Assembly: GCA_017551165.1 (NCBI GenBank)
Contig: JAFZMO010000047.1
Coordinates: forward strand, 1-42,526
Reading direction: 5' to 3'
DNA: 42,526 nucleotides
Source: Lachnospiraceae bacterium
Lineage (GTDB): Bacteria > Bacillota > Clostridia > Lachnospirales > Lachnospiraceae
Position numbers and translations under genes: made by a program. Position 1 is the stretch's first letter. Each line of letters opens with the position of its first letter. This document shows, one piece after another, positions 1-42,526 of this stretch. The notes beneath the pieces are model-generated. The model was not told where the DNA came from. It made no database searches and saw only the letters and a list, made by a program, of their open reading frames with translations.

Positions 1-56
1 ACACGGTTGCTGAACGATTCCGCGATATTGGTACGATTGTACTCCTTTACCGACAT
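1..56 (-). CDS. 5' end of an unidentified gene, cut by the window edge
   Basis: The reverse strand has an ATG at 54-56 preceded by a good ribosome site (AAAGGAG, about 7 bases upstream) and opens MSVKEYNRTNIAESFSNR before the window ends. It follows rfbB in the same direction with a gap of only about 50 bases, so it is probably the next gene of the polysaccharide operon. Eighteen residues are too few to name a family. The start does not look like rfbC or rfbD, the usual rhamnose partners of rfbA and rfbB. Confidence 0.6.
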   Translation of the reverse strand, partial: MSVKEYNRTNIAESFSNR

Positions 57-109
57 GGTAATACTCCTTTCATGCTCGCAAATCCGGATGAAAACATCCC
101 GAAATACGG

Positions 110-1129
110 TTATCTGTTATTGTACATCTTCTCGTAGTAGTTTTGGTACTCGCCGTTGATGATCTCCTCCCACCAGCTGCGATTCTCCAAATACCACTTT
201 ATTGTCTTCTTAATTCCTTCCTCGAAGCATGTTTCGGGAAGCCATCCCAGTTCCTCGTGGATCTTGGTCGGATCGATGGCATAGCGAAGATCATGTCCCT
301 TTCGATCCGTCACATAAGTGATCAGGTCTTCGCTCTTGCCTAACTCCCGGATGATCAATTTGACAATGTCTATGTTCCGCATCTCATTGTGCCCGCCGAC
401 ATTGTATACTTCACCGATCCGTCCCTTTCTGACAATCAGGTCAATGGCTTTACAATGATCCTCCACATACAGCCAATCACGAACATTCAGCCCCTCTCCG
501 TACACCGGAAGCGGCTTATCATACAGGCAATTGACAATCATCAGCGGAATCAGCTTCTCCGGAAAATGATACGGTCCGTAATTGTTGGAACACCTGGAGA
601 TCGTTACCGGAAGACCATACGTACGATGATATGCCTGAACCAGAAGATCTGCCCCCGCCTTCGACGAGGAATACGGTGAACTCGTATGGATCGGCGTATT
701 TTCCGTAAACAGCAGATCCGGGCGATCAAGCGGAAGATCGCCGTACACTTCATCCGTGCTGACCTGGTGATACCTCACATTGCCGAACGCTCTGCACGCA
801 TCCATAAGCGTCGCAGTGCCGATGATATTCGTCTGAAGGAAAATACCCGGGTTATCGATTGAACGATCCACATGGCTTTCCGCCGCAAAATTGATCACGG
901 CATCCGGCCGTTCTTCCTCAAACAAAGCAAACACATTGTCCCTGTCACAGATATCCATCCTGACAAAGCGGAAATTGGGATTATCCATAACCGATGCCAA
1001 CGTCGAAAGATTACCCGCATAGGTCAGCTTGTCAATACAAATTACCTGGTCTTCCGGATGCGCAGATAAATAGTAATGGATAAAGTTTCCTCCGATAAAA
1101 CCGGCGCCGCCGGTTACAACAATTTTCAT
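110..1129 (-). CDS. rfbB: dTDP-glucose 4,6-dehydratase RfbB
   Basis: Cytoplasmic NAD-dependent short-chain dehydrogenase (extended SDR) that converts dTDP-glucose to dTDP-4-keto-6-deoxyglucose. The 339-residue length is normal. The Rossmann motif TGGAGFIG is at residues 6-13, the catalytic T-D-E triad at 125-127, and the YxxxK pair at Tyr153 and Lys157. The ATG has an AGGAG site directly upstream. It works with rfbA (1716-2609) and feeds the aminotransferase at 2622-3755. No rfbC or rfbD is seen in the window, so the keto intermediate is more likely used for a 4-amino sugar than for rhamnose. Identification is secure; the end product is inferred. Confidence 0.95.
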   Translation of the reverse strand: MKIVVTGGAGFIGGNFIHYYLSAHPEDQVICIDKLTYAGNLSTLASVMDNPNFRFVRMDICDRDNVFALFEEERPDAVINFAAESHVDRSIDNPGIFLQTNIIGTATLMDACRAFGNVRYHQVSTDEVYGDLPLDRPDLLFTENTPIHTSSPYSSSKAGADLLVQAYHRTYGLPVTISRCSNNYGPYHFPEKLIPLMIVNCLYDKPLPVYGEGLNVRDWLYVEDHCKAIDLIVRKGRIGEVYNVGGHNEMRNIDIVKLIIRELGKSEDLITYVTDRKGHDLRYAIDPTKIHEELGWLPETCFEEGIKKTIKWYLENRSWWEEIINGEYQNYYEKMYNNR

Positions 1130-1165
1130 CCTTATTCTCCTTACAAATCCTATAAATGTGAGTGC

Positions 1166-1705
1166 CTACTTGGCAATTACCGACATAAATGTCACATTAT
1201 ATCGTATACCATCTATATAAACCATATCTCTTGCTGTTCCCTCATATTCAAACCCCGCTTTGATATAACTCCTCTGAGCCGCAGCGTTAGTGTCAAGCAC
1301 ACGCAGAAAAATGCGGTGAAAACCAAGTTCAAAACAATACTTCACAAACATTTTTGTTGCTATTGTTCCATATCCTTTGCCATGATAGCCAATCTCACCA
1401 ATAAATATCCCAAACTCTCCACTCTCATTTTTCAGATTAACATCGCGGAGATATATCGATCCAATTGGATTCTTCTCGACTTCTATGATATATTGTATCA
1501 CTGATCCCGTATAGACTTTTTCGCTTAACCAACGACGATGCATTTCACTTGAAAACAGTTCGCGAAATATAAACTGAGATCTGATAACAGGATTGTTCCT
1601 CCATCGTACTATAAGATCTGTATCTTCATCTTTTATCGGTCTCAACCTAACGCTATCAAAATCATCTGTCAATTCTTTTTGTCTTTCATATTCAATGGCA
1701 TTCAT
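1166..1705 (-). CDS. GNAT-family N-acetyltransferase, probably acting on a sugar nucleotide
   Basis: A 179-residue single-domain GNAT protein of the RimJ/RimL-like type. It has an N-terminal RLRPIKDED strand, the acetyl-CoA loop region GYHGKGYGT near residues 108-116, and the late NAAAQRSYIKAGF segment typical of the fold. It lies between rfbA and rfbB and beside a WecE-type aminotransferase. The simplest role is therefore N-acetylation of the dTDP-4-amino-4,6-dideoxyhexose, the step done by WecD in enterobacteria. It could instead acylate the UDP-linked 4-amino sugar made by PglF/PglE, because no PglD-type acetyltransferase is seen. The family is clear; the substrate is inferred from neighbours. 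Confidence 0.85.
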   Translation of the reverse strand: MNAIEYERQKELTDDFDSVRLRPIKDEDTDLIVRWRNNPVIRSQFIFRELFSSEMHRRWLSEKVYTGSVIQYIIEVEKNPIGSIYLRDVNLKNESGEFGIFIGEIGYHGKGYGTIATKMFVKYCFELGFHRIFLRVLDTNAAAQRSYIKAGFEYEGTARDMVYIDGIRYNVTFMSVIAK

Positions 1706-1715
1706 TCCTAAACCT

Positions 1716-2609
1716 CTAATTACTGATAGAAACTATCTTTCCATTTGCCACCATTTTCAAGTGCCGCCCATATGGGCTCTTCCCATATCGTTCTGCTGAC
1801 TCTAGCAATTTTTCCCTACTTATCCAACCGTATCGGTACGCAATTTCTTCCGGCGCGGAAATCTTTACGCCTTGCCTCTTTTCCACCATGCGCACAAAAT
1901 CAGCAGCATCAACAAGACTATCCACTGTTCCGGTATCAAGCCATGCGAAACCACGACCAAGTAACTTAACATCCAATCGTTCTTCCCTCAGATACATCTC
2001 ATTGATTGACGTGATCTCCAGTTCCCCTCTCGCACTCGGCTTGACCTCATGAGCTTTCCGACAGACATCCTTCGGATAGAAATACAGTCCGGTAATGCAG
2101 TAGTTACTCTTGGGATGTTCCGGCTTTTCTTCAACCGAAATTACCTTACCGTTCTCATCAAATTCCACTATTCCAAATCGCTGCGGATCCTCTACGTAAT
2201 ATCCGTAAATCGTCGCACGACCGTTCTTTGCATTTTCCACGGAACTATTCAGGATCTTGCTGAAACCATTTCCATAGAAAATATTATCCCCTAAGATCAT
2301 CGCACCTTCTTCGCCTGCAAGAAACTCCTTACCTATGATGAATGCCTGCGCAAGTCCATCGGGTGAAGGCTGGACCTTGTACTCCAGATGAATCCCATAA
2401 TTTCTGCCGTCTCCGAGCAAGTGTTCAAACCGGGGAGTGTCCTCAGGGGTGCTTATAATCAAAATATCCTGAATACCAGACAGCATCAGCGTGGAAAGCG
2501 GATAGTAAATCATCGGCTTGTCATAGACAGGCAGCAACTGCTTGCTCGTCACCATCGTCAACGGATACAGCCTTGTACCGGCTCCACCTGCTAATATGAT
2601 TCCCTTCAT
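1716..2609 (-). CDS. rfbA: glucose-1-phosphate thymidylyltransferase RfbA
   Basis: Makes dTDP-glucose from glucose-1-phosphate and dTTP, the entry step of the dTDP-sugar branch. The 297-residue length is typical of the RfbA/RmlA family. The nucleotide-binding motif GGAGTRLYP is at residues 8-16, followed by the conserved QLLPVYDKPMIYYPL region, and the metal-site region GDNIFYG is visible. The start codon has an AAAGGAG site a few bases upstream. It sits ten bases upstream of the GNAT gene and directly after wecE in the same operon. Confidence 0.96.
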   Translation of the reverse strand: MKGIILAGGAGTRLYPLTMVTSKQLLPVYDKPMIYYPLSTLMLSGIQDILIISTPEDTPRFEHLLGDGRNYGIHLEYKVQPSPDGLAQAFIIGKEFLAGEEGAMILGDNIFYGNGFSKILNSSVENAKNGRATIYGYYVEDPQRFGIVEFDENGKVISVEEKPEHPKSNYCITGLYFYPKDVCRKAHEVKPSARGELEITSINEMYLREERLDVKLLGRGFAWLDTGTVDSLVDAADFVRMVEKRQGVKISAPEEIAYRYGWISREKLLESAERYGKSPYGRHLKMVANGKIVSISN

Positions 2610-2621
2610 AAAGCACTCCTT

Positions 2622-3755
2622 TCACTGCTCCGCAAAAAACTCTGTCGTTTTCATGACAACCTTATTAACATCTTCCTCCGAAATACCATAATACAAAGGC
2701 AATCTTACAAGTCGTTCACTCTCTGACGTCGTAAAAATATCTTCACCGGAGAATCTTCCGAATTTTCTTCCTGCCGGTGCACTATGAAGGGGAACATAGT
2801 GAAACACTGCATTAATCCCATTCTCCCTCAAAAAATCAATAAACGATGTCCGCTCCTCAAGACTTTTAAGTTTAATATAATACATATGCGCATTATGAAC
2901 ACACTCTTGGGGAATTGTCGGCTGTTCAATCAGCTTTCTGTTTGCAAGTTCACGAAAGCAATTATTGTATTTGTTCCATGTAGCTAACCGATTATCATTA
3001 ATCTCATCTGCCTTTTCAAGTTGCGCCCAAAGATACGCCGCATTAATATCGCTAGGCAAATAACTATCCCCGAAATCGACCCATGTATACTTATCTACCT
3101 GTCCGCGGAAAAATTTTGAACGATTGGTCCCTTTCTCACGAAGAATCTCCGCTTTTTCCACATAATCAAGGTTATTTACCAGGATTGCACCTCCTTCTCC
3201 CATGGAATAATTCTTGGTTTCATGAAACGAATAACACCCAAAATCACCGATCGTTCCCAGTGCTTTTCCCTTATATGTGCTCATAACTCCTTGCGCAGCG
3301 TCCTCAACTACCATAAGACCGTGTTTTTTTGCGATTGCCATGATGGTGTCCATCTCGCATGCAACTCCGGCATAATGAACCGGTACAATCACTCTGGTCT
3401 TATCAGTAATTGCCGCCTCTATCTTACTTTCGTCTATGTTCATTGTATCCGGTCTTATATCAACAAACACTAATTTTGCACCTGCCAGAACAAAAGAATT
3501 CGCCGTAGACGAAAATGTATAGCTGGGGAGGATTACTTCATCTCCCGGTTTTATTCCGCAAAGTAATGCCGCCATATCCAACGCACTCGATCCGCTTGTG
3601 GTCAACATTACACGGTTTGCCCCAAATCGGTCCTGTAACCATTCGTTGCATTTTCTCGTAAAAGGTCCGTCCCCACATATTTTCTTATTATTTACTGCTT
3701 CTCTTATGTATTGTAACTCGTTTCCCACGAATGGCGGAACGTTAAAACTAATCAT
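2622..3755 (-). CDS. wecE: dTDP-4-amino-4,6-dideoxygalactose transaminase WecE/RffA
   Basis: PLP-dependent DegT/DnrJ/EryC1 aminotransferase, 377 residues, that puts an amino group on C4 of dTDP-4-keto-6-deoxyglucose. The similarity to enterobacterial WecE as I remember it is strong along the whole length: the CGDGPFTRKC start region, PGDEVILPSYTF, RPDTMNIDESKIEAAITDKT, and the KGTNRSKFFRGQVDKYTW block. The PLP lysine is Lys181 in HETKN. The ribosome site is AAAGGAG. With rfbA, rfbB and the GNAT gene it completes a dTDP-Fuc4NAc-like pathway. The galacto configuration is inferred from family resemblance only. Confidence 0.93.
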   Translation of the reverse strand: MISFNVPPFVGNELQYIREAVNNKKICGDGPFTRKCNEWLQDRFGANRVMLTTSGSSALDMAALLCGIKPGDEVILPSYTFSSTANSFVLAGAKLVFVDIRPDTMNIDESKIEAAITDKTRVIVPVHYAGVACEMDTIMAIAKKHGLMVVEDAAQGVMSTYKGKALGTIGDFGCYSFHETKNYSMGEGGAILVNNLDYVEKAEILREKGTNRSKFFRGQVDKYTWVDFGDSYLPSDINAAYLWAQLEKADEINDNRLATWNKYNNCFRELANRKLIEQPTIPQECVHNAHMYYIKLKSLEERTSFIDFLRENGINAVFHYVPLHSAPAGRKFGRFSGEDIFTTSESERLVRLPLYYGISEEDVNKVVMKTTEFFAEQ

Positions 3756-3770
3756 ACTGAAACTCCTTTA

Positions 3771-4898
3771 CTACCACGTTAAGTCATAATTGGGTTTGTC
3801 TCCTAGTAAAACATTCATGTAAGGAGTATAACCATTCTGTTTGATCAACTGATTTATTAAAATTGCAACTGCGACAATTTCCGCAAAAACAAGCAGCAGT
3901 ATCACATTTCGTTTACTATTGCTATTATTCGAATTGATTTTCAATACTGAATTCTCTTTATTCAGCATCGGAATTAATATAGCGCTTAGAATGTTTGCAT
4001 TGTTCATCAGTCGTCCCATCACCAACTCCAGCGGAACTGCAACATATAAAGCAATCGATACAAAATAATACCAAAACAAGAAATGTATCGAATAATTATC
4101 TGTCTTCGAAGCCCGAAACAAATAAGTTATCACCGCAAGAAACACCAGTCTGGATAGCAAACCAAACGAAAACATTGTAGGGTTCGGCGTTGAATGCCCT
4201 CCGAGTATATCGCCAACCAGCCTATAAAAGAATCCCATCCGCAGCAAGCCGGCAATAAAAACTCGTATCAGAAGTGCAAACGATATTATGATTACAAAAT
4301 TCCTCTTAAATCTGTCTACGGTCTTTTCAACTTTTCTCCTCTTACGAATTGCCGCGAAAACCATACAGGCCAATGGTAATATCGCCGTTATATGAAAAAA
4401 CAAAAGCAACGCTGTTCCGCAGATCGCGATCCTTTCTTTTCCCTGACAATATCGGTAAATCCAATACAATGAAAACGCAATCACGATATACTGCCGATAT
4501 GCGGAAATTGTATAGATGACAAACATTGAAGAAACAAAAAACAGCGCCAACGGAAAATCGCTTGTGAATTTTTTTACTGCGTAGAACAATACTAACGTCA
4601 ATGAGGTTAGTAAAATAATTCTAAAGAGAAGATAATCTATACCTACTCTTAACGCACCTTTCATCAGGTAATAATACCCAATTTCCTGACTGTTCTCCGC
4701 TACGCTGGCTCCTCTTTCCACCATGTTGTAATGCGTGTAGTACCCATAAAAATCCGAACCATTCAAGGAGAAACAATAAAGAAAAATAAAGGAAATCGAC
4801 AATATGATTCCAATTGCTTTCTTCTGTTTGAACTTTAATGCGCTAAACAAAAGACATATTATGGGAAAAGCTACAAAAACCGGTTCTATTGCATACAT
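3771..4898 (-). CDS. EpsG-like polysaccharide polymerase (Wzy role)
   Basis: A 375-residue protein with about ten hydrophobic segments, rich in Phe, Ile and Tyr. It has the pattern of the EpsG/Wzy polymerase group: after the first two membrane segments comes a short motif with GSDFYGYYTHYN and a following E-x-G-YY region. It sits next to a flippase, which fits a Wzx/Wzy pathway in which lipid-linked repeat units are joined on the outer face of the membrane. The gene is AT-rich relative to the rest of the window, as is usual for wzy genes. Function is assigned from topology, the short motif and context, because these proteins share little sequence. Confidence 0.75.
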   Translation of the reverse strand: MYAIEPVFVAFPIICLLFSALKFKQKKAIGIILSISFIFLYCFSLNGSDFYGYYTHYNMVERGASVAENSQEIGYYYLMKGALRVGIDYLLFRIILLTSLTLVLFYAVKKFTSDFPLALFFVSSMFVIYTISAYRQYIVIAFSLYWIYRYCQGKERIAICGTALLLFFHITAILPLACMVFAAIRKRRKVEKTVDRFKRNFVIIISFALLIRVFIAGLLRMGFFYRLVGDILGGHSTPNPTMFSFGLLSRLVFLAVITYLFRASKTDNYSIHFLFWYYFVSIALYVAVPLELVMGRLMNNANILSAILIPMLNKENSVLKINSNNSNSKRNVILLLVFAEIVAVAILINQLIKQNGYTPYMNVLLGDKPNYDLTW

Positions 4899-4940
4899 CT
4901 TTAGACCACTCCCACTTACGCAAAATGTCTCAGCCTTTTT

Positions 4941-6380
4941 TTATTTCTTTCGTAATAATCCTTTAATATACTTGTAAAGTAGCGGGTTTCGGAAAATCCA
5001 CCAATACACAATTACCAAAGAACAATACGCCACACCTCCAATTACTACTTTAACCAATGTCAACATATACGCCTTCGATACAATACTATCGAACGGTCTC
5101 ACAACGAGAACCATAACGACACCTAGAAAAACATACGCCAATAAGTCTGCTCCTGTTTTTACAAACCGTTTCCTTTCATGCATATAAACAATCTGGATCA
5201 CAAGCGCGACAACTTCGGAAACGATGGTTGTAATTTCGGCACCCAGGGCACCATATTGCGGAATCAGAATGTAATTCAGCACTACATTAATTATCGCTCC
5301 GGCTACCGTTGCTTTTATGTATATTGACTCCTGTCCCTGCGGTATAAGATACTGCATTCTAATTGTATTAGAAATGCATTTCACGATTACAATCGGTGCA
5401 AATGTTATAATCAGCTGGATACATTCTGTATAACCTTTTCCCAAAAAAAGCGGGATGAACTCTTCGGCAACTGCGATAATCCCAAAGCATATCGCGGTTC
5501 CTATCATCATAATTCCACCCATGCATTCGAAAAAGAACTCTTTTGCTCTATTTCTGTCCTGTTGAAACAATACTGTCATTCTTGGTAGCATAACCGTCCC
5601 AATTCCCGAGAAAACAGCAAGGGGAACGTTTATTACCTTATCGACATTGTAATAGAACCCGGTCTGTTCATATGTGCTGAACATCCCCAGCATCAGTTTG
5701 TCCGTGCTGTGATATATTGTCATTGCAATAAGCGGGACAAACAAAAGAAGATTTGGTTTTATATGCCTAACTATACTACTACGCTTAATCCCACCAAAAG
5801 AGATCTCTCTATCCTTCAACAATTTGATCCACAATATGCCATGCCCCAACGCTGCGCTTAGAAGCATGATCACTGTGTATATCCACAAATCTCCCGCATC
5901 TTTCACAAAAACAAACAGTGAAACAAAAGCCATTATCCGAAAAAACATATTGCATTTAACAGTGATGCTGAATTCTTCCATGCCAAAATAAAACCATGAT
6001 ACATCGAATAAATATCCTATCAGCGTAATCAACTGCAAACCCGCAATAAATCTGTTTTCGCGACAAATCACAAGATACCCTAAGTATAATATAATCGAAA
6101 TAGAACACGTAACTAATTGAAAGAAATATATTTCAGCAAAGACAGTTCTCCTTTTTTCCTCATCGGTTTCCGTGGCAATTGCTCTTGTCCCGTAATTAGT
6201 TGTCCCAAGCATTGCAAACAAAGTAAAGAACGATGCAACGGATGTAGTATACGAAAAAATCCCAAGCTGAACAGATCCAAGCACCCGTGCTATATACGGT
6301 GTGGTTATCAGCGGAATAATTGTGTTTACTATTTGAAGATACGTCTGGAACCTTAAGTTTTTAAACAAAGAAGATCTCAT
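4941..6380 (-). CDS. wzx: Wzx-type flippase of the polysaccharide biosynthesis/MATE superfamily
   Basis: A 479-residue polytopic membrane protein (about 12-14 segments) that should flip undecaprenyl-linked repeat units across the membrane. The N-terminus LRFQTYLQIVNTIIPLITTPYIARVLG and the internal DKLMLGMFSTYEQTGFYYN region are typical of the family. I take the ATG at 6378-6380 because the hydrophobic core starts just after it. An in-frame ATG at 6455 would add 25 hydrophilic residues and overlap the upstream glycosyltransferase. The 6380 start lacks a close ribosome site: a strong GGGGGAGGAGAGG lies about 25 bases upstream. A 14-codon mini-ORF joins the upstream stop to this start (see findings). 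Confidence 0.85.
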   Translation of the reverse strand: MRSSLFKNLRFQTYLQIVNTIIPLITTPYIARVLGSVQLGIFSYTTSVASFFTLFAMLGTTNYGTRAIATETDEEKRRTVFAEIYFFQLVTCSISIILYLGYLVICRENRFIAGLQLITLIGYLFDVSWFYFGMEEFSITVKCNMFFRIMAFVSLFVFVKDAGDLWIYTVIMLLSAALGHGILWIKLLKDREISFGGIKRSSIVRHIKPNLLLFVPLIAMTIYHSTDKLMLGMFSTYEQTGFYYNVDKVINVPLAVFSGIGTVMLPRMTVLFQQDRNRAKEFFFECMGGIMMIGTAICFGIIAVAEEFIPLFLGKGYTECIQLIITFAPIVIVKCISNTIRMQYLIPQGQESIYIKATVAGAIINVVLNYILIPQYGALGAEITTIVSEVVALVIQIVYMHERKRFVKTGADLLAYVFLGVVMVLVVRPFDSIVSKAYMLTLVKVVIGGVAYCSLVIVYWWIFRNPLLYKYIKGLLRKK

Positions 6381-6420
6381 AGTCTTTTCTGTTGATAACG
6401 TCCTCTCCTCCCCCGATCCA

Positions 6421-7575
6421 TTATAAAAAGCTATCGGAGAATTTTGTAAACTCATATTTTTCTATTGCTTCACTCCTGCACAGCTCAATTATCTCTCTGT
6501 TTTTTCTCTTACTGTTTCGAACCGCGGCTACAATACTCTCCGCCGAAACACTATCCAGTAGAGTCAGGACCGGATACTCGGCCAGGTATGGCATGCCCGA
6601 TATATTAAATGCTGTAATCGGCGTTCCGCAACTCATCGCTTCAACACAGGCGTTTGGCAACGCATCCTCAACACTTGTGCAAATATACATGTCCGCCGCA
6701 GAATAAATCTCTCGCAATTCTTCCTGATCCGAAACATACGGTATTGTCATAAAGTTCGGCAATTCAACTGCAGTTTTCCCATCATAGCCGACATTTATGA
6801 AGAGATATTTTTCATCCGACGCCAACATCCTTGCTGCATCCAAAAACATTTTCACACCCTTTCTCGGATTGGAAAACGGCGCAACATCCAACAGGATTAT
6901 TTTGTTCTTTGCAATGTTATGCTTTTCCCTGAACTTGTCTTCTGTCGGATGATAAAATTCTGTGTCAATTCCGGTGTTTTTATATGCAAATCTTGCATTT
7001 CTCAACAGCGAAGATCCCTTGGCTCGTTCAACGATATATTGTACAGACGAGAAATTCGTTTTGTCAACAAGCTTTCTGTAATACTCCTCTTTCTCTCTGT
7101 ATTGGATACCAGCATTCTTATACCTTGGGCAATCTCTGCAACAATTCTTATATCCATCGCAACCGTTCGTATACTCACATCTCGCAGTATACGGAAACTC
7201 ATCACACATAAACCAATCTATAGTTACATTCATTTTTGCAACTTCGTTTAAGAAGAGCGGAATATTCATCCAATGACCATGAAGATTCAAGATTATTATA
7301 CGATCCGGCTTAAAAACAGAAACTTTTTTTATAATCCGTTTCGTGAAGTATGTGGAATAGTACCCCTCTTTTCCCGTTCGCCTAGCCACAAGATAATGTA
7401 CCGCATTATCAAAGAAACATCCTTGCTTGACGTGAACTCCATCCCTGCTTTTTTTCCCTCTGCCATGGAACACTTTGCAATTATGTCCCTGCAAAATGAA
7501 TCTTTTTGCAAGGTTTGTTGCCAATTTCCCTGTGCTGCCCTCTACGCCAACAACATTTATAATCGCAATATTCAT
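6421..7575 (-). CDS. GT4-family glycosyltransferase
   Basis: A 384-residue GT-B glycosyltransferase expected to add one sugar to the lipid-linked repeat on the cytoplasmic face. It opens with MNIAIINVVGVEGSTGKLA, the N-terminal nucleotide fold. The C-terminal half holds the donor-site region EDALPNACVEAMSCGTP with the E-x7-E spacing of GT4 enzymes. A Cys cluster near residues 130-155 (CEYTNGCDGYKNCCRDC) is unusual and could bind a metal. The ATG at 7575 has an AAAGG site 7 bases upstream; a TTG 30 bases earlier is less likely. A decayed relative lies immediately upstream (7595-8471), so this is one of a tandem pair. Confidence 0.9.
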   Translation of the reverse strand: MNIAIINVVGVEGSTGKLATNLAKRFILQGHNCKVFHGRGKKSRDGVHVKQGCFFDNAVHYLVARRTGKEGYYSTYFTKRIIKKVSVFKPDRIIILNLHGHWMNIPLFLNEVAKMNVTIDWFMCDEFPYTARCEYTNGCDGYKNCCRDCPRYKNAGIQYREKEEYYRKLVDKTNFSSVQYIVERAKGSSLLRNARFAYKNTGIDTEFYHPTEDKFREKHNIAKNKIILLDVAPFSNPRKGVKMFLDAARMLASDEKYLFINVGYDGKTAVELPNFMTIPYVSDQEELREIYSAADMYICTSVEDALPNACVEAMSCGTPITAFNISGMPYLAEYPVLTLLDSVSAESIVAAVRNSKRKNREIIELCRSEAIEKYEFTKFSDSFL

Positions 7576-7594
7576 AAAACAACCTTTTTCCTCT

Positions 7595-8471
7595 CTATTT
7601 GTCAACGAAGTAACCGTTCATATTCTTCGGAATAACTTCCTGCTTCAGATTCCCGTCATATCCGACATTGGTAAAATGACACTCCGTATCCTGGGGCGAC
7701 TCGCGATCTCAAAGAAATACTCTTTCACGCTCCTTCTCGGATTTGAGTAATTCGCTACCGTCAGTATGATAACCTTATCCTTTAGAATTCCATATTTATC
7801 ATAGAGCGTTTCGTCGATCTCATACTTGTATGTTTCTAGATCGACGCCTCAGGATTCCCTCTTCATGGGTTTATCCTTGACCAATGCCGATTCCCTGAAC
7901 TTAATCAGATTGGTTCCCGGTCCGATCAGTGTCATCGTATCGAATCCCTCGTATGCTTTTTTCTTTCGTTTGAAAATTGCTCGTGACCAATCAAAAAAAG
8001 ACTCCTGGGACATCCCTTTATCCGGGGACAATCTCCGCACCTGTTTTATACTTTTCACATTCCATGCTGTAACAGCATTTTCCGAGCGAGGGATATTCAT
8101 CCGACATAACATATGCCGTTTGGATCCCGTTTTTCTTCAGAAGCTCCAGTAACCTTTTCTCGTTCAGATAATTGCCGTGAATATTCAGAAGGATTACTTT
8201 CTTTATCTCATTCTTTTTCAGGTAGGAAAGCAGTCTACTGATGGCAAAATTGGACAATACTCCCTGAAGTAATCCGTGTTAATGCCTTGTACATCAAAAA
8301 CTCAAGCTTCCCATCTATTCTGATAATATGATCGTCAGTGCTTTTCTCCCCTCGTCCGAAGAATACGAACAGTTCATTGCCATGTGCTTTTCCATACTCG
8401 TACAGTTGTCTAGTCAGCGCACCTGTACTGCTGTATTCATAAACAGAATTGATGATTGCCAACTTATCCAA
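7595..8471 (-). pseudogene. decayed GT4 glycosyltransferase related to the gene at 6421-7575
   Basis: Pieces in different frames align in order with the neighbouring glycosyltransferase. 8471-8250 (TTG start, AGGAG site) encodes LAIINSVYEYSSTGALTRQL and FGRGEKS. 8257-8018 encodes ILLNIHGNYLNEKR and MSDEYPSLGKCCYS. 8112-7849 gives a middle part, which ends at an in-frame TGA (7849-7851). The same frame then continues as GVDLETYKYEIDETLYDKYG and NYSNPRRSVKEYF. A last frame near 7690-7595 gives ECHFTNVGYDGNLKQ and stops at TAG. This means at least three frameshifts, one nonsense codon and loss of the C-terminal donor-binding third. Residues match the paralogue at the IIN, FHGRGKKS, LNLHGHW, DEFPY and FINVGYDGK positions. 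Confidence 0.85.
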
Positions 8472-8517
8472 ACCTATTCTCCTCTGGCCTCAGCGGTAAT
8501 AATGCAACGATTATTGC

Positions 8518-9597
8518 TCACAGCAAATAGAAGCGATCAAAAGTATCCCGATCCACAATCCCGTAATCCTCAAATCGGAACGCAGCTTTCTCGACAGCTA
8601 TACCATCATACCAGTTCAGCGTTTCGTCTATGTTCGGTGTTGCCACTCTGGCAAAGACAGCAACCTGTTTAATGATACTCAGTCCATACGAAAAATCCGC
8701 AGTAAAATATCTGGAATGCAAATCCGGAATCAGTCCTCCGTCAACCCCTACGGTCGGCGTGGGCAATCCCTTAAAAGCTTGTATGGACGATAATTTTCTC
8801 GTCATGGCTTCCGCTGTCGGACTCTCATAATGAACCTTTAATGATTTGACATATTTGAGGTCAAACTCCGAAAGCGCTTTACATATCTCCTGAACCTCTG
8901 CATCGCACGCCAGCAATAATTCCGACGATTCATCATCCCACTCTTCATAGAACAAAGGCATTGAAGAATATGTTTTTCCGGGCTTCCAGTCTTTAAACAA
9001 CGTTTTAAGTCTCGTCGTGTGTAATATCGGATTGGACGGTGTCAGGGTTAAGGTCAGAAAATCGGGAATTACAACACATCGTTTGTCAAATATGGCTCCT
9101 ATTATCTCTGCGCATTTTTGACCATTGCTTTTGGGCAGGGCTGCCACATGCAGTTCGTCCCGATATCCTGTTGATTTGACCGTTCTGCCCTTTTGAACCA
9201 ACCTGGCGATAGCCGGCACCCTCTCGATCCCAAAGAATGTGTTCCCGCGATCGATACACTTCTTAAATGCGCATTCACTTCCGCCGTTGCCCGGCACAAC
9301 GCCGATCATTGTGCCCGAATCCGTGTTATCATATATCGCATCCGCAACCGCATTCATCACAGTCGAAGGAACGGTCACCATAATCAACTCAGCATCGCGG
9401 AAAGCCCGTTGCGGATCATTCGTGGCAAGTTTAATATTCCCCTCATGCGTGGTAATTCCCTGCTCATTCACGATATTTAAGCGACCGCTGTATATATCCG
9501 GCGTAGATGTATAGACAGTAACTTCGTGCCCTTTCTCCGCACTGTGCACTGCAAACTGCGTTCCGATATTTCCACCGCCGACTATGGTTATCCTCAT
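8518..9597 (-). CDS. octopine/nopaline dehydrogenase family protein
   Basis: A 359-residue NAD(P)-dependent enzyme of the opine dehydrogenase type. The Rossmann motif GGGNIGTQ is at residues 7-14. The C-terminal helical domain shows PSNPILHTTRL (Asn189, His193, the position of the catalytic His) and SRYFTADFSYGL (Arg296). Known members reductively condense an amine with a 2-oxo acid. The start ATG overlaps the TAA of the preceding fusion gene by one base (TAATG), so the two are translationally coupled and probably act on the same compound. A role in opine-like modification of a polysaccharide precursor is inference. A simple alcohol/2-oxo-acid dehydrogenase is the alternative. Confidence 0.85.
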   Translation of the reverse strand: MRITIVGGGNIGTQFAVHSAEKGHEVTVYTSTPDIYSGRLNIVNEQGITTHEGNIKLATNDPQRAFRDAELIMVTVPSTVMNAVADAIYDNTDSGTMIGVVPGNGGSECAFKKCIDRGNTFFGIERVPAIARLVQKGRTVKSTGYRDELHVAALPKSNGQKCAEIIGAIFDKRCVVIPDFLTLTLTPSNPILHTTRLKTLFKDWKPGKTYSSMPLFYEEWDDESSELLLACDAEVQEICKALSEFDLKYVKSLKVHYESPTAEAMTRKLSSIQAFKGLPTPTVGVDGGLIPDLHSRYFTADFSYGLSIIKQVAVFARVATPNIDETLNWYDGIAVEKAAFRFEDYGIVDRDTFDRFYLL

Positions 9598-11405
9598 TAT
9601 TCCAATTCCTCTTTCATTGCGGCAACCAACGTGTCGTTATCATTCGTGTCTCTGACTGCCAGCCTCAGATAATTCCTGCCGTTTGTTTTTGTCGTCAGCT
9701 CCTTAATAAGCAGATTATGCTTAATGAGCAGTTTCTTTAACAGCTCCTTGGGACTGATCCCTTCTTCCAGCTCCACCATCACAAAATTGGCCTGCGAAGG
9801 AATCACGCGAACTCCCTTAATGGTCGCCAATTCGCGTTGGAAGCGAGCCCGTTCAGCTCTCAGCTTTGCAAGCGCCGCCGCATAATCCTTCTTGTATTTT
9901 TCTTCTATCTGCATATAGAATTCGCCAAAAGAGTTAATGTTCCAAATGGCGACATCCTTTTTCATCTTTTGTATGGTTTCCGTATCTCCTGACGCCAGGA
10001 CGCCGAGACGCAACCCGGGAACACCATACGACTTTGAAATACTCTTCATCACATACAGCTGAGGATTCTTCGACAGAATATCCTGATAGAAGATCGTACT
10101 GTCCTCCTCGTCTGCAAAATCAACAAAAGACTCGTCGATAATGAGCTTAATGCCCTTCTTCCCGCTCCAATCGATCAACCGAAGCAAGCCTTCTTTAGGG
10201 ATGTAGTTTCCGCTGGGATTATCCGGGTTGATCACTACAAGATTTTGAATCTCTTTATCCTCAAAAAAGCGCATAATCTCTTCGGCGGTATACGAATAAT
10301 CGTTATTCTCCGGAGTATAATCAACGGATTTTTCCCTGTCAAAGCGATTCGGATACTCATCAAATGTCGGTCGGATAAACCCTACCGTACCGCTGAGGTG
10401 TTCCATCAAACTCTTGATTAGTTCTGCCGCTCCGTTTCCGACAAGAATGCAATCCTGATGAACGCCGAAATTTTTAGCCGCGAGCAAACTGTTTACACGC
10501 ATTCCCGACGGGTACTGCGTCAGAAGCACGGAGAAATTTGCCTTGAGCTCATCTATCATCTTTTGCGGCGGAAAATACGGATTAACGAGATAGCAAAAAT
10601 CCAGCAACTTAGGGTATCTCCAGTATCCGCCGTAACGTCCCTGCAACAGTCTTACTCTTTCGTCCTCATCCGGAGTGAAGATTGATTCCGCAATATCCAG
10701 ATCCTGAATGTCATCAATCTCATACCATTTCTGTCCATCCAGTCGTTTCGCCTTTATTACCGGCTCATCAAGCATCGTGATAACACGGAGAACCTGCTCA
10801 TAATACTCGTTCTCACCCAAAGCGGACTGGTACGCATCCAAAAAAGGAACATAGTGCGTTGCCGAGAACTGCTTGCTGAACTTATACAGGTTTACCGTCT
10901 TATAATAATCCTTGATCTCATTGAATTTAAACTTCTTACCCGGAACAAAGGCTTCGATGGTATCATCTTCCCCGATCTTTACACAAGTACCATCCATCCA
11001 CGATTCATATTTGTCGACCAGCGCCAGTGTATCCCGCGGATCCGAAACAAGCGCGTCAAGAACCGAATCCTCGAATATCAGGTCCGACTCAAAGAGAAGC
11101 GTGTCCTCCTTTACAAGCCAGTCTTTTGCGAGAGCGAGCGAATAGATATTATTGGTCTTATCATAGATGGGATTGTTTATATAAACAATCGGCGTTTTGA
11201 TGTCAAGGGTTCCGATATAATCAATCAGTTTCTGGCCCTCATAACCGACCACAATAACAATACGGGACAGCTGTTGCCTTTCAATCTGGTGAAGCATACG
11301 ATCGATCAAAGTAACCCCGTTTACTTTTACCATGCACTTGGTATTATTCTGGGTCAGTTCCTTTAAGCGTTTACCCATTCCCGCTGCTAAAATAATCGCC
11401 TGCAT
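9597..11405 (-). CDS. fusion of a LicC-like nucleotidyltransferase and a CobD/HisC-like PLP enzyme
   Basis: A 602-residue two-domain protein. Residues 1-240 are a small sugar-nucleotidyltransferase-like domain: LAAGMGKRL at 6-14, ESDLIFE with Asp108, and YEIDDIQDLDIAE at 228-240, a pattern of LicC-type cytidylyltransferases. Residues 255-602 are a fold-type I PLP enzyme close to histidinol-phosphate aminotransferase and threonine-phosphate decarboxylase. It has NPDNPSG at 393-399, Asp424, SISKSYG with PLP Lys458, Arg466 and a late Arg581. One chain could form a phosphorylated amine such as ethanolamine phosphate from phosphoserine and then make its CDP derivative. The domains are visible; the reaction is inferred. 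The ribosome site is AGGAG. Confidence 0.88.
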   Translation of the reverse strand: MQAIILAAGMGKRLKELTQNNTKCMVKVNGVTLIDRMLHQIERQQLSRIVIVVGYEGQKLIDYIGTLDIKTPIVYINNPIYDKTNNIYSLALAKDWLVKEDTLLFESDLIFEDSVLDALVSDPRDTLALVDKYESWMDGTCVKIGEDDTIEAFVPGKKFKFNEIKDYYKTVNLYKFSKQFSATHYVPFLDAYQSALGENEYYEQVLRVITMLDEPVIKAKRLDGQKWYEIDDIQDLDIAESIFTPDEDERVRLLQGRYGGYWRYPKLLDFCYLVNPYFPPQKMIDELKANFSVLLTQYPSGMRVNSLLAAKNFGVHQDCILVGNGAAELIKSLMEHLSGTVGFIRPTFDEYPNRFDREKSVDYTPENNDYSYTAEEIMRFFEDKEIQNLVVINPDNPSGNYIPKEGLLRLIDWSGKKGIKLIIDESFVDFADEEDSTIFYQDILSKNPQLYVMKSISKSYGVPGLRLGVLASGDTETIQKMKKDVAIWNINSFGEFYMQIEEKYKKDYAAALAKLRAERARFQRELATIKGVRVIPSQANFVMVELEEGISPKELLKKLLIKHNLLIKELTTKTNGRNYLRLAVRDTNDNDTLVAAMKEELE

Positions 11406-11416
11406 TCTTCTCCTGC

Positions 11417-11438
11417 ATGGTGCTATAAAACGATAACA
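11417..11438 (-). promoter_or_regulatory. small intergenic stem-loop inside the polysaccharide operon
   Basis: Arms GGTGCTAT and ATAACACC (one mismatch or G-U pair) flank a six-base loop, within the 130-base gap between the PglC-like gene and the fusion gene. It ends about ten bases before the start of the fusion gene. No U-run follows, so it is more likely an RNA processing or stability element than a terminator. Confidence 0.4.
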
Positions 11439-11534
11439 CCATTCTCCTTTCTTCTAATTCACCAAAACACGCTCGTTATTCGTATCTCGCAAACAATCGT
11501 CAATACTCACAGAGATATTACTGTCCGTTGACAA

Positions 11535-12227
11535 TCAATGACGATTTCTGCCCGCAGGAGCACTCCAGCTGACCACAGCATCATCCGGGGTACCCATGAA
11601 CTCCTCCATCGTCGCAGAGGTCTCTGAATTAATCCCCTCGTGAGTCAAAACCGTCTTGATCGTATCGAAAATAATCTTAACATCATTTATGAACGTCACA
11701 TTTTTTGTATACCAGACATCCATGGCAAATTTATCTTCCCATGACACCGCATTTCTTCCATGGGCCTGCGCATATCCAGTCAGTCCCGGTCTCACATCGT
11801 GCCTGTGATGCTGTTCCTCGTTGTATCTGTCCAAATACCGTACCAACAACGGCCGGGGGCCGATTAATGACATATTACCTTTCAGAATATTCAGTATTTC
11901 CGGAATCTCGTCCAGGCTGGTCTTACGCAGCCAGGTCCCAAAAGGTGTCAATCGCTCACTGTCCGGCAATAATTCCCCGTTTTCATCTCTGGAATCGGTC
12001 ATCGTTCTGAATTTAAACAGACAAAAAAGCTTTTCTTTACCGGTCTTCGGGTTTATTTTCCCTGCCCTCTCCTGTTTGAACAGAACCGGGGATCCGAGTT
12101 TAATCCTTACCAAAACAGCGATTACTGCGTACAGCCACCAGAAAAGGATAAGTACTGCCAAGGAAACAATAACATCGATGAAACGTTTGAAAACCAGAGC
12201 ATACGGGCCCCGTTTAACCTTTTCCAT
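11535..12227 (-). CDS. PglC-like phosphoglycosyltransferase (initiating sugar transferase)
   Basis: A 230-residue monotopic phosphoglycosyltransferase that moves a sugar-1-phosphate from a UDP-sugar to undecaprenyl phosphate and so starts repeat-unit synthesis. One N-terminal re-entrant membrane helix (about 15-40) is followed by the catalytic region with KFRTM, the Asp-Glu pair in SLDEIPE, and MSLIGPRPLL. The size is near the short PglC form rather than the long WbaP form. PglF and PglE upstream suggest that the first sugar is a bacillosamine-like residue. The ribosome site is AGGTGAT before ATG. Confidence 0.92.
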   Translation of the reverse strand: MEKVKRGPYALVFKRFIDVIVSLAVLILFWWLYAVIAVLVRIKLGSPVLFKQERAGKINPKTGKEKLFCLFKFRTMTDSRDENGELLPDSERLTPFGTWLRKTSLDEIPEILNILKGNMSLIGPRPLLVRYLDRYNEEQHHRHDVRPGLTGYAQAHGRNAVSWEDKFAMDVWYTKNVTFINDVKIIFDTIKTVLTHEGINSETSATMEEFMGTPDDAVVSWSAPAGRNRH

Positions 12228-12314
12228 ATATCACCTGCTTGATGTTTTATTAACAAAAACAACTCTTTCCCTTTCTTCGTTATGGCTTACGCATATCCGG
12301 GCGTTGTGGGATAC

Positions 12315-13532
12315 TCACTCGGACTCCGTCCCGATAATGATTCCGTACGCCGTCTCAACAGAATAATATGTGTTCAGATAATCCGTCTCTCTTTTGTACA
12401 TATCCGCATCGGAGTATTCATTAATCGCGTCGTTCACCGTCATTGCGAACGCGTTTTCGTCGTTGCTTTCGCACCACCAGCCAAATCCCGCATCAACAAT
12501 TACTTGGCCGATATCTGAGCTTGTATCGGTACATGCGAGGACCGGGATCCCCACCTGCATATAGGAAAGCAATCTGCTCGGAAAATTCGGGATCGTAAAC
12601 CTGTGATCCAAAAAGATCAGTCCTACATCACACGCTCCGACCAACTTGTCATATTCTTCCTTCGGGATCTTCCTTATGAGTTTAAAATTCTCCTGGCCGG
12701 AGCTCGTTTTGTAGTCTTCCAACGTCCGGTATTCGGTTCCGTCCCCGACCACAACAAAAAAAGCTCTGTCTTCATCCTCGCATGCTTTTAAACATTTAAC
12801 CACATAAGGGATATCCTGTGGTTTCCCCAGGTTTCCTCCGTAAATGAACGCAACCCTGTCAGCCGGAATACCGTATTTCTCGCGTATTGTCAGTCTGTCG
12901 GCTTCGTTTACTTTCTTCTCAACTACTTCAATGCTGTTGGGACAGATTTCCACATCGGACGGATCAATCTCCGGATTATTCTTAATGACATAATCCATAT
13001 TAGCCTGTGACATGCACCCGATCGTATCTGACAACTGGTATAATTTTCTCTCCGTTTTTCTGAAATACCGGTAAATAATCCCCTTCAGTCCGGATGTTTT
13101 CATCATCCCGAGATCAACAGCGTTTTGAGGGAAAATATCCTTTAACAACAAATACGTTCTGGCGTTGTCACGCTTCTTCACATACGCGACCGCTTTATTG
13201 AATGTGATCGGCGGAGTGCTGTAAAGCACCAGATCAAAGGTTACGTTCGAAAAATCGTTTTTGATCGATCTGATGTATTTCTTTGAAACCAGCAGCGTGG
13301 AAAGCCCTTTTTTTATTATATTTTTTCCGCCCCGCATCATATCGATGTCGACATGTGCGATAACACAATTGTCCTTCCCGTCGTAATACGACTTCCTTTG
13401 TATTTCTTTCTTTCCGGGGCTTAACGCATAAACACTGTGCCCGTGCTTCAAAAAACACCGAAGCAGATCACAGTATATCGTGTGCTCCTCAATATCATCT
13501 ATACGCCCCACCGTAAGAAACAATACGTTCAT
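12315..13532 (-). CDS. GT4-family glycosyltransferase (WbuB-like)
   Basis: A 405-residue GT-B enzyme starting MNVLFLTVGRIDDIEEHT. The C-terminal half has the GGNLGKPQDIPY turn of the WbuB-like group and the donor site region around FPSRLLSYMQVGIPVLACT. It is expected to add the second sugar to the lipid-linked first sugar, since it lies next to the PglC-like enzyme. I chose the ATG at 13530-13532 over a GTG 12 bases earlier, because GAGGTGA upstream then has room to act as ribosome site. Confidence 0.88.
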   Translation of the reverse strand: MNVLFLTVGRIDDIEEHTIYCDLLRCFLKHGHSVYALSPGKKEIQRKSYYDGKDNCVIAHVDIDMMRGGKNIIKKGLSTLLVSKKYIRSIKNDFSNVTFDLVLYSTPPITFNKAVAYVKKRDNARTYLLLKDIFPQNAVDLGMMKTSGLKGIIYRYFRKTERKLYQLSDTIGCMSQANMDYVIKNNPEIDPSDVEICPNSIEVVEKKVNEADRLTIREKYGIPADRVAFIYGGNLGKPQDIPYVVKCLKACEDEDRAFFVVVGDGTEYRTLEDYKTSSGQENFKLIRKIPKEEYDKLVGACDVGLIFLDHRFTIPNFPSRLLSYMQVGIPVLACTDTSSDIGQVIVDAGFGWWCESNDENAFAMTVNDAINEYSDADMYKRETDYLNTYYSVETAYGIIIGTESE

Positions 13533-13550
13533 TGTCTGTATCACCTCAAA

Positions 13551-14339
13551 TCACTGCTGTCCTTTTATATGCATTGGTCTTCTCTTTTCGACCGGCGGCA
13601 GCTTCATATACTCTCCATACGCTACGGTCAAATATTGGTGATAATCTGAGATACCTCTTAATTTGGTATTCTCGAATTCGACGTCAATAAAACTATCCAT
13701 GATGTCCCGCGAGTACTTGAACAAACTAATCTGTCTGAACATGGAATTGTATATGTTAGCCTTTTTTGTCTTCTTACGGTTTCCCCACTTGGACACTTGC
13801 GTGTACAACTTCTGCTTGAACTTTGTTCCGAATGGTTTTCCCATTACATGGGTTACCGCAACCAACACCTTGTTGATCCCGTTGTATTGTTTATAGTCGA
13901 TTTTCTTCTTCAGCATGCCCTGAAGGGCCTTCAGCGTAAAATTCTTCACCTTGGAAGCAATCGGATTGTCCGGAATATTATCCATCACAAACAGATCGAT
14001 ACAGCCCTCGTCCATTTGTTTTCGGGGATTATCTTTACGAGTGATTCGTTTTACCCATGTGTCCCCTATAATTTCATACTCGTCGGGTGTGTTCTTCTGA
14101 AACAATGAGAGGAATTTTTCATAGTTCTTCCGGTCAAACATTATGTCTGCATCATCGTCCCACGGAATAAAACCCTTATGCCTGATCGCGCCCAACAATG
14201 TTCCGCCGTTCAGGCTGTAATTAATCTCGTTCCTCCTGCAAAAATCATCGATATCAACCAGTATCTTCAGCAGATACTGCTGCATATCTTTGATCCCATA
14301 TGGATCCGAACCGTTATTATCCTCTCCGATTACCGACAT
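13551..14339 (-). CDS. licD: LicD-family phosphotransferase
   Basis: A 262-residue protein of the LicD group, nucleotidyltransferase-fold enzymes that transfer phosphocholine or related groups from CDP carriers to glycans. The signature is clear: SLNGGTLLGAIRHKGFIPWDDDAD with GGTLLG at residues 45-50 and metal-binding acidic residues at 61-65. The start overlaps the end of the ATP-grasp gene by 10 bases. Its presence in the same operon as the LicC-like/PLP fusion strongly suggests that the CDP-linked product of the fusion is what LicD transfers. Choline itself need not be involved, since no choline uptake or kinase gene is seen here. Confidence 0.92.
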   Translation of the reverse strand: MSVIGEDNNGSDPYGIKDMQQYLLKILVDIDDFCRRNEINYSLNGGTLLGAIRHKGFIPWDDDADIMFDRKNYEKFLSLFQKNTPDEYEIIGDTWVKRITRKDNPRKQMDEGCIDLFVMDNIPDNPIASKVKNFTLKALQGMLKKKIDYKQYNGINKVLVAVTHVMGKPFGTKFKQKLYTQVSKWGNRKKTKKANIYNSMFRQISLFKYSRDIMDSFIDVEFENTKLRGISDYHQYLTVAYGEYMKLPPVEKRRPMHIKGQQ

Positions 14340-15928
14340 AACAAATCCCCTATCTTTTTGAACGAATCAACCACCGTTATTTCGTTGATGACTTCATTAT
14401 CTTCGTAGTAAATCCCATCCGGATTGCGAACAAGGATTGCGCCCATTCCGATCTGTCTGGGGCCCTGAAAATCCTTGGAAACATTATCCCCGATATATGC
14501 GATCTCGCTTGTGGGAAGCTTCCATCTGGTCGCCATTATCCGAAAGGCAATGTCACAAGGTTTTCTAAACTGGGGGCCACCCAACTCATCGGTGATGATA
14601 ATGTCATCAAAAAGCTTTTCGATACCCAAAGCCGCAATCTTATTCCTTTGTCCTTCCGGTCTTCCGTCAGTGATCAGTCCTGTCTTAATCCCTTTCGCGG
14701 ATAATCTCTCAAGGGTTTCTCGTACATCGGAAAACAAATGAATTGACGGTTTGTGGTACCGATATATCCGTAGCACATCGGCCTTCTCGCTCTCGCGGCC
14801 CAACTCTCTCAGCAGTTCGTCAATGGCAGGTTTCCCTGCGGCAAAAAACTCCAAAAGCTTCTCTTCGTATCCGCCGCACAGATAGTCGCTTACCGCCTTA
14901 TAGCCCGATTGAACATATTCCTTTTCGCTGTACAGGGTATCGTCCAGATCAAAGATAACACCCTTGATCCGACGCTTTCCTTCACTGATGCATACGGACT
15001 GATCAAAGCGGGAATAAACCGCCCCGTCTGCAATATCGCCCTGATACTCCGGTTTTTCATTGTCCAGCAACTTCAGAATCGTTTCCGCGCTTCTCGCGCC
15101 TGCCTTCATAGACAAGGGGGCTCCGCCGCCGAATCTGGGATTTATCTCAATAAACCAGTCTGTGCCCGCTTCGTCCCGAATGAATTGCACCGTGATCGGA
15201 CCACAGGGTTTGTATTCTTTACAGAGTCGCTTTGCCTCATCAATCATCTGGTCATCCATGCAGATCCTGGTTTTTAATACTTCTCCCGATCTGACCTGCA
15301 TGCGCTCACGGGGAACGATGCTTACCGGCTCACCGTTCCAGTCACAAAAGATATCAATGGTATATTCCCGGCCGCTCACAAAGGGCTGTACAATATAGTC
15401 TTCTATCTGCTCCGCGTAGATTTTCAGCGCTTCAACGTTGTCAACCTTATAGGCATTAATACTGCTTGATCCGTCCTTGGGCTTGATAAACGCCGGATAC
15501 CCTGCCGCATATTCTCTCCAATCATTCACAGGCATGGGCGCCCGCAATCCGCACTTGACAAAAAACTCGCTCGTGTTGTTCTTGTCCCGGCATATTCTTA
15601 TTTTATCCGGTTCGCTGATCATTACTCTCGTGCCGATCCGTTCAAATTTTTCCTTGTTCTCAGCCAATACCAGCAAATCCGTATCAATCGTCGGTATCAG
15701 CAGATCAATGTTATCTTCCCTGCAGATTGAAAGAAGGCCATCAATATACCTGGGATCCTTCATCGCAACAACTCGCCGAACATAGTTACAATATGCTAAA
15801 GCAGGGGCTGTTCCCGTCATATCCGCGCCGTAGATCATCAAGTCCTTGTTCAGTACAAGCGCCGCATTTCTAAATGCCTGAAGCAATTCAACTCTTCTGC
15901 CAACTCCCGTAAACAGAATTCTTATCAT
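14330..15928 (-). CDS. ATP-grasp ligase fused to a HAD-family phosphatase
   Basis: A 532-residue protein. Residues 1-110 form a pre-ATP-grasp nucleotide-like domain (ILFTGVGRRVELLQAF). About 115-300 is an ATP-grasp domain of the carbamoyl-phosphate-synthase-like kind, with FIKPKDGSSS and the metal-site segment EINPRFGGG. From about 320 a HAD hydrolase begins: FDLDDTL with Asp327 and Asp329, then TDGRPEGQ and IGDNVSKD. ATP-grasp enzymes join a carboxylate to an amine or thiol through an acyl phosphate, so it may acylate the amino sugar or the decoration. The start at 15928 has a perfect AGGAGG site and lies 8 bases after the aminotransferase stop. Substrates are unknown. Confidence 0.88.
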   Translation of the reverse strand: MIRILFTGVGRRVELLQAFRNAALVLNKDLMIYGADMTGTAPALAYCNYVRRVVAMKDPRYIDGLLSICREDNIDLLIPTIDTDLLVLAENKEKFERIGTRVMISEPDKIRICRDKNNTSEFFVKCGLRAPMPVNDWREYAAGYPAFIKPKDGSSSINAYKVDNVEALKIYAEQIEDYIVQPFVSGREYTIDIFCDWNGEPVSIVPRERMQVRSGEVLKTRICMDDQMIDEAKRLCKEYKPCGPITVQFIRDEAGTDWFIEINPRFGGGAPLSMKAGARSAETILKLLDNEKPEYQGDIADGAVYSRFDQSVCISEGKRRIKGVIFDLDDTLYSEKEYVQSGYKAVSDYLCGGYEEKLLEFFAAGKPAIDELLRELGRESEKADVLRIYRYHKPSIHLFSDVRETLERLSAKGIKTGLITDGRPEGQRNKIAALGIEKLFDDIIITDELGGPQFRKPCDIAFRIMATRWKLPTSEIAYIGDNVSKDFQGPRQIGMGAILVRNPDGIYYEDNEVINEITVVDSFKKIGDLLCR

Positions 15929-15936
15929 GCGTCCTC

Positions 15937-17244
15937 CTACAAAAAGCACCTGCGTATGATCTCTATCACCGTCTCCTGCTGCTCCACCGTCATCTTATTA
16001 TCGCTCGGCAGGCACAGTCCTCTTCGGAAAATGTCTGCTCCGACATCCGCTCCGCTGCCTGCGATATAGGCATTGCTTCTGCCGCGTCCGTTTCCTTCGG
16101 CAGTGATAAATGCATGCGTGCGGTAGATCGGCTGCATGTGCATGGGCTTCCAGATTGGGCGTCCCTCCGCGTTAAATGCCGCCAATGCGTCAAGGATCTC
16201 CTGCGGTGAACTCTTACCGCTTTCGCTCTTATACAGGAAATCCTGCTCGCCGCGAACCATCGGTGCCATTGCATCTTCATCAATGATCATGCAGGAAAGC
16301 CAGTAGTTCGGCTCGCTCTTCTCCGCATCGAACGGATTCATCTTCACTGGAAGATCGGCGAACGCCTTCTTATAGCGCTCGTAGATTGCCTTCTTCTGTG
16401 CGATATGCTCGTCTAGATGAGGGATCTGTCCGCGAACCACTCCGGCAACAATGTTGCTCATGCGGTAGTTATATCCGACTTCCTCGTGCTGATACCACGG
16501 AGCCGCTTCACGCGACTGCGTGGACCACTTGCGAACCTTATCCGCATCCTCTTTCGAGTTTGTCAGGAACATTCCGCCGGCGGAACCGGTGACAATCTTG
16601 TTTCCGTTGAAGGAGATGCAGTTGTAATTGCCGAGCGAACCCGTCTCTACCCATTCGCCGTTCAGTTTGTATCTCGCGCCAAGGCTCTCCGCCGCGTCTT
16701 CCACGATCAGCGCTTCGTGCCGATCGGCGATCGCCTTGATCTCCTCCATCTTGCCGGGCGTTCCGTAAAGGTGCGCCACGACGATCAACTTTACTTCCGG
16801 ATAGATCTCAAACGCCTTCTCAAGCGCTTTCGGACACATATTCCAGGTGTCATACTCGGTATCGATAAATACGGCTTCGCCGTCCTCGTACGCAACCGGA
16901 TTGATGCTCGCGTCAAAGGTTACATCGCTGCAGAATACCTTTCTGCCGGCCAGCGTTCCCTCGTACGGTCGCGCTTGACCGTACAACTTCTCTCCGGCCA
17001 GCTTGGTCGCAAGATGAAGCGCAGCGGTTCCCGCAGACAATGCCACAGCGTATTGAACGCCAACATATTCAGCAATCTGCTTCTCGACCTCGTTAATATT
17101 CGCTCCGACCGTGGACACCCAGTTGGTCTGGATCGCATCGTCAACCCACTTCTGCTCGTCACCGTGCATGGTTGGAGAAGAGAGCCACAATTTCTTGTCA
17201 AATGGTTTTATCCCCGAAAAACGGGGATCCGTCAAAATACTCAT
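15937..17244 (-). CDS. pglE: PglE-like UDP-4-keto sugar aminotransferase (DegT/DnrJ/EryC1)
   Basis: A 435-residue PLP aminotransferase. LSSPTMHGDEQKWVDDA opens the chain, ALSAGTAALHLA binds the cofactor phosphate, VEDAAESLGA holds the pyridine-binding Asp, and the PLP lysine is Lys216 in SFNGNKIVTG. Its pairing with a membrane UDP-GlcNAc 4,6-dehydratase directly upstream indicates amination at C4 to give a UDP-4-amino-4,6-dideoxy-GlcNAc, the precursor of bacillosamine. The GC content is like the housekeeping genes and unlike the AT-rich genes further along the operon. A ribosome site AAGGA lies upstream of the ATG. Confidence 0.9.
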   Translation of the reverse strand: MSILTDPRFSGIKPFDKKLWLSSPTMHGDEQKWVDDAIQTNWVSTVGANINEVEKQIAEYVGVQYAVALSAGTAALHLATKLAGEKLYGQARPYEGTLAGRKVFCSDVTFDASINPVAYEDGEAVFIDTEYDTWNMCPKALEKAFEIYPEVKLIVVAHLYGTPGKMEEIKAIADRHEALIVEDAAESLGARYKLNGEWVETGSLGNYNCISFNGNKIVTGSAGGMFLTNSKEDADKVRKWSTQSREAAPWYQHEEVGYNYRMSNIVAGVVRGQIPHLDEHIAQKKAIYERYKKAFADLPVKMNPFDAEKSEPNYWLSCMIIDEDAMAPMVRGEQDFLYKSESGKSSPQEILDALAAFNAEGRPIWKPMHMQPIYRTHAFITAEGNGRGRSNAYIAGSGADVGADIFRRGLCLPSDNKMTVEQQETVIEIIRRCFL

Positions 17245-17299
17245 TGTTTCATGTCCTTATTGCATTATCATATTTCGATTCTGCTGAGTGCCTTAGCAA

Positions 17300-19408
17300 T
17301 CAGTCATCCGCTTCCGCAGCAGCGCCTTCGCCGACTTCGTTCATCAACATACGATACACTTCGCTTCGGATTGCCTCCACACCCTCCTGATGGTACGTGT
17401 TCACCATGCCTGCAACCAATCTCTTGATATCACGGCTGTTCGCATACGCCGCGTCCATAAGATCGTCGAGATCGTCGAGGAACCGGTTGATGTCAAACTT
17501 CAGCGGTCTTCCGATGTGGATCTTCTCATTTTCCGTCTTTTCGAGTCCTTCCTCGGCCATGAGTTTCTCCTCGTAGAGTTTCTCACCCGGGCGAAGGCCT
17601 GTGTACTCGATCTTGATATCCACGTCCGGCTTGAGGCCGGAGAGGCGGATCAGGTTGCGCGCGAGCGTGTCGATCTTGACCGGGCTGCCCATGTCAAGGA
17701 CGAAGATCTCGCCGCCGCGGGCATTCGTGCCCGCCAGAAGAACGAGGCTGACGGCCTCGGGGATCGTCATGAAGTAGCGGATGATGTCGGGGTGGGTAAC
17801 CGTGACCGGGCCGCCCTTCTCAATCTGCTTCTTGAAGATCGGGATGACACTTCCATTCGAGCCGAGGACGTTGCCGAAGCGGACGGCCACGAACTCGGTC
17901 TTGATGTTGCGGAAGAAGTCCGCGTTGGCCATCAGGTCGAGCTTCTCCTTTCCGCCGCGCGTCTTCGTGTAGTGGGTGAAAAGCTGCGGAATTTCCGCTG
18001 CCTTTCCTTCCTTGATCTTCGCGTCGAAACTCTGGATGATCATCTCGCACAGACGCTTCGAGGCGCCCATGATGTTGGTGGGATTGACCGCTTTGTCCGT
18101 CGAGATCAAAACGAAGCGCTTGCAGCCGTGCACCATGGCCGCATATGCGGTCTTGTAGGTGCCGATCGCATTGTTCTTGATCGCCTCGCAGGGGCTGTCC
18201 TCCATGAGCGGCACGTGCTTGTGAGCTGCGGCATGATACACAACATCGGGCTTGTACTGCTCAAAGACTTGGAACATTTTCCGCGAGTCTCGCACAGAAC
18301 CGATCAACGTCACAAGGTCAAGCTCGGGATGCTTCTCCCGAAGCTCAAGCTGGATGTTGTATGCGTTGTTCTCATAGATATCGAAAATGATCAGCCTCTT
18401 CGGGTGATGACTCGCAACCTGTCGGCAGAGCTCGCTGCCGATAGATCCGCCGCCACCGGTCACAAGAACGGTCTTCCCGTGTAAAAACTCAAAGACCTCC
18501 CCCATATCGACCTGTATCGGATCGCGACCGAGGAGATCTTCAATTGAAACCTTCTTGAGATTGGACACGGAGACATCTCCGTTGACAAGCTGATACATGC
18601 CGGGCAGATTCTTCAACTCGCACCCGGTTTCCTGGCAAATAGCAAGAATATCCCTGCGCTCCGACATTCCGGCAGAAGGGATCGCAAGGAAGATTTTCCG
18701 TACTTGATAGCGCTCAGCGGCCTCAAGGATATGCTCGCGGCCACCGACGACAGGCACACCGTCGATATAGCGGCCCTGTTTATTCTTGTTGTCATCGATG
18801 ATGCATACGACGCGATCGCCGACTTCCTTTGTGCTGTTGATATCGCGTACAAGCATCTGTCCGGCTGAACCGGCACCGATTACCATGACATTGGCGCAGG
18901 CTCCCTTCGGCTTACCGATGCGCGCCTCCGCCTTGATCATCAGGAAAAAGCGGTACGCGAAACGAATCCCCAGCACAAGACAGAACTGGATGATGGCTCC
19001 GATGATATAGTAGGATAGAGGCATTCGACGCTGTACGTATTTTTCAGGCTCGAGCCGCATCATTGCGGTGATTCCGGCAGTATGAAGCACGGCTGTGATG
19101 ATCGATGCTATGATCGTACGGAGAAGCTCGCTGTAGCTGGCAAATCGCCAGATACTCTTATACAAGCGAAGAAGATAGAAAACAAGAATACATACGACAA
19201 CATACGCGGGCGTGAAGAACTTCCACGCGCGCAAATAGTTTTCCTGAATCAACGAAAAACGACAATCAAAGCGAAGCCACAGAGCTAAGAAATAGCTCAT
19301 GGCCACTGCTACTATGTCGTATATCATCAGAAACAAAGAAACTCCGATCCAGTGTTCCTTGCCGAAGAAACGCTTCATCGGTTTCACTTTTTTCGTGGTC
19401 TCACCCAT
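17300..19408 (-). CDS. pglF: membrane UDP-GlcNAc 4,6-dehydratase PglF/CapD
   Basis: A 702-residue protein with four N-terminal membrane helices (about 22-155). A first Rossmann-like region follows (MVIGAGSAG, 176-182), then the catalytic SDR domain with TGGGGSIGSEL at 317-327 and STDKAVNPTNIMGASK. It makes UDP-4-keto-6-deoxy-GlcNAc. Length and order match the long membrane PglF/CapD type. It is the first gene of the polysaccharide operon, about 80 bases downstream of a predicted promoter. The ATG at 19408 has no good ribosome site of its own: GGAGGAAA lies about 32 bases upstream, separated by a 6-bp hairpin and a 5-codon ORF. Confidence 0.93.
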   Translation of the reverse strand: MGETTKKVKPMKRFFGKEHWIGVSLFLMIYDIVAVAMSYFLALWLRFDCRFSLIQENYLRAWKFFTPAYVVVCILVFYLLRLYKSIWRFASYSELLRTIIASIITAVLHTAGITAMMRLEPEKYVQRRMPLSYYIIGAIIQFCLVLGIRFAYRFFLMIKAEARIGKPKGACANVMVIGAGSAGQMLVRDINSTKEVGDRVVCIIDDNKNKQGRYIDGVPVVGGREHILEAAERYQVRKIFLAIPSAGMSERRDILAICQETGCELKNLPGMYQLVNGDVSVSNLKKVSIEDLLGRDPIQVDMGEVFEFLHGKTVLVTGGGGSIGSELCRQVASHHPKRLIIFDIYENNAYNIQLELREKHPELDLVTLIGSVRDSRKMFQVFEQYKPDVVYHAAAHKHVPLMEDSPCEAIKNNAIGTYKTAYAAMVHGCKRFVLISTDKAVNPTNIMGASKRLCEMIIQSFDAKIKEGKAAEIPQLFTHYTKTRGGKEKLDLMANADFFRNIKTEFVAVRFGNVLGSNGSVIPIFKKQIEKGGPVTVTHPDIIRYFMTIPEAVSLVLLAGTNARGGEIFVLDMGSPVKIDTLARNLIRLSGLKPDVDIKIEYTGLRPGEKLYEEKLMAEEGLEKTENEKIHIGRPLKFDINRFLDDLDDLMDAAYANSRDIKRLVAGMVNTYHQEGVEAIRSEVYRMLMNEVGEGAAAEADD

Positions 19409-19418
19409 TTCGTGTCAT
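19401..19418 (-). other. possible 5-codon leader ORF overlapping the pglF start
   Basis: ATG ACA CGA AAT GGG TGA (MTRNG) begins ten bases before pglF and ends just inside it in another frame. The only strong ribosome site of the leader, GGAGGAAA, lies upstream, beyond the hairpin at 19426-19442. If the hairpin folds, the ribosome site comes nearer to this small start than to the pglF ATG. Translation of the leader could then reinitiate on pglF. This rests on sequence layout alone. Confidence 0.3.
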
Positions 19419-19480
19419 TCCGAGTGCCGACGTTTAGTCGGCTTTCCTCCCGTGTGTTCGCCCGTTTGGGCGTAGTCATA

Positions 19481-19516
19481 CATGGTGAGTATACACCATG
19501 TCGCTTGAAAAATCAA
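19481..19516 (-). promoter_or_regulatory. predicted polysaccharide operon promoter with palindromic operator on the -10
   Basis: On the minus strand TTGATT (19511-19516), a 17-base spacer and TATACT (19488-19493) make a good sigma-A promoter about 80 bases upstream of pglF. The -10 sits exactly inside a perfect inverted repeat, CATGGTG (19481-19487) and CACCATG (19494-19500), giving a 20-base near-palindrome. A dimeric repressor bound there would block polymerase. No candidate regulator gene is adjacent. Confidence 0.65.
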
Positions 19517-19597
19517 GTCTTCGTGGGTTTTGAGGACGTTTCGCCCGGCATGCGGAAGCCTTGTTTCAAGCGCTCAGCACCCCCGCTCTCCCCGCAG

Positions 19598-19635
19598 AAA
19601 AGATTATGCCCCTGTATCTCTACAGGGGCATAATC
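19598..19635 (-). terminator. intrinsic terminator with a perfect 15-bp stem
   Basis: Arms GATTATGCCCCTGTA (19602-19616) and TACAGGGGCATAATC (19621-19635) pair perfectly around a 4-base loop. Read on the minus strand the stem is followed by TTTTCT. It lies upstream of the polysaccharide promoter, so it should stop transcription arriving from the feo operon or from a small RNA in between. It is about 300 bases after the last feo gene. Confidence 0.75.
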
Positions 19636-19943
19636 CGGAGAAGGTATTTTTGTTACTTTGGGGTGTAGCAAAAACTATATAATGTATTGGGGTTTACGTC
19701 CATTATAATACCACCGGTAAGGTCGGACGTGTGCACAAACATTACAAAAAGGTGAATTTCTTTTTGTGCAGTTTGACGGGCCCCTTTCGTCATTGTGTCT
19801 GAATCGCATCAAAATATTGTGCCGAAAATGATGCTTTTCCGTTATTATGTACAATCAGCCAACTTTCTGACCTTTTCGCGCAGTCTTACTGCTCATTCTT
19901 CAAGTTGTCTTTTCGCGCATTCGTCCGTCGGTTTCCGAACCGT

Positions 19944-20141
19944 TCATTTCCCGCCCTTCCGCGGGCTCTCCTGTGTCACGCCGTGACACATCCCGCGGGA
20001 CGCACAGTTCTCGCAGCCGCATCCGCAGCTGCTCTTACCGCTCAGGCGATCCCGGATCTGCTTTCGGATGATCAGCGCCACGATCGCGATCAAGATGAGC
20101 GAGACAACGATCGTCGCCAGATTGTCTGTAAGCCATGCCAT
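19944..20141 (-). CDS. FeoB-associated Cys-rich membrane protein
   Basis: A 65-residue protein starting MAWLTDNLATIVVSLILIAI: one membrane helix, then a basic stretch (RKQIRDRLSGKS) and a Cys-rich tail with CGCGCENC and CHG. This matches the small proteins that commonly follow feoB in clostridia, whose role in ferrous iron uptake is unclear. The Cys tail on the cytoplasmic side could bind iron. The start at 20141 has GGAGGAAGGAG upstream; a start 39 bases earlier is possible but lacks this. Confidence 0.88.
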   Translation of the reverse strand: MAWLTDNLATIVVSLILIAIVALIIRKQIRDRLSGKSSCGCGCENCASRGMCHGVTQESPRKGGK

Positions 20142-20217
20142 TGTATCACTCCTTCCTCCGGTTGATTGCCGGTGCGTCAATTCTCTGTGTTCTTCGCAAG
20201 CCGACCCGTGAAGCCGA

Positions 20218-22731
20218 TCACTTCACAATTCCCTTCACATCGCCGGTCGTCAGCTCCGTAGCCTCATGATACTTCTTTACGAACAACATGTAAAGCATTC
20301 CGGCCAAAATCGCAACGGCACAGATCAGGCCGATCACGTTCACGCCGCCGGCGAAGATGCGTCCGAACTGCGTTACCATCAATGCGATGACGTATGCGAA
20401 GCAGCACTGGTACCCGATGGCGAACCAGGTCCATTTTGCGCTGTTCATCTCGCGGCGGATCGCGCCGATCGCAGCAAAGCAGGGTGCGCACAGAAGGTTG
20501 AACACGAGGAACGAGAAGCCCGTAACCTTCGTGAACTCTGCGCCGACACCTGCGATGTCGCCGTAGAGGATGCCCATCGTGCCGACGATATTTTCCTTGG
20601 CGACGAGACCGGTGACGGACGCTACGGCCGCCTGCCAGTTACCCCAGCCGAGCGGCTTGAAGATCCATGCGATGCCGCTGCCGATGGAGGCGAGGATCGA
20701 GCTGTCGATCTCATCCTCGGAGAGCATGCGGAACGTCCCGTCGACCCATCCGAAGTACGAGGTGAACCACACAACGATCGTCGAGAGCAAAATGATGGTG
20801 CCGGCCTTCTTGATGAACGACCAGCCGCGCTCCCACATCGAGCGGAGCACGTTCGTAAGCGTTGGCATATGGTATGCCGGAAGCTCCATGACGAACGGAG
20901 CCGGGTTGCCGGCGAACATGCGCGTCTTCTTGAGCATGATGCCGGAGAGGATGATCGCCGCCATACCGATGAAGTACGAACCGGTCGCGATCCATGCGCT
21001 GCCGCCGAAGATGGCGCCCGCGATCATCGCGATGAACGGAATCTTTGCGCTGCAGGGGATAAATGTCGTGGTTATGATGGTCATGCGGCGGTCGCGCTCA
21101 TTTTCGATCGTGCGCGACGCCATGATACCGGGCACGCCGCAGCCGACGCCGATGAGCATCGGGATGAAGGATTTGCCAGACAGACCGAATTTGCGGAAAA
21201 TCCTGTCGAGCACGAATGCAATTCGCGCCATGTAGCCGCACGCCTCCAGCGCTGCGAGCAGGAAGAACAGAACGAGCATCTGCGGTACAAAGCCGAGCAC
21301 CGCACCGACGCCCGCGACGATACCGTCGAGGATCAGGCCCTTGAGCCAGTCGGCGCAGCCGATCTTATCAAGGAGGGATTCGATCAGCGAGGGGATGCCG
21401 GGAACCCATACACCGTAATTGGCAGGATCCACGCCGCCCTCGTGTTTTTCATACATTGCGATCGCGTCGTTCACGTTGGCGATCGATGCGGTCTCCTCGG
21501 TCTCCTCGAGGGTCTCTTCATCGACCAGCGTATACGGGATCTCTGCATCAGCCGCGCCGTCGGTCGCCTCGTAGCTCTTCAGCACATCGCGCAGCGCCGT
21601 GACAGCCGCCGCGGCGTCGAAATCCTCCGCCTCGGTGTCCATCGCATTTTCCGCCGCTTCAGTGTCAATGCCGGCTTCCTGCGCCTTCGCGATCAAGCCT
21701 TCCAGGATCGCATCGGTGTCGCCGTACTCCTCCTCGGCGTCCTCGGTGTCGCCACCGCCGATGCCCAGCAGATGCCAGCCGTCGCCGAACAGCCCGTCGT
21801 TCGCCCAGTCGGTGGCGGGCGCGCCGACGCCGACCATGGCGATCCAGTAGATCAAAAACATCACGGCCGCGAAGATCGGCAGACCGAGCCAGCGGTTCGT
21901 GACGATGCGGTCAATCTTGTCCGAGCGCGTCAGATCGCCGGACTTGCGTTTCCTGCTGCACGTGCGGATGACATCCGAGATGTACACGTAGCGCTCGTTG
22001 GTGATGATGCTCTCCGCGTCGTCGTCAAGCTCGCGCTCCGCAGCGGCGATGTCGCCCTCGATATGCGTAAGCGTTGCCTCCGGGATCGCCAGCTCCTCGA
22101 TCACCTTGCTGTCGCGCTCGAAGATCTTGATCACGTAGAAGCGCTGGCGCTCCTCGGGAAGGTCATGCAGCACCGCCTCCTCGATGTGTGCGATCGCGTG
22201 CTCAACGGGTCCGGAAAATGAATGCTGCGGCGCGCCGGCAGCCGTTCCCGCCGCCGCGATGGCCGCCTCGGCAGCCTCCATGACGCCGGTACCCTTGAGC
22301 GCGGAGGTCTCCACGATCGTGCAGCCGAGCTGTCTCGCCAGCTTTTTCGTGTCGATGGAGTCGCCGTTTTTCTCAACGACGTCCATCATGTTGATCGCTG
22401 CAACAACCGGGATCCCGACCTCCAGCAGCTGCGTCGTCAGATACAGGTTGCGCTCGAGGTTCGTTCCGTCGATGATGTTGAGGATGACGTCCGGGCGCTC
22501 CTTCAGAAGATAGGTTCTCGCGACGACCTCCTCGAGAGTGTACGGGGAGAGCGAGTAGATGCCGGGCAGGTCGACGACGGTCACGCCGTCGTGCTTGCGA
22601 AGCTTGCCCTCCTTCTTCTCCACGGTTACGCCGGGCCAGTTTCCGACAAGCTGGTTGGAGCCGGTCAATGCATTAAATAGTGTTGTTTTACCGCTGTTGG
22701 GATTGCCCGCCAGCGCGATCTTGATGTTCAT
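20218..22731 (-). CDS. feoB: ferrous iron transporter FeoB with an acidic extracellular-loop insertion
   Basis: An 837-residue GTP-dependent Fe(II) transporter of the cytoplasmic membrane. The N-terminal G domain has GNPNSGKT at 9-16, Thr36 in the switch region, DLPG at 54-57 and NMMD at 114-117. The membrane core begins near residue 290 and includes the gate-region motifs FIPCSAKIPF and GVGCGVPGIMASRT. Between the first membrane helix and LDGIVAGVGAVLGFVPQ there is a loop of about 140 residues, very rich in Asp and Glu, longer than the short loop usual at this place. The gene follows two feoA genes under an apparently metal-regulated promoter. Its ribosome site (AAAGGGA) is rather far from the ATG. 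Confidence 0.96.
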   Translation of the reverse strand: MNIKIALAGNPNSGKTTLFNALTGSNQLVGNWPGVTVEKKEGKLRKHDGVTVVDLPGIYSLSPYTLEEVVARTYLLKERPDVILNIIDGTNLERNLYLTTQLLEVGIPVVAAINMMDVVEKNGDSIDTKKLARQLGCTIVETSALKGTGVMEAAEAAIAAAGTAAGAPQHSFSGPVEHAIAHIEEAVLHDLPEERQRFYVIKIFERDSKVIEELAIPEATLTHIEGDIAAAERELDDDAESIITNERYVYISDVIRTCSRKRKSGDLTRSDKIDRIVTNRWLGLPIFAAVMFLIYWIAMVGVGAPATDWANDGLFGDGWHLLGIGGGDTEDAEEEYGDTDAILEGLIAKAQEAGIDTEAAENAMDTEAEDFDAAAAVTALRDVLKSYEATDGAADAEIPYTLVDEETLEETEETASIANVNDAIAMYEKHEGGVDPANYGVWVPGIPSLIESLLDKIGCADWLKGLILDGIVAGVGAVLGFVPQMLVLFFLLAALEACGYMARIAFVLDRIFRKFGLSGKSFIPMLIGVGCGVPGIMASRTIENERDRRMTIITTTFIPCSAKIPFIAMIAGAIFGGSAWIATGSYFIGMAAIILSGIMLKKTRMFAGNPAPFVMELPAYHMPTLTNVLRSMWERGWSFIKKAGTIILLSTIVVWFTSYFGWVDGTFRMLSEDEIDSSILASIGSGIAWIFKPLGWGNWQAAVASVTGLVAKENIVGTMGILYGDIAGVGAEFTKVTGFSFLVFNLLCAPCFAAIGAIRREMNSAKWTWFAIGYQCCFAYVIALMVTQFGRIFAGGVNVIGLICAVAILAGMLYMLFVKKYHEATELTTGDVKGIVK

Positions 22732-22788
22732 AGTGTTCTGTTATCCCTTTCCATTAGTTACCGAAAGCTAACTCTGCGTCATAAAAAA

Positions 22789-23010
22789 TCACTCGACTTG
22801 GATCATCTCGGCATCTTCCTTGCGAAGGCTCAATTCGTACCCGCGCACGTTGACCTCGATCGGATCCCCGAGGGGTGCCACCTTGCGGACGTACACCTCC
22901 ACGCCCTTCGTGATGCCCATGTCCATGATGCGGCGGCGCACGGCGCCCTCGCCGGTCAACCGGATCACGCGCACGGTCTCGCCGATCTGTGCTTCACGCA
23001 ATGTCTTCAT
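22789..23010 (-). CDS. feoA: FeoA-family protein (feoA1)
   Basis: A 73-residue SH3-like FeoA domain: LREAQIGETVRVIRL, RRRIMDMGITKGVEV, APLGDPIEVNVRGYELSLR. FeoA is a small cytoplasmic partner of FeoB. It lies between a second feoA gene and feoB in the same direction. The ribosome site is AAAGGACGGAAG before ATG. The conserved GDPIEVNVRGYELSLRK segment is more canonical here than in the other copy, so this is likely the main FeoB partner. Confidence 0.93.
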   Translation of the reverse strand: MKTLREAQIGETVRVIRLTGEGAVRRRIMDMGITKGVEVYVRKVAPLGDPIEVNVRGYELSLRKEDAEMIQVE

Positions 23011-23088
23011 CTTCCGTCCTTTCTGCCGCTTACGCAGCTGCGCGGTCCGAAGCCTTCCGGCCGCGTCTTGTATTGTTTGTTTTCCTAC

Positions 23089-23301
23089 TCAGACATAAAT
23101 GTGTCTCGCCGCCTCATCGCTGATGGCCACGCGCGACTCTTTCACGTTGACGATCACGTTGCCGCTGTGCTCCGCGACCACGCGCACGATGGCGCCGGTC
23201 ACGAACCCGAGTGTCTCCAGATGCTTTCGAATATCCGGATTGCCCGCGATGCGCCGCACGGTCAGGTCAACGTTGGGATCTGCCATACATAACGGGATCA
23301 T
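23089..23301 (-). CDS. feoA: divergent FeoA-family protein (feoA2), first gene of the feo operon
   Basis: A 70-residue FeoA-like SH3 domain starting MIPLCMADPNVDLTVRRIAG, with GFVTGAIVRVVAEHSGNVIVNVKESRVAIS aligning to the FeoA core. I use the ATG at 23299-23301 because AGGTGAT lies just upstream and the promoter and operators lie right before it; a longer reading frame upstream runs through the promoter and is not credible. It differs clearly from the other FeoA, and paired unlike FeoA proteins are common in clostridial feo operons. Confidence 0.9.
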   Translation of the reverse strand: MIPLCMADPNVDLTVRRIAGNPDIRKHLETLGFVTGAIVRVVAEHSGNVIVNVKESRVAISDEAARHIYV

Positions 23302-23365
23302 ATTTCGATCACCTCGCTTTTGTCTCTTTGAGGAGCTCCCGGTAGGCGAACGGAGCATTGGTTCC

Positions 23366-23381
23366 GTTAACCTTAGGTAAC
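23366..23381. promoter_or_regulatory. second, imperfect operator downstream of the feo start site
   Basis: GTTAACCTTAGGTAAC resembles the perfect palindrome at 23397-23414, sharing the GTTA..CCT / AGGTAAC halves and containing the 9-base odd palindrome ACCTTAGGT. It lies just downstream of the expected feo transcription start, a usual place for a repressor roadblock. It is likely bound by the same regulator. Confidence 0.6.
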
Positions 23382-23391
23382 TCCCGACGCC

Positions 23392-23420
23392 ATTATAGTT
23401 ACCTCGAGGTAACTTGTCAA
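23392..23420 (-). promoter_or_regulatory. consensus feo promoter
   Basis: On the minus strand TTGACA (23415-23420), exactly 17 bases, then TATAAT (23392-23397): a full consensus sigma-A promoter reading into feoA2. The whole spacer is occupied by the operator palindrome, so this strong promoter must depend on repression for control. Confidence 0.88.
23397..23414. promoter_or_regulatory. 18-bp perfect palindromic operator in the feo promoter spacer
   Basis: AGTTACCTCGAGGTAACT is perfectly self-complementary and sits between -35 and -10. The half-site GTTACCT/AGGTAAC is reminiscent of DtxR/IdeR boxes (TTAGGTTAG...) but is not the known DtxR or MntR consensus. The divergent DtxR-type gene at 23516 is the obvious candidate binder. 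A third related word, AGGTTACCT, overlaps the ribosome site and start of that regulator (23507-23515), suggesting autocontrol. Confidence 0.8.
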
Positions 23421-23449
23421 GCCTCTTTCGAATAATTCTTTTCCATTCC

Positions 23450-23478
23450 TTGACGGTCTTCCTCTCCTGGGCTATAAT
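23450..23478 (+). promoter_or_regulatory. promoter of the DtxR-type regulator
   Basis: TTGACG (23450-23455), a 17-base spacer and TATAAT (23473-23478) precede the regulator start by about 38 bases. It diverges from the feo promoter, the two -35 boxes being about 30 bases apart. Confidence 0.82.
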
Positions 23479-23515
23479 ATTGGGAAACAAGCCACAAACA
23501 AAACGGAGGTTACCT

Positions 23516-23893
23516 ATGATTTACGAATCCGGAGAAATGTATCTCGAGACAATCCTCGTACTGGCCAGAACCAAGCCGGAAGTCCATGCGGTCGATATCG
23601 CAAGCGAGATGGGCATATCCAAGGCCTCCGTCAGCCGCGCGCTCGGACGTCTTCGCGATGAGTCCTGCATCATCATCGATCAGGCCGGCCGCATCGCATT
23701 TACCGAGAAGGGCCGCTCGATCGCGGAGAAGATCTACGAGCGCCACACGGTCCTCACTGAGCTTCTCACGAATCTCGGCGTATCGCCCGAAGTGGCCGCC
23801 GAGGACGCCTGCCGCATCGAGCACGACATCAGCGACGAGACGTTCCGCTGCATCAAGGAGCACCGCGCCAAGATGAGCAAAAAGAAGAAGTGA
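23516..23893 (+). CDS. DtxR/MntR-family metal-dependent repressor
   Basis: A 125-residue regulator: an N-terminal winged helix-turn-helix (YESGEMYLETILVLAR, DIASEMGISKASVSRALGRL), then the metal-binding dimerisation domain (AEDACRIEHDISDETFRCIKEH with Cys, His and Glu ligands). It lacks the C-terminal SH3-like domain of DtxR and is a little shorter than MntR. Divergent from the feo operon, whose promoter carries palindromes, it most likely represses iron uptake when Fe(II) is plentiful. Mn as the sensed metal cannot be excluded. ATG at 23516 follows GGAGG. The Lys-rich end MSKKKK is common in short members. Confidence 0.9.
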   Translation: MIYESGEMYLETILVLARTKPEVHAVDIASEMGISKASVSRALGRLRDESCIIIDQAGRIAFTEKGRSIAEKIYERHTVLTELLTNLGVSPEVAAEDACRIEHDISDETFRCIKEHRAKMSKKKK

Positions 23894-23925
23894 TCACAGT
23901 CGGGAACGGAAGAAGAGGCAAAACT

Positions 23926-24117
23926 ATGGGAACAGCGCTGTACCGACTTAGAAAAAAGTTTGTGAAAGCCCTGGTGCCGGCGATCTTCTGCCTGTGTGCT
24001 TTCGTGCTTTCCTCCTGTGGCAAGCAGGATACCCCCGCGGACAACAAGCCCGCTTTGATAACGCCGAGCGTGGAGATCACGGCGACCGATCCCTTCATGA
24101 CGGAAGCGATTTCCTGA
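23926..24117 (+). CDS. small predicted lipoprotein, possibly cut short by a frameshift
   Basis: A 63-residue product: basic start MGTALYRLRKKFVK, hydrophobic stretch, lipobox LSSC with the lipidated Cys at 31, then GKQDTPADNKPALITPSVEI. It begins 33 bases after the regulator stop and may share its transcript. Right after the early stop (TGA at 24115-24117) the -1 frame continues as DFLTCIDREACLELF and RTYNQLDHNIY to a TAG at 24188, which reads like a real protein end. The gene may therefore be frameshifted, with an original length near 87 residues. I do not recognise the family. Confidence 0.5.
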   Translation: MGTALYRLRKKFVKALVPAIFCLCAFVLSSCGKQDTPADNKPALITPSVEITATDPFMTEAIS

Positions 24118-24220
24118 CCTGCATCGACCGGGAAGCCTGCCTGGAGCTGTTCAGGACCTACAACCAGCTGGATCACAACATTTATTAGGTTGCTGCATAA
24201 AACAACGGACAACGCAAAAA

Positions 24221-24266
24221 CGCCGGAGCAATCATTTCGATTGCCCCGGCGATCTTTTATTTTCCG
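24221..24266. terminator. bidirectional terminator between the lipoprotein gene and ftsH
   Basis: CGCCGG-A-GCAATC (24221-24233) pairs with GATTGC-C-CCGGCG (24239-24251), one mismatch, loop ATTTC. T-rich runs follow on both strands: GATCTTTTATTTT on plus, GTTTTTGC on minus. It separates the convergent plus-strand lipoprotein and minus-strand ftsH transcripts. Confidence 0.85.
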
Positions 24267-24283
24267 AGTAATTAGCTATCTCG

Positions 24284-26152
24284 TCACTCCTCGTCGAGCG
24301 AGATCTCGGTGACCTCGGGCGCTGCCTCCGGCTCGATGCCGAAGAGGGCCTCAAACTCCTCGCGGGTGATGCGTTCCTTCTGAAGAAGGAGCTCCGCACA
24401 CTTGTCGAGGATCTCGCGGTTCTCACCGATGATGCGCTTTGCTTCTGCGTAGCACTCCTCGATGATGCGGCGAACCTCGTCGTCGATACGGTTGGCAACG
24501 GACTCGCTGTAGCTCTTCGTGTGGCCGTAGTCGCGACCGATGAAGACCTCATCCTCATCCGTATCGTAGTTGACCGGTCCGATCAGATCAGAGAAACCGA
24601 ATTTGGTCACCATGGCGTTGGCCATGCGTGTCGCCTGCTTGATATCCTGGCTCGCGCCCGTCGTGATATCCGAGAGCACAAGCTCCTCCGCGACGCGGCC
24701 GCCGAGGCTGACGATGATCTCCTGCAGCATCTCGCCGCGCGTGTGGAACATCTCGTCCTCGCCGGGAAGCGGCATGGTGTAGCCCGCTGCGCCGGTGCCG
24801 GTCGGGATGATGGACACGGTGTAGACCGGTCCGACATCCGGGAGCACGTGGAACAGGATCGCGTGTCCGGCCTCGTGGAACGCCGTGATGCGCTTCTCCT
24901 TGTCGGAGATGATACGGCTCTTCTTCTCGGTGCCGATGCCCACGCGGATCAGGGCCTTCTTAACGTCCTCATAGGTGATAAATGCTCTGCTGTCCTTCGC
25001 CGCGTTGATGGCTGCCTCGTTCATCAGGTTCTCCAGATCGGCGCCGGAGAAACCGGCGGTCGAGCGGGCGATGTGCTCGAGGTTGACATCCTCGCTGAGC
25101 GGCTTATTGCGCACATGGACGCGAAGGATCTCCAGACGGCCGCGCACGTCGGGACGGCCGACCATGACCTTGCGGTCGAAACGACCCGGGCGAAGGATCG
25201 CGGGGTCGAGAATGTCCACACGGTTCGTCGCCGCAAGGACGATAATGCCTTCGTTGACGCCGAAACCGTCCATCTCCACGAGGAGCTGATTCAGCGTCTG
25301 CTCGCGCTCGTCGTGTCCGCCGCCGAGGCCTGCGCCACGGCGTCTTGCGACGGCGTCGATCTCATCGATGAACACGATGCACGGCGCATTTTTCTTCGCT
25401 GTGGCGAACAGATCTCGCACACGAGAAGCACCGACACCGACAAACATTTCCACAAAATCCGAGCCGGAGATGGAGAAGAACGGAACGCCCGCCTCGCCGG
25501 CCACGGCCTTCGCGAGGAGCGTCTTACCGGTTCCGGGCGGTCCCTCCATGAGGATACCCTTCGGGATACGCGCACCTACGCGGATAAACTGCTTCGGATT
25601 CGCCAGGAAGTCGACAACCTCCTGCAGTTCCTCCTTCTCTTCCTGCAAGCCGGCGACATCCTTGAACGTCGTCGGATTGTCCTTGCCGTCGGTCATCTGC
25701 GCGCGGCTCTTGCCGAAGTTCAGAACCTGCGAGTTGCTGCCGCCTCCGCCGAGCGAATGCCCGAGCACGAGGAACACTAAGATCACGGCGATCAGGATCA
25801 CGAGATACGGGAACACCGTCGTCCAGAACCAACTCGGCTTGTCCACCTCGTTGACGATCACCTGGACCCCCTGGGCTTCCGCCGCTTCCTCCACGCGCAT
25901 GATGTCTGCTGCGTAAAATGTGCGAACCTCGCCGTTGGTCATCTTCACCTGAACCCGGCCGGTCGGCACCTCCACGTTCGGCGTCACATAGACTTCCTTG
26001 ACGTTGCCCTCATCCAGCCATTGGCAGAACTGCGTAAACGTGTACTGCGTCTGGTTGCGGTCGGCAACGGAGGAATAGATCATGCCGATGATAAATATGC
26101 TGAGGAGCATCAGGTAGAACGCCACTCCCCGCATCGATCTGTTTTTCTTCAC
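24284..26152 (-). CDS. ftsH: ATP-dependent zinc metalloprotease FtsH
   Basis: A 622-residue membrane-anchored AAA+ protease that degrades misfolded and regulatory membrane proteins. Membrane helices lie near 9-28 and 112-131. The Walker A GPPGTGKT is at 204-211, and the Walker B region with FIDEIDAV, the second region of homology ([20 protein letters not shown]) and the zinc site HEAGH are all intact. It starts with GTG at 26150-26152, placed just after the hpt stop (TAAGTG), with GGAGGG in the end of hpt as ribosome site, so the two genes are translationally coupled. Length and order behind hpt and tilS are standard for Firmicutes. Confidence 0.97.
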
Positions 26153-26692
26153 TTAACCCTCCACATCGTCGTCGGTAATGCTCAAAATGCCGATGTACGG
26201 CAACGCGCGATACTTCTGCGCATAATCCAAGCCAAACCCCACAACAAATTCATCCGGGATCTCAAATCCCGTGTACTGTACCTGCACGTCCGTCACGCGG
26301 CGCGACGGCTTGTCGAGGAGCGTGCACAGCGCAAGCGACGCCGGCTGGCGGCTCTGCAGCAGCTCGAGAAGGAACGAGAGCGTTCTTCCGGAGTCCACGA
26401 TGTCCTCCACAACGAGCACGTGATGGCCGCGGATGCTCTCATCAATGTCCTTGACGATGCGCACGCGTCCGCTGCTCTCGGTGTCGTCGCCGTAGCTCGA
26501 AACCGACATGAAATCCAGCTTGATCGGAAGATTGATCCGCTTGGCCAGCTCGGTCGTGAAAAACACGCTGCCCTTTAAGATGCAGATCAGCTTCAGCTCG
26601 CAGCCCGCGTAATCCTCGGTAATCTGCTCCGCCAGCTCCCGAACTCTTGCCAGAAGCCGCTCTTCCGGAATCATCACTTTGATATTTTCCAT
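26153..26692 (-). CDS. hpt: hypoxanthine phosphoribosyltransferase
   Basis: A 179-residue purine salvage enzyme that makes IMP or GMP from the base and PRPP. The PRPP-binding motif VLVVEDIVDSGRTL and the LICILKGSVFF segment are intact. It lies 4 bases after the tilS stop and directly before ftsH, the classic tilS-hpt-ftsH arrangement. The ribosome site is GGAGGG in the end of tilS. Confidence 0.96.
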   Translation of the reverse strand: MENIKVMIPEERLLARVRELAEQITEDYAGCELKLICILKGSVFFTTELAKRINLPIKLDFMSVSSYGDDTESSGRVRIVKDIDESIRGHHVLVVEDIVDSGRTLSFLLELLQSRQPASLALCTLLDKPSRRVTDVQVQYTGFEIPDEFVVGFGLDYAQKYRALPYIGILSITDDDVEG

Positions 26693-26696
26693 ATGC

Positions 26697-28121
26697 TCAG
26701 CCCTCCGTCAGTCGCACGATCAATACGCGCTTCGTATCCTCGGTCACGCGGTAGCGCTCGCTTCCGCGCACGCCGGGGATCCACAGCGTATCCGCCTCGT
26801 CCGCCGTCATCACGAGCGGGATCTCATCCCGCCGCTCGCGCGGAACTTTGCGGTTTACGAACACGTCCTGCACCAGCGCGCTCTTCCCGTCCTTCGAGAT
26901 CACGATGCGGTCTCCCGGACGCCTTGCGCGCACCACGCAGGCCTTGCCCATTGTATCATAATCAAACCATTTCGTATACGGGTCCTGCGAAAAAACTTCA
27001 CAATTCTTCGCGTCCGTCACGGAAAATGAAAGCGTCAGCCGGCGGTCCCCGAAGAACGTCACGGTCACTCCGCGCTCGATCTCCCGGCGCGCGATCTCAT
27101 GGCGTCCGCCGAACGCGGCAACGATGTCCTGCGCGGGCTCGATGTCGCGGTAGCCGCGCCGCAGCGTCACCCCGTACGGAAAATCCGACTGTGCCGAGAC
27201 GCGTCCCTCGCACAGCCGAAGCAGCATCGCCGCGTGCGTGTCCGAGAGGTCCTTGCGATGGCCGCACACCAGCTCCAGATAGCGGAGTGCCACCTCCGAG
27301 CGGAACACCTCGGGTAGCGCGAGAAGCTCATCACAATGAAGCCTTCGCTCATCCGCGTCAATGGCGCGCGCGCACGCCTCGTCCGTCTGGCGGTCCATAT
27401 AATCCCGCACCGCCTCGAGCCGCTCTCCGGCCTTTGCGATGTTGCGGGAAGCCCCGGGATTGCGCTCCAACAGAAGCGGCATCACGCGGTTTCGCAGAAA
27501 ATTGCGGTCCCCGTCGTCCTCGCGGTTCGTCGCGTCGATACAGTATTCCTCGCCCCGCAGCGCCAGCTCCGCCAGGATCTCCTCCTTGTGCAGCGGCAAC
27601 AGCGGACGGATCAGTCGAATGTTTTGGTCGGCAAACGGTCTGCTGTCCGCGGGAATGCCGGTAAGGCCCCGCAGTCCGCTGCCTCGCATCAGATGAAGCA
27701 GGATCGTCTCCGCACGGTCATCCGCGTGGTGGGCGACCGCAACGCACTCTGCGCCGACTTCCGCGGCGATGCGCGAAAACTCGCGGTACCGCACGATCCG
27801 GCCGGCCTCCTCGATGCCGACGCCCTGCTCCTTCGCAAACGCGGGAACGTCGATCTTAACAACGACGATCGGGATCCCTCTGCGCTCACAGAACGCCCGG
27901 CAGAACGCCTCGTCCCGCTCGGCTTCCGCACCGCGGATCCCGTGGTTGACGTGCACTGCCGTCAGGCGAAGCTCCCGCTCCGCGGCGAGCTCCGAGAGAA
28001 GGATCAGAAGACACAGCGAATCGCTGCCGCCGGACAATCCGACGACAACACCCGCGCCGCGCGGCGGCATATTCTTTCGTTCCGCCTGTTCGCGGACCCT
28101 GCGCAGTGCATCCGTCTCCAT
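26697..28121 (-). CDS. tilS: tRNA(Ile)-lysidine synthase TilS
   Basis: A 474-residue PP-loop ATPase that attaches lysine to C34 of the CAU-anticodon tRNA-Ile, so that it reads AUA. SGGSDS at residues 30-35 is the PP-loop, followed by AVHVNHGIRGAEAERDE and the AHHADDRAETILLHLMRGSGLRGLTG block. The C-terminal domain with RRPGDRI and KVPRERRDEIPLV is complete. The ribosome site GGAGGACG precedes the ATG. It is essential in most bacteria. Confidence 0.96.
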   Translation of the reverse strand: METDALRRVREQAERKNMPPRGAGVVVGLSGGSDSLCLLILLSELAAERELRLTAVHVNHGIRGAEAERDEAFCRAFCERRGIPIVVVKIDVPAFAKEQGVGIEEAGRIVRYREFSRIAAEVGAECVAVAHHADDRAETILLHLMRGSGLRGLTGIPADSRPFADQNIRLIRPLLPLHKEEILAELALRGEEYCIDATNREDDGDRNFLRNRVMPLLLERNPGASRNIAKAGERLEAVRDYMDRQTDEACARAIDADERRLHCDELLALPEVFRSEVALRYLELVCGHRKDLSDTHAAMLLRLCEGRVSAQSDFPYGVTLRRGYRDIEPAQDIVAAFGGRHEIARREIERGVTVTFFGDRRLTLSFSVTDAKNCEVFSQDPYTKWFDYDTMGKACVVRARRPGDRIVISKDGKSALVQDVFVNRKVPRERRDEIPLVMTADEADTLWIPGVRGSERYRVTEDTKRVLIVRLTEG

Positions 28122-28142
28122 ACCTTCGTCCTCCGTGCTGCG

Positions 28143-28499
28143 TCACTTCTTCGGCGTCGGCGTCGGACTCGCCTCGGACACCGATCCGTCGTCTTCCACC
28201 CGGAAAATGATCTCGTCCTCGTAGACGAGGCCGAGCACCTCGCGGGCGACTTCCTCCATATATCCGCGCGTCTTGACGTACGCGCGGTACTGCTCGATCT
28301 CCTCCGAGCGCGCCTCCTCCTGCGCCTTCAGGCGGATCAGGCGTTCCTTCTCCGCGAGCTTGCGCTCGTAGTCGTCCTCGGCGGTGTGCTTCAGGATGAT
28401 GAACGTCGCGCAGATCGCCGCAACCAGCAGAGCCAGGCCGATCAGCGAGAGAAGACGCTTCATGAGCTTGTGATTTTTCGGTACTAAGTCTTTTTTCAT
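28143..28499 (-). CDS. divIC: septum formation initiator DivIC/FtsB family
   Basis: A 118-residue bitopic division protein: a short cytoplasmic basic start, one membrane helix at about 15-36, an extracellular coiled coil at 40-75 rich in Glu and Lys, and the family pattern ARE-LGLVYEDEIIFRV near 85-101. It should join DivIB/FtsQ and FtsL in the divisome. The tail is low-complexity Ser/Thr/Pro. The gene sits between tilS and the S4-domain gene as in other Firmicutes. Confidence 0.9.
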   Translation of the reverse strand: MKKDLVPKNHKLMKRLLSLIGLALLVAAICATFIILKHTAEDDYERKLAEKERLIRLKAQEEARSEEIEQYRAYVKTRGYMEEVAREVLGLVYEDEIIFRVEDDGSVSEASPTPTPKK

Positions 28500-28514
28500 A
28501 CTGCCAAACCCTCG

Positions 28515-28754
28515 CTACAGGTAGCGGAACATCTCCTTCGCGTCATCCTTGCGCACGGTCTCGGTGATCGTGAGCACCTCAACCTTTACTTCCTTGTTTC
28601 CGAATCCGATCTCGATGACGTCGCCGACCTTCACCTCGAGCGAGGCGCGGGCCACCTTGCCGTTCACCGAGACTCTCCCGGCATCGCAGGCCTCGTTCGC
28701 GACGGTCCTGCGCTTGATCAGACGGGAGACTTTCAGATATTTGTCCAGTCTCAT
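28515..28754 (-). CDS. rqcP: S4-domain RNA-binding protein RqcP (YabO/Hsp15-like)
   Basis: A 79-residue single S4 domain: MRLDKYLKVSRLIKRRTVANEACDAGRVSVNGKVA with the RLDKYL start and RV-VNGK turn typical of the family. RqcP binds stalled 50S subunits and takes part in ribosome quality control with RqcH. Its place next to divIC and near HU is the standard Firmicute order, except that the yabP and yabQ sporulation genes usually found between it and divIC are missing. Confidence 0.92.
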   Translation of the reverse strand: MRLDKYLKVSRLIKRRTVANEACDAGRVSVNGKVARASLEVKVGDVIEIGFGNKEVKVEVLTITETVRKDDAKEMFRYL

Positions 28755-28783
28755 AACTTTCTATCCTGCCCATTGATGAACAA

Positions 28784-28810
28784 TGGGCCGGTCTGTGATC
28801 GACCGGCCCA
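28784..28810 (-). terminator. terminator hairpin between HU and the S4-domain gene
   Basis: TGGGCCGGTC (28784-28793) pairs perfectly with GACCGGCCCA (28801-28810) around a 7-base loop; flanking ACA/TGT bases could extend the stem. On the minus strand it is followed by TTGTTC, a weak U-run, so termination after HU may be partial and allow some read-through into the downstream operon. Confidence 0.65.
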
Positions 28811-28846
28811 CACTGTTATTCTTGTATCAAACAAGGCACCTTCGAA

Positions 28847-29134
28847 TTATTTCTTCTTCTTCTTGTTAACAGCATCCTTGAGAGCGCTGCCGGCCTTGAA
28901 CTTAGGCTGCTTGGAAGCCTTGATCGTGATCGTCTCCTTGGTAAGAGGATTGCGGCCCTTGCGAGCAGGTCTCTTCGTTACTTCGAACGTACCGAAACCA
29001 ACAAGGACAACCTTCTTCTCTGCTACGAGCGTCTCGGTAACGGTACCGATGAACGCGTCAACCATCTTCTTAGCGTCTTCCTTCTTAACGCCAGCCTTCT
29101 CAGCGATAGCAGCAACCAATTCTGTCTTATTCAT
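28847..29134 (-). CDS. hup: HU-family nucleoid DNA-binding protein
   Basis: A 95-residue HU protein: MNKTELVAAIAEKAGVKKEDA start, VGFGTFEVTKRPARKGRNPLTKE with the RNP loop, and a Lys-rich end KKKKK. Codon use is biased to a few preferred codons, as expected of a highly expressed gene. It has its own promoter with a 17-base spacer and a strong AGGAGG ribosome site. Confidence 0.96.
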   Translation of the reverse strand: MNKTELVAAIAEKAGVKKEDAKKMVDAFIGTVTETLVAEKKVVLVGFGTFEVTKRPARKGRNPLTKETITIKASKQPKFKAGSALKDAVNKKKKK

Positions 29135-29214
29135 TATGACTTTCCCTCCTGATTATAATAATCTCGTCCGCGCCTTACGCAATGCGGCCCGGCGCGGCAT
29201 GTACTCACAGTTAA

Positions 29215-29243
29215 GTTATAAACGGAAAATTATGCAAAGTCAA
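29215..29243 (-). promoter_or_regulatory. HU gene promoter
   Basis: On the minus strand TTGACT (29238-29243), 17 bases, TATAAC (29215-29220). The leader to the HU start is about 75 bases. The spacer contains one copy of the repeated octamer ATTTTCCG (29223-29230). Confidence 0.75.
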
Positions 29244-29256
29244 GCAAAAATGTGCC

Positions 29257-29282
29257 AAAACCCGCGAAAACCCGCGGTTTTT
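29257..29282 (-). terminator. probable terminator of the 189-residue membrane protein gene
   Basis: Read on minus, CCGCG-GGTTTT-CGCGG forms a 5-bp stem that can be extended past one mismatch by AAAA/TTTT pairs, ending in GTTTTGG. The plus strand shows the same bases as a tandem repeat of AAAACCCGCG. The stem is short, so efficiency is uncertain. Confidence 0.5.
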
Positions 29283-29314
29283 CGGCATTTTTCGGAAAAT
29301 CCGTCACAATCGTC

Positions 29315-29884
29315 TCATTCGAGACTCTCGTCCACGTTGGGCACGACGTACCATTTGCCGTCGACGCAGATGCTCCAGCTGATGTCGGTGTCTTCACCGC
29401 TCTCTTTCTTGCCGTTCTCGTCCTTGCCGCTCCAGGTGAACTTGATCACGGCGCGGGCCACCTTCTCGATCTTGCCCTCGAACGCATCGGGGTACTCCTT
29501 GTGGATCAGCTCGATGCCGCGCTTGTAGCCCTCGTCATCGCGTCCGAACTCCTCGACGGTGGTCGCCTTTCGGCTGAAGCGCATAGTATTTTCCTTGAGA
29601 TACGCCTCCGCCTCCTCAAAGTACGGCTGTACCTCGCCGTACAGCTCTCCGGAGAGGTTCAACCCGAGGAGCAGCATGCAGTCGGGGTTGTAGATGGTCG
29701 CCTCGACGAAGTCGTTGAACCGGCAGTTGTACACAGCGTCAAACGCCTGGTTCGTCGCGTTCTTTGCGCTTCGGTTGGGCGACAGCACCGTGTACTGCAG
29801 GATCAGTGCAACGATGAGAAGCACGACGGCCGCAATGCCGATGCCGATGATCAGGCGTTTTGTGATGGATTTCTTCTGTTTCAT
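29315..29884 (-). CDS. membrane-anchored protein of unknown function, 189 residues
   Basis: One membrane helix at about 11-33 after a basic start (MKQKKSITKR), then an extracellular domain of about 150 residues ending in an NTF2-like pattern, SWSICVDGKWYVVPN. The order helix, alpha region, then a final strand with DGKWYV resembles the outer domain of the zinc-ribbon protein just upstream (IKIDGSWYILD), so the two may be distant relatives. I do not recognise a function. The gene has an AGGG ribosome site and a terminator on both sides. Confidence 0.75.
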   Translation of the reverse strand: MKQKKSITKRLIIGIGIAAVVLLIVALILQYTVLSPNRSAKNATNQAFDAVYNCRFNDFVEATIYNPDCMLLLGLNLSGELYGEVQPYFEEAEAYLKENTMRFSRKATTVEEFGRDDEGYKRGIELIHKEYPDAFEGKIEKVARAVIKFTWSGKDENGKKESGEDTDISWSICVDGKWYVVPNVDESLE

Positions 29885-29894
29885 TCTTTTACCC

Positions 29895-29929
29895 TAAAAA
29901 TATCCCCCGGACCGCAGCTGCGGCCCGGG
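29895..29929 (-). terminator. terminator of the zinc-ribbon protein gene
   Basis: CCCCGG-A-CCGCAG (29904-29916) pairs with CTGCGG-C-CCGGGG (29917-29929), a nearly perfect GC-rich stem. On minus it is followed by GATATTTTTAGGG. Confidence 0.8.
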
Positions 29930-29969
29930 GAACGGTTTACTGATTGTTCATCAAAGGATCGGAAAGCGA

Positions 29970-30716
29970 TCAATCATCGTCGCTGCTCTTGCTGCCCTCG
30001 TTGAACTGAGCCCACTTGTTAGCAACAGTCTTGATCTTGTCGCCGGTGGACACGTCGAGGATGTACCAGCTGCCATCGATCTTGATGCAGGTGAAGTACT
30101 CGTAAACATCCTTCACATCATCCTTCTTCTTGCCCTTGGATGCGTATACCTTAACCTCAACGATAGCCATCTTGGTGACTTCCTTAACCTCGGCCTCTAC
30201 GGTCTTCTCAAGGTACTTGATCATACCCTTGAATTCCTTGTCGTCCTTGCCGTAGTTCTGAGAGTCGGTGATCTTCCAATCATACTCGATCTCGTCGTCA
30301 TCGTCCTTGTCGTCCTTGTCAAGCTTCAGGGCCTTGCGGGCCTTCTCGCTCTTCAGAGCACGGAACTTGTTCGCCTCTTCCTCAGCGTTGTCCGCCTGCT
30401 CAGCTGCCTTGAGGTAATCCTTGACAACGCCCTTGGCGCCGCCGGAGAGAAGCAGAACGAGAACAATGATAAGAACAACTACAGCTGCTGCCGCACCGAT
30501 GATGATCGGCAACTTGCTTCCGCCGGCCTTCTTAGCCTTCGGAGCTGCAACCGGAGCTACCGGTGCTGCGTAAGGAGCAACCTGGGGTGCAGCCTGAGGA
30601 ACGGGCTGCGGAGCTACCTGAGGTGCAGCCTGAGGAGCCGCTGCGAACTGTGCGCCGCAGATCGGGCATACAGCGGAACCGTCAGGAATTTGATTTCCAC
30701 ATTTTGTACAGAACAT
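29970..30716 (-). CDS. zinc-ribbon membrane protein with extracellular NTF2-like domain
   Basis: A 248-residue protein. MFCTKCGNQIPDGSAVCPIC forms an N-terminal zinc ribbon (Cys3, Cys6, Cys17, Cys20) in the cytoplasm. It is followed by a low-complexity Ala/Pro/Gln/Val linker (about 24-60), one membrane helix (69-91), and an outer domain ending IKIDGSWYILDVSTG. An acidic and lysine-rich patch (DKDDKDDDDE) lies in the outer part. Such proteins are common in clostridia and their role is not known. The ATG at 30716 has AAAGGAAG upstream; a longer frame reaching 30788 would run through the leader. Confidence 0.82.
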   Translation of the reverse strand: MFCTKCGNQIPDGSAVCPICGAQFAAAPQAAPQVAPQPVPQAAPQVAPYAAPVAPVAAPKAKKAGGSKLPIIIGAAAAVVVLIIVLVLLLSGGAKGVVKDYLKAAEQADNAEEEANKFRALKSEKARKALKLDKDDKDDDDEIEYDWKITDSQNYGKDDKEFKGMIKYLEKTVEAEVKEVTKMAIVEVKVYASKGKKKDDVKDVYEYFTCIKIDGSWYILDVSTGDKIKTVANKWAQFNEGSKSSDDD

Positions 30717-30803
30717 AACATTTCTTCCTTTCTCACGTATTTTGAGGGGCAGGCCGCTGCGGAATACCGTCCCGGAGCGTACGCGCACTACCCATACACA
30801 CCG

Positions 30804-30832
30804 AATATACCTTATTTTTCACAGATTTGCAA
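30804..30832 (-). promoter_or_regulatory. promoter of the zinc-ribbon protein gene
   Basis: On minus TTGCAA (30827-30832), 17 bases, TATATT (30804-30809), giving a leader of about 80 bases. Two direct ATTTTTCACA repeats one double helical turn apart (21 bases) cover the spacer and the region upstream of the -35, so an activator or repressor may bind there. Confidence 0.65.
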
Positions 30833-30969
30833 CGATTTTTCACAATTTCTCGTACAAAAACAGCCTAATTCGGCCGCTTTTCTGCATTTTCATTCGGAAA
30901 ATGGGCTTTTTCCCCGCCGAAACGGCATCTGCCGCGCCCTTCCCGCCGCCCGAAAACCTCGCGCGCGTA

Positions 30970-30998
30970 TTGACTTTCCCGCGCCTAAAAGGTATGAT
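30970..30998 (+). promoter_or_regulatory. promoter of the ZnuC-like ATPase gene
   Basis: TTGACT (30970-30975), a 17-base spacer, and TATGAT (30993-30998). The expected start site is about 50 bases before the ATG. Confidence 0.78.
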
Positions 30999-31015
30999 GT
31001 TTCCGTGGAAAATAT

Positions 31016-31040
31016 GCCTGCGCGCACGCTTCGCGCAGGC
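31016..31040 (+). promoter_or_regulatory. leader hairpin next to the ribosome site of the ZnuC-like gene
   Basis: GCCTGCGCG (31016-31024) and CGCGCAGGC (31032-31040) form a perfect 9-bp stem with a 7-base loop. It ends five bases before GGGAGG, the ribosome site. There is no U-run, so it should affect translation or mRNA stability rather than terminate. Confidence 0.55.
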
Positions 31041-31056
31041 TTTGCGGGAGGTAATT

Positions 31057-31791
31057 ATGCAGGATTCCTGTTGCTGCGACAAGCACGAGCCTATCGTCGT
31101 GTGTGAACACGCCACGCTCGGGTACGACAACCAGACCGTCGTGACGGATCTGAATTTTGAGATTTTTCCCGGGGACTATGTGAGCATCGTCGGTGAGAAC
31201 GGCTCCGGCAAATCGACGCTCATGAAGACCATGCTCGGGCTGATCAAGCCGCTCAAGGGCGACATCCGGATCAATTGCAGCAGAGGCAGCGGGTGCATCG
31301 GGTATCTTCCGCAGATGAGCGAGATGCAGCGGGATTTTCCGGCGACCGTGCGCGAGGTAGTCATGACCGGTCTTCTCGGCCGCAAGGGTTGGTGGCCGTT
31401 CTTCTCGAAGAAGGAGAAGCAGCAGGCTGCCGAGGTTCTCGAGAAGCTCCGCATCGAAGACCTGGCGGGCCGCAGCTACCGTGAGCTCTCCGGAGGCCAG
31501 CAGCAGCGCGTGCTCCTGGCGAGAAGCCTCCTGGCGGCGCATGAGATCCTCATGCTCGACGAGCCGATCACCGGCCTCGATCCGTCGGCGGCAGCCGAGC
31601 TCTACGAGACGCTCCGCAACCTAAACCGCAACGACGGCATGACCATCATCATGGTCACCCACGACATCAACAGCGCCGTCGTCAACTCCTCGAAGATCCT
31701 GCACGTCGCGGGCGAGAGCGCCTTCTTCGGCACCACCGCGCAGTACATGGCGAGCGAGGAGGCCAAGCTGTTCTTCCCGGAGGACAACTGA
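31057..31791 (+). CDS. metal-type ABC transporter ATPase (ZnuC-like), without adjacent partners
   Basis: A 244-residue ABC ATPase: Walker A GENGSGKST, Q-loop YLPQMSEMQ, signature LSGGQQQR, Walker B ILMLDEP, H-loop VTHD, all intact. Overall it is closest to the zinc/manganese ZnuC/MntA-type ATPases. The N-terminus MQDSCCCDKHEPIVVCEH is unusual: four Cys and two His before the first ABC strand, possibly a metal site. The next gene is an epimerase, so permease and binding protein must be elsewhere. ATG at 31057 follows GGGAGGTAATT; a longer frame starts in the upstream promoter region and is rejected. Confidence 0.9.
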   Translation: MQDSCCCDKHEPIVVCEHATLGYDNQTVVTDLNFEIFPGDYVSIVGENGSGKSTLMKTMLGLIKPLKGDIRINCSRGSGCIGYLPQMSEMQRDFPATVREVVMTGLLGRKGWWPFFSKKEKQQAAEVLEKLRIEDLAGRSYRELSGGQQQRVLLARSLLAAHEILMLDEPITGLDPSAAAELYETLRNLNRNDGMTIIMVTHDINSAVVNSSKILHVAGESAFFGTTAQYMASEEAKLFFPEDN

Positions 31792-31837
31792 GAGGATCAT
31801 TTTTCGGAAAATACACCTGTGAAACGAGGGATAATCT

Positions 31838-32536
31838 ATGTTAGAGCAACTGAAGAAAGAAGTTCTGGAAGCCAACCTTGAGCTTCCCAAATACGGTCTT
31901 GTGACCTTTACCTGGGGCAACGTGTCGGGCTACGACGAGAAGTCGGGCCTTGTCGTGATCAAGCCCTCCGGCGTGTCGTACGACGGCATGACCGCGGACG
32001 ACATGGTTGTCGTCGACCTGCAGGGCAACATCGTCGAGGGCACGAAGAAGCCCTCCTCGGACACGCCCACGCACCTCGCGCTGTACCGCGCATGGCCCGG
32101 CGTACGCGGCGTTGTTCACACGCACAGCCGCAACGCGACGACCTACGCACAGGCAGGCCTGGACATCGTGGCCGGCGGCACGACGCACGGCGACTACTTC
32201 TACGGCGACATCCCCTGCACGCGCTACATGACGCCCGAGGAGATCGCCGGTGAGTACGAGCTCGAGACCGGCAACGTGATCATTGAGACATTTGCGAAGC
32301 GCGAGATCGCTCCGCTTGACATTCCCGCGGTGCTCGTGCGCTCGCACGGCCCGTTCACTTGGGGCACCTCCCCCGCGGAGGCCGTTCACAACGCGGTCGT
32401 CCTCGAGGAGCTCGCCTACATGGCAATGCACAGCCAGATGCTTCTCCAGGGCGACGTTCCCTGCATGCAGCAGGAGCTTTTAGACAAGCATTTCCTCAGA
32501 AAGCACGGCCCGAACGCCTACTACGGACAGAACTGA
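31838..32536 (+). CDS. araD: L-ribulose-5-phosphate 4-epimerase-like class II aldolase (AraD)
   Basis: A 232-residue metal-dependent enzyme that interconverts L-ribulose-5-phosphate and D-xylulose-5-phosphate, or a close aldolase relative. [18 protein letters not shown] and [11 protein letters not shown] bind substrate phosphate. The zinc ligands are His94 and His96 in VVHTHSRN and His170 in RSHGPFTWG, matching the AraD positions with an offset of one. No araA or araB is adjacent, so the pathway cannot be settled; UlaF or SgbE roles are alternatives. The ribosome site is GAGGGA. Confidence 0.9.
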
Positions 32537-32578
32537 TCCGCACCGAACTCGCGCGGTGAGCCGCGCAAAGGAGTACTC

Positions 32579-34171
32579 TTGAAACGACGTCGTCACAACG
32601 GATATCGCATATGCGCCCTCGCGGCGGTTCTCCTCCTGTTGGGAACCGCCATTTTCGGCGTGTTCGCGAGCGCGGACGGTGAGGACACCCCGCCTTCCGG
32701 CGGCAACGTCGCGGAGTCCGTCCTCGGCGGCGGCCCGCAGATCGGCGCCAAATACGCCGTCGTCATGGAGGTCGGTTCCGGCGCGGTGCTCTTCTCCAAG
32801 AACGCCACGGAATCCTGCTCCCCGATGAGCCTGACCAAGCTGATGACCGCTCTTCTGGCCCTCGAGAACCTGTCCGCTGCGGACTCGGTCTCCTTCTCCT
32901 ATCAGGCGATCCACGGCATCGGCACGAACGTGACGCGCGTCGGTCTTGTGGAAAATGAGCGCATCTCCGTGCAGGACGCCCTCTACGCGATGCTTGTCGC
33001 GTCCGCCGACGAGGCATCCTACGCGCTCGGCGAGAAGATGGGCGGCGGCAAGATCAAGACATTTTACGAGATGATGAACACGCGCATGAAGGAGCTCGGC
33101 GGCGTGAACTCGGAATTCTCGAGCGCCACGGGCACGGGCGGCACCAAGCAGACGTCGTGCGCCTACGACCTCGGCCTCGTCGCGTGCGAGCTGACGCACC
33201 ACGCGCTGTTCAACCGCATCGCGTCCTCAAGCTGGTACGACATCCCGCAGACGAACCTGAAGGAACACCGCACCATCGCGCAGACGCACCAGTTCATCCG
33301 CAAGACCAAGAAATACGAGTACGCCGTGGCCGGCAAGTCCGGCGGCCAGGCGGACGACAAGACCTACAGCCTCTGCACCTACGCGGAGCGCGAGGGCATG
33401 ACCGTCGTCGCGATCGTGCTCGGCTGCAGCAGCTCCGACGCCTCCTACGACGACACCGTATCCGCGATCAACTACGCGTTTGAGAACTACAAGGCGCACT
33501 CGATGAAGGAGATCGAGAACGCCGTGAACGAGGATTACTCGGGTCTGTTCGACTACTGCCCGATGTTTGACGACGGCTCCGGCGATCTGGTCTACATTGA
33601 CCGCAACTCCACGATCGTCCTTCCCCGCGGCGCGGACCCCACGACGCTCACCAAGTCCGTCGAGTATCATCTCCCGTCCGAGTACGTTCACGGGGAAAAT
33701 GTGATCGGCCGCGTGATCTACCGCTATCAGGGCCACCGCGTCGGCAACGCCGGTATCATTTACAACAACCCGGAGTACCCGATGTCGCAGACGGAGTTTG
33801 ACGCCGTATGGCCGTACTTCCTGATCCCGCCGTCAATGCTTCCGTCGCTGGGCGGCACGGGCGTTGTCCTCGACAACTCCTACCTCGTTCCGTCCATCAC
33901 GATCACCCCGTCGCCGACTCCGGCCCAGGGCTCCGAAGATCCCGACGCCTACGCGACACCGACTCCGGTTCCCCGTCCGACGACCTCTCTCGAGATCAAG
34001 AAGAACGAGGAGGAAGAGACCGGGCTGCTTGCGGGATGGTCCGTGAAGGCCAAGGCAAGACTCCTCGGCGGCGCGATCTTCGCAGGATTGTTCCTCCCGT
34101 GCGCGCTCGTCATTTTCGTCATTATCCCTCGCAGGCACCGCAGGAAAAACCGCGTAACGAGACGGTTGTAG
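32579..34171 (+). CDS. D-alanyl-D-alanine carboxypeptidase (PBP, S11 family) with altered second motif
   Basis: A 530-residue membrane-bound penicillin-binding protein that trims peptidoglycan stem peptides. It has a signal-anchor region near 10-30 and a serine-peptidase domain with SLTK (Ser84, Lys87). The second motif is SAD at 142-144 where SxN is expected, and the third is KSG at 253-255 in place of KTG. A linker rich in Thr and Pro (about 445-475) and a C-terminal membrane helix (about 500-520) with a basic tail follow, a sortase-free anchor. It begins with TTG, preceded by AAAGGAG. Activity with an Asp in motif two is uncertain. Confidence 0.9.
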   Translation: MKRRRHNGYRICALAAVLLLLGTAIFGVFASADGEDTPPSGGNVAESVLGGGPQIGAKYAVVMEVGSGAVLFSKNATESCSPMSLTKLMTALLALENLSAADSVSFSYQAIHGIGTNVTRVGLVENERISVQDALYAMLVASADEASYALGEKMGGGKIKTFYEMMNTRMKELGGVNSEFSSATGTGGTKQTSCAYDLGLVACELTHHALFNRIASSSWYDIPQTNLKEHRTIAQTHQFIRKTKKYEYAVAGKSGGQADDKTYSLCTYAEREGMTVVAIVLGCSSSDASYDDTVSAINYAFENYKAHSMKEIENAVNEDYSGLFDYCPMFDDGSGDLVYIDRNSTIVLPRGADPTTLTKSVEYHLPSEYVHGENVIGRVIYRYQGHRVGNAGIIYNNPEYPMSQTEFDAVWPYFLIPPSMLPSLGGTGVVLDNSYLVPSITITPSPTPAQGSEDPDAYATPTPVPRPTTSLEIKKNEEEETGLLAGWSVKAKARLLGGAIFAGLFLPCALVIFVIIPRRHRRKNRVTRRL

Positions 34172-34184
34172 CACATGAGACAAA

Positions 34185-34222
34185 ACGGGCCGGATGCTCC
34201 GACATCCGACCCGTATTTTTTT
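34185..34222. terminator. bidirectional terminator between convergent genes
   Basis: ACGGG-C-CGGATG (34185-34196) and CATCCG-A-CCCGT (34203-34214) pair with one mismatch. T(7) follows on plus, and CGTTTTGT on minus. It serves the carboxypeptidase gene and the FAD oxidoreductase gene. Confidence 0.88.
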
Positions 34223-34249
34223 GTTTATTTTCCGATTAGGAAGCCCTCG

Positions 34250-35635
34250 TCACACCAGCTTCCGGCCCATCAGCACGCCCATTGAGGACGCCATCATGAG
34301 GCCTCTGGTCCAGCCCGACGAATCGCCGAGGCAGTACAGACCGACCACGTTCGTGGTGAGGTCGGGCTCCATCTTGACCTTATTGCTGTAGAACTTCAGC
34401 TCCGGCGAGTACAAAAGCGTCTCGTAACTCGCGAAACCGGGCACGACCTTGTCGACCGCCTGGATGAAGTTGATGATGTTCGTCATCGCGCGGTACGGCA
34501 TCGCCGCCGTGATGTCGCCGGCCACCGCGTCGGGCAGCGTCGGACGGACGTTGGCCTGCGCAAGCTCCTTCGCCCACGTGCGCTTGCCGGAGAGGATGTC
34601 GCCGTAGCGCTGCACGAGGATCTGTCCGTTGGCGAGCATGTTCGTCAACTCACCGACCTTCTGCGCATACTCGATCGGCTGGTTGAACGGCACCGAAAAA
34701 TTATGCGAGCACAGGATTGAGAGGTTCGTGTTGTTGCTCTTGAGTTCCTTGTAGGAATGGCCGTTGACGACCGCGAGATTGTTGTCGTAGTTCTCCTGCG
34801 ACACGAAGCCGCCCGGGTTCTGGCAGAAGGTGCGCACCTTGTTCTTGAACGGTGCGGGGTAGCCGACGAGTTTCGACTCGTACAGCACGCTGTTCACCTC
34901 TTCCATGATCTCGTTGCGGACTTCGACGCGCACGCCGATGTCGACTGTGCCGGGCTTGTGCGCGATGTCATAGCGCGCGCACAGCTTCTCCAGCCACTCC
35001 GCGCCGCGGCGTCCCGTCGCAACGACCACGCTGTCCGCCTCGTACTCGGTCCTGCCGGCCGGATTGTTGATGACCACGCCCTTGCAGACGCCGTCGTTGA
35101 TGATCAGGTCCTCGCAGGTGCAGCCGAAGATCATCTCCACGCCGTGCTCCTGCAGAAAATGCTCGAGCTTCGTGTACAACTCCTGCGCCTTCTCCGTTCC
35201 GAGATGGCGGATCGGGCAGTCCACAAGCTTCAGGCCCGCCTGGATCGCGCGCCTGCGGATCTCCTTCACCTTGTCGGGCTCGCTGACGCCCTCCACGTGC
35301 GTGTCCGCGCCGAACGCAAGATACACGGAGTCCGTGTAATCGATGAGCGCCTGCGCGGCGTCCGCGCCGATCAGATCGGGGAAATCACCGCCGACCTCGT
35401 AGCTCAGGGACAATTTTCCGTCGGAAAATGCGCCTGCGCCGGAGAAGCCCGTCGTGATGTTGCATGGCTTGCAGCCCACGCAATGGCCGGTCTTCGCCTT
35501 CGGACAGGAGCGCCGCTCGATCGGCTGCCCCTTCTCGAGCATCAATATTTTCTTCTTCGAGCCGCGCGTGATCATCTCATACGCGGTGAAGATCCCCGCC
35601 GGCCCCGCGCCGACGATCACAACATCATATTTCAT
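34250..35635 (-). CDS. FAD-dependent oxidoreductase of the COG2509 type
   Basis: A 461-residue flavoprotein: the dinucleotide motif VVIVGAGPAGIFTAYE at the N-terminus, the GHCVGCKPCNITTGFSGAGAFSDGKL Cys-rich segment, SVVVATGRRGAEW, and a C-terminal CLGDSSGWTRGLMMASSMG FAD-closing motif. Related proteins are annotated only as uncharacterised FAD-dependent dehydrogenases, and the Cys residues near 48-58 may be redox active. It is transcribed with malQ (gap about 57 bases) but a functional link is not evident. The ribosome site is AAAGGGG. Confidence 0.88.
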   Translation of the reverse strand: MKYDVVIVGAGPAGIFTAYEMITRGSKKKILMLEKGQPIERRSCPKAKTGHCVGCKPCNITTGFSGAGAFSDGKLSLSYEVGGDFPDLIGADAAQALIDYTDSVYLAFGADTHVEGVSEPDKVKEIRRRAIQAGLKLVDCPIRHLGTEKAQELYTKLEHFLQEHGVEMIFGCTCEDLIINDGVCKGVVINNPAGRTEYEADSVVVATGRRGAEWLEKLCARYDIAHKPGTVDIGVRVEVRNEIMEEVNSVLYESKLVGYPAPFKNKVRTFCQNPGGFVSQENYDNNLAVVNGHSYKELKSNNTNLSILCSHNFSVPFNQPIEYAQKVGELTNMLANGQILVQRYGDILSGKRTWAKELAQANVRPTLPDAVAGDITAAMPYRAMTNIINFIQAVDKVVPGFASYETLLYSPELKFYSNKVKMEPDLTTNVVGLYCLGDSSGWTRGLMMASSMGVLMGRKLV

Positions 35636-35692
35636 GGTAAACCCCTTTTCTCAGAAACATCCTTTTCCAATATACGCCTTGTACTTGCGTCG

Positions 35693-37213
35693 TCACGCCT
35701 TCGGCGCCACGCGCGAGAACATCTCGCAGAGCCATGCGCGGTAGCCGACGTCGATCTTCGAGAGCTCGCCCGGCAGCAGTCTCCACTGCCAGTTTGAACC
35801 GAGCGTCGACGGATGGTTGATGCGCGCCGAGTTGTCCAGATGCAGCAGATCCTGGATCTGGATGATGACCGTGTCCGCGACGCTCTCGTAGAGGCGGCGG
35901 ATCATCTGGTCATGCAGCTCCTCGCGGCGAAGGATGCCGAAGTATCCCTGCATCCAGTTGAGCTGCGATTCCGGGCAGCCCGCGAGGAAGCCCGCGAGCG
36001 TCTCATTGTCGTGCGTCCCGATGTAGGCAACGCAGTTGGAATTCGTGTAATTGTGCGGCAGGTACGGGTTCGTCGGGTCGCCGCCGACGCCGAACTCAAT
36101 GACCTTCATGCCCGGGTAGCCGCACTCCTCGATCAGCTTCTTGACCGGCTCAGTCAGCACGCCGAGGTCCTCCGCGATGATCTTCGCGCCCTTCACGGAC
36201 TCCGCGATGACGTCGGTCAGCTTCTTGCCGGGGCCCTTCAGCCATTTGCCGCCCTTGGCGGTCTTGCACTTGGCCGGGATCGACCAGTAGTTGACGATAC
36301 CGATGAAGTGGTCGATGCGGATCACGTCGTAGAGGTCCGCGTTGGCCTTCATGCGCTCGCGCCACCACTTGAAGTTCTTTTTCTCCATCTCGTCCCAGCG
36401 GTACAGCGGGTTGCCCCAGCGCTGTCCCTCGTCGGAAAATGCATCCGGCGGCACTCCGGCAATGTTCGTCGCGTTGCGGTCGATGTCAAGCTCAAAGAGC
36501 TCGCTGTGCGCCCACGTGTCGGCGCTGTCCATCGCCACGTAGAGCGGGATGTCGCCGATGATCTCGACCCCATTTTCCGCCGCGTAAGCGCGGACCGCGT
36601 GCCATTGCTCGTAAAATGTGAACTGCATGAACTCCTGAAACGCCACCTCGTCGGCCAGCTCCTCCGCAGCCTTGGCGAGAGCCGCCTTCTTGTGCAGCTT
36701 GAGGTCGTGGTCGCTCCACTCCTGCCACGGCTTGAAGCCCTCGCGCTCCTTGATCGCCATGAACAGGCAGTAGTCCGAGAGCCAGTACTCCGCCTTCTTC
36801 ACGAAGGCAGCATACTCCGACGTCTTCCGGAAGTTGCTCCGCGCGTACGCCTTGCGGAGCACCGCAAAACGGCTGCCGAACTGCGCGCCGTAGTCGACGT
36901 AGCGGGGCTCGGTGCCGTAGTAGCCTGCGTTGATCTCCTCCTGTGTGAGCAGACCCTGCTCCCTGAGGAGGTCTAAGTCGATGAAATACGGGTTGCCCGC
37001 GAAGGCCGAGTACGACTGGTACGGGCTGTCGCCGTAGCCGGTCGGGCCGACCGGGAGCACCTGCCAATAGCGGTGTTTCATCTTTGAGAGGAAGTCGACA
37101 AACTCCTTCGCCGCCTTCCCCAGAGTGCCGATGCCGTAAGGGCTCGGCAGTGAAAATACCGGCATCAGGATGCCGGCACTTCGCTTGTTTTTATCGGTTG
37201 TGTTACGTTTCAT
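35693..37213 (-). CDS. malQ: 4-alpha-glucanotransferase MalQ (amylomaltase, GH77)
   Basis: A 506-residue cytoplasmic enzyme that transfers maltodextrin units during glycogen or starch use. The chain opens with RSAGILMPVFSLPSPYGIG and has QVLPVGPTGYGDSPYQSYSA. The nucleophile region is RIDHFIG with Asp301, and the acid/base region IAEDLG with Glu348; THDNET is also present. Length and motif order are normal for GH77. No other glycogen gene is next to it. Confidence 0.96.
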   Translation of the reverse strand: MKRNTTDKNKRSAGILMPVFSLPSPYGIGTLGKAAKEFVDFLSKMKHRYWQVLPVGPTGYGDSPYQSYSAFAGNPYFIDLDLLREQGLLTQEEINAGYYGTEPRYVDYGAQFGSRFAVLRKAYARSNFRKTSEYAAFVKKAEYWLSDYCLFMAIKEREGFKPWQEWSDHDLKLHKKAALAKAAEELADEVAFQEFMQFTFYEQWHAVRAYAAENGVEIIGDIPLYVAMDSADTWAHSELFELDIDRNATNIAGVPPDAFSDEGQRWGNPLYRWDEMEKKNFKWWRERMKANADLYDVIRIDHFIGIVNYWSIPAKCKTAKGGKWLKGPGKKLTDVIAESVKGAKIIAEDLGVLTEPVKKLIEECGYPGMKVIEFGVGGDPTNPYLPHNYTNSNCVAYIGTHDNETLAGFLAGCPESQLNWMQGYFGILRREELHDQMIRRLYESVADTVIIQIQDLLHLDNSARINHPSTLGSNWQWRLLPGELSKIDVGYRAWLCEMFSRVAPKA

Positions 37214-37255
37214 AGGTCCACGTCCTTGTATCGGATTTTTCTGCTGTTCGCAGAA

Positions 37256-38092
37256 TTATTCGTACTCTTCCTCGTCGCCCCGTTCGTACTTGCCGGCGAG
37301 CTTGACGTCCTCATCGTCATCCTCGGATTCATCGCCCTCTTCGGACTCTTCTTCCTCCTCGGACTCCTCGGTCTCGTCCTCATCCTCGTCGTCCTCGTCT
37401 TCATCCTCGTCCTCTTCCTCGGGCTCGGGCTGAAGCGTCTTCGGCTGCGTGATCGGGATCAGTCGCTCGCAGTGGCTCGCAACACGGCGGGAGTGCGTGA
37501 GCACGATCACCGTGAAACCGCTGTTGTGCAGGATCTCGACGATGTCCATGAAGCGATCCACATCCGCCGACTGCAGATTGCCGGTCGGCTCGTCGAGGAT
37601 CAGGTACTTCGGCTTCGTCATGATCGCGCGGGCAAGGCAGACCTTCTGGATCTCAAAATCCTCGAGGTCGGCCGGGTAATACTTTCCAAATCCCTTGAGA
37701 CCGACGGCGCGGAGCACTTCCTTCGCGCGGCGCAGCTTGCGCTTGCCGGTCATGAACCTGTGCCCCATCGGCACAAGAAGGTTTTCGTAGATCGTCATAT
37801 CATTGATGAGCAGCGAGTCGCGCGGAACAACGCCGACGCGCTTCGAGCGGATCATCGCCGTCTGGAACGGATTCCAGAAGTAGATGCGGTGACCGTCGAT
37901 CGTGATCGTGCCGCTGTCGGGGCGAAGAAGGCCGCTCAGGATGTTCATGAGCGTGCTCTTGCCGCTGCCCTTCTTGCCGACGATGGCAACCATCTCGCCA
38001 TCGTTGACCTTCATCGAAAAACTCCGTACGACACGGCGGCGAGCACCGCCGACGCCGAACGCTTTGTTGATTCTTTTTGCCTCAAATCCCAT
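37256..38092 (-). CDS. ABC ATPase with degenerate signature motif and acidic tail
   Basis: A 278-residue LolD/MacB-like ATPase. Walker A GKKGSGKST (39-47), Walker B YLILDEP (163-169, Asp167, Glu168) and the H-loop His200 are intact. The signature loop reads LEDFE (143-147) where LSGGQ is expected, and the Q-loop glutamine is replaced (VVPRDS, around 88-93). From about 224 the protein is almost pure Asp and Glu for about 40 residues. It is paired with the 608-residue permease upstream, separated by 30 bases, so it very likely drives or regulates that permease. It may be a weak or inactive ATPase. The ribosome site is AGGAGG. Confidence 0.85.
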   Translation of the reverse strand: MGFEAKRINKAFGVGGARRRVVRSFSMKVNDGEMVAIVGKKGSGKSTLMNILSGLLRPDSGTITIDGHRIYFWNPFQTAMIRSKRVGVVPRDSLLINDMTIYENLLVPMGHRFMTGKRKLRRAKEVLRAVGLKGFGKYYPADLEDFEIQKVCLARAIMTKPKYLILDEPTGNLQSADVDRFMDIVEILHNSGFTVIVLTHSRRVASHCERLIPITQPKTLQPEPEEEDEDEDEDDEDEDETEESEEEEESEEGDESEDDDEDVKLAGKYERGDEEEYE

Positions 38093-38122
38093 ATCCGGTA
38101 TCCTCCTGTACGCTCGCTCCCC

Positions 38123-39949
38123 TTACCGTCTGCGGAAAATCTTGCCGTAGTTCTTGGCGATGACACAAGCGGCGATCGCGATAAACGGAATGAGAACCAC
38201 GCGCAGATTCTTCGAAACGATCGGCTTGATGCTGACCGCTCCGAGCCCTAACAGCTTGCACACGATCCAGGACAGACCGAAGGCAAGACCGCAGGCAAAT
38301 GCGAAGAGGATCGCCAGCTCCGCAAGGAACAACAGCACGATCTCCAGCTTCGTGTCACCCGTCAGCACGAGCGTTGTATAGAATTCCGAGCCCTTGATGA
38401 ACTTGTACACAAGGTACAGCAAAAGGAGCACGATGCAAACGAAATACCCGATGGAATCCACCTTCGTGAGCTTGTCCGGAATGTTGCGGATCTTCTCTCG
38501 ATAGATCACGCTGCCCGGCTTGTCCGCCTCGTGAACCACGTAGGACGAGGTGCGCTCCAGATCGGGGTTGTCCTTTTCATAATTCTCCCACGCGCCGTCG
38601 AGGATGCCCTCGAGATTTCTCTGCGCCTCATCCGCCGTGAGCTTGGTGCGGAACACGCCGCTGTTCTTCATCACGAGAAGACGGAACAGGATCGTGCGCT
38701 GCTCAACCTGGAGACCGGATTCCTGATCCTTGCCGTCCTTGTTGTCCTCACCCTCGCCGCTCTTGGACTCTTCCTTCTTCTCCTCCTGCTTGGGGATGAT
38801 CGCAACGATGTAATCATCAAGGTTGATCGTCTCATCGCCGACCTTGAACGTCTCACCCTCGGGGATGAAACCGTTGCAGACGAGCGCCTTCGCACCGTCA
38901 TAGACCGTCAACGAGGGGATGTTCTTGCCGCGGGACACGTCCGTGCCGTCCTCCTCGTAGTGACTTCCGAAAAATGCCGGAATGCTGGCGTCGGAAGCCT
39001 TGATCACACGGAGCTTGGAAAGCCACTCCGGAACCTCGGCGATCTCATCGATGTCCTCATCGTAGATCCAGAGGGTCTTCACTGCGGTATATATGGTTGC
39101 ATCCTTCTCGACTTCACGTCTCGAAGTGTCGGTGTCTCTGAACTTAAATCCTTCGCCCAGGAGCTTCATGCCGTTCTGTACGTAAATCGGCTCGAGGTTG
39201 GTCTCCTTCGGCCGCTCGATCTTGATCTCATCGTAGAGCGAGGAGAGATCCAACAGCGGGCAGATCACGTAGAAATCGAGGCAGACCGGATCCTTGCCGA
39301 TCATCAGCGTCGTTCCGGGATCGAGATATCCGATCACGACCGCCTCAACCTTCACGCCCTCAACGCGGAGCGTGATCTTCGAGCCCGAGGTGTATTTGCC
39401 GTTGTCCATGCCCGCGCCGAGCATTACATACAGCGTGTCCGTGTAGCTGCTGGAGTTTGCGAACATCCGGCTCGTCAGGCCGCCGAAGCCGTTCTTCTCG
39501 AGAACGTCCTGCGAGAGCCATGCCGACTGGATCTTGCCGTACTTGCCCTTGTCCATGTCGATCGCCTTGTTCGCATCGAACTTGGCAGTGCCGTAGCCGA
39601 TCACGGCGTTGTCCGGGCCGGCGTAGTCCTTCATGTAGAGCTCGTAGAGGAAGCCTTCCTCATAGTCCATCCACGATGCCTCATGCAGCGAGCGATTGAC
39701 CGTCAGCTCGTACTGAATATCGATGTCCTTCGCCGTCGCGTGCTCCGCGTAGCTTCCGTCGATGCTGAAAACCGCCGTCTTCGACGTCGTGAGCCCGTAG
39801 TCGTTCGGGAATGCCTTCTCGAGCGAAGCCTCCAGACTCTCGCGGAACAGATACACCGCGGACACCAGTCCCATGATTATCATCAACAGAAAGAAAATGT
39901 GTTTTCTCAAACGCAATGAGTATTTGAGTTCTTTCCAAAACCTTACCAT
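38123..39949 (-). CDS. FtsX/MacB-like permease with a large extracellular domain
   Basis: A 608-residue membrane protein: basic start, one helix at about 18-35, an extracellular domain of about 430 residues, then three helices in the last 130 residues (VGYFVCIVLLLLYLVYKF, a VLLFLAELAILFAFACG region, and a final one near 580-600). One-plus-three topology is that of FtsX/MacB-type mechanotransmission permeases, which do not move substrates through the membrane but pass ATPase motion to the outside. A charged Lys/Glu stretch (about 395-415) lies in the outer domain. The extracellular domain is not one I recognise. It forms an operon with the ATPase downstream. Confidence 0.78.
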   Translation of the reverse strand: MVRFWKELKYSLRLRKHIFFLLMIIMGLVSAVYLFRESLEASLEKAFPNDYGLTTSKTAVFSIDGSYAEHATAKDIDIQYELTVNRSLHEASWMDYEEGFLYELYMKDYAGPDNAVIGYGTAKFDANKAIDMDKGKYGKIQSAWLSQDVLEKNGFGGLTSRMFANSSSYTDTLYVMLGAGMDNGKYTSGSKITLRVEGVKVEAVVIGYLDPGTTLMIGKDPVCLDFYVICPLLDLSSLYDEIKIERPKETNLEPIYVQNGMKLLGEGFKFRDTDTSRREVEKDATIYTAVKTLWIYDEDIDEIAEVPEWLSKLRVIKASDASIPAFFGSHYEEDGTDVSRGKNIPSLTVYDGAKALVCNGFIPEGETFKVGDETINLDDYIVAIIPKQEEKKEESKSGEGEDNKDGKDQESGLQVEQRTILFRLLVMKNSGVFRTKLTADEAQRNLEGILDGAWENYEKDNPDLERTSSYVVHEADKPGSVIYREKIRNIPDKLTKVDSIGYFVCIVLLLLYLVYKFIKGSEFYTTLVLTGDTKLEIVLLFLAELAILFAFACGLAFGLSWIVCKLLGLGAVSIKPIVSKNLRVVLIPFIAIAACVIAKNYGKIFRRR

Positions 39950-40030
39950 AACAACCTCCGCGCCCCTTTACGCAGTAACATTACGCATAACTTGCGTCCG
40001 TCCCCTGTGCGGACAGATACAGACGCTACT

Positions 40031-40059
40031 ACTATAAATCAAAAGTGCGCAAAATTCAA
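40031..40059 (-). promoter_or_regulatory. promoter of the permease/ATPase operon
   Basis: On minus TTGAAT (40054-40059), 17 bases, TATAGT (40031-40036), about 80 bases before the permease start at 39949, which has GGAGG as ribosome site. Confidence 0.7.
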
Positions 40060-40087
40060 TGAAACAGCAGCAAACGTAACACAATCT

Positions 40088-40127
40088 TAACAAAATACAG
40101 GGCGGCCGGTTGTTGTTCCCGCCGCCC
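40088..40127 (-). terminator. metG terminator
   Basis: GGGCGGCCGG (40100-40109) and CCCGCCGCCC (40118-40127) pair with one mismatch around an 8-base loop. On minus the stem is followed by TGTATTTTGTT. Confidence 0.78.
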
Positions 40128-40178
40128 CATAGCGCCTTTTCGTATCGTTTTTTCGGAAAATGAATTCCTCTTTGCAGG

Positions 40179-42278
40179 TTACAGGATCTCAGCTCCGCTC
40201 GGCATCGTCTTCTCGGGCGTCATCAGTGAAAGGTTGCCGTCCGCGTCCTCCGCGCACAGAAGCATACCCTCGGACTCGATGCCCGCAAGCTTCGCGCTCT
40301 TGAGGTTCGTGAGAACCATGACGCGCTTGCCGACCATCTCCGCAGCGCTGTAGTGCTGCTTGATGCCGGACACGATCTGAAGAACCTTGCTGCCGACCTG
40401 CACCTTCGAGCAGAGAAGCTTCTTCGACTTCGGAACCTCCTCGCACGCGAGGATCACGCCGACCTGAAACTGCAGCTTCGCAAAATCCCCGTACTCGATC
40501 TCGTCCTTCGGCTCCACATCGATCACACCCTCAGCTGCTACGCCGTCGGTGTTCGCTGTTGCGACAGTCGTCTCATTTTTCGCAGAATCCGCCTTGGAAG
40601 CGTCGGTCGCTGCGGCGAGAGGCGTGCCCTGCGGCGTCTTGCCGTGCTTTGCGTAAACCGCTGCCACACGGGCCTGCTCCGCCTCGTACTCGGCCTTCTG
40701 AGCCTCACGGATCTCGGCGATCTTCGGCTCGATCTCCTTCCAGTCGACCCTTGCGAACAGGATCTCGGGCGTCGCGGTCACCTTCGTGCCGCTTACGTAC
40801 AGACCGAACTTGTCAAGCTCCTCGCAGGCGCGAAGAGTTCCGTTCAGCTGTGCCGCGATGCGGTCCGCCGTCTCGGGAAGGAAGCTCGCAAGAAGCGATG
40901 CGCCGATCAGGATCGACTCGGTCAGGTTGTACAGAACCTCCGAAAGGCGGTCTGCCTTGGCCTCATCCTTCGCGAGCGCCCACGGCGTCGTCTCGTCGAT
41001 GTATTTGTTGCAGCGCTTGAACAGCGTAAAGATCTCGGTGATCGCGTCGGCAACGCGAAGGTTGTCCATCTTCGCAGCCACGCGCGCAGCCGTTCCCGTC
41101 ACCACGGCCTTGAGATCGTCGTCGACCTCCTCCGTTGCTCCGGTCTGCTTCACAACACCGTCAAAATACTTGTTGCTCATGGAGATCGTGCGGTTCACGA
41201 GGTTGCCGAGCGTGTTCGCGAGGTCGGAGTTCGTGCGCTCCGCAACAAGCTCCCACGTGATCACGCCGTCGTTGTCGAACGGCATCTCATGAAGCACGAA
41301 ATATCTCGTCGCATCCACGCCGAATATGTCGATCAGGTCGTCCGCGTAGATGACGTTGCCCTTCGACTTGCTCATCTTGTCGCCGCCCTGCAGAAGCCAC
41401 GGGTGTCCGAACACCTGCTTCGGAAGCGGCACGTCGAGAGACATCAGGAAGATCGGCCAGTAGATCGTGTGGAAGCGGATGATGTCCTTGCCGATCAGGT
41501 GAAGGTCTGCCGGCCAGAACTTGTTGAACTGCTCCGTCGAGTTGCCGTCCGCGTCATAGCCGATGCCGGTGATATAGTTCGAGAGCGCGTCAAGCCATAC
41601 GTACACGACGTGCTTGTCGTCGAAATCCACCGGGATGCCCCACTTGAACGATGTTCTCGACACGCACAGGTCCTGCAGACCGGGCAGCAGGAAGTTGTTC
41701 ATCATCTCGTTCTTGCGGCTCTCGGGCTGGATAAACTCGGGATGTGTGTTGATGTGCTCGATCAGGCGGTCCGCATACTTGCTCATCTTGAAGAAGTATG
41801 CCTCCTCCTTCGCCGGCTGAACCGGCCGCCCGCAGTCCGGGCAACAGCCGTTCACCAGCTGCGACTCCGTCCAGAACGACTCGCAGGGCGTACAGTACAG
41901 GCCCTCGTAGCTGCCCTTGTAAATGTCGCCCTTCTCATACATTTTCCGGAAAATCTTCTGGATCTGAAGCTCGTGGTCCGCGTCGGTCGTGCGGATGAAT
42001 TTGTCGTACGAGGTGTTGACGCGGTCCCAGATCCTGCGGATCTCGCCGGCGGTCCGGTCGACAAATTCCTTCGGCGTCAGCTCCGACTCGAAGGCCTTGA
42101 TCTCGTTCTTCTGACCGTGCTCGTCCGTGCCCGTCTGGAAGAACACGTCGTAACCCTGGAAGCGCTTGAAGCGCGCGATGGCATCCGCCAGGATCGCCTC
42201 GTAGGTGTTGCCGATGTGCGGCTTGCCCGACGCGTACGCGATGGCGGTGGTGATGTAGTAGGGTTTCTTCTCTGCCAT
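40179..42278 (-). CDS. metG: methionyl-tRNA synthetase MetG with C-terminal tRNA-binding domain
   Basis: A 699-residue class I synthetase. The HIGH-like motif is GKPHIGNTYEA near the N-terminus, the zinc knuckle region has CTPCESFW and CCPDCGRP, and KMSKSKGN closes the active site. The C-terminal 100 residues form an EMAP/Trbp111-type domain (FAKLQFQVGVILACEEVPKSKK, VSGIKQHY) used for dimerisation and tRNA binding. The linker near 545-600 is unusually long and rich in Ala, Thr and Lys. The ribosome site is AGGAGG. Regulation is not visible: I find no convincing S-box or T-box in the short leader. Confidence 0.96.
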   Translation of the reverse strand: MAEKKPYYITTAIAYASGKPHIGNTYEAILADAIARFKRFQGYDVFFQTGTDEHGQKNEIKAFESELTPKEFVDRTAGEIRRIWDRVNTSYDKFIRTTDADHELQIQKIFRKMYEKGDIYKGSYEGLYCTPCESFWTESQLVNGCCPDCGRPVQPAKEEAYFFKMSKYADRLIEHINTHPEFIQPESRKNEMMNNFLLPGLQDLCVSRTSFKWGIPVDFDDKHVVYVWLDALSNYITGIGYDADGNSTEQFNKFWPADLHLIGKDIIRFHTIYWPIFLMSLDVPLPKQVFGHPWLLQGGDKMSKSKGNVIYADDLIDIFGVDATRYFVLHEMPFDNDGVITWELVAERTNSDLANTLGNLVNRTISMSNKYFDGVVKQTGATEEVDDDLKAVVTGTAARVAAKMDNLRVADAITEIFTLFKRCNKYIDETTPWALAKDEAKADRLSEVLYNLTESILIGASLLASFLPETADRIAAQLNGTLRACEELDKFGLYVSGTKVTATPEILFARVDWKEIEPKIAEIREAQKAEYEAEQARVAAVYAKHGKTPQGTPLAAATDASKADSAKNETTVATANTDGVAAEGVIDVEPKDEIEYGDFAKLQFQVGVILACEEVPKSKKLLCSKVQVGSKVLQIVSGIKQHYSAAEMVGKRVMVLTNLKSAKLAGIESEGMLLCAEDADGNLSLMTPEKTMPSGAEIL

Positions 42279-42369
42279 TGGTTCGTCCTCCTGCTAAATT
42301 GATACTCCTGATTGTCTCCGATACCTTCAGCCTGAATAATACAATTGCGCGCTTTCGTAACATAACCTC

Positions 42370-42515
42370 GCGAGCAGAGCTCGCTCGGTGTACGTGCGCT
42401 CGGTTCTTCCGCCGCGAACTTCGTTCGCTCCCGGTCTTGTCCTTACGGCTCGCCGGAAACTCTGTTTCCGCGAGACCGTCAGTCCAATCCCGCCGGCTCC
42501 TGCCGGCGGAAGAAC
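42370..42515. repeat. cluster of short GC-rich hairpins with 12-bp inverted ends
   Basis: GTTCTTCCGCCG (42403-42414) and CGGCGGAAGAAC (42504-42515) are perfect inverted repeats bounding 113 bases. Inside are GCGAAC-TTC-GTTCGC (42414-42428), a nested CTCG/CGAG stem around CGGAAAC-TCT-GTTTCCG, and CGCCGGC-TCCT-GCCGGCG (42491-42508). Just outside is GCGAGC-AGA-GCTCGC (42370-42384). No reading frame or U-run explains it. It could be a small non-autonomous repeat or a structured RNA upstream of metG. Confidence 0.6.
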
Positions 42516-42526
42516 TCTCGCTTAAC

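Follow-up and report, generated by a model that had tools for sequence, protein, structure and literature searches.

The window, i.e. the whole 42,526-nucleotide stretch analysed (contig JAFZMO010000047.1 of the Lachnospiraceae bacterium assembly GCA_017551165.1), carries a polysaccharide operon that includes a cytidylyltransferase-PLP fusion, an opine dehydrogenase-family enzyme (ODH) and a LicD-family protein, and that is kept in a second Lachnospiraceae genome. Its features are the following, with the models or structures used for assignment in brackets.

3771..4898, minus strand: EpsG-family (Wzy-type) polymerase
4941..6455, minus strand: Wzx-type flippase (PF01943)
6421..7605, minus strand: group-1 glycosyltransferase (Pfam)
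8518..9597, minus strand: octopine/opine dehydrogenase-family enzyme (ODH), 359 aa (PF02317, OcDH 3c7a)
9597..11405, minus strand: bifunctional fusion, cytidylyltransferase + PLP, 602 aa (Pfam/NCBIfam, PDB relatives, invariant residues)
9600-10640, minus strand: CobD-like PLP half of the fusion, residues 256-602
10656-11405, minus strand: PntC/LicC-type cytidylyltransferase half of the fusion, residues 1-250
11535..12227, minus strand: initiating polyprenyl-phosphate sugar transferase (PF02397)
12315..13544, minus strand: group-1 glycosyltransferase (Pfam)
13551..14339, minus strand: LicD-family phosphotransferase, 262 aa (PF04991)
14330..15949, minus strand: ATP-grasp + HAD fusion, adjoining LicD (Pfam)
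15937..17244, minus strand: DegT-family sugar aminotransferase, LegC-like but under the cut-off of the LegC model (Pfam/NCBIfam)
17300..19408, minus strand: CapD/PglF-type membrane NDP-sugar 4,6-dehydratase (PF02719)

The coordinates, strands and domains given in an earlier, sequence-only reading of this DNA were confirmed, the domains by Pfam/NCBIfam scores and PDB relatives, as was, in the sequence itself, the translational coupling it had described: the fusion stop overlaps the ODH start in TAATG. LicD is separated from this pair by a group-1 glycosyltransferase and the bacterial sugar transferase.

Within the fusion, Pfam places a MobA-like NTP transferase at residues 3-122 and an aminotransferase I/II at residues 317-596. 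At E<=1e-6, PntC (6pd1) and LicC (1jyk) were the only PDB matches of the N-domain; when a profile of 21 fusions was the query, LicC (6.7e-20, residues 2-101) came slightly ahead of PntC (1.7e-18). Residues R13, K23, E106 and E203 are invariant in the 22 aligned fusions; the first three are the counterparts of R15, K25 and E104 of Tde-PntC, and E203 pairs with E196 once the printed HMMER alignment is shifted by one residue. Glu106 and Glu203 were also found in all 14 members of a wider alignment, plus L086 and L087. According to the excerpt of PMC6697681, this Glu pair touches the primary amine of AEP in Tde-PntC, while LicC has Asp at the same positions; the fusion therefore carries the amine-contact acidic pair of the PntC/LicC class, in the Glu/Glu form of Tde-PntC. 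As for the GXG(T/S)RX4-8PK signature, the fusion reads GMGKR...TK, with K (17 sequences) or R (5) at the T/S position and T at the P position in 21 of the 22. A sugar-1-phosphate nucleotidyltransferase was set aside on the strength of these PDB matches and the invariant Glu pair, although archaeal GlmU/AglF scores below cut-off remain: the archaeal GlmU-type model is matched by all 21 fusions scanned, far under its cut-off (70.7 bits vs. 292.1 for the window).

Concerning the PLP half, the closest PDB relative is by far 6oux, a 'threonine phosphate decarboxylase-like enzyme' (1.3e-66, profile of 21 fusions), an enzyme name that is also that of SMUL_1544 (excerpt of PMC7755780). CYLxNPY and WNIN..GE stretches are shared by the PLP domain and 6oux, and CobD (1lc5) is the third-best PDB match in the profile search. 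The window domain scores higher with the CobD model (TIGR01140, 176.5 bits) than with HisC (TIGR01141, 141.4 bits), under both curated cut-offs (290.55 and 276.55, respectively), and both models are matched by 21 of the 21 fusions scanned. Lys568 is present in 21 of 22 fusions, the remaining sequence being cut short, at a position where CobD (1lc5) and 6oux have Arg; together with the two missed cut-offs, this means that the substrate or the reaction may differ from that of CobD. A role as the HisC of histidine synthesis was set aside, since the same genome has a distinct HisC (L054, 285.1 bits, above the curated 276.55). The sequence-only reading had left decarboxylation and transamination side by side; the comparative evidence makes decarboxylation the more likely chemistry and disfavours transamination. 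The fusion is predicted to be a CDP-ethanolamine synthase working from O-phospho-L-serine.

The ODH scores 97 bits against PF02317 (gathering cut-off 30), and its H193, R296 and D301, invariant in all 24 ODHs, align with H212, R324 and D329 of OcDH, the last being presumably the Asp of the catalytic dyad. The catalytic His-Asp dyad and NADH-sensor Arg of the family are therefore present; for OcDH, a His-Asp dyad is described, with His212 and Arg324 named, in the excerpt of PMC2924402. The window ODH is predicted to add an N-(1-carboxyethyl) group to CDP-ethanolamine using pyruvate and NAD(P)H. In the midpoint-rooted ODH tree, a clade supported at 95/93 holds 11 fusion-linked ODHs and four without partner, and four further fusion-linked ODHs fall outside it. 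A 51-52-residue insertion marks one ODH clade made up of four of the five partnerless ODHs. No ODH match was found in phage records at E<=1e-10, and a Burkholderia plasmid ODH was not retained as a pathway member, neither a CDP nor a LicD gene being among its listed features.

The distribution of the two genes was analysed in 26 ODH-bearing genomes (the window's own, seven others of the class sample, 15 from a genome-contig scan and three from family scans). The fusion directly adjoins the ODH in 16 of them, in both gene orders, and no recognised partner lies beside the ODH in five (G300, L024, L025, L027 and L028). Among 391 genomes of the class, eight match the window ODH at E<=1e-20 and 12 the fusion at E<=1e-60; both occur together in four, always adjacent (Fisher p = 3.4e-5, or 5.5e-4 over 390 genomes without the own genome, the kinship of the genomes being ignored). 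The co-occurrence survey proposed in the sequence-only reading thus bore out its expectation for this pair. The two genes also occur apart: in the same sample, eight of the 12 fusions lack an ODH and four of the eight ODHs lack a fusion. Not a single alignment column separates 14 ODH-linked from eight ODH-less fusions, and since ODH-less fusions exist, CDP-ethanolamine is probably the product of the fusion in either setting, the ODH being an extra step; the earlier proposal that the CDP step precedes the dehydrogenase is supported by this comparison. In line with a theme of changes made at the nitrogen, a SAM methyltransferase adjoins the fusion in L045 and accompanies it, with LicD, in Gloeothece.

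One genome, G321, offers a phosphonate variant. Its ODH (locus L011), 53-54% identical to that of the window, is the first branch in the 95/93 clade; as a query, it matched two of 398 phylum genomes at E<=1e-30, one of them the genome of the window. It lies between LicD and a phosphonopyruvate decarboxylase; next come an AEP transaminase (TIGR03301, 457.1 vs. a curated cut-off of 360.8), a CTP-transferase/PEP mutase protein and a PntC-like NTase; in G848, of the same family, the ODH adjoins the fusion. Judged by gene content, G321 swaps the amine supplier and keeps the ODH, which suggests an aminoethyl compound, phospho- or CDP-linked, as the ODH substrate. In the genome of the window (assembly 91% complete, 7.7% contamination), no PEP mutase match was found at E<=0.001, so a phosphate ester fits.

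For the last step, the window LicD scores 112.7 bits against PF04991 (cut-off 22.6), is the sole match of its genome to this model at E<=0.001, and contains TLLGAIRHKGFIPWDDDAD, which we take to be a catalytic-region stretch of the family. Its best NCBIfam model is Mf1 (NF045866), with a score under the cut-off, and it weakly matches the fukutin-related protein 6kaj (E 0.0019). LicD-type Mf1 moves phosphoethanolamine off CDP-ethanolamine (excerpt of PMC11982090), and the window LicD is predicted to carry a phospho-alkanolamine from CDP onto the glycan. Across the 16 genomes with fusion and ODH, LicD was found in the examined stretch of seven (one a partial match) and a CDP-alcohol phosphotransferase in three; LicD was not found in that stretch in nine, and in four of these (L014, L018, L020 and L086) no terminal transferase was recognised. 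LicD, first proposed as the final step, is hence just one among several candidate terminal transferases.

With a CDP-alcohol phosphotransferase in three genomes, a lipid product is predicted for some of these loci, which the sequence-only reading had not foreseen. Ruminococcus flavefaciens and two relatives have the pair together with such an enzyme (weakly CEPT1-like) and an acyltransferase; the named isolate R. flavefaciens XPD3002 carries this operon type. The identified downstream genes code for the acyltransferase, a 5'-nucleotidase-like protein, the CDP-alcohol phosphotransferase and an MFS protein, with no amino-sugar gene among them. These operons are predicted to make a phospholipid headgroup. 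An N-(1-carboxyethyl) derivative of PE from a rumen protozoon is reported in the title of a 1971 paper.

As a whole, we consider it reasonably probable (about 0.6) that the fusion/ODH module makes CDP-N-(1-carboxyethyl)ethanolamine and that the operon sets the matching phosphodiester group on a surface polysaccharide. The PLP half would decarboxylate O-phospho-L-serine to ethanolamine phosphate, the activity ascribed to SMUL_1544, and the N-terminal half would couple this with CTP to give CDP-ethanolamine. The ODH would then condense the free amine with pyruvate to an imine and reduce it with NAD(P)H to CDP-N-(1-carboxyethyl)ethanolamine, action on ethanolamine phosphate ahead of CTP coupling being the less likely order, and LicD would place N-(1-carboxyethyl)ethanolamine phosphate on the glycan. 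The LicD step would be replaced by a CDP-alcohol phosphotransferase in operons of the Ruminococcus type, giving the predicted phospholipid, and in G321 the 2-aminoethylphosphonate route would replace both Ser-P decarboxylation and CTP coupling. Ser-P vs. Thr-P, and pyruvate vs. another 2-oxo acid, are not separable from sequence.

N-[(R)-1-carboxyethyl]ethanolamine phosphate is part of the Proteus O14 O-antigen. It also appears in a figure legend on K. pneumoniae capsules and P. mirabilis O-polysaccharides (excerpt of PMC9630907), so that the group mentioned in the sequence-only reading is a real bacterial glycan component. Searches of an open-licence library found no genes assigned to the glycan group or to the rumen lipid. 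The sole Proteus ODH matches (25% identity, H4/H5) mirror the gene sizes and order of a Serratia locus with a TonB-dependent siderophore receptor, and were not taken as O-antigen (O14) genes.

Four other readings were weighed. It is unlikely that the PLP domain is a transaminase, turning for instance dihydroxyacetone phosphate into serinol phosphate like Cj1437 of Campylobacter jejuni, with CDP-serinol as the activated form and its N-carboxyethyl derivative made by the ODH: the match of all 21 members to both CobD and HisC models, Lys568 in place of the CobD Arg, and the presence of serinol phosphate (Cj1437) and ethanolamine phosphate (Cj1436) in one capsule pathway (excerpt of PMC12409886) speak for it, but 6oux, which has the enzyme name of the Ser-P decarboxylase SMUL_1544, remains by far the nearest relative, and a methyltransferase beside the fusion, or an AEP route in its place, better fits a plain aminoethyl. 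Decarboxylation of O-phospho-L-threonine, leading to CDP-1-amino-2-propanol and an N-carboxyethyl aminopropanol group, appears rather improbable; CobD (1lc5), an L-threonine-O-3-phosphate decarboxylase, is among the top PDB matches, yet the AEP cluster supplies a methyl-free amine to a related ODH and the known natural group sits on ethanolamine (excerpt of PMC9630907). We hold it equally improbable that the ODH is a mere neighbour of a CDP-ethanolamine fusion and uses another amine; this could be an amino sugar, or else an amino acid that is afterwards joined to the glycan by an amide bond, such as the N-epsilon-(1-carboxyethyl)lysine known from a Providencia O-antigen (excerpt of PMC10609480). 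The eight fusion-only and four ODH-only genomes would agree with this, but adjacency recurs in lipid, glycan and phosphonate contexts whose sole common element is the aminoethyl-phospho unit, and the identified downstream genes of the lipid operons include no amino-sugar gene. Finally, a Campylobacter-like amide route, in which the ATP-grasp protein (14330-15949) joins ethanolamine phosphate to a sugar acid and the HAD domain dephosphorylates it, is highly improbable, since, for all that this fusion adjoins LicD, that Cj1438C uses ethanolamine phosphate for amidation and Cj1435 takes the phosphate off (excerpt of PMC12409886) and that other ATP-grasp genes lie near ODH-less fusions in L044, Priestia, Rahnella and Erwinia, it leaves the fused cytidylyltransferase, LicD and ODH unexplained, and ATP-grasp + HAD relatives (blastp) were found in L017 only among the ODH loci compared.

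The CDP-N-(1-carboxyethyl)ethanolamine pathway proposed here closely resembles the Pnt phosphonate tailoring pathway, whose PntC-AEPT fusion Tde1415 (6pd1/6pd2) also joins an N-terminal LicC-like cytidylyltransferase to a C-terminal PLP enzyme, with shared amine-contact Glu positions and a CMP-activated aminoethyl group thought to be bound for the cell surface (excerpt of PMC6697681). It differs in the PLP half (CobD-like aminotransferase I/II vs. class V AEPT), in the lack of a PEP mutase match in the own genome and in the added opine dehydrogenase; the main text of PMC6697681 has no words beginning with opine or N-methyl. The Lic phosphocholine pathway likewise activates a phospho-alkanolamine with CTP and passes it to a glycan through LicD, whereas here the unit is predicted to be newly synthesised from an amino acid phosphate and not derived from imported choline, Glu replaces two LicC Asp residues, and an N-carboxyalkylation step is predicted in addition. 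Unlike SMUL_1544/CobD (6oux, 1lc5), the PLP domain is fused to a cytidylyltransferase and lies outside a cobamide operon. In C. jejuni, the L-serine phosphate decarboxylase Cj1436 likewise makes ethanolamine phosphate out of serine phosphate for the capsule, a surface polysaccharide; in that pathway, ethanolamine loses its phosphate and is amide-linked, and neither a CDP step nor an ODH is described in the excerpt of PMC12409886, from whose description of Cj1436 the likeness is drawn. As for octopine dehydrogenase and CENDH (3c7a, 1bg6), the ODH shares their family, His-Asp dyad and NADH-sensing Arg, while the amine predicted for it is an aminoethyl group linked to a nucleotide or phospho unit and not an amino acid.

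More tentatively, one ODH clade may be a general finisher of CDP-/CMP-activated aminoethyl groups, yielding CDP-N-(1-carboxyethyl)ethanolamine for glycans, phosphatidyl-N-(1-carboxyethyl)ethanolamine via a CEPT-like phosphotransferase (R. flavefaciens and kin), or an N-carboxyethyl phosphonate via the AEP route. Candidate genes are proposed for a rare group that occurs in surface glycans and in a rumen phospholipid. If true, this would be the first gene assignment for the group in bacterial surface glycans, rumen bacteria would be a source of the derivative reported from the protozoon, and a bacterial Kennedy-type pathway would begin at phosphoserine. The locus suggests that one fused enzyme can build a CDP-activated surface decoration from scratch, starting with an amino acid phosphate, with later diversification at the amine by an ODH, by a methyltransferase and possibly by an OCD-family reductase.

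The window carries a minus-strand surface-polysaccharide operon. Its genes run from a CapD/PglF-type dehydratase through a LegC-like aminotransferase and an ATP-grasp + HAD fusion to the phosphotransferase LicD. These are followed by a glycosyltransferase, an initiating sugar transferase, a fusion protein (PntC/LicC-type cytidylyltransferase plus CobD-like PLP domain) and an octopine-dehydrogenase-family enzyme (ODH), and then by two glycosyltransferases (the first of them broken), Wzx, a polymerase of the EpsG type and NDP-sugar genes.

7630-8471, minus strand: group-1 glycosyltransferase remnant, split over three frames
8518-9597, minus strand: ODH
9597-11405, minus strand: cytidylyltransferase-PLP fusion
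13551-14339, minus strand: LicD
14330-15949, minus strand: ATP-grasp + HAD fusion, flanked by LicD and the DegT gene

The TAATG overlap between fusion and ODH is confirmed in the window sequence. In L017, a Lachnospiraceae MAG from water-buffalo rumen, the order from dehydratase to ODH is identical, with protein identities of 87-96%; at the position of 7630-8471 it has an intact relative (two stretches 83-85% identical, the third 42%), the window copy being either a pseudogene or an assembly error. As for the ATP-grasp + HAD fusion, it is reminiscent of the Campylobacter ethanolamine amide ligase/phosphatase pair.

The sequence-only reading had proposed a CDP-activated aminoalcohol pathway consisting of a PLP step, a CDP step, an ODH step with a 2-oxo acid and transfer by LicD. 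At the sequence level this appears largely right; it gains a natural control in a phosphonate swap, a probable order of steps and a predicted lipid branch that had not been foreseen. N-[(R)-1-carboxyethyl]ethanolamine phosphate belongs to the O-antigen of Proteus O14. The group is named in the legend of a PMC9630907 figure on P. mirabilis O-polysaccharides and capsules of K. pneumoniae. The title of a 1971 paper reports an N-(1-carboxyethyl) derivative of PE from a rumen protozoon. Among the papers listed by searches of an open-licence library, none was recognised as giving genes for the N-carboxyethyl group, which is weak evidence that none have been assigned.

Concerning the PLP domain, the top PDB match was 6oux (E = 9.5e-46 by sequence, 1.3e-66 by profile), which we take to be SMUL_1544, a characterised L-serine O-phosphate decarboxylase. 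6oux bears the name "threonine phosphate decarboxylase-like enzyme", which a table in PMC7755780 also gives as the product name of SMUL_1544 of Sulfurospirillum; the title of a paper cited in PMC6461909 has SMUL_1544 governing norcobamide synthesis. The domain stays below the curated cut-off for CobD as well as that for HisC, and a separate HisC, over its own cut-off, is present in the genome. The PLP lysine K458 (window protein numbering) is invariant in 22/22 fusions and Arg581 in all 21 reaching that position. At E<=1e-6 the PDB matches of the N-domain are limited to Tde-PntC (6pd1) and LicC (1jyk), LicC slightly outscoring PntC with a profile of 21 fusions. According to PMC6697681, Tde1415 joins PntC to an AEPT in one protein. 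Glu104 and Glu196 of Tde-PntC are positioned for binding the amine of 2-aminoethylphosphonate (AEP), Asp standing there in LicC, while Arg15, Lys25 and Lys153 matter for activity. Of these residues, Glu104, Glu196, Arg15 and Lys25 have as counterparts Glu106, Glu203 (after a one-residue shift of the printed alignment), Arg13 and Lys23 of the fusion, all four invariant in the 22 aligned fusions. A wider alignment of 14 sequences combined the window fusion with three from the set of 22 and ten additional ones (from Fusobacterium, Priestia, Rahnella, Erwinia, Gloeothece, Pseudonocardia and four viral-collection contigs); Glu106, Glu203 and Lys568 were present throughout. The four viral-collection contigs (L068-L071; 22-322 kb) carry full-length fusions of 45-49% identity, with weakly LicD-like genes close by in L069 and L070.

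The ODH profile matched only octopine dehydrogenase and CENDH in the PDB at E<=1e-5. His193, Arg296 and Asp301, the counterparts of His212, Arg324 and Asp329 of octopine dehydrogenase (3c7a), are invariant in 24 ODHs.

The natural control is found in genome L011, with the gene order LicD, ODH, phosphonopyruvate decarboxylase, AEP transaminase (over its curated cut-off), CTP transferase-PEP mutase and PntC-like NTase. In the ODH tree, its enzyme branches off first within a supported clade that also holds 11 fusion-linked ODHs; four more fusion-linked ones fall outside. Seen in one genome, the swap is a single instance. Judging from these genes, what the L011 and fusion settings share would be an aminoethyl group on phosphorus, cytidylylated and surface-delivered with LicD. 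PEP mutase had no match in the window's own genome.

In the class sample of 391 genomes, fusion and ODH occurred together in 4, the fusion alone in 8 and ODH alone in 4. Between 14 ODH-linked and the 8 ODH-less fusions (a set without L086 and L087), no alignment column had disjoint residues. Given this and the occurrence of the fusion in the 8 ODH-less genomes, the product of the fusion is most likely the same whether or not ODH is present, and ODH would act on this product later. An OCD/mu-crystallin-family gene adjoins the fusion in 3/8 ODH-less genomes (G077, on the opposite strand, G239 and G375) vs. none of the 14 fusion + ODH genomes searched; it may encode an additional, unrelated imine reductase acting on the same amine:

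L049, 1687-2646: OCD/mu-crystallin family, SbnB-like, below cut-off
L051, 9134-10033: OCD/mu-crystallin family, SbnB-like, below cut-off
G077:C6:4085-4873: OCD/mu-crystallin family

Other ODH-less neighbours are a methyltransferase after the fusion (L045), LicD (L046) and an ATP-grasp ligase (L044). On a Gloeothece verrucosa plasmid (L063 6977-10439), a SAM methyltransferase and then LicD come after the fusion, an arrangement predicted to make phosphocholine de novo for decoration, starting from serine phosphate.

ODH was found in 26 genomes (the window's own, seven others of the class sample, 15 via a contig scan and three via family-level scans covering 151 and 197 genomes), which carry 27 ODHs never exceeding 96% pairwise identity. 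The fusion is the neighbour in 16/26 (window, L010, L013, L014, L017-L023, L026, L029, L030, L086 and L087) and the AEP pathway in one (L011). Single cases are L031 (LicD near ODH, at a contig end), L012 (CDP-glycerol-type phosphotransferase, opposite strand), L088 (ODH upstream side cut by the contig end) and L016, where ODH accompanies a CTP-transferase/oxidoreductase fusion, an OCD-family gene, a class V aminotransferase and two LicDs, a candidate for another CDP-linked pathway. The L016 fusion (9513-10853) joins a cytidylyltransferase (PF01467) to a GFO/IDH/MocA oxidoreductase. No partner was recognised in five (L015, L024, L025, L027 and L028), where two neighbouring proteins (one each of L015 and L025) were searched against Pfam and the others by blastp against a reference set. 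The ODHs of L024, L025, L027 and L028, roughly 410 residues long, form a clade; they share an insertion of 51-52 residues following window residue 286, and no partner genes were recognised beside them. Distant ODHs also occur in siderophore-like loci of Serratia (L065 5714-12679) and Proteus (L059 9555-14353), with a Y4yA-type PLP enzyme and a cysteine-synthase-like protein, the unannotated Proteus stretch being matched by gene size and order alone. In Mogibacterium timidum (L030 311-12439), two LicDs, the fusion and two ODHs are found, with a GH25 protein between the ODHs. This protein has nine matched stretches of choline-binding repeat, which may serve to bind the modified group.

Among the 16 fusion + ODH genomes, LicD lies in the examined stretch of seven (window, L010, L013, L017, L030, L087 and, as a partial match, L019), a CDP-glycerol-type phosphotransferase in two (L029, and L023 exactly at cut-off) and a CDP-alcohol phosphotransferase in three (L021, L022 and L026); none was recognised in four (L014, L018, L020 and L086) by a Pfam search covering part of the neighbours. 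The LicD-type enzyme Mf1 transfers phosphoethanolamine from CDP-ethanolamine, according to PMC11982090. The three lipid-type operons (L021, L022 and L026) also encode an AMP-binding + acyltransferase-domain protein and an MFS protein, and their CDP-alcohol enzymes carry the DGxxAR...GxxxDxxxD motif. That of L026 weakly matched choline/ethanolaminephosphotransferase 1 (residues 55-243, E = 3.5e-4); 4o6m scores better but spans 56-144 only. One plasmid each of Rahnella and Erwinia carries a distant fusion with a CDP-alcohol phosphatidyltransferase gene directly after it; in a second Erwinia record the fusion is annotated as two pieces, and the Rahnella transferase does not match the strict motif pattern. 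Beyond glycan decoration, the pathway is predicted from these gene contents to have a lipid branch.
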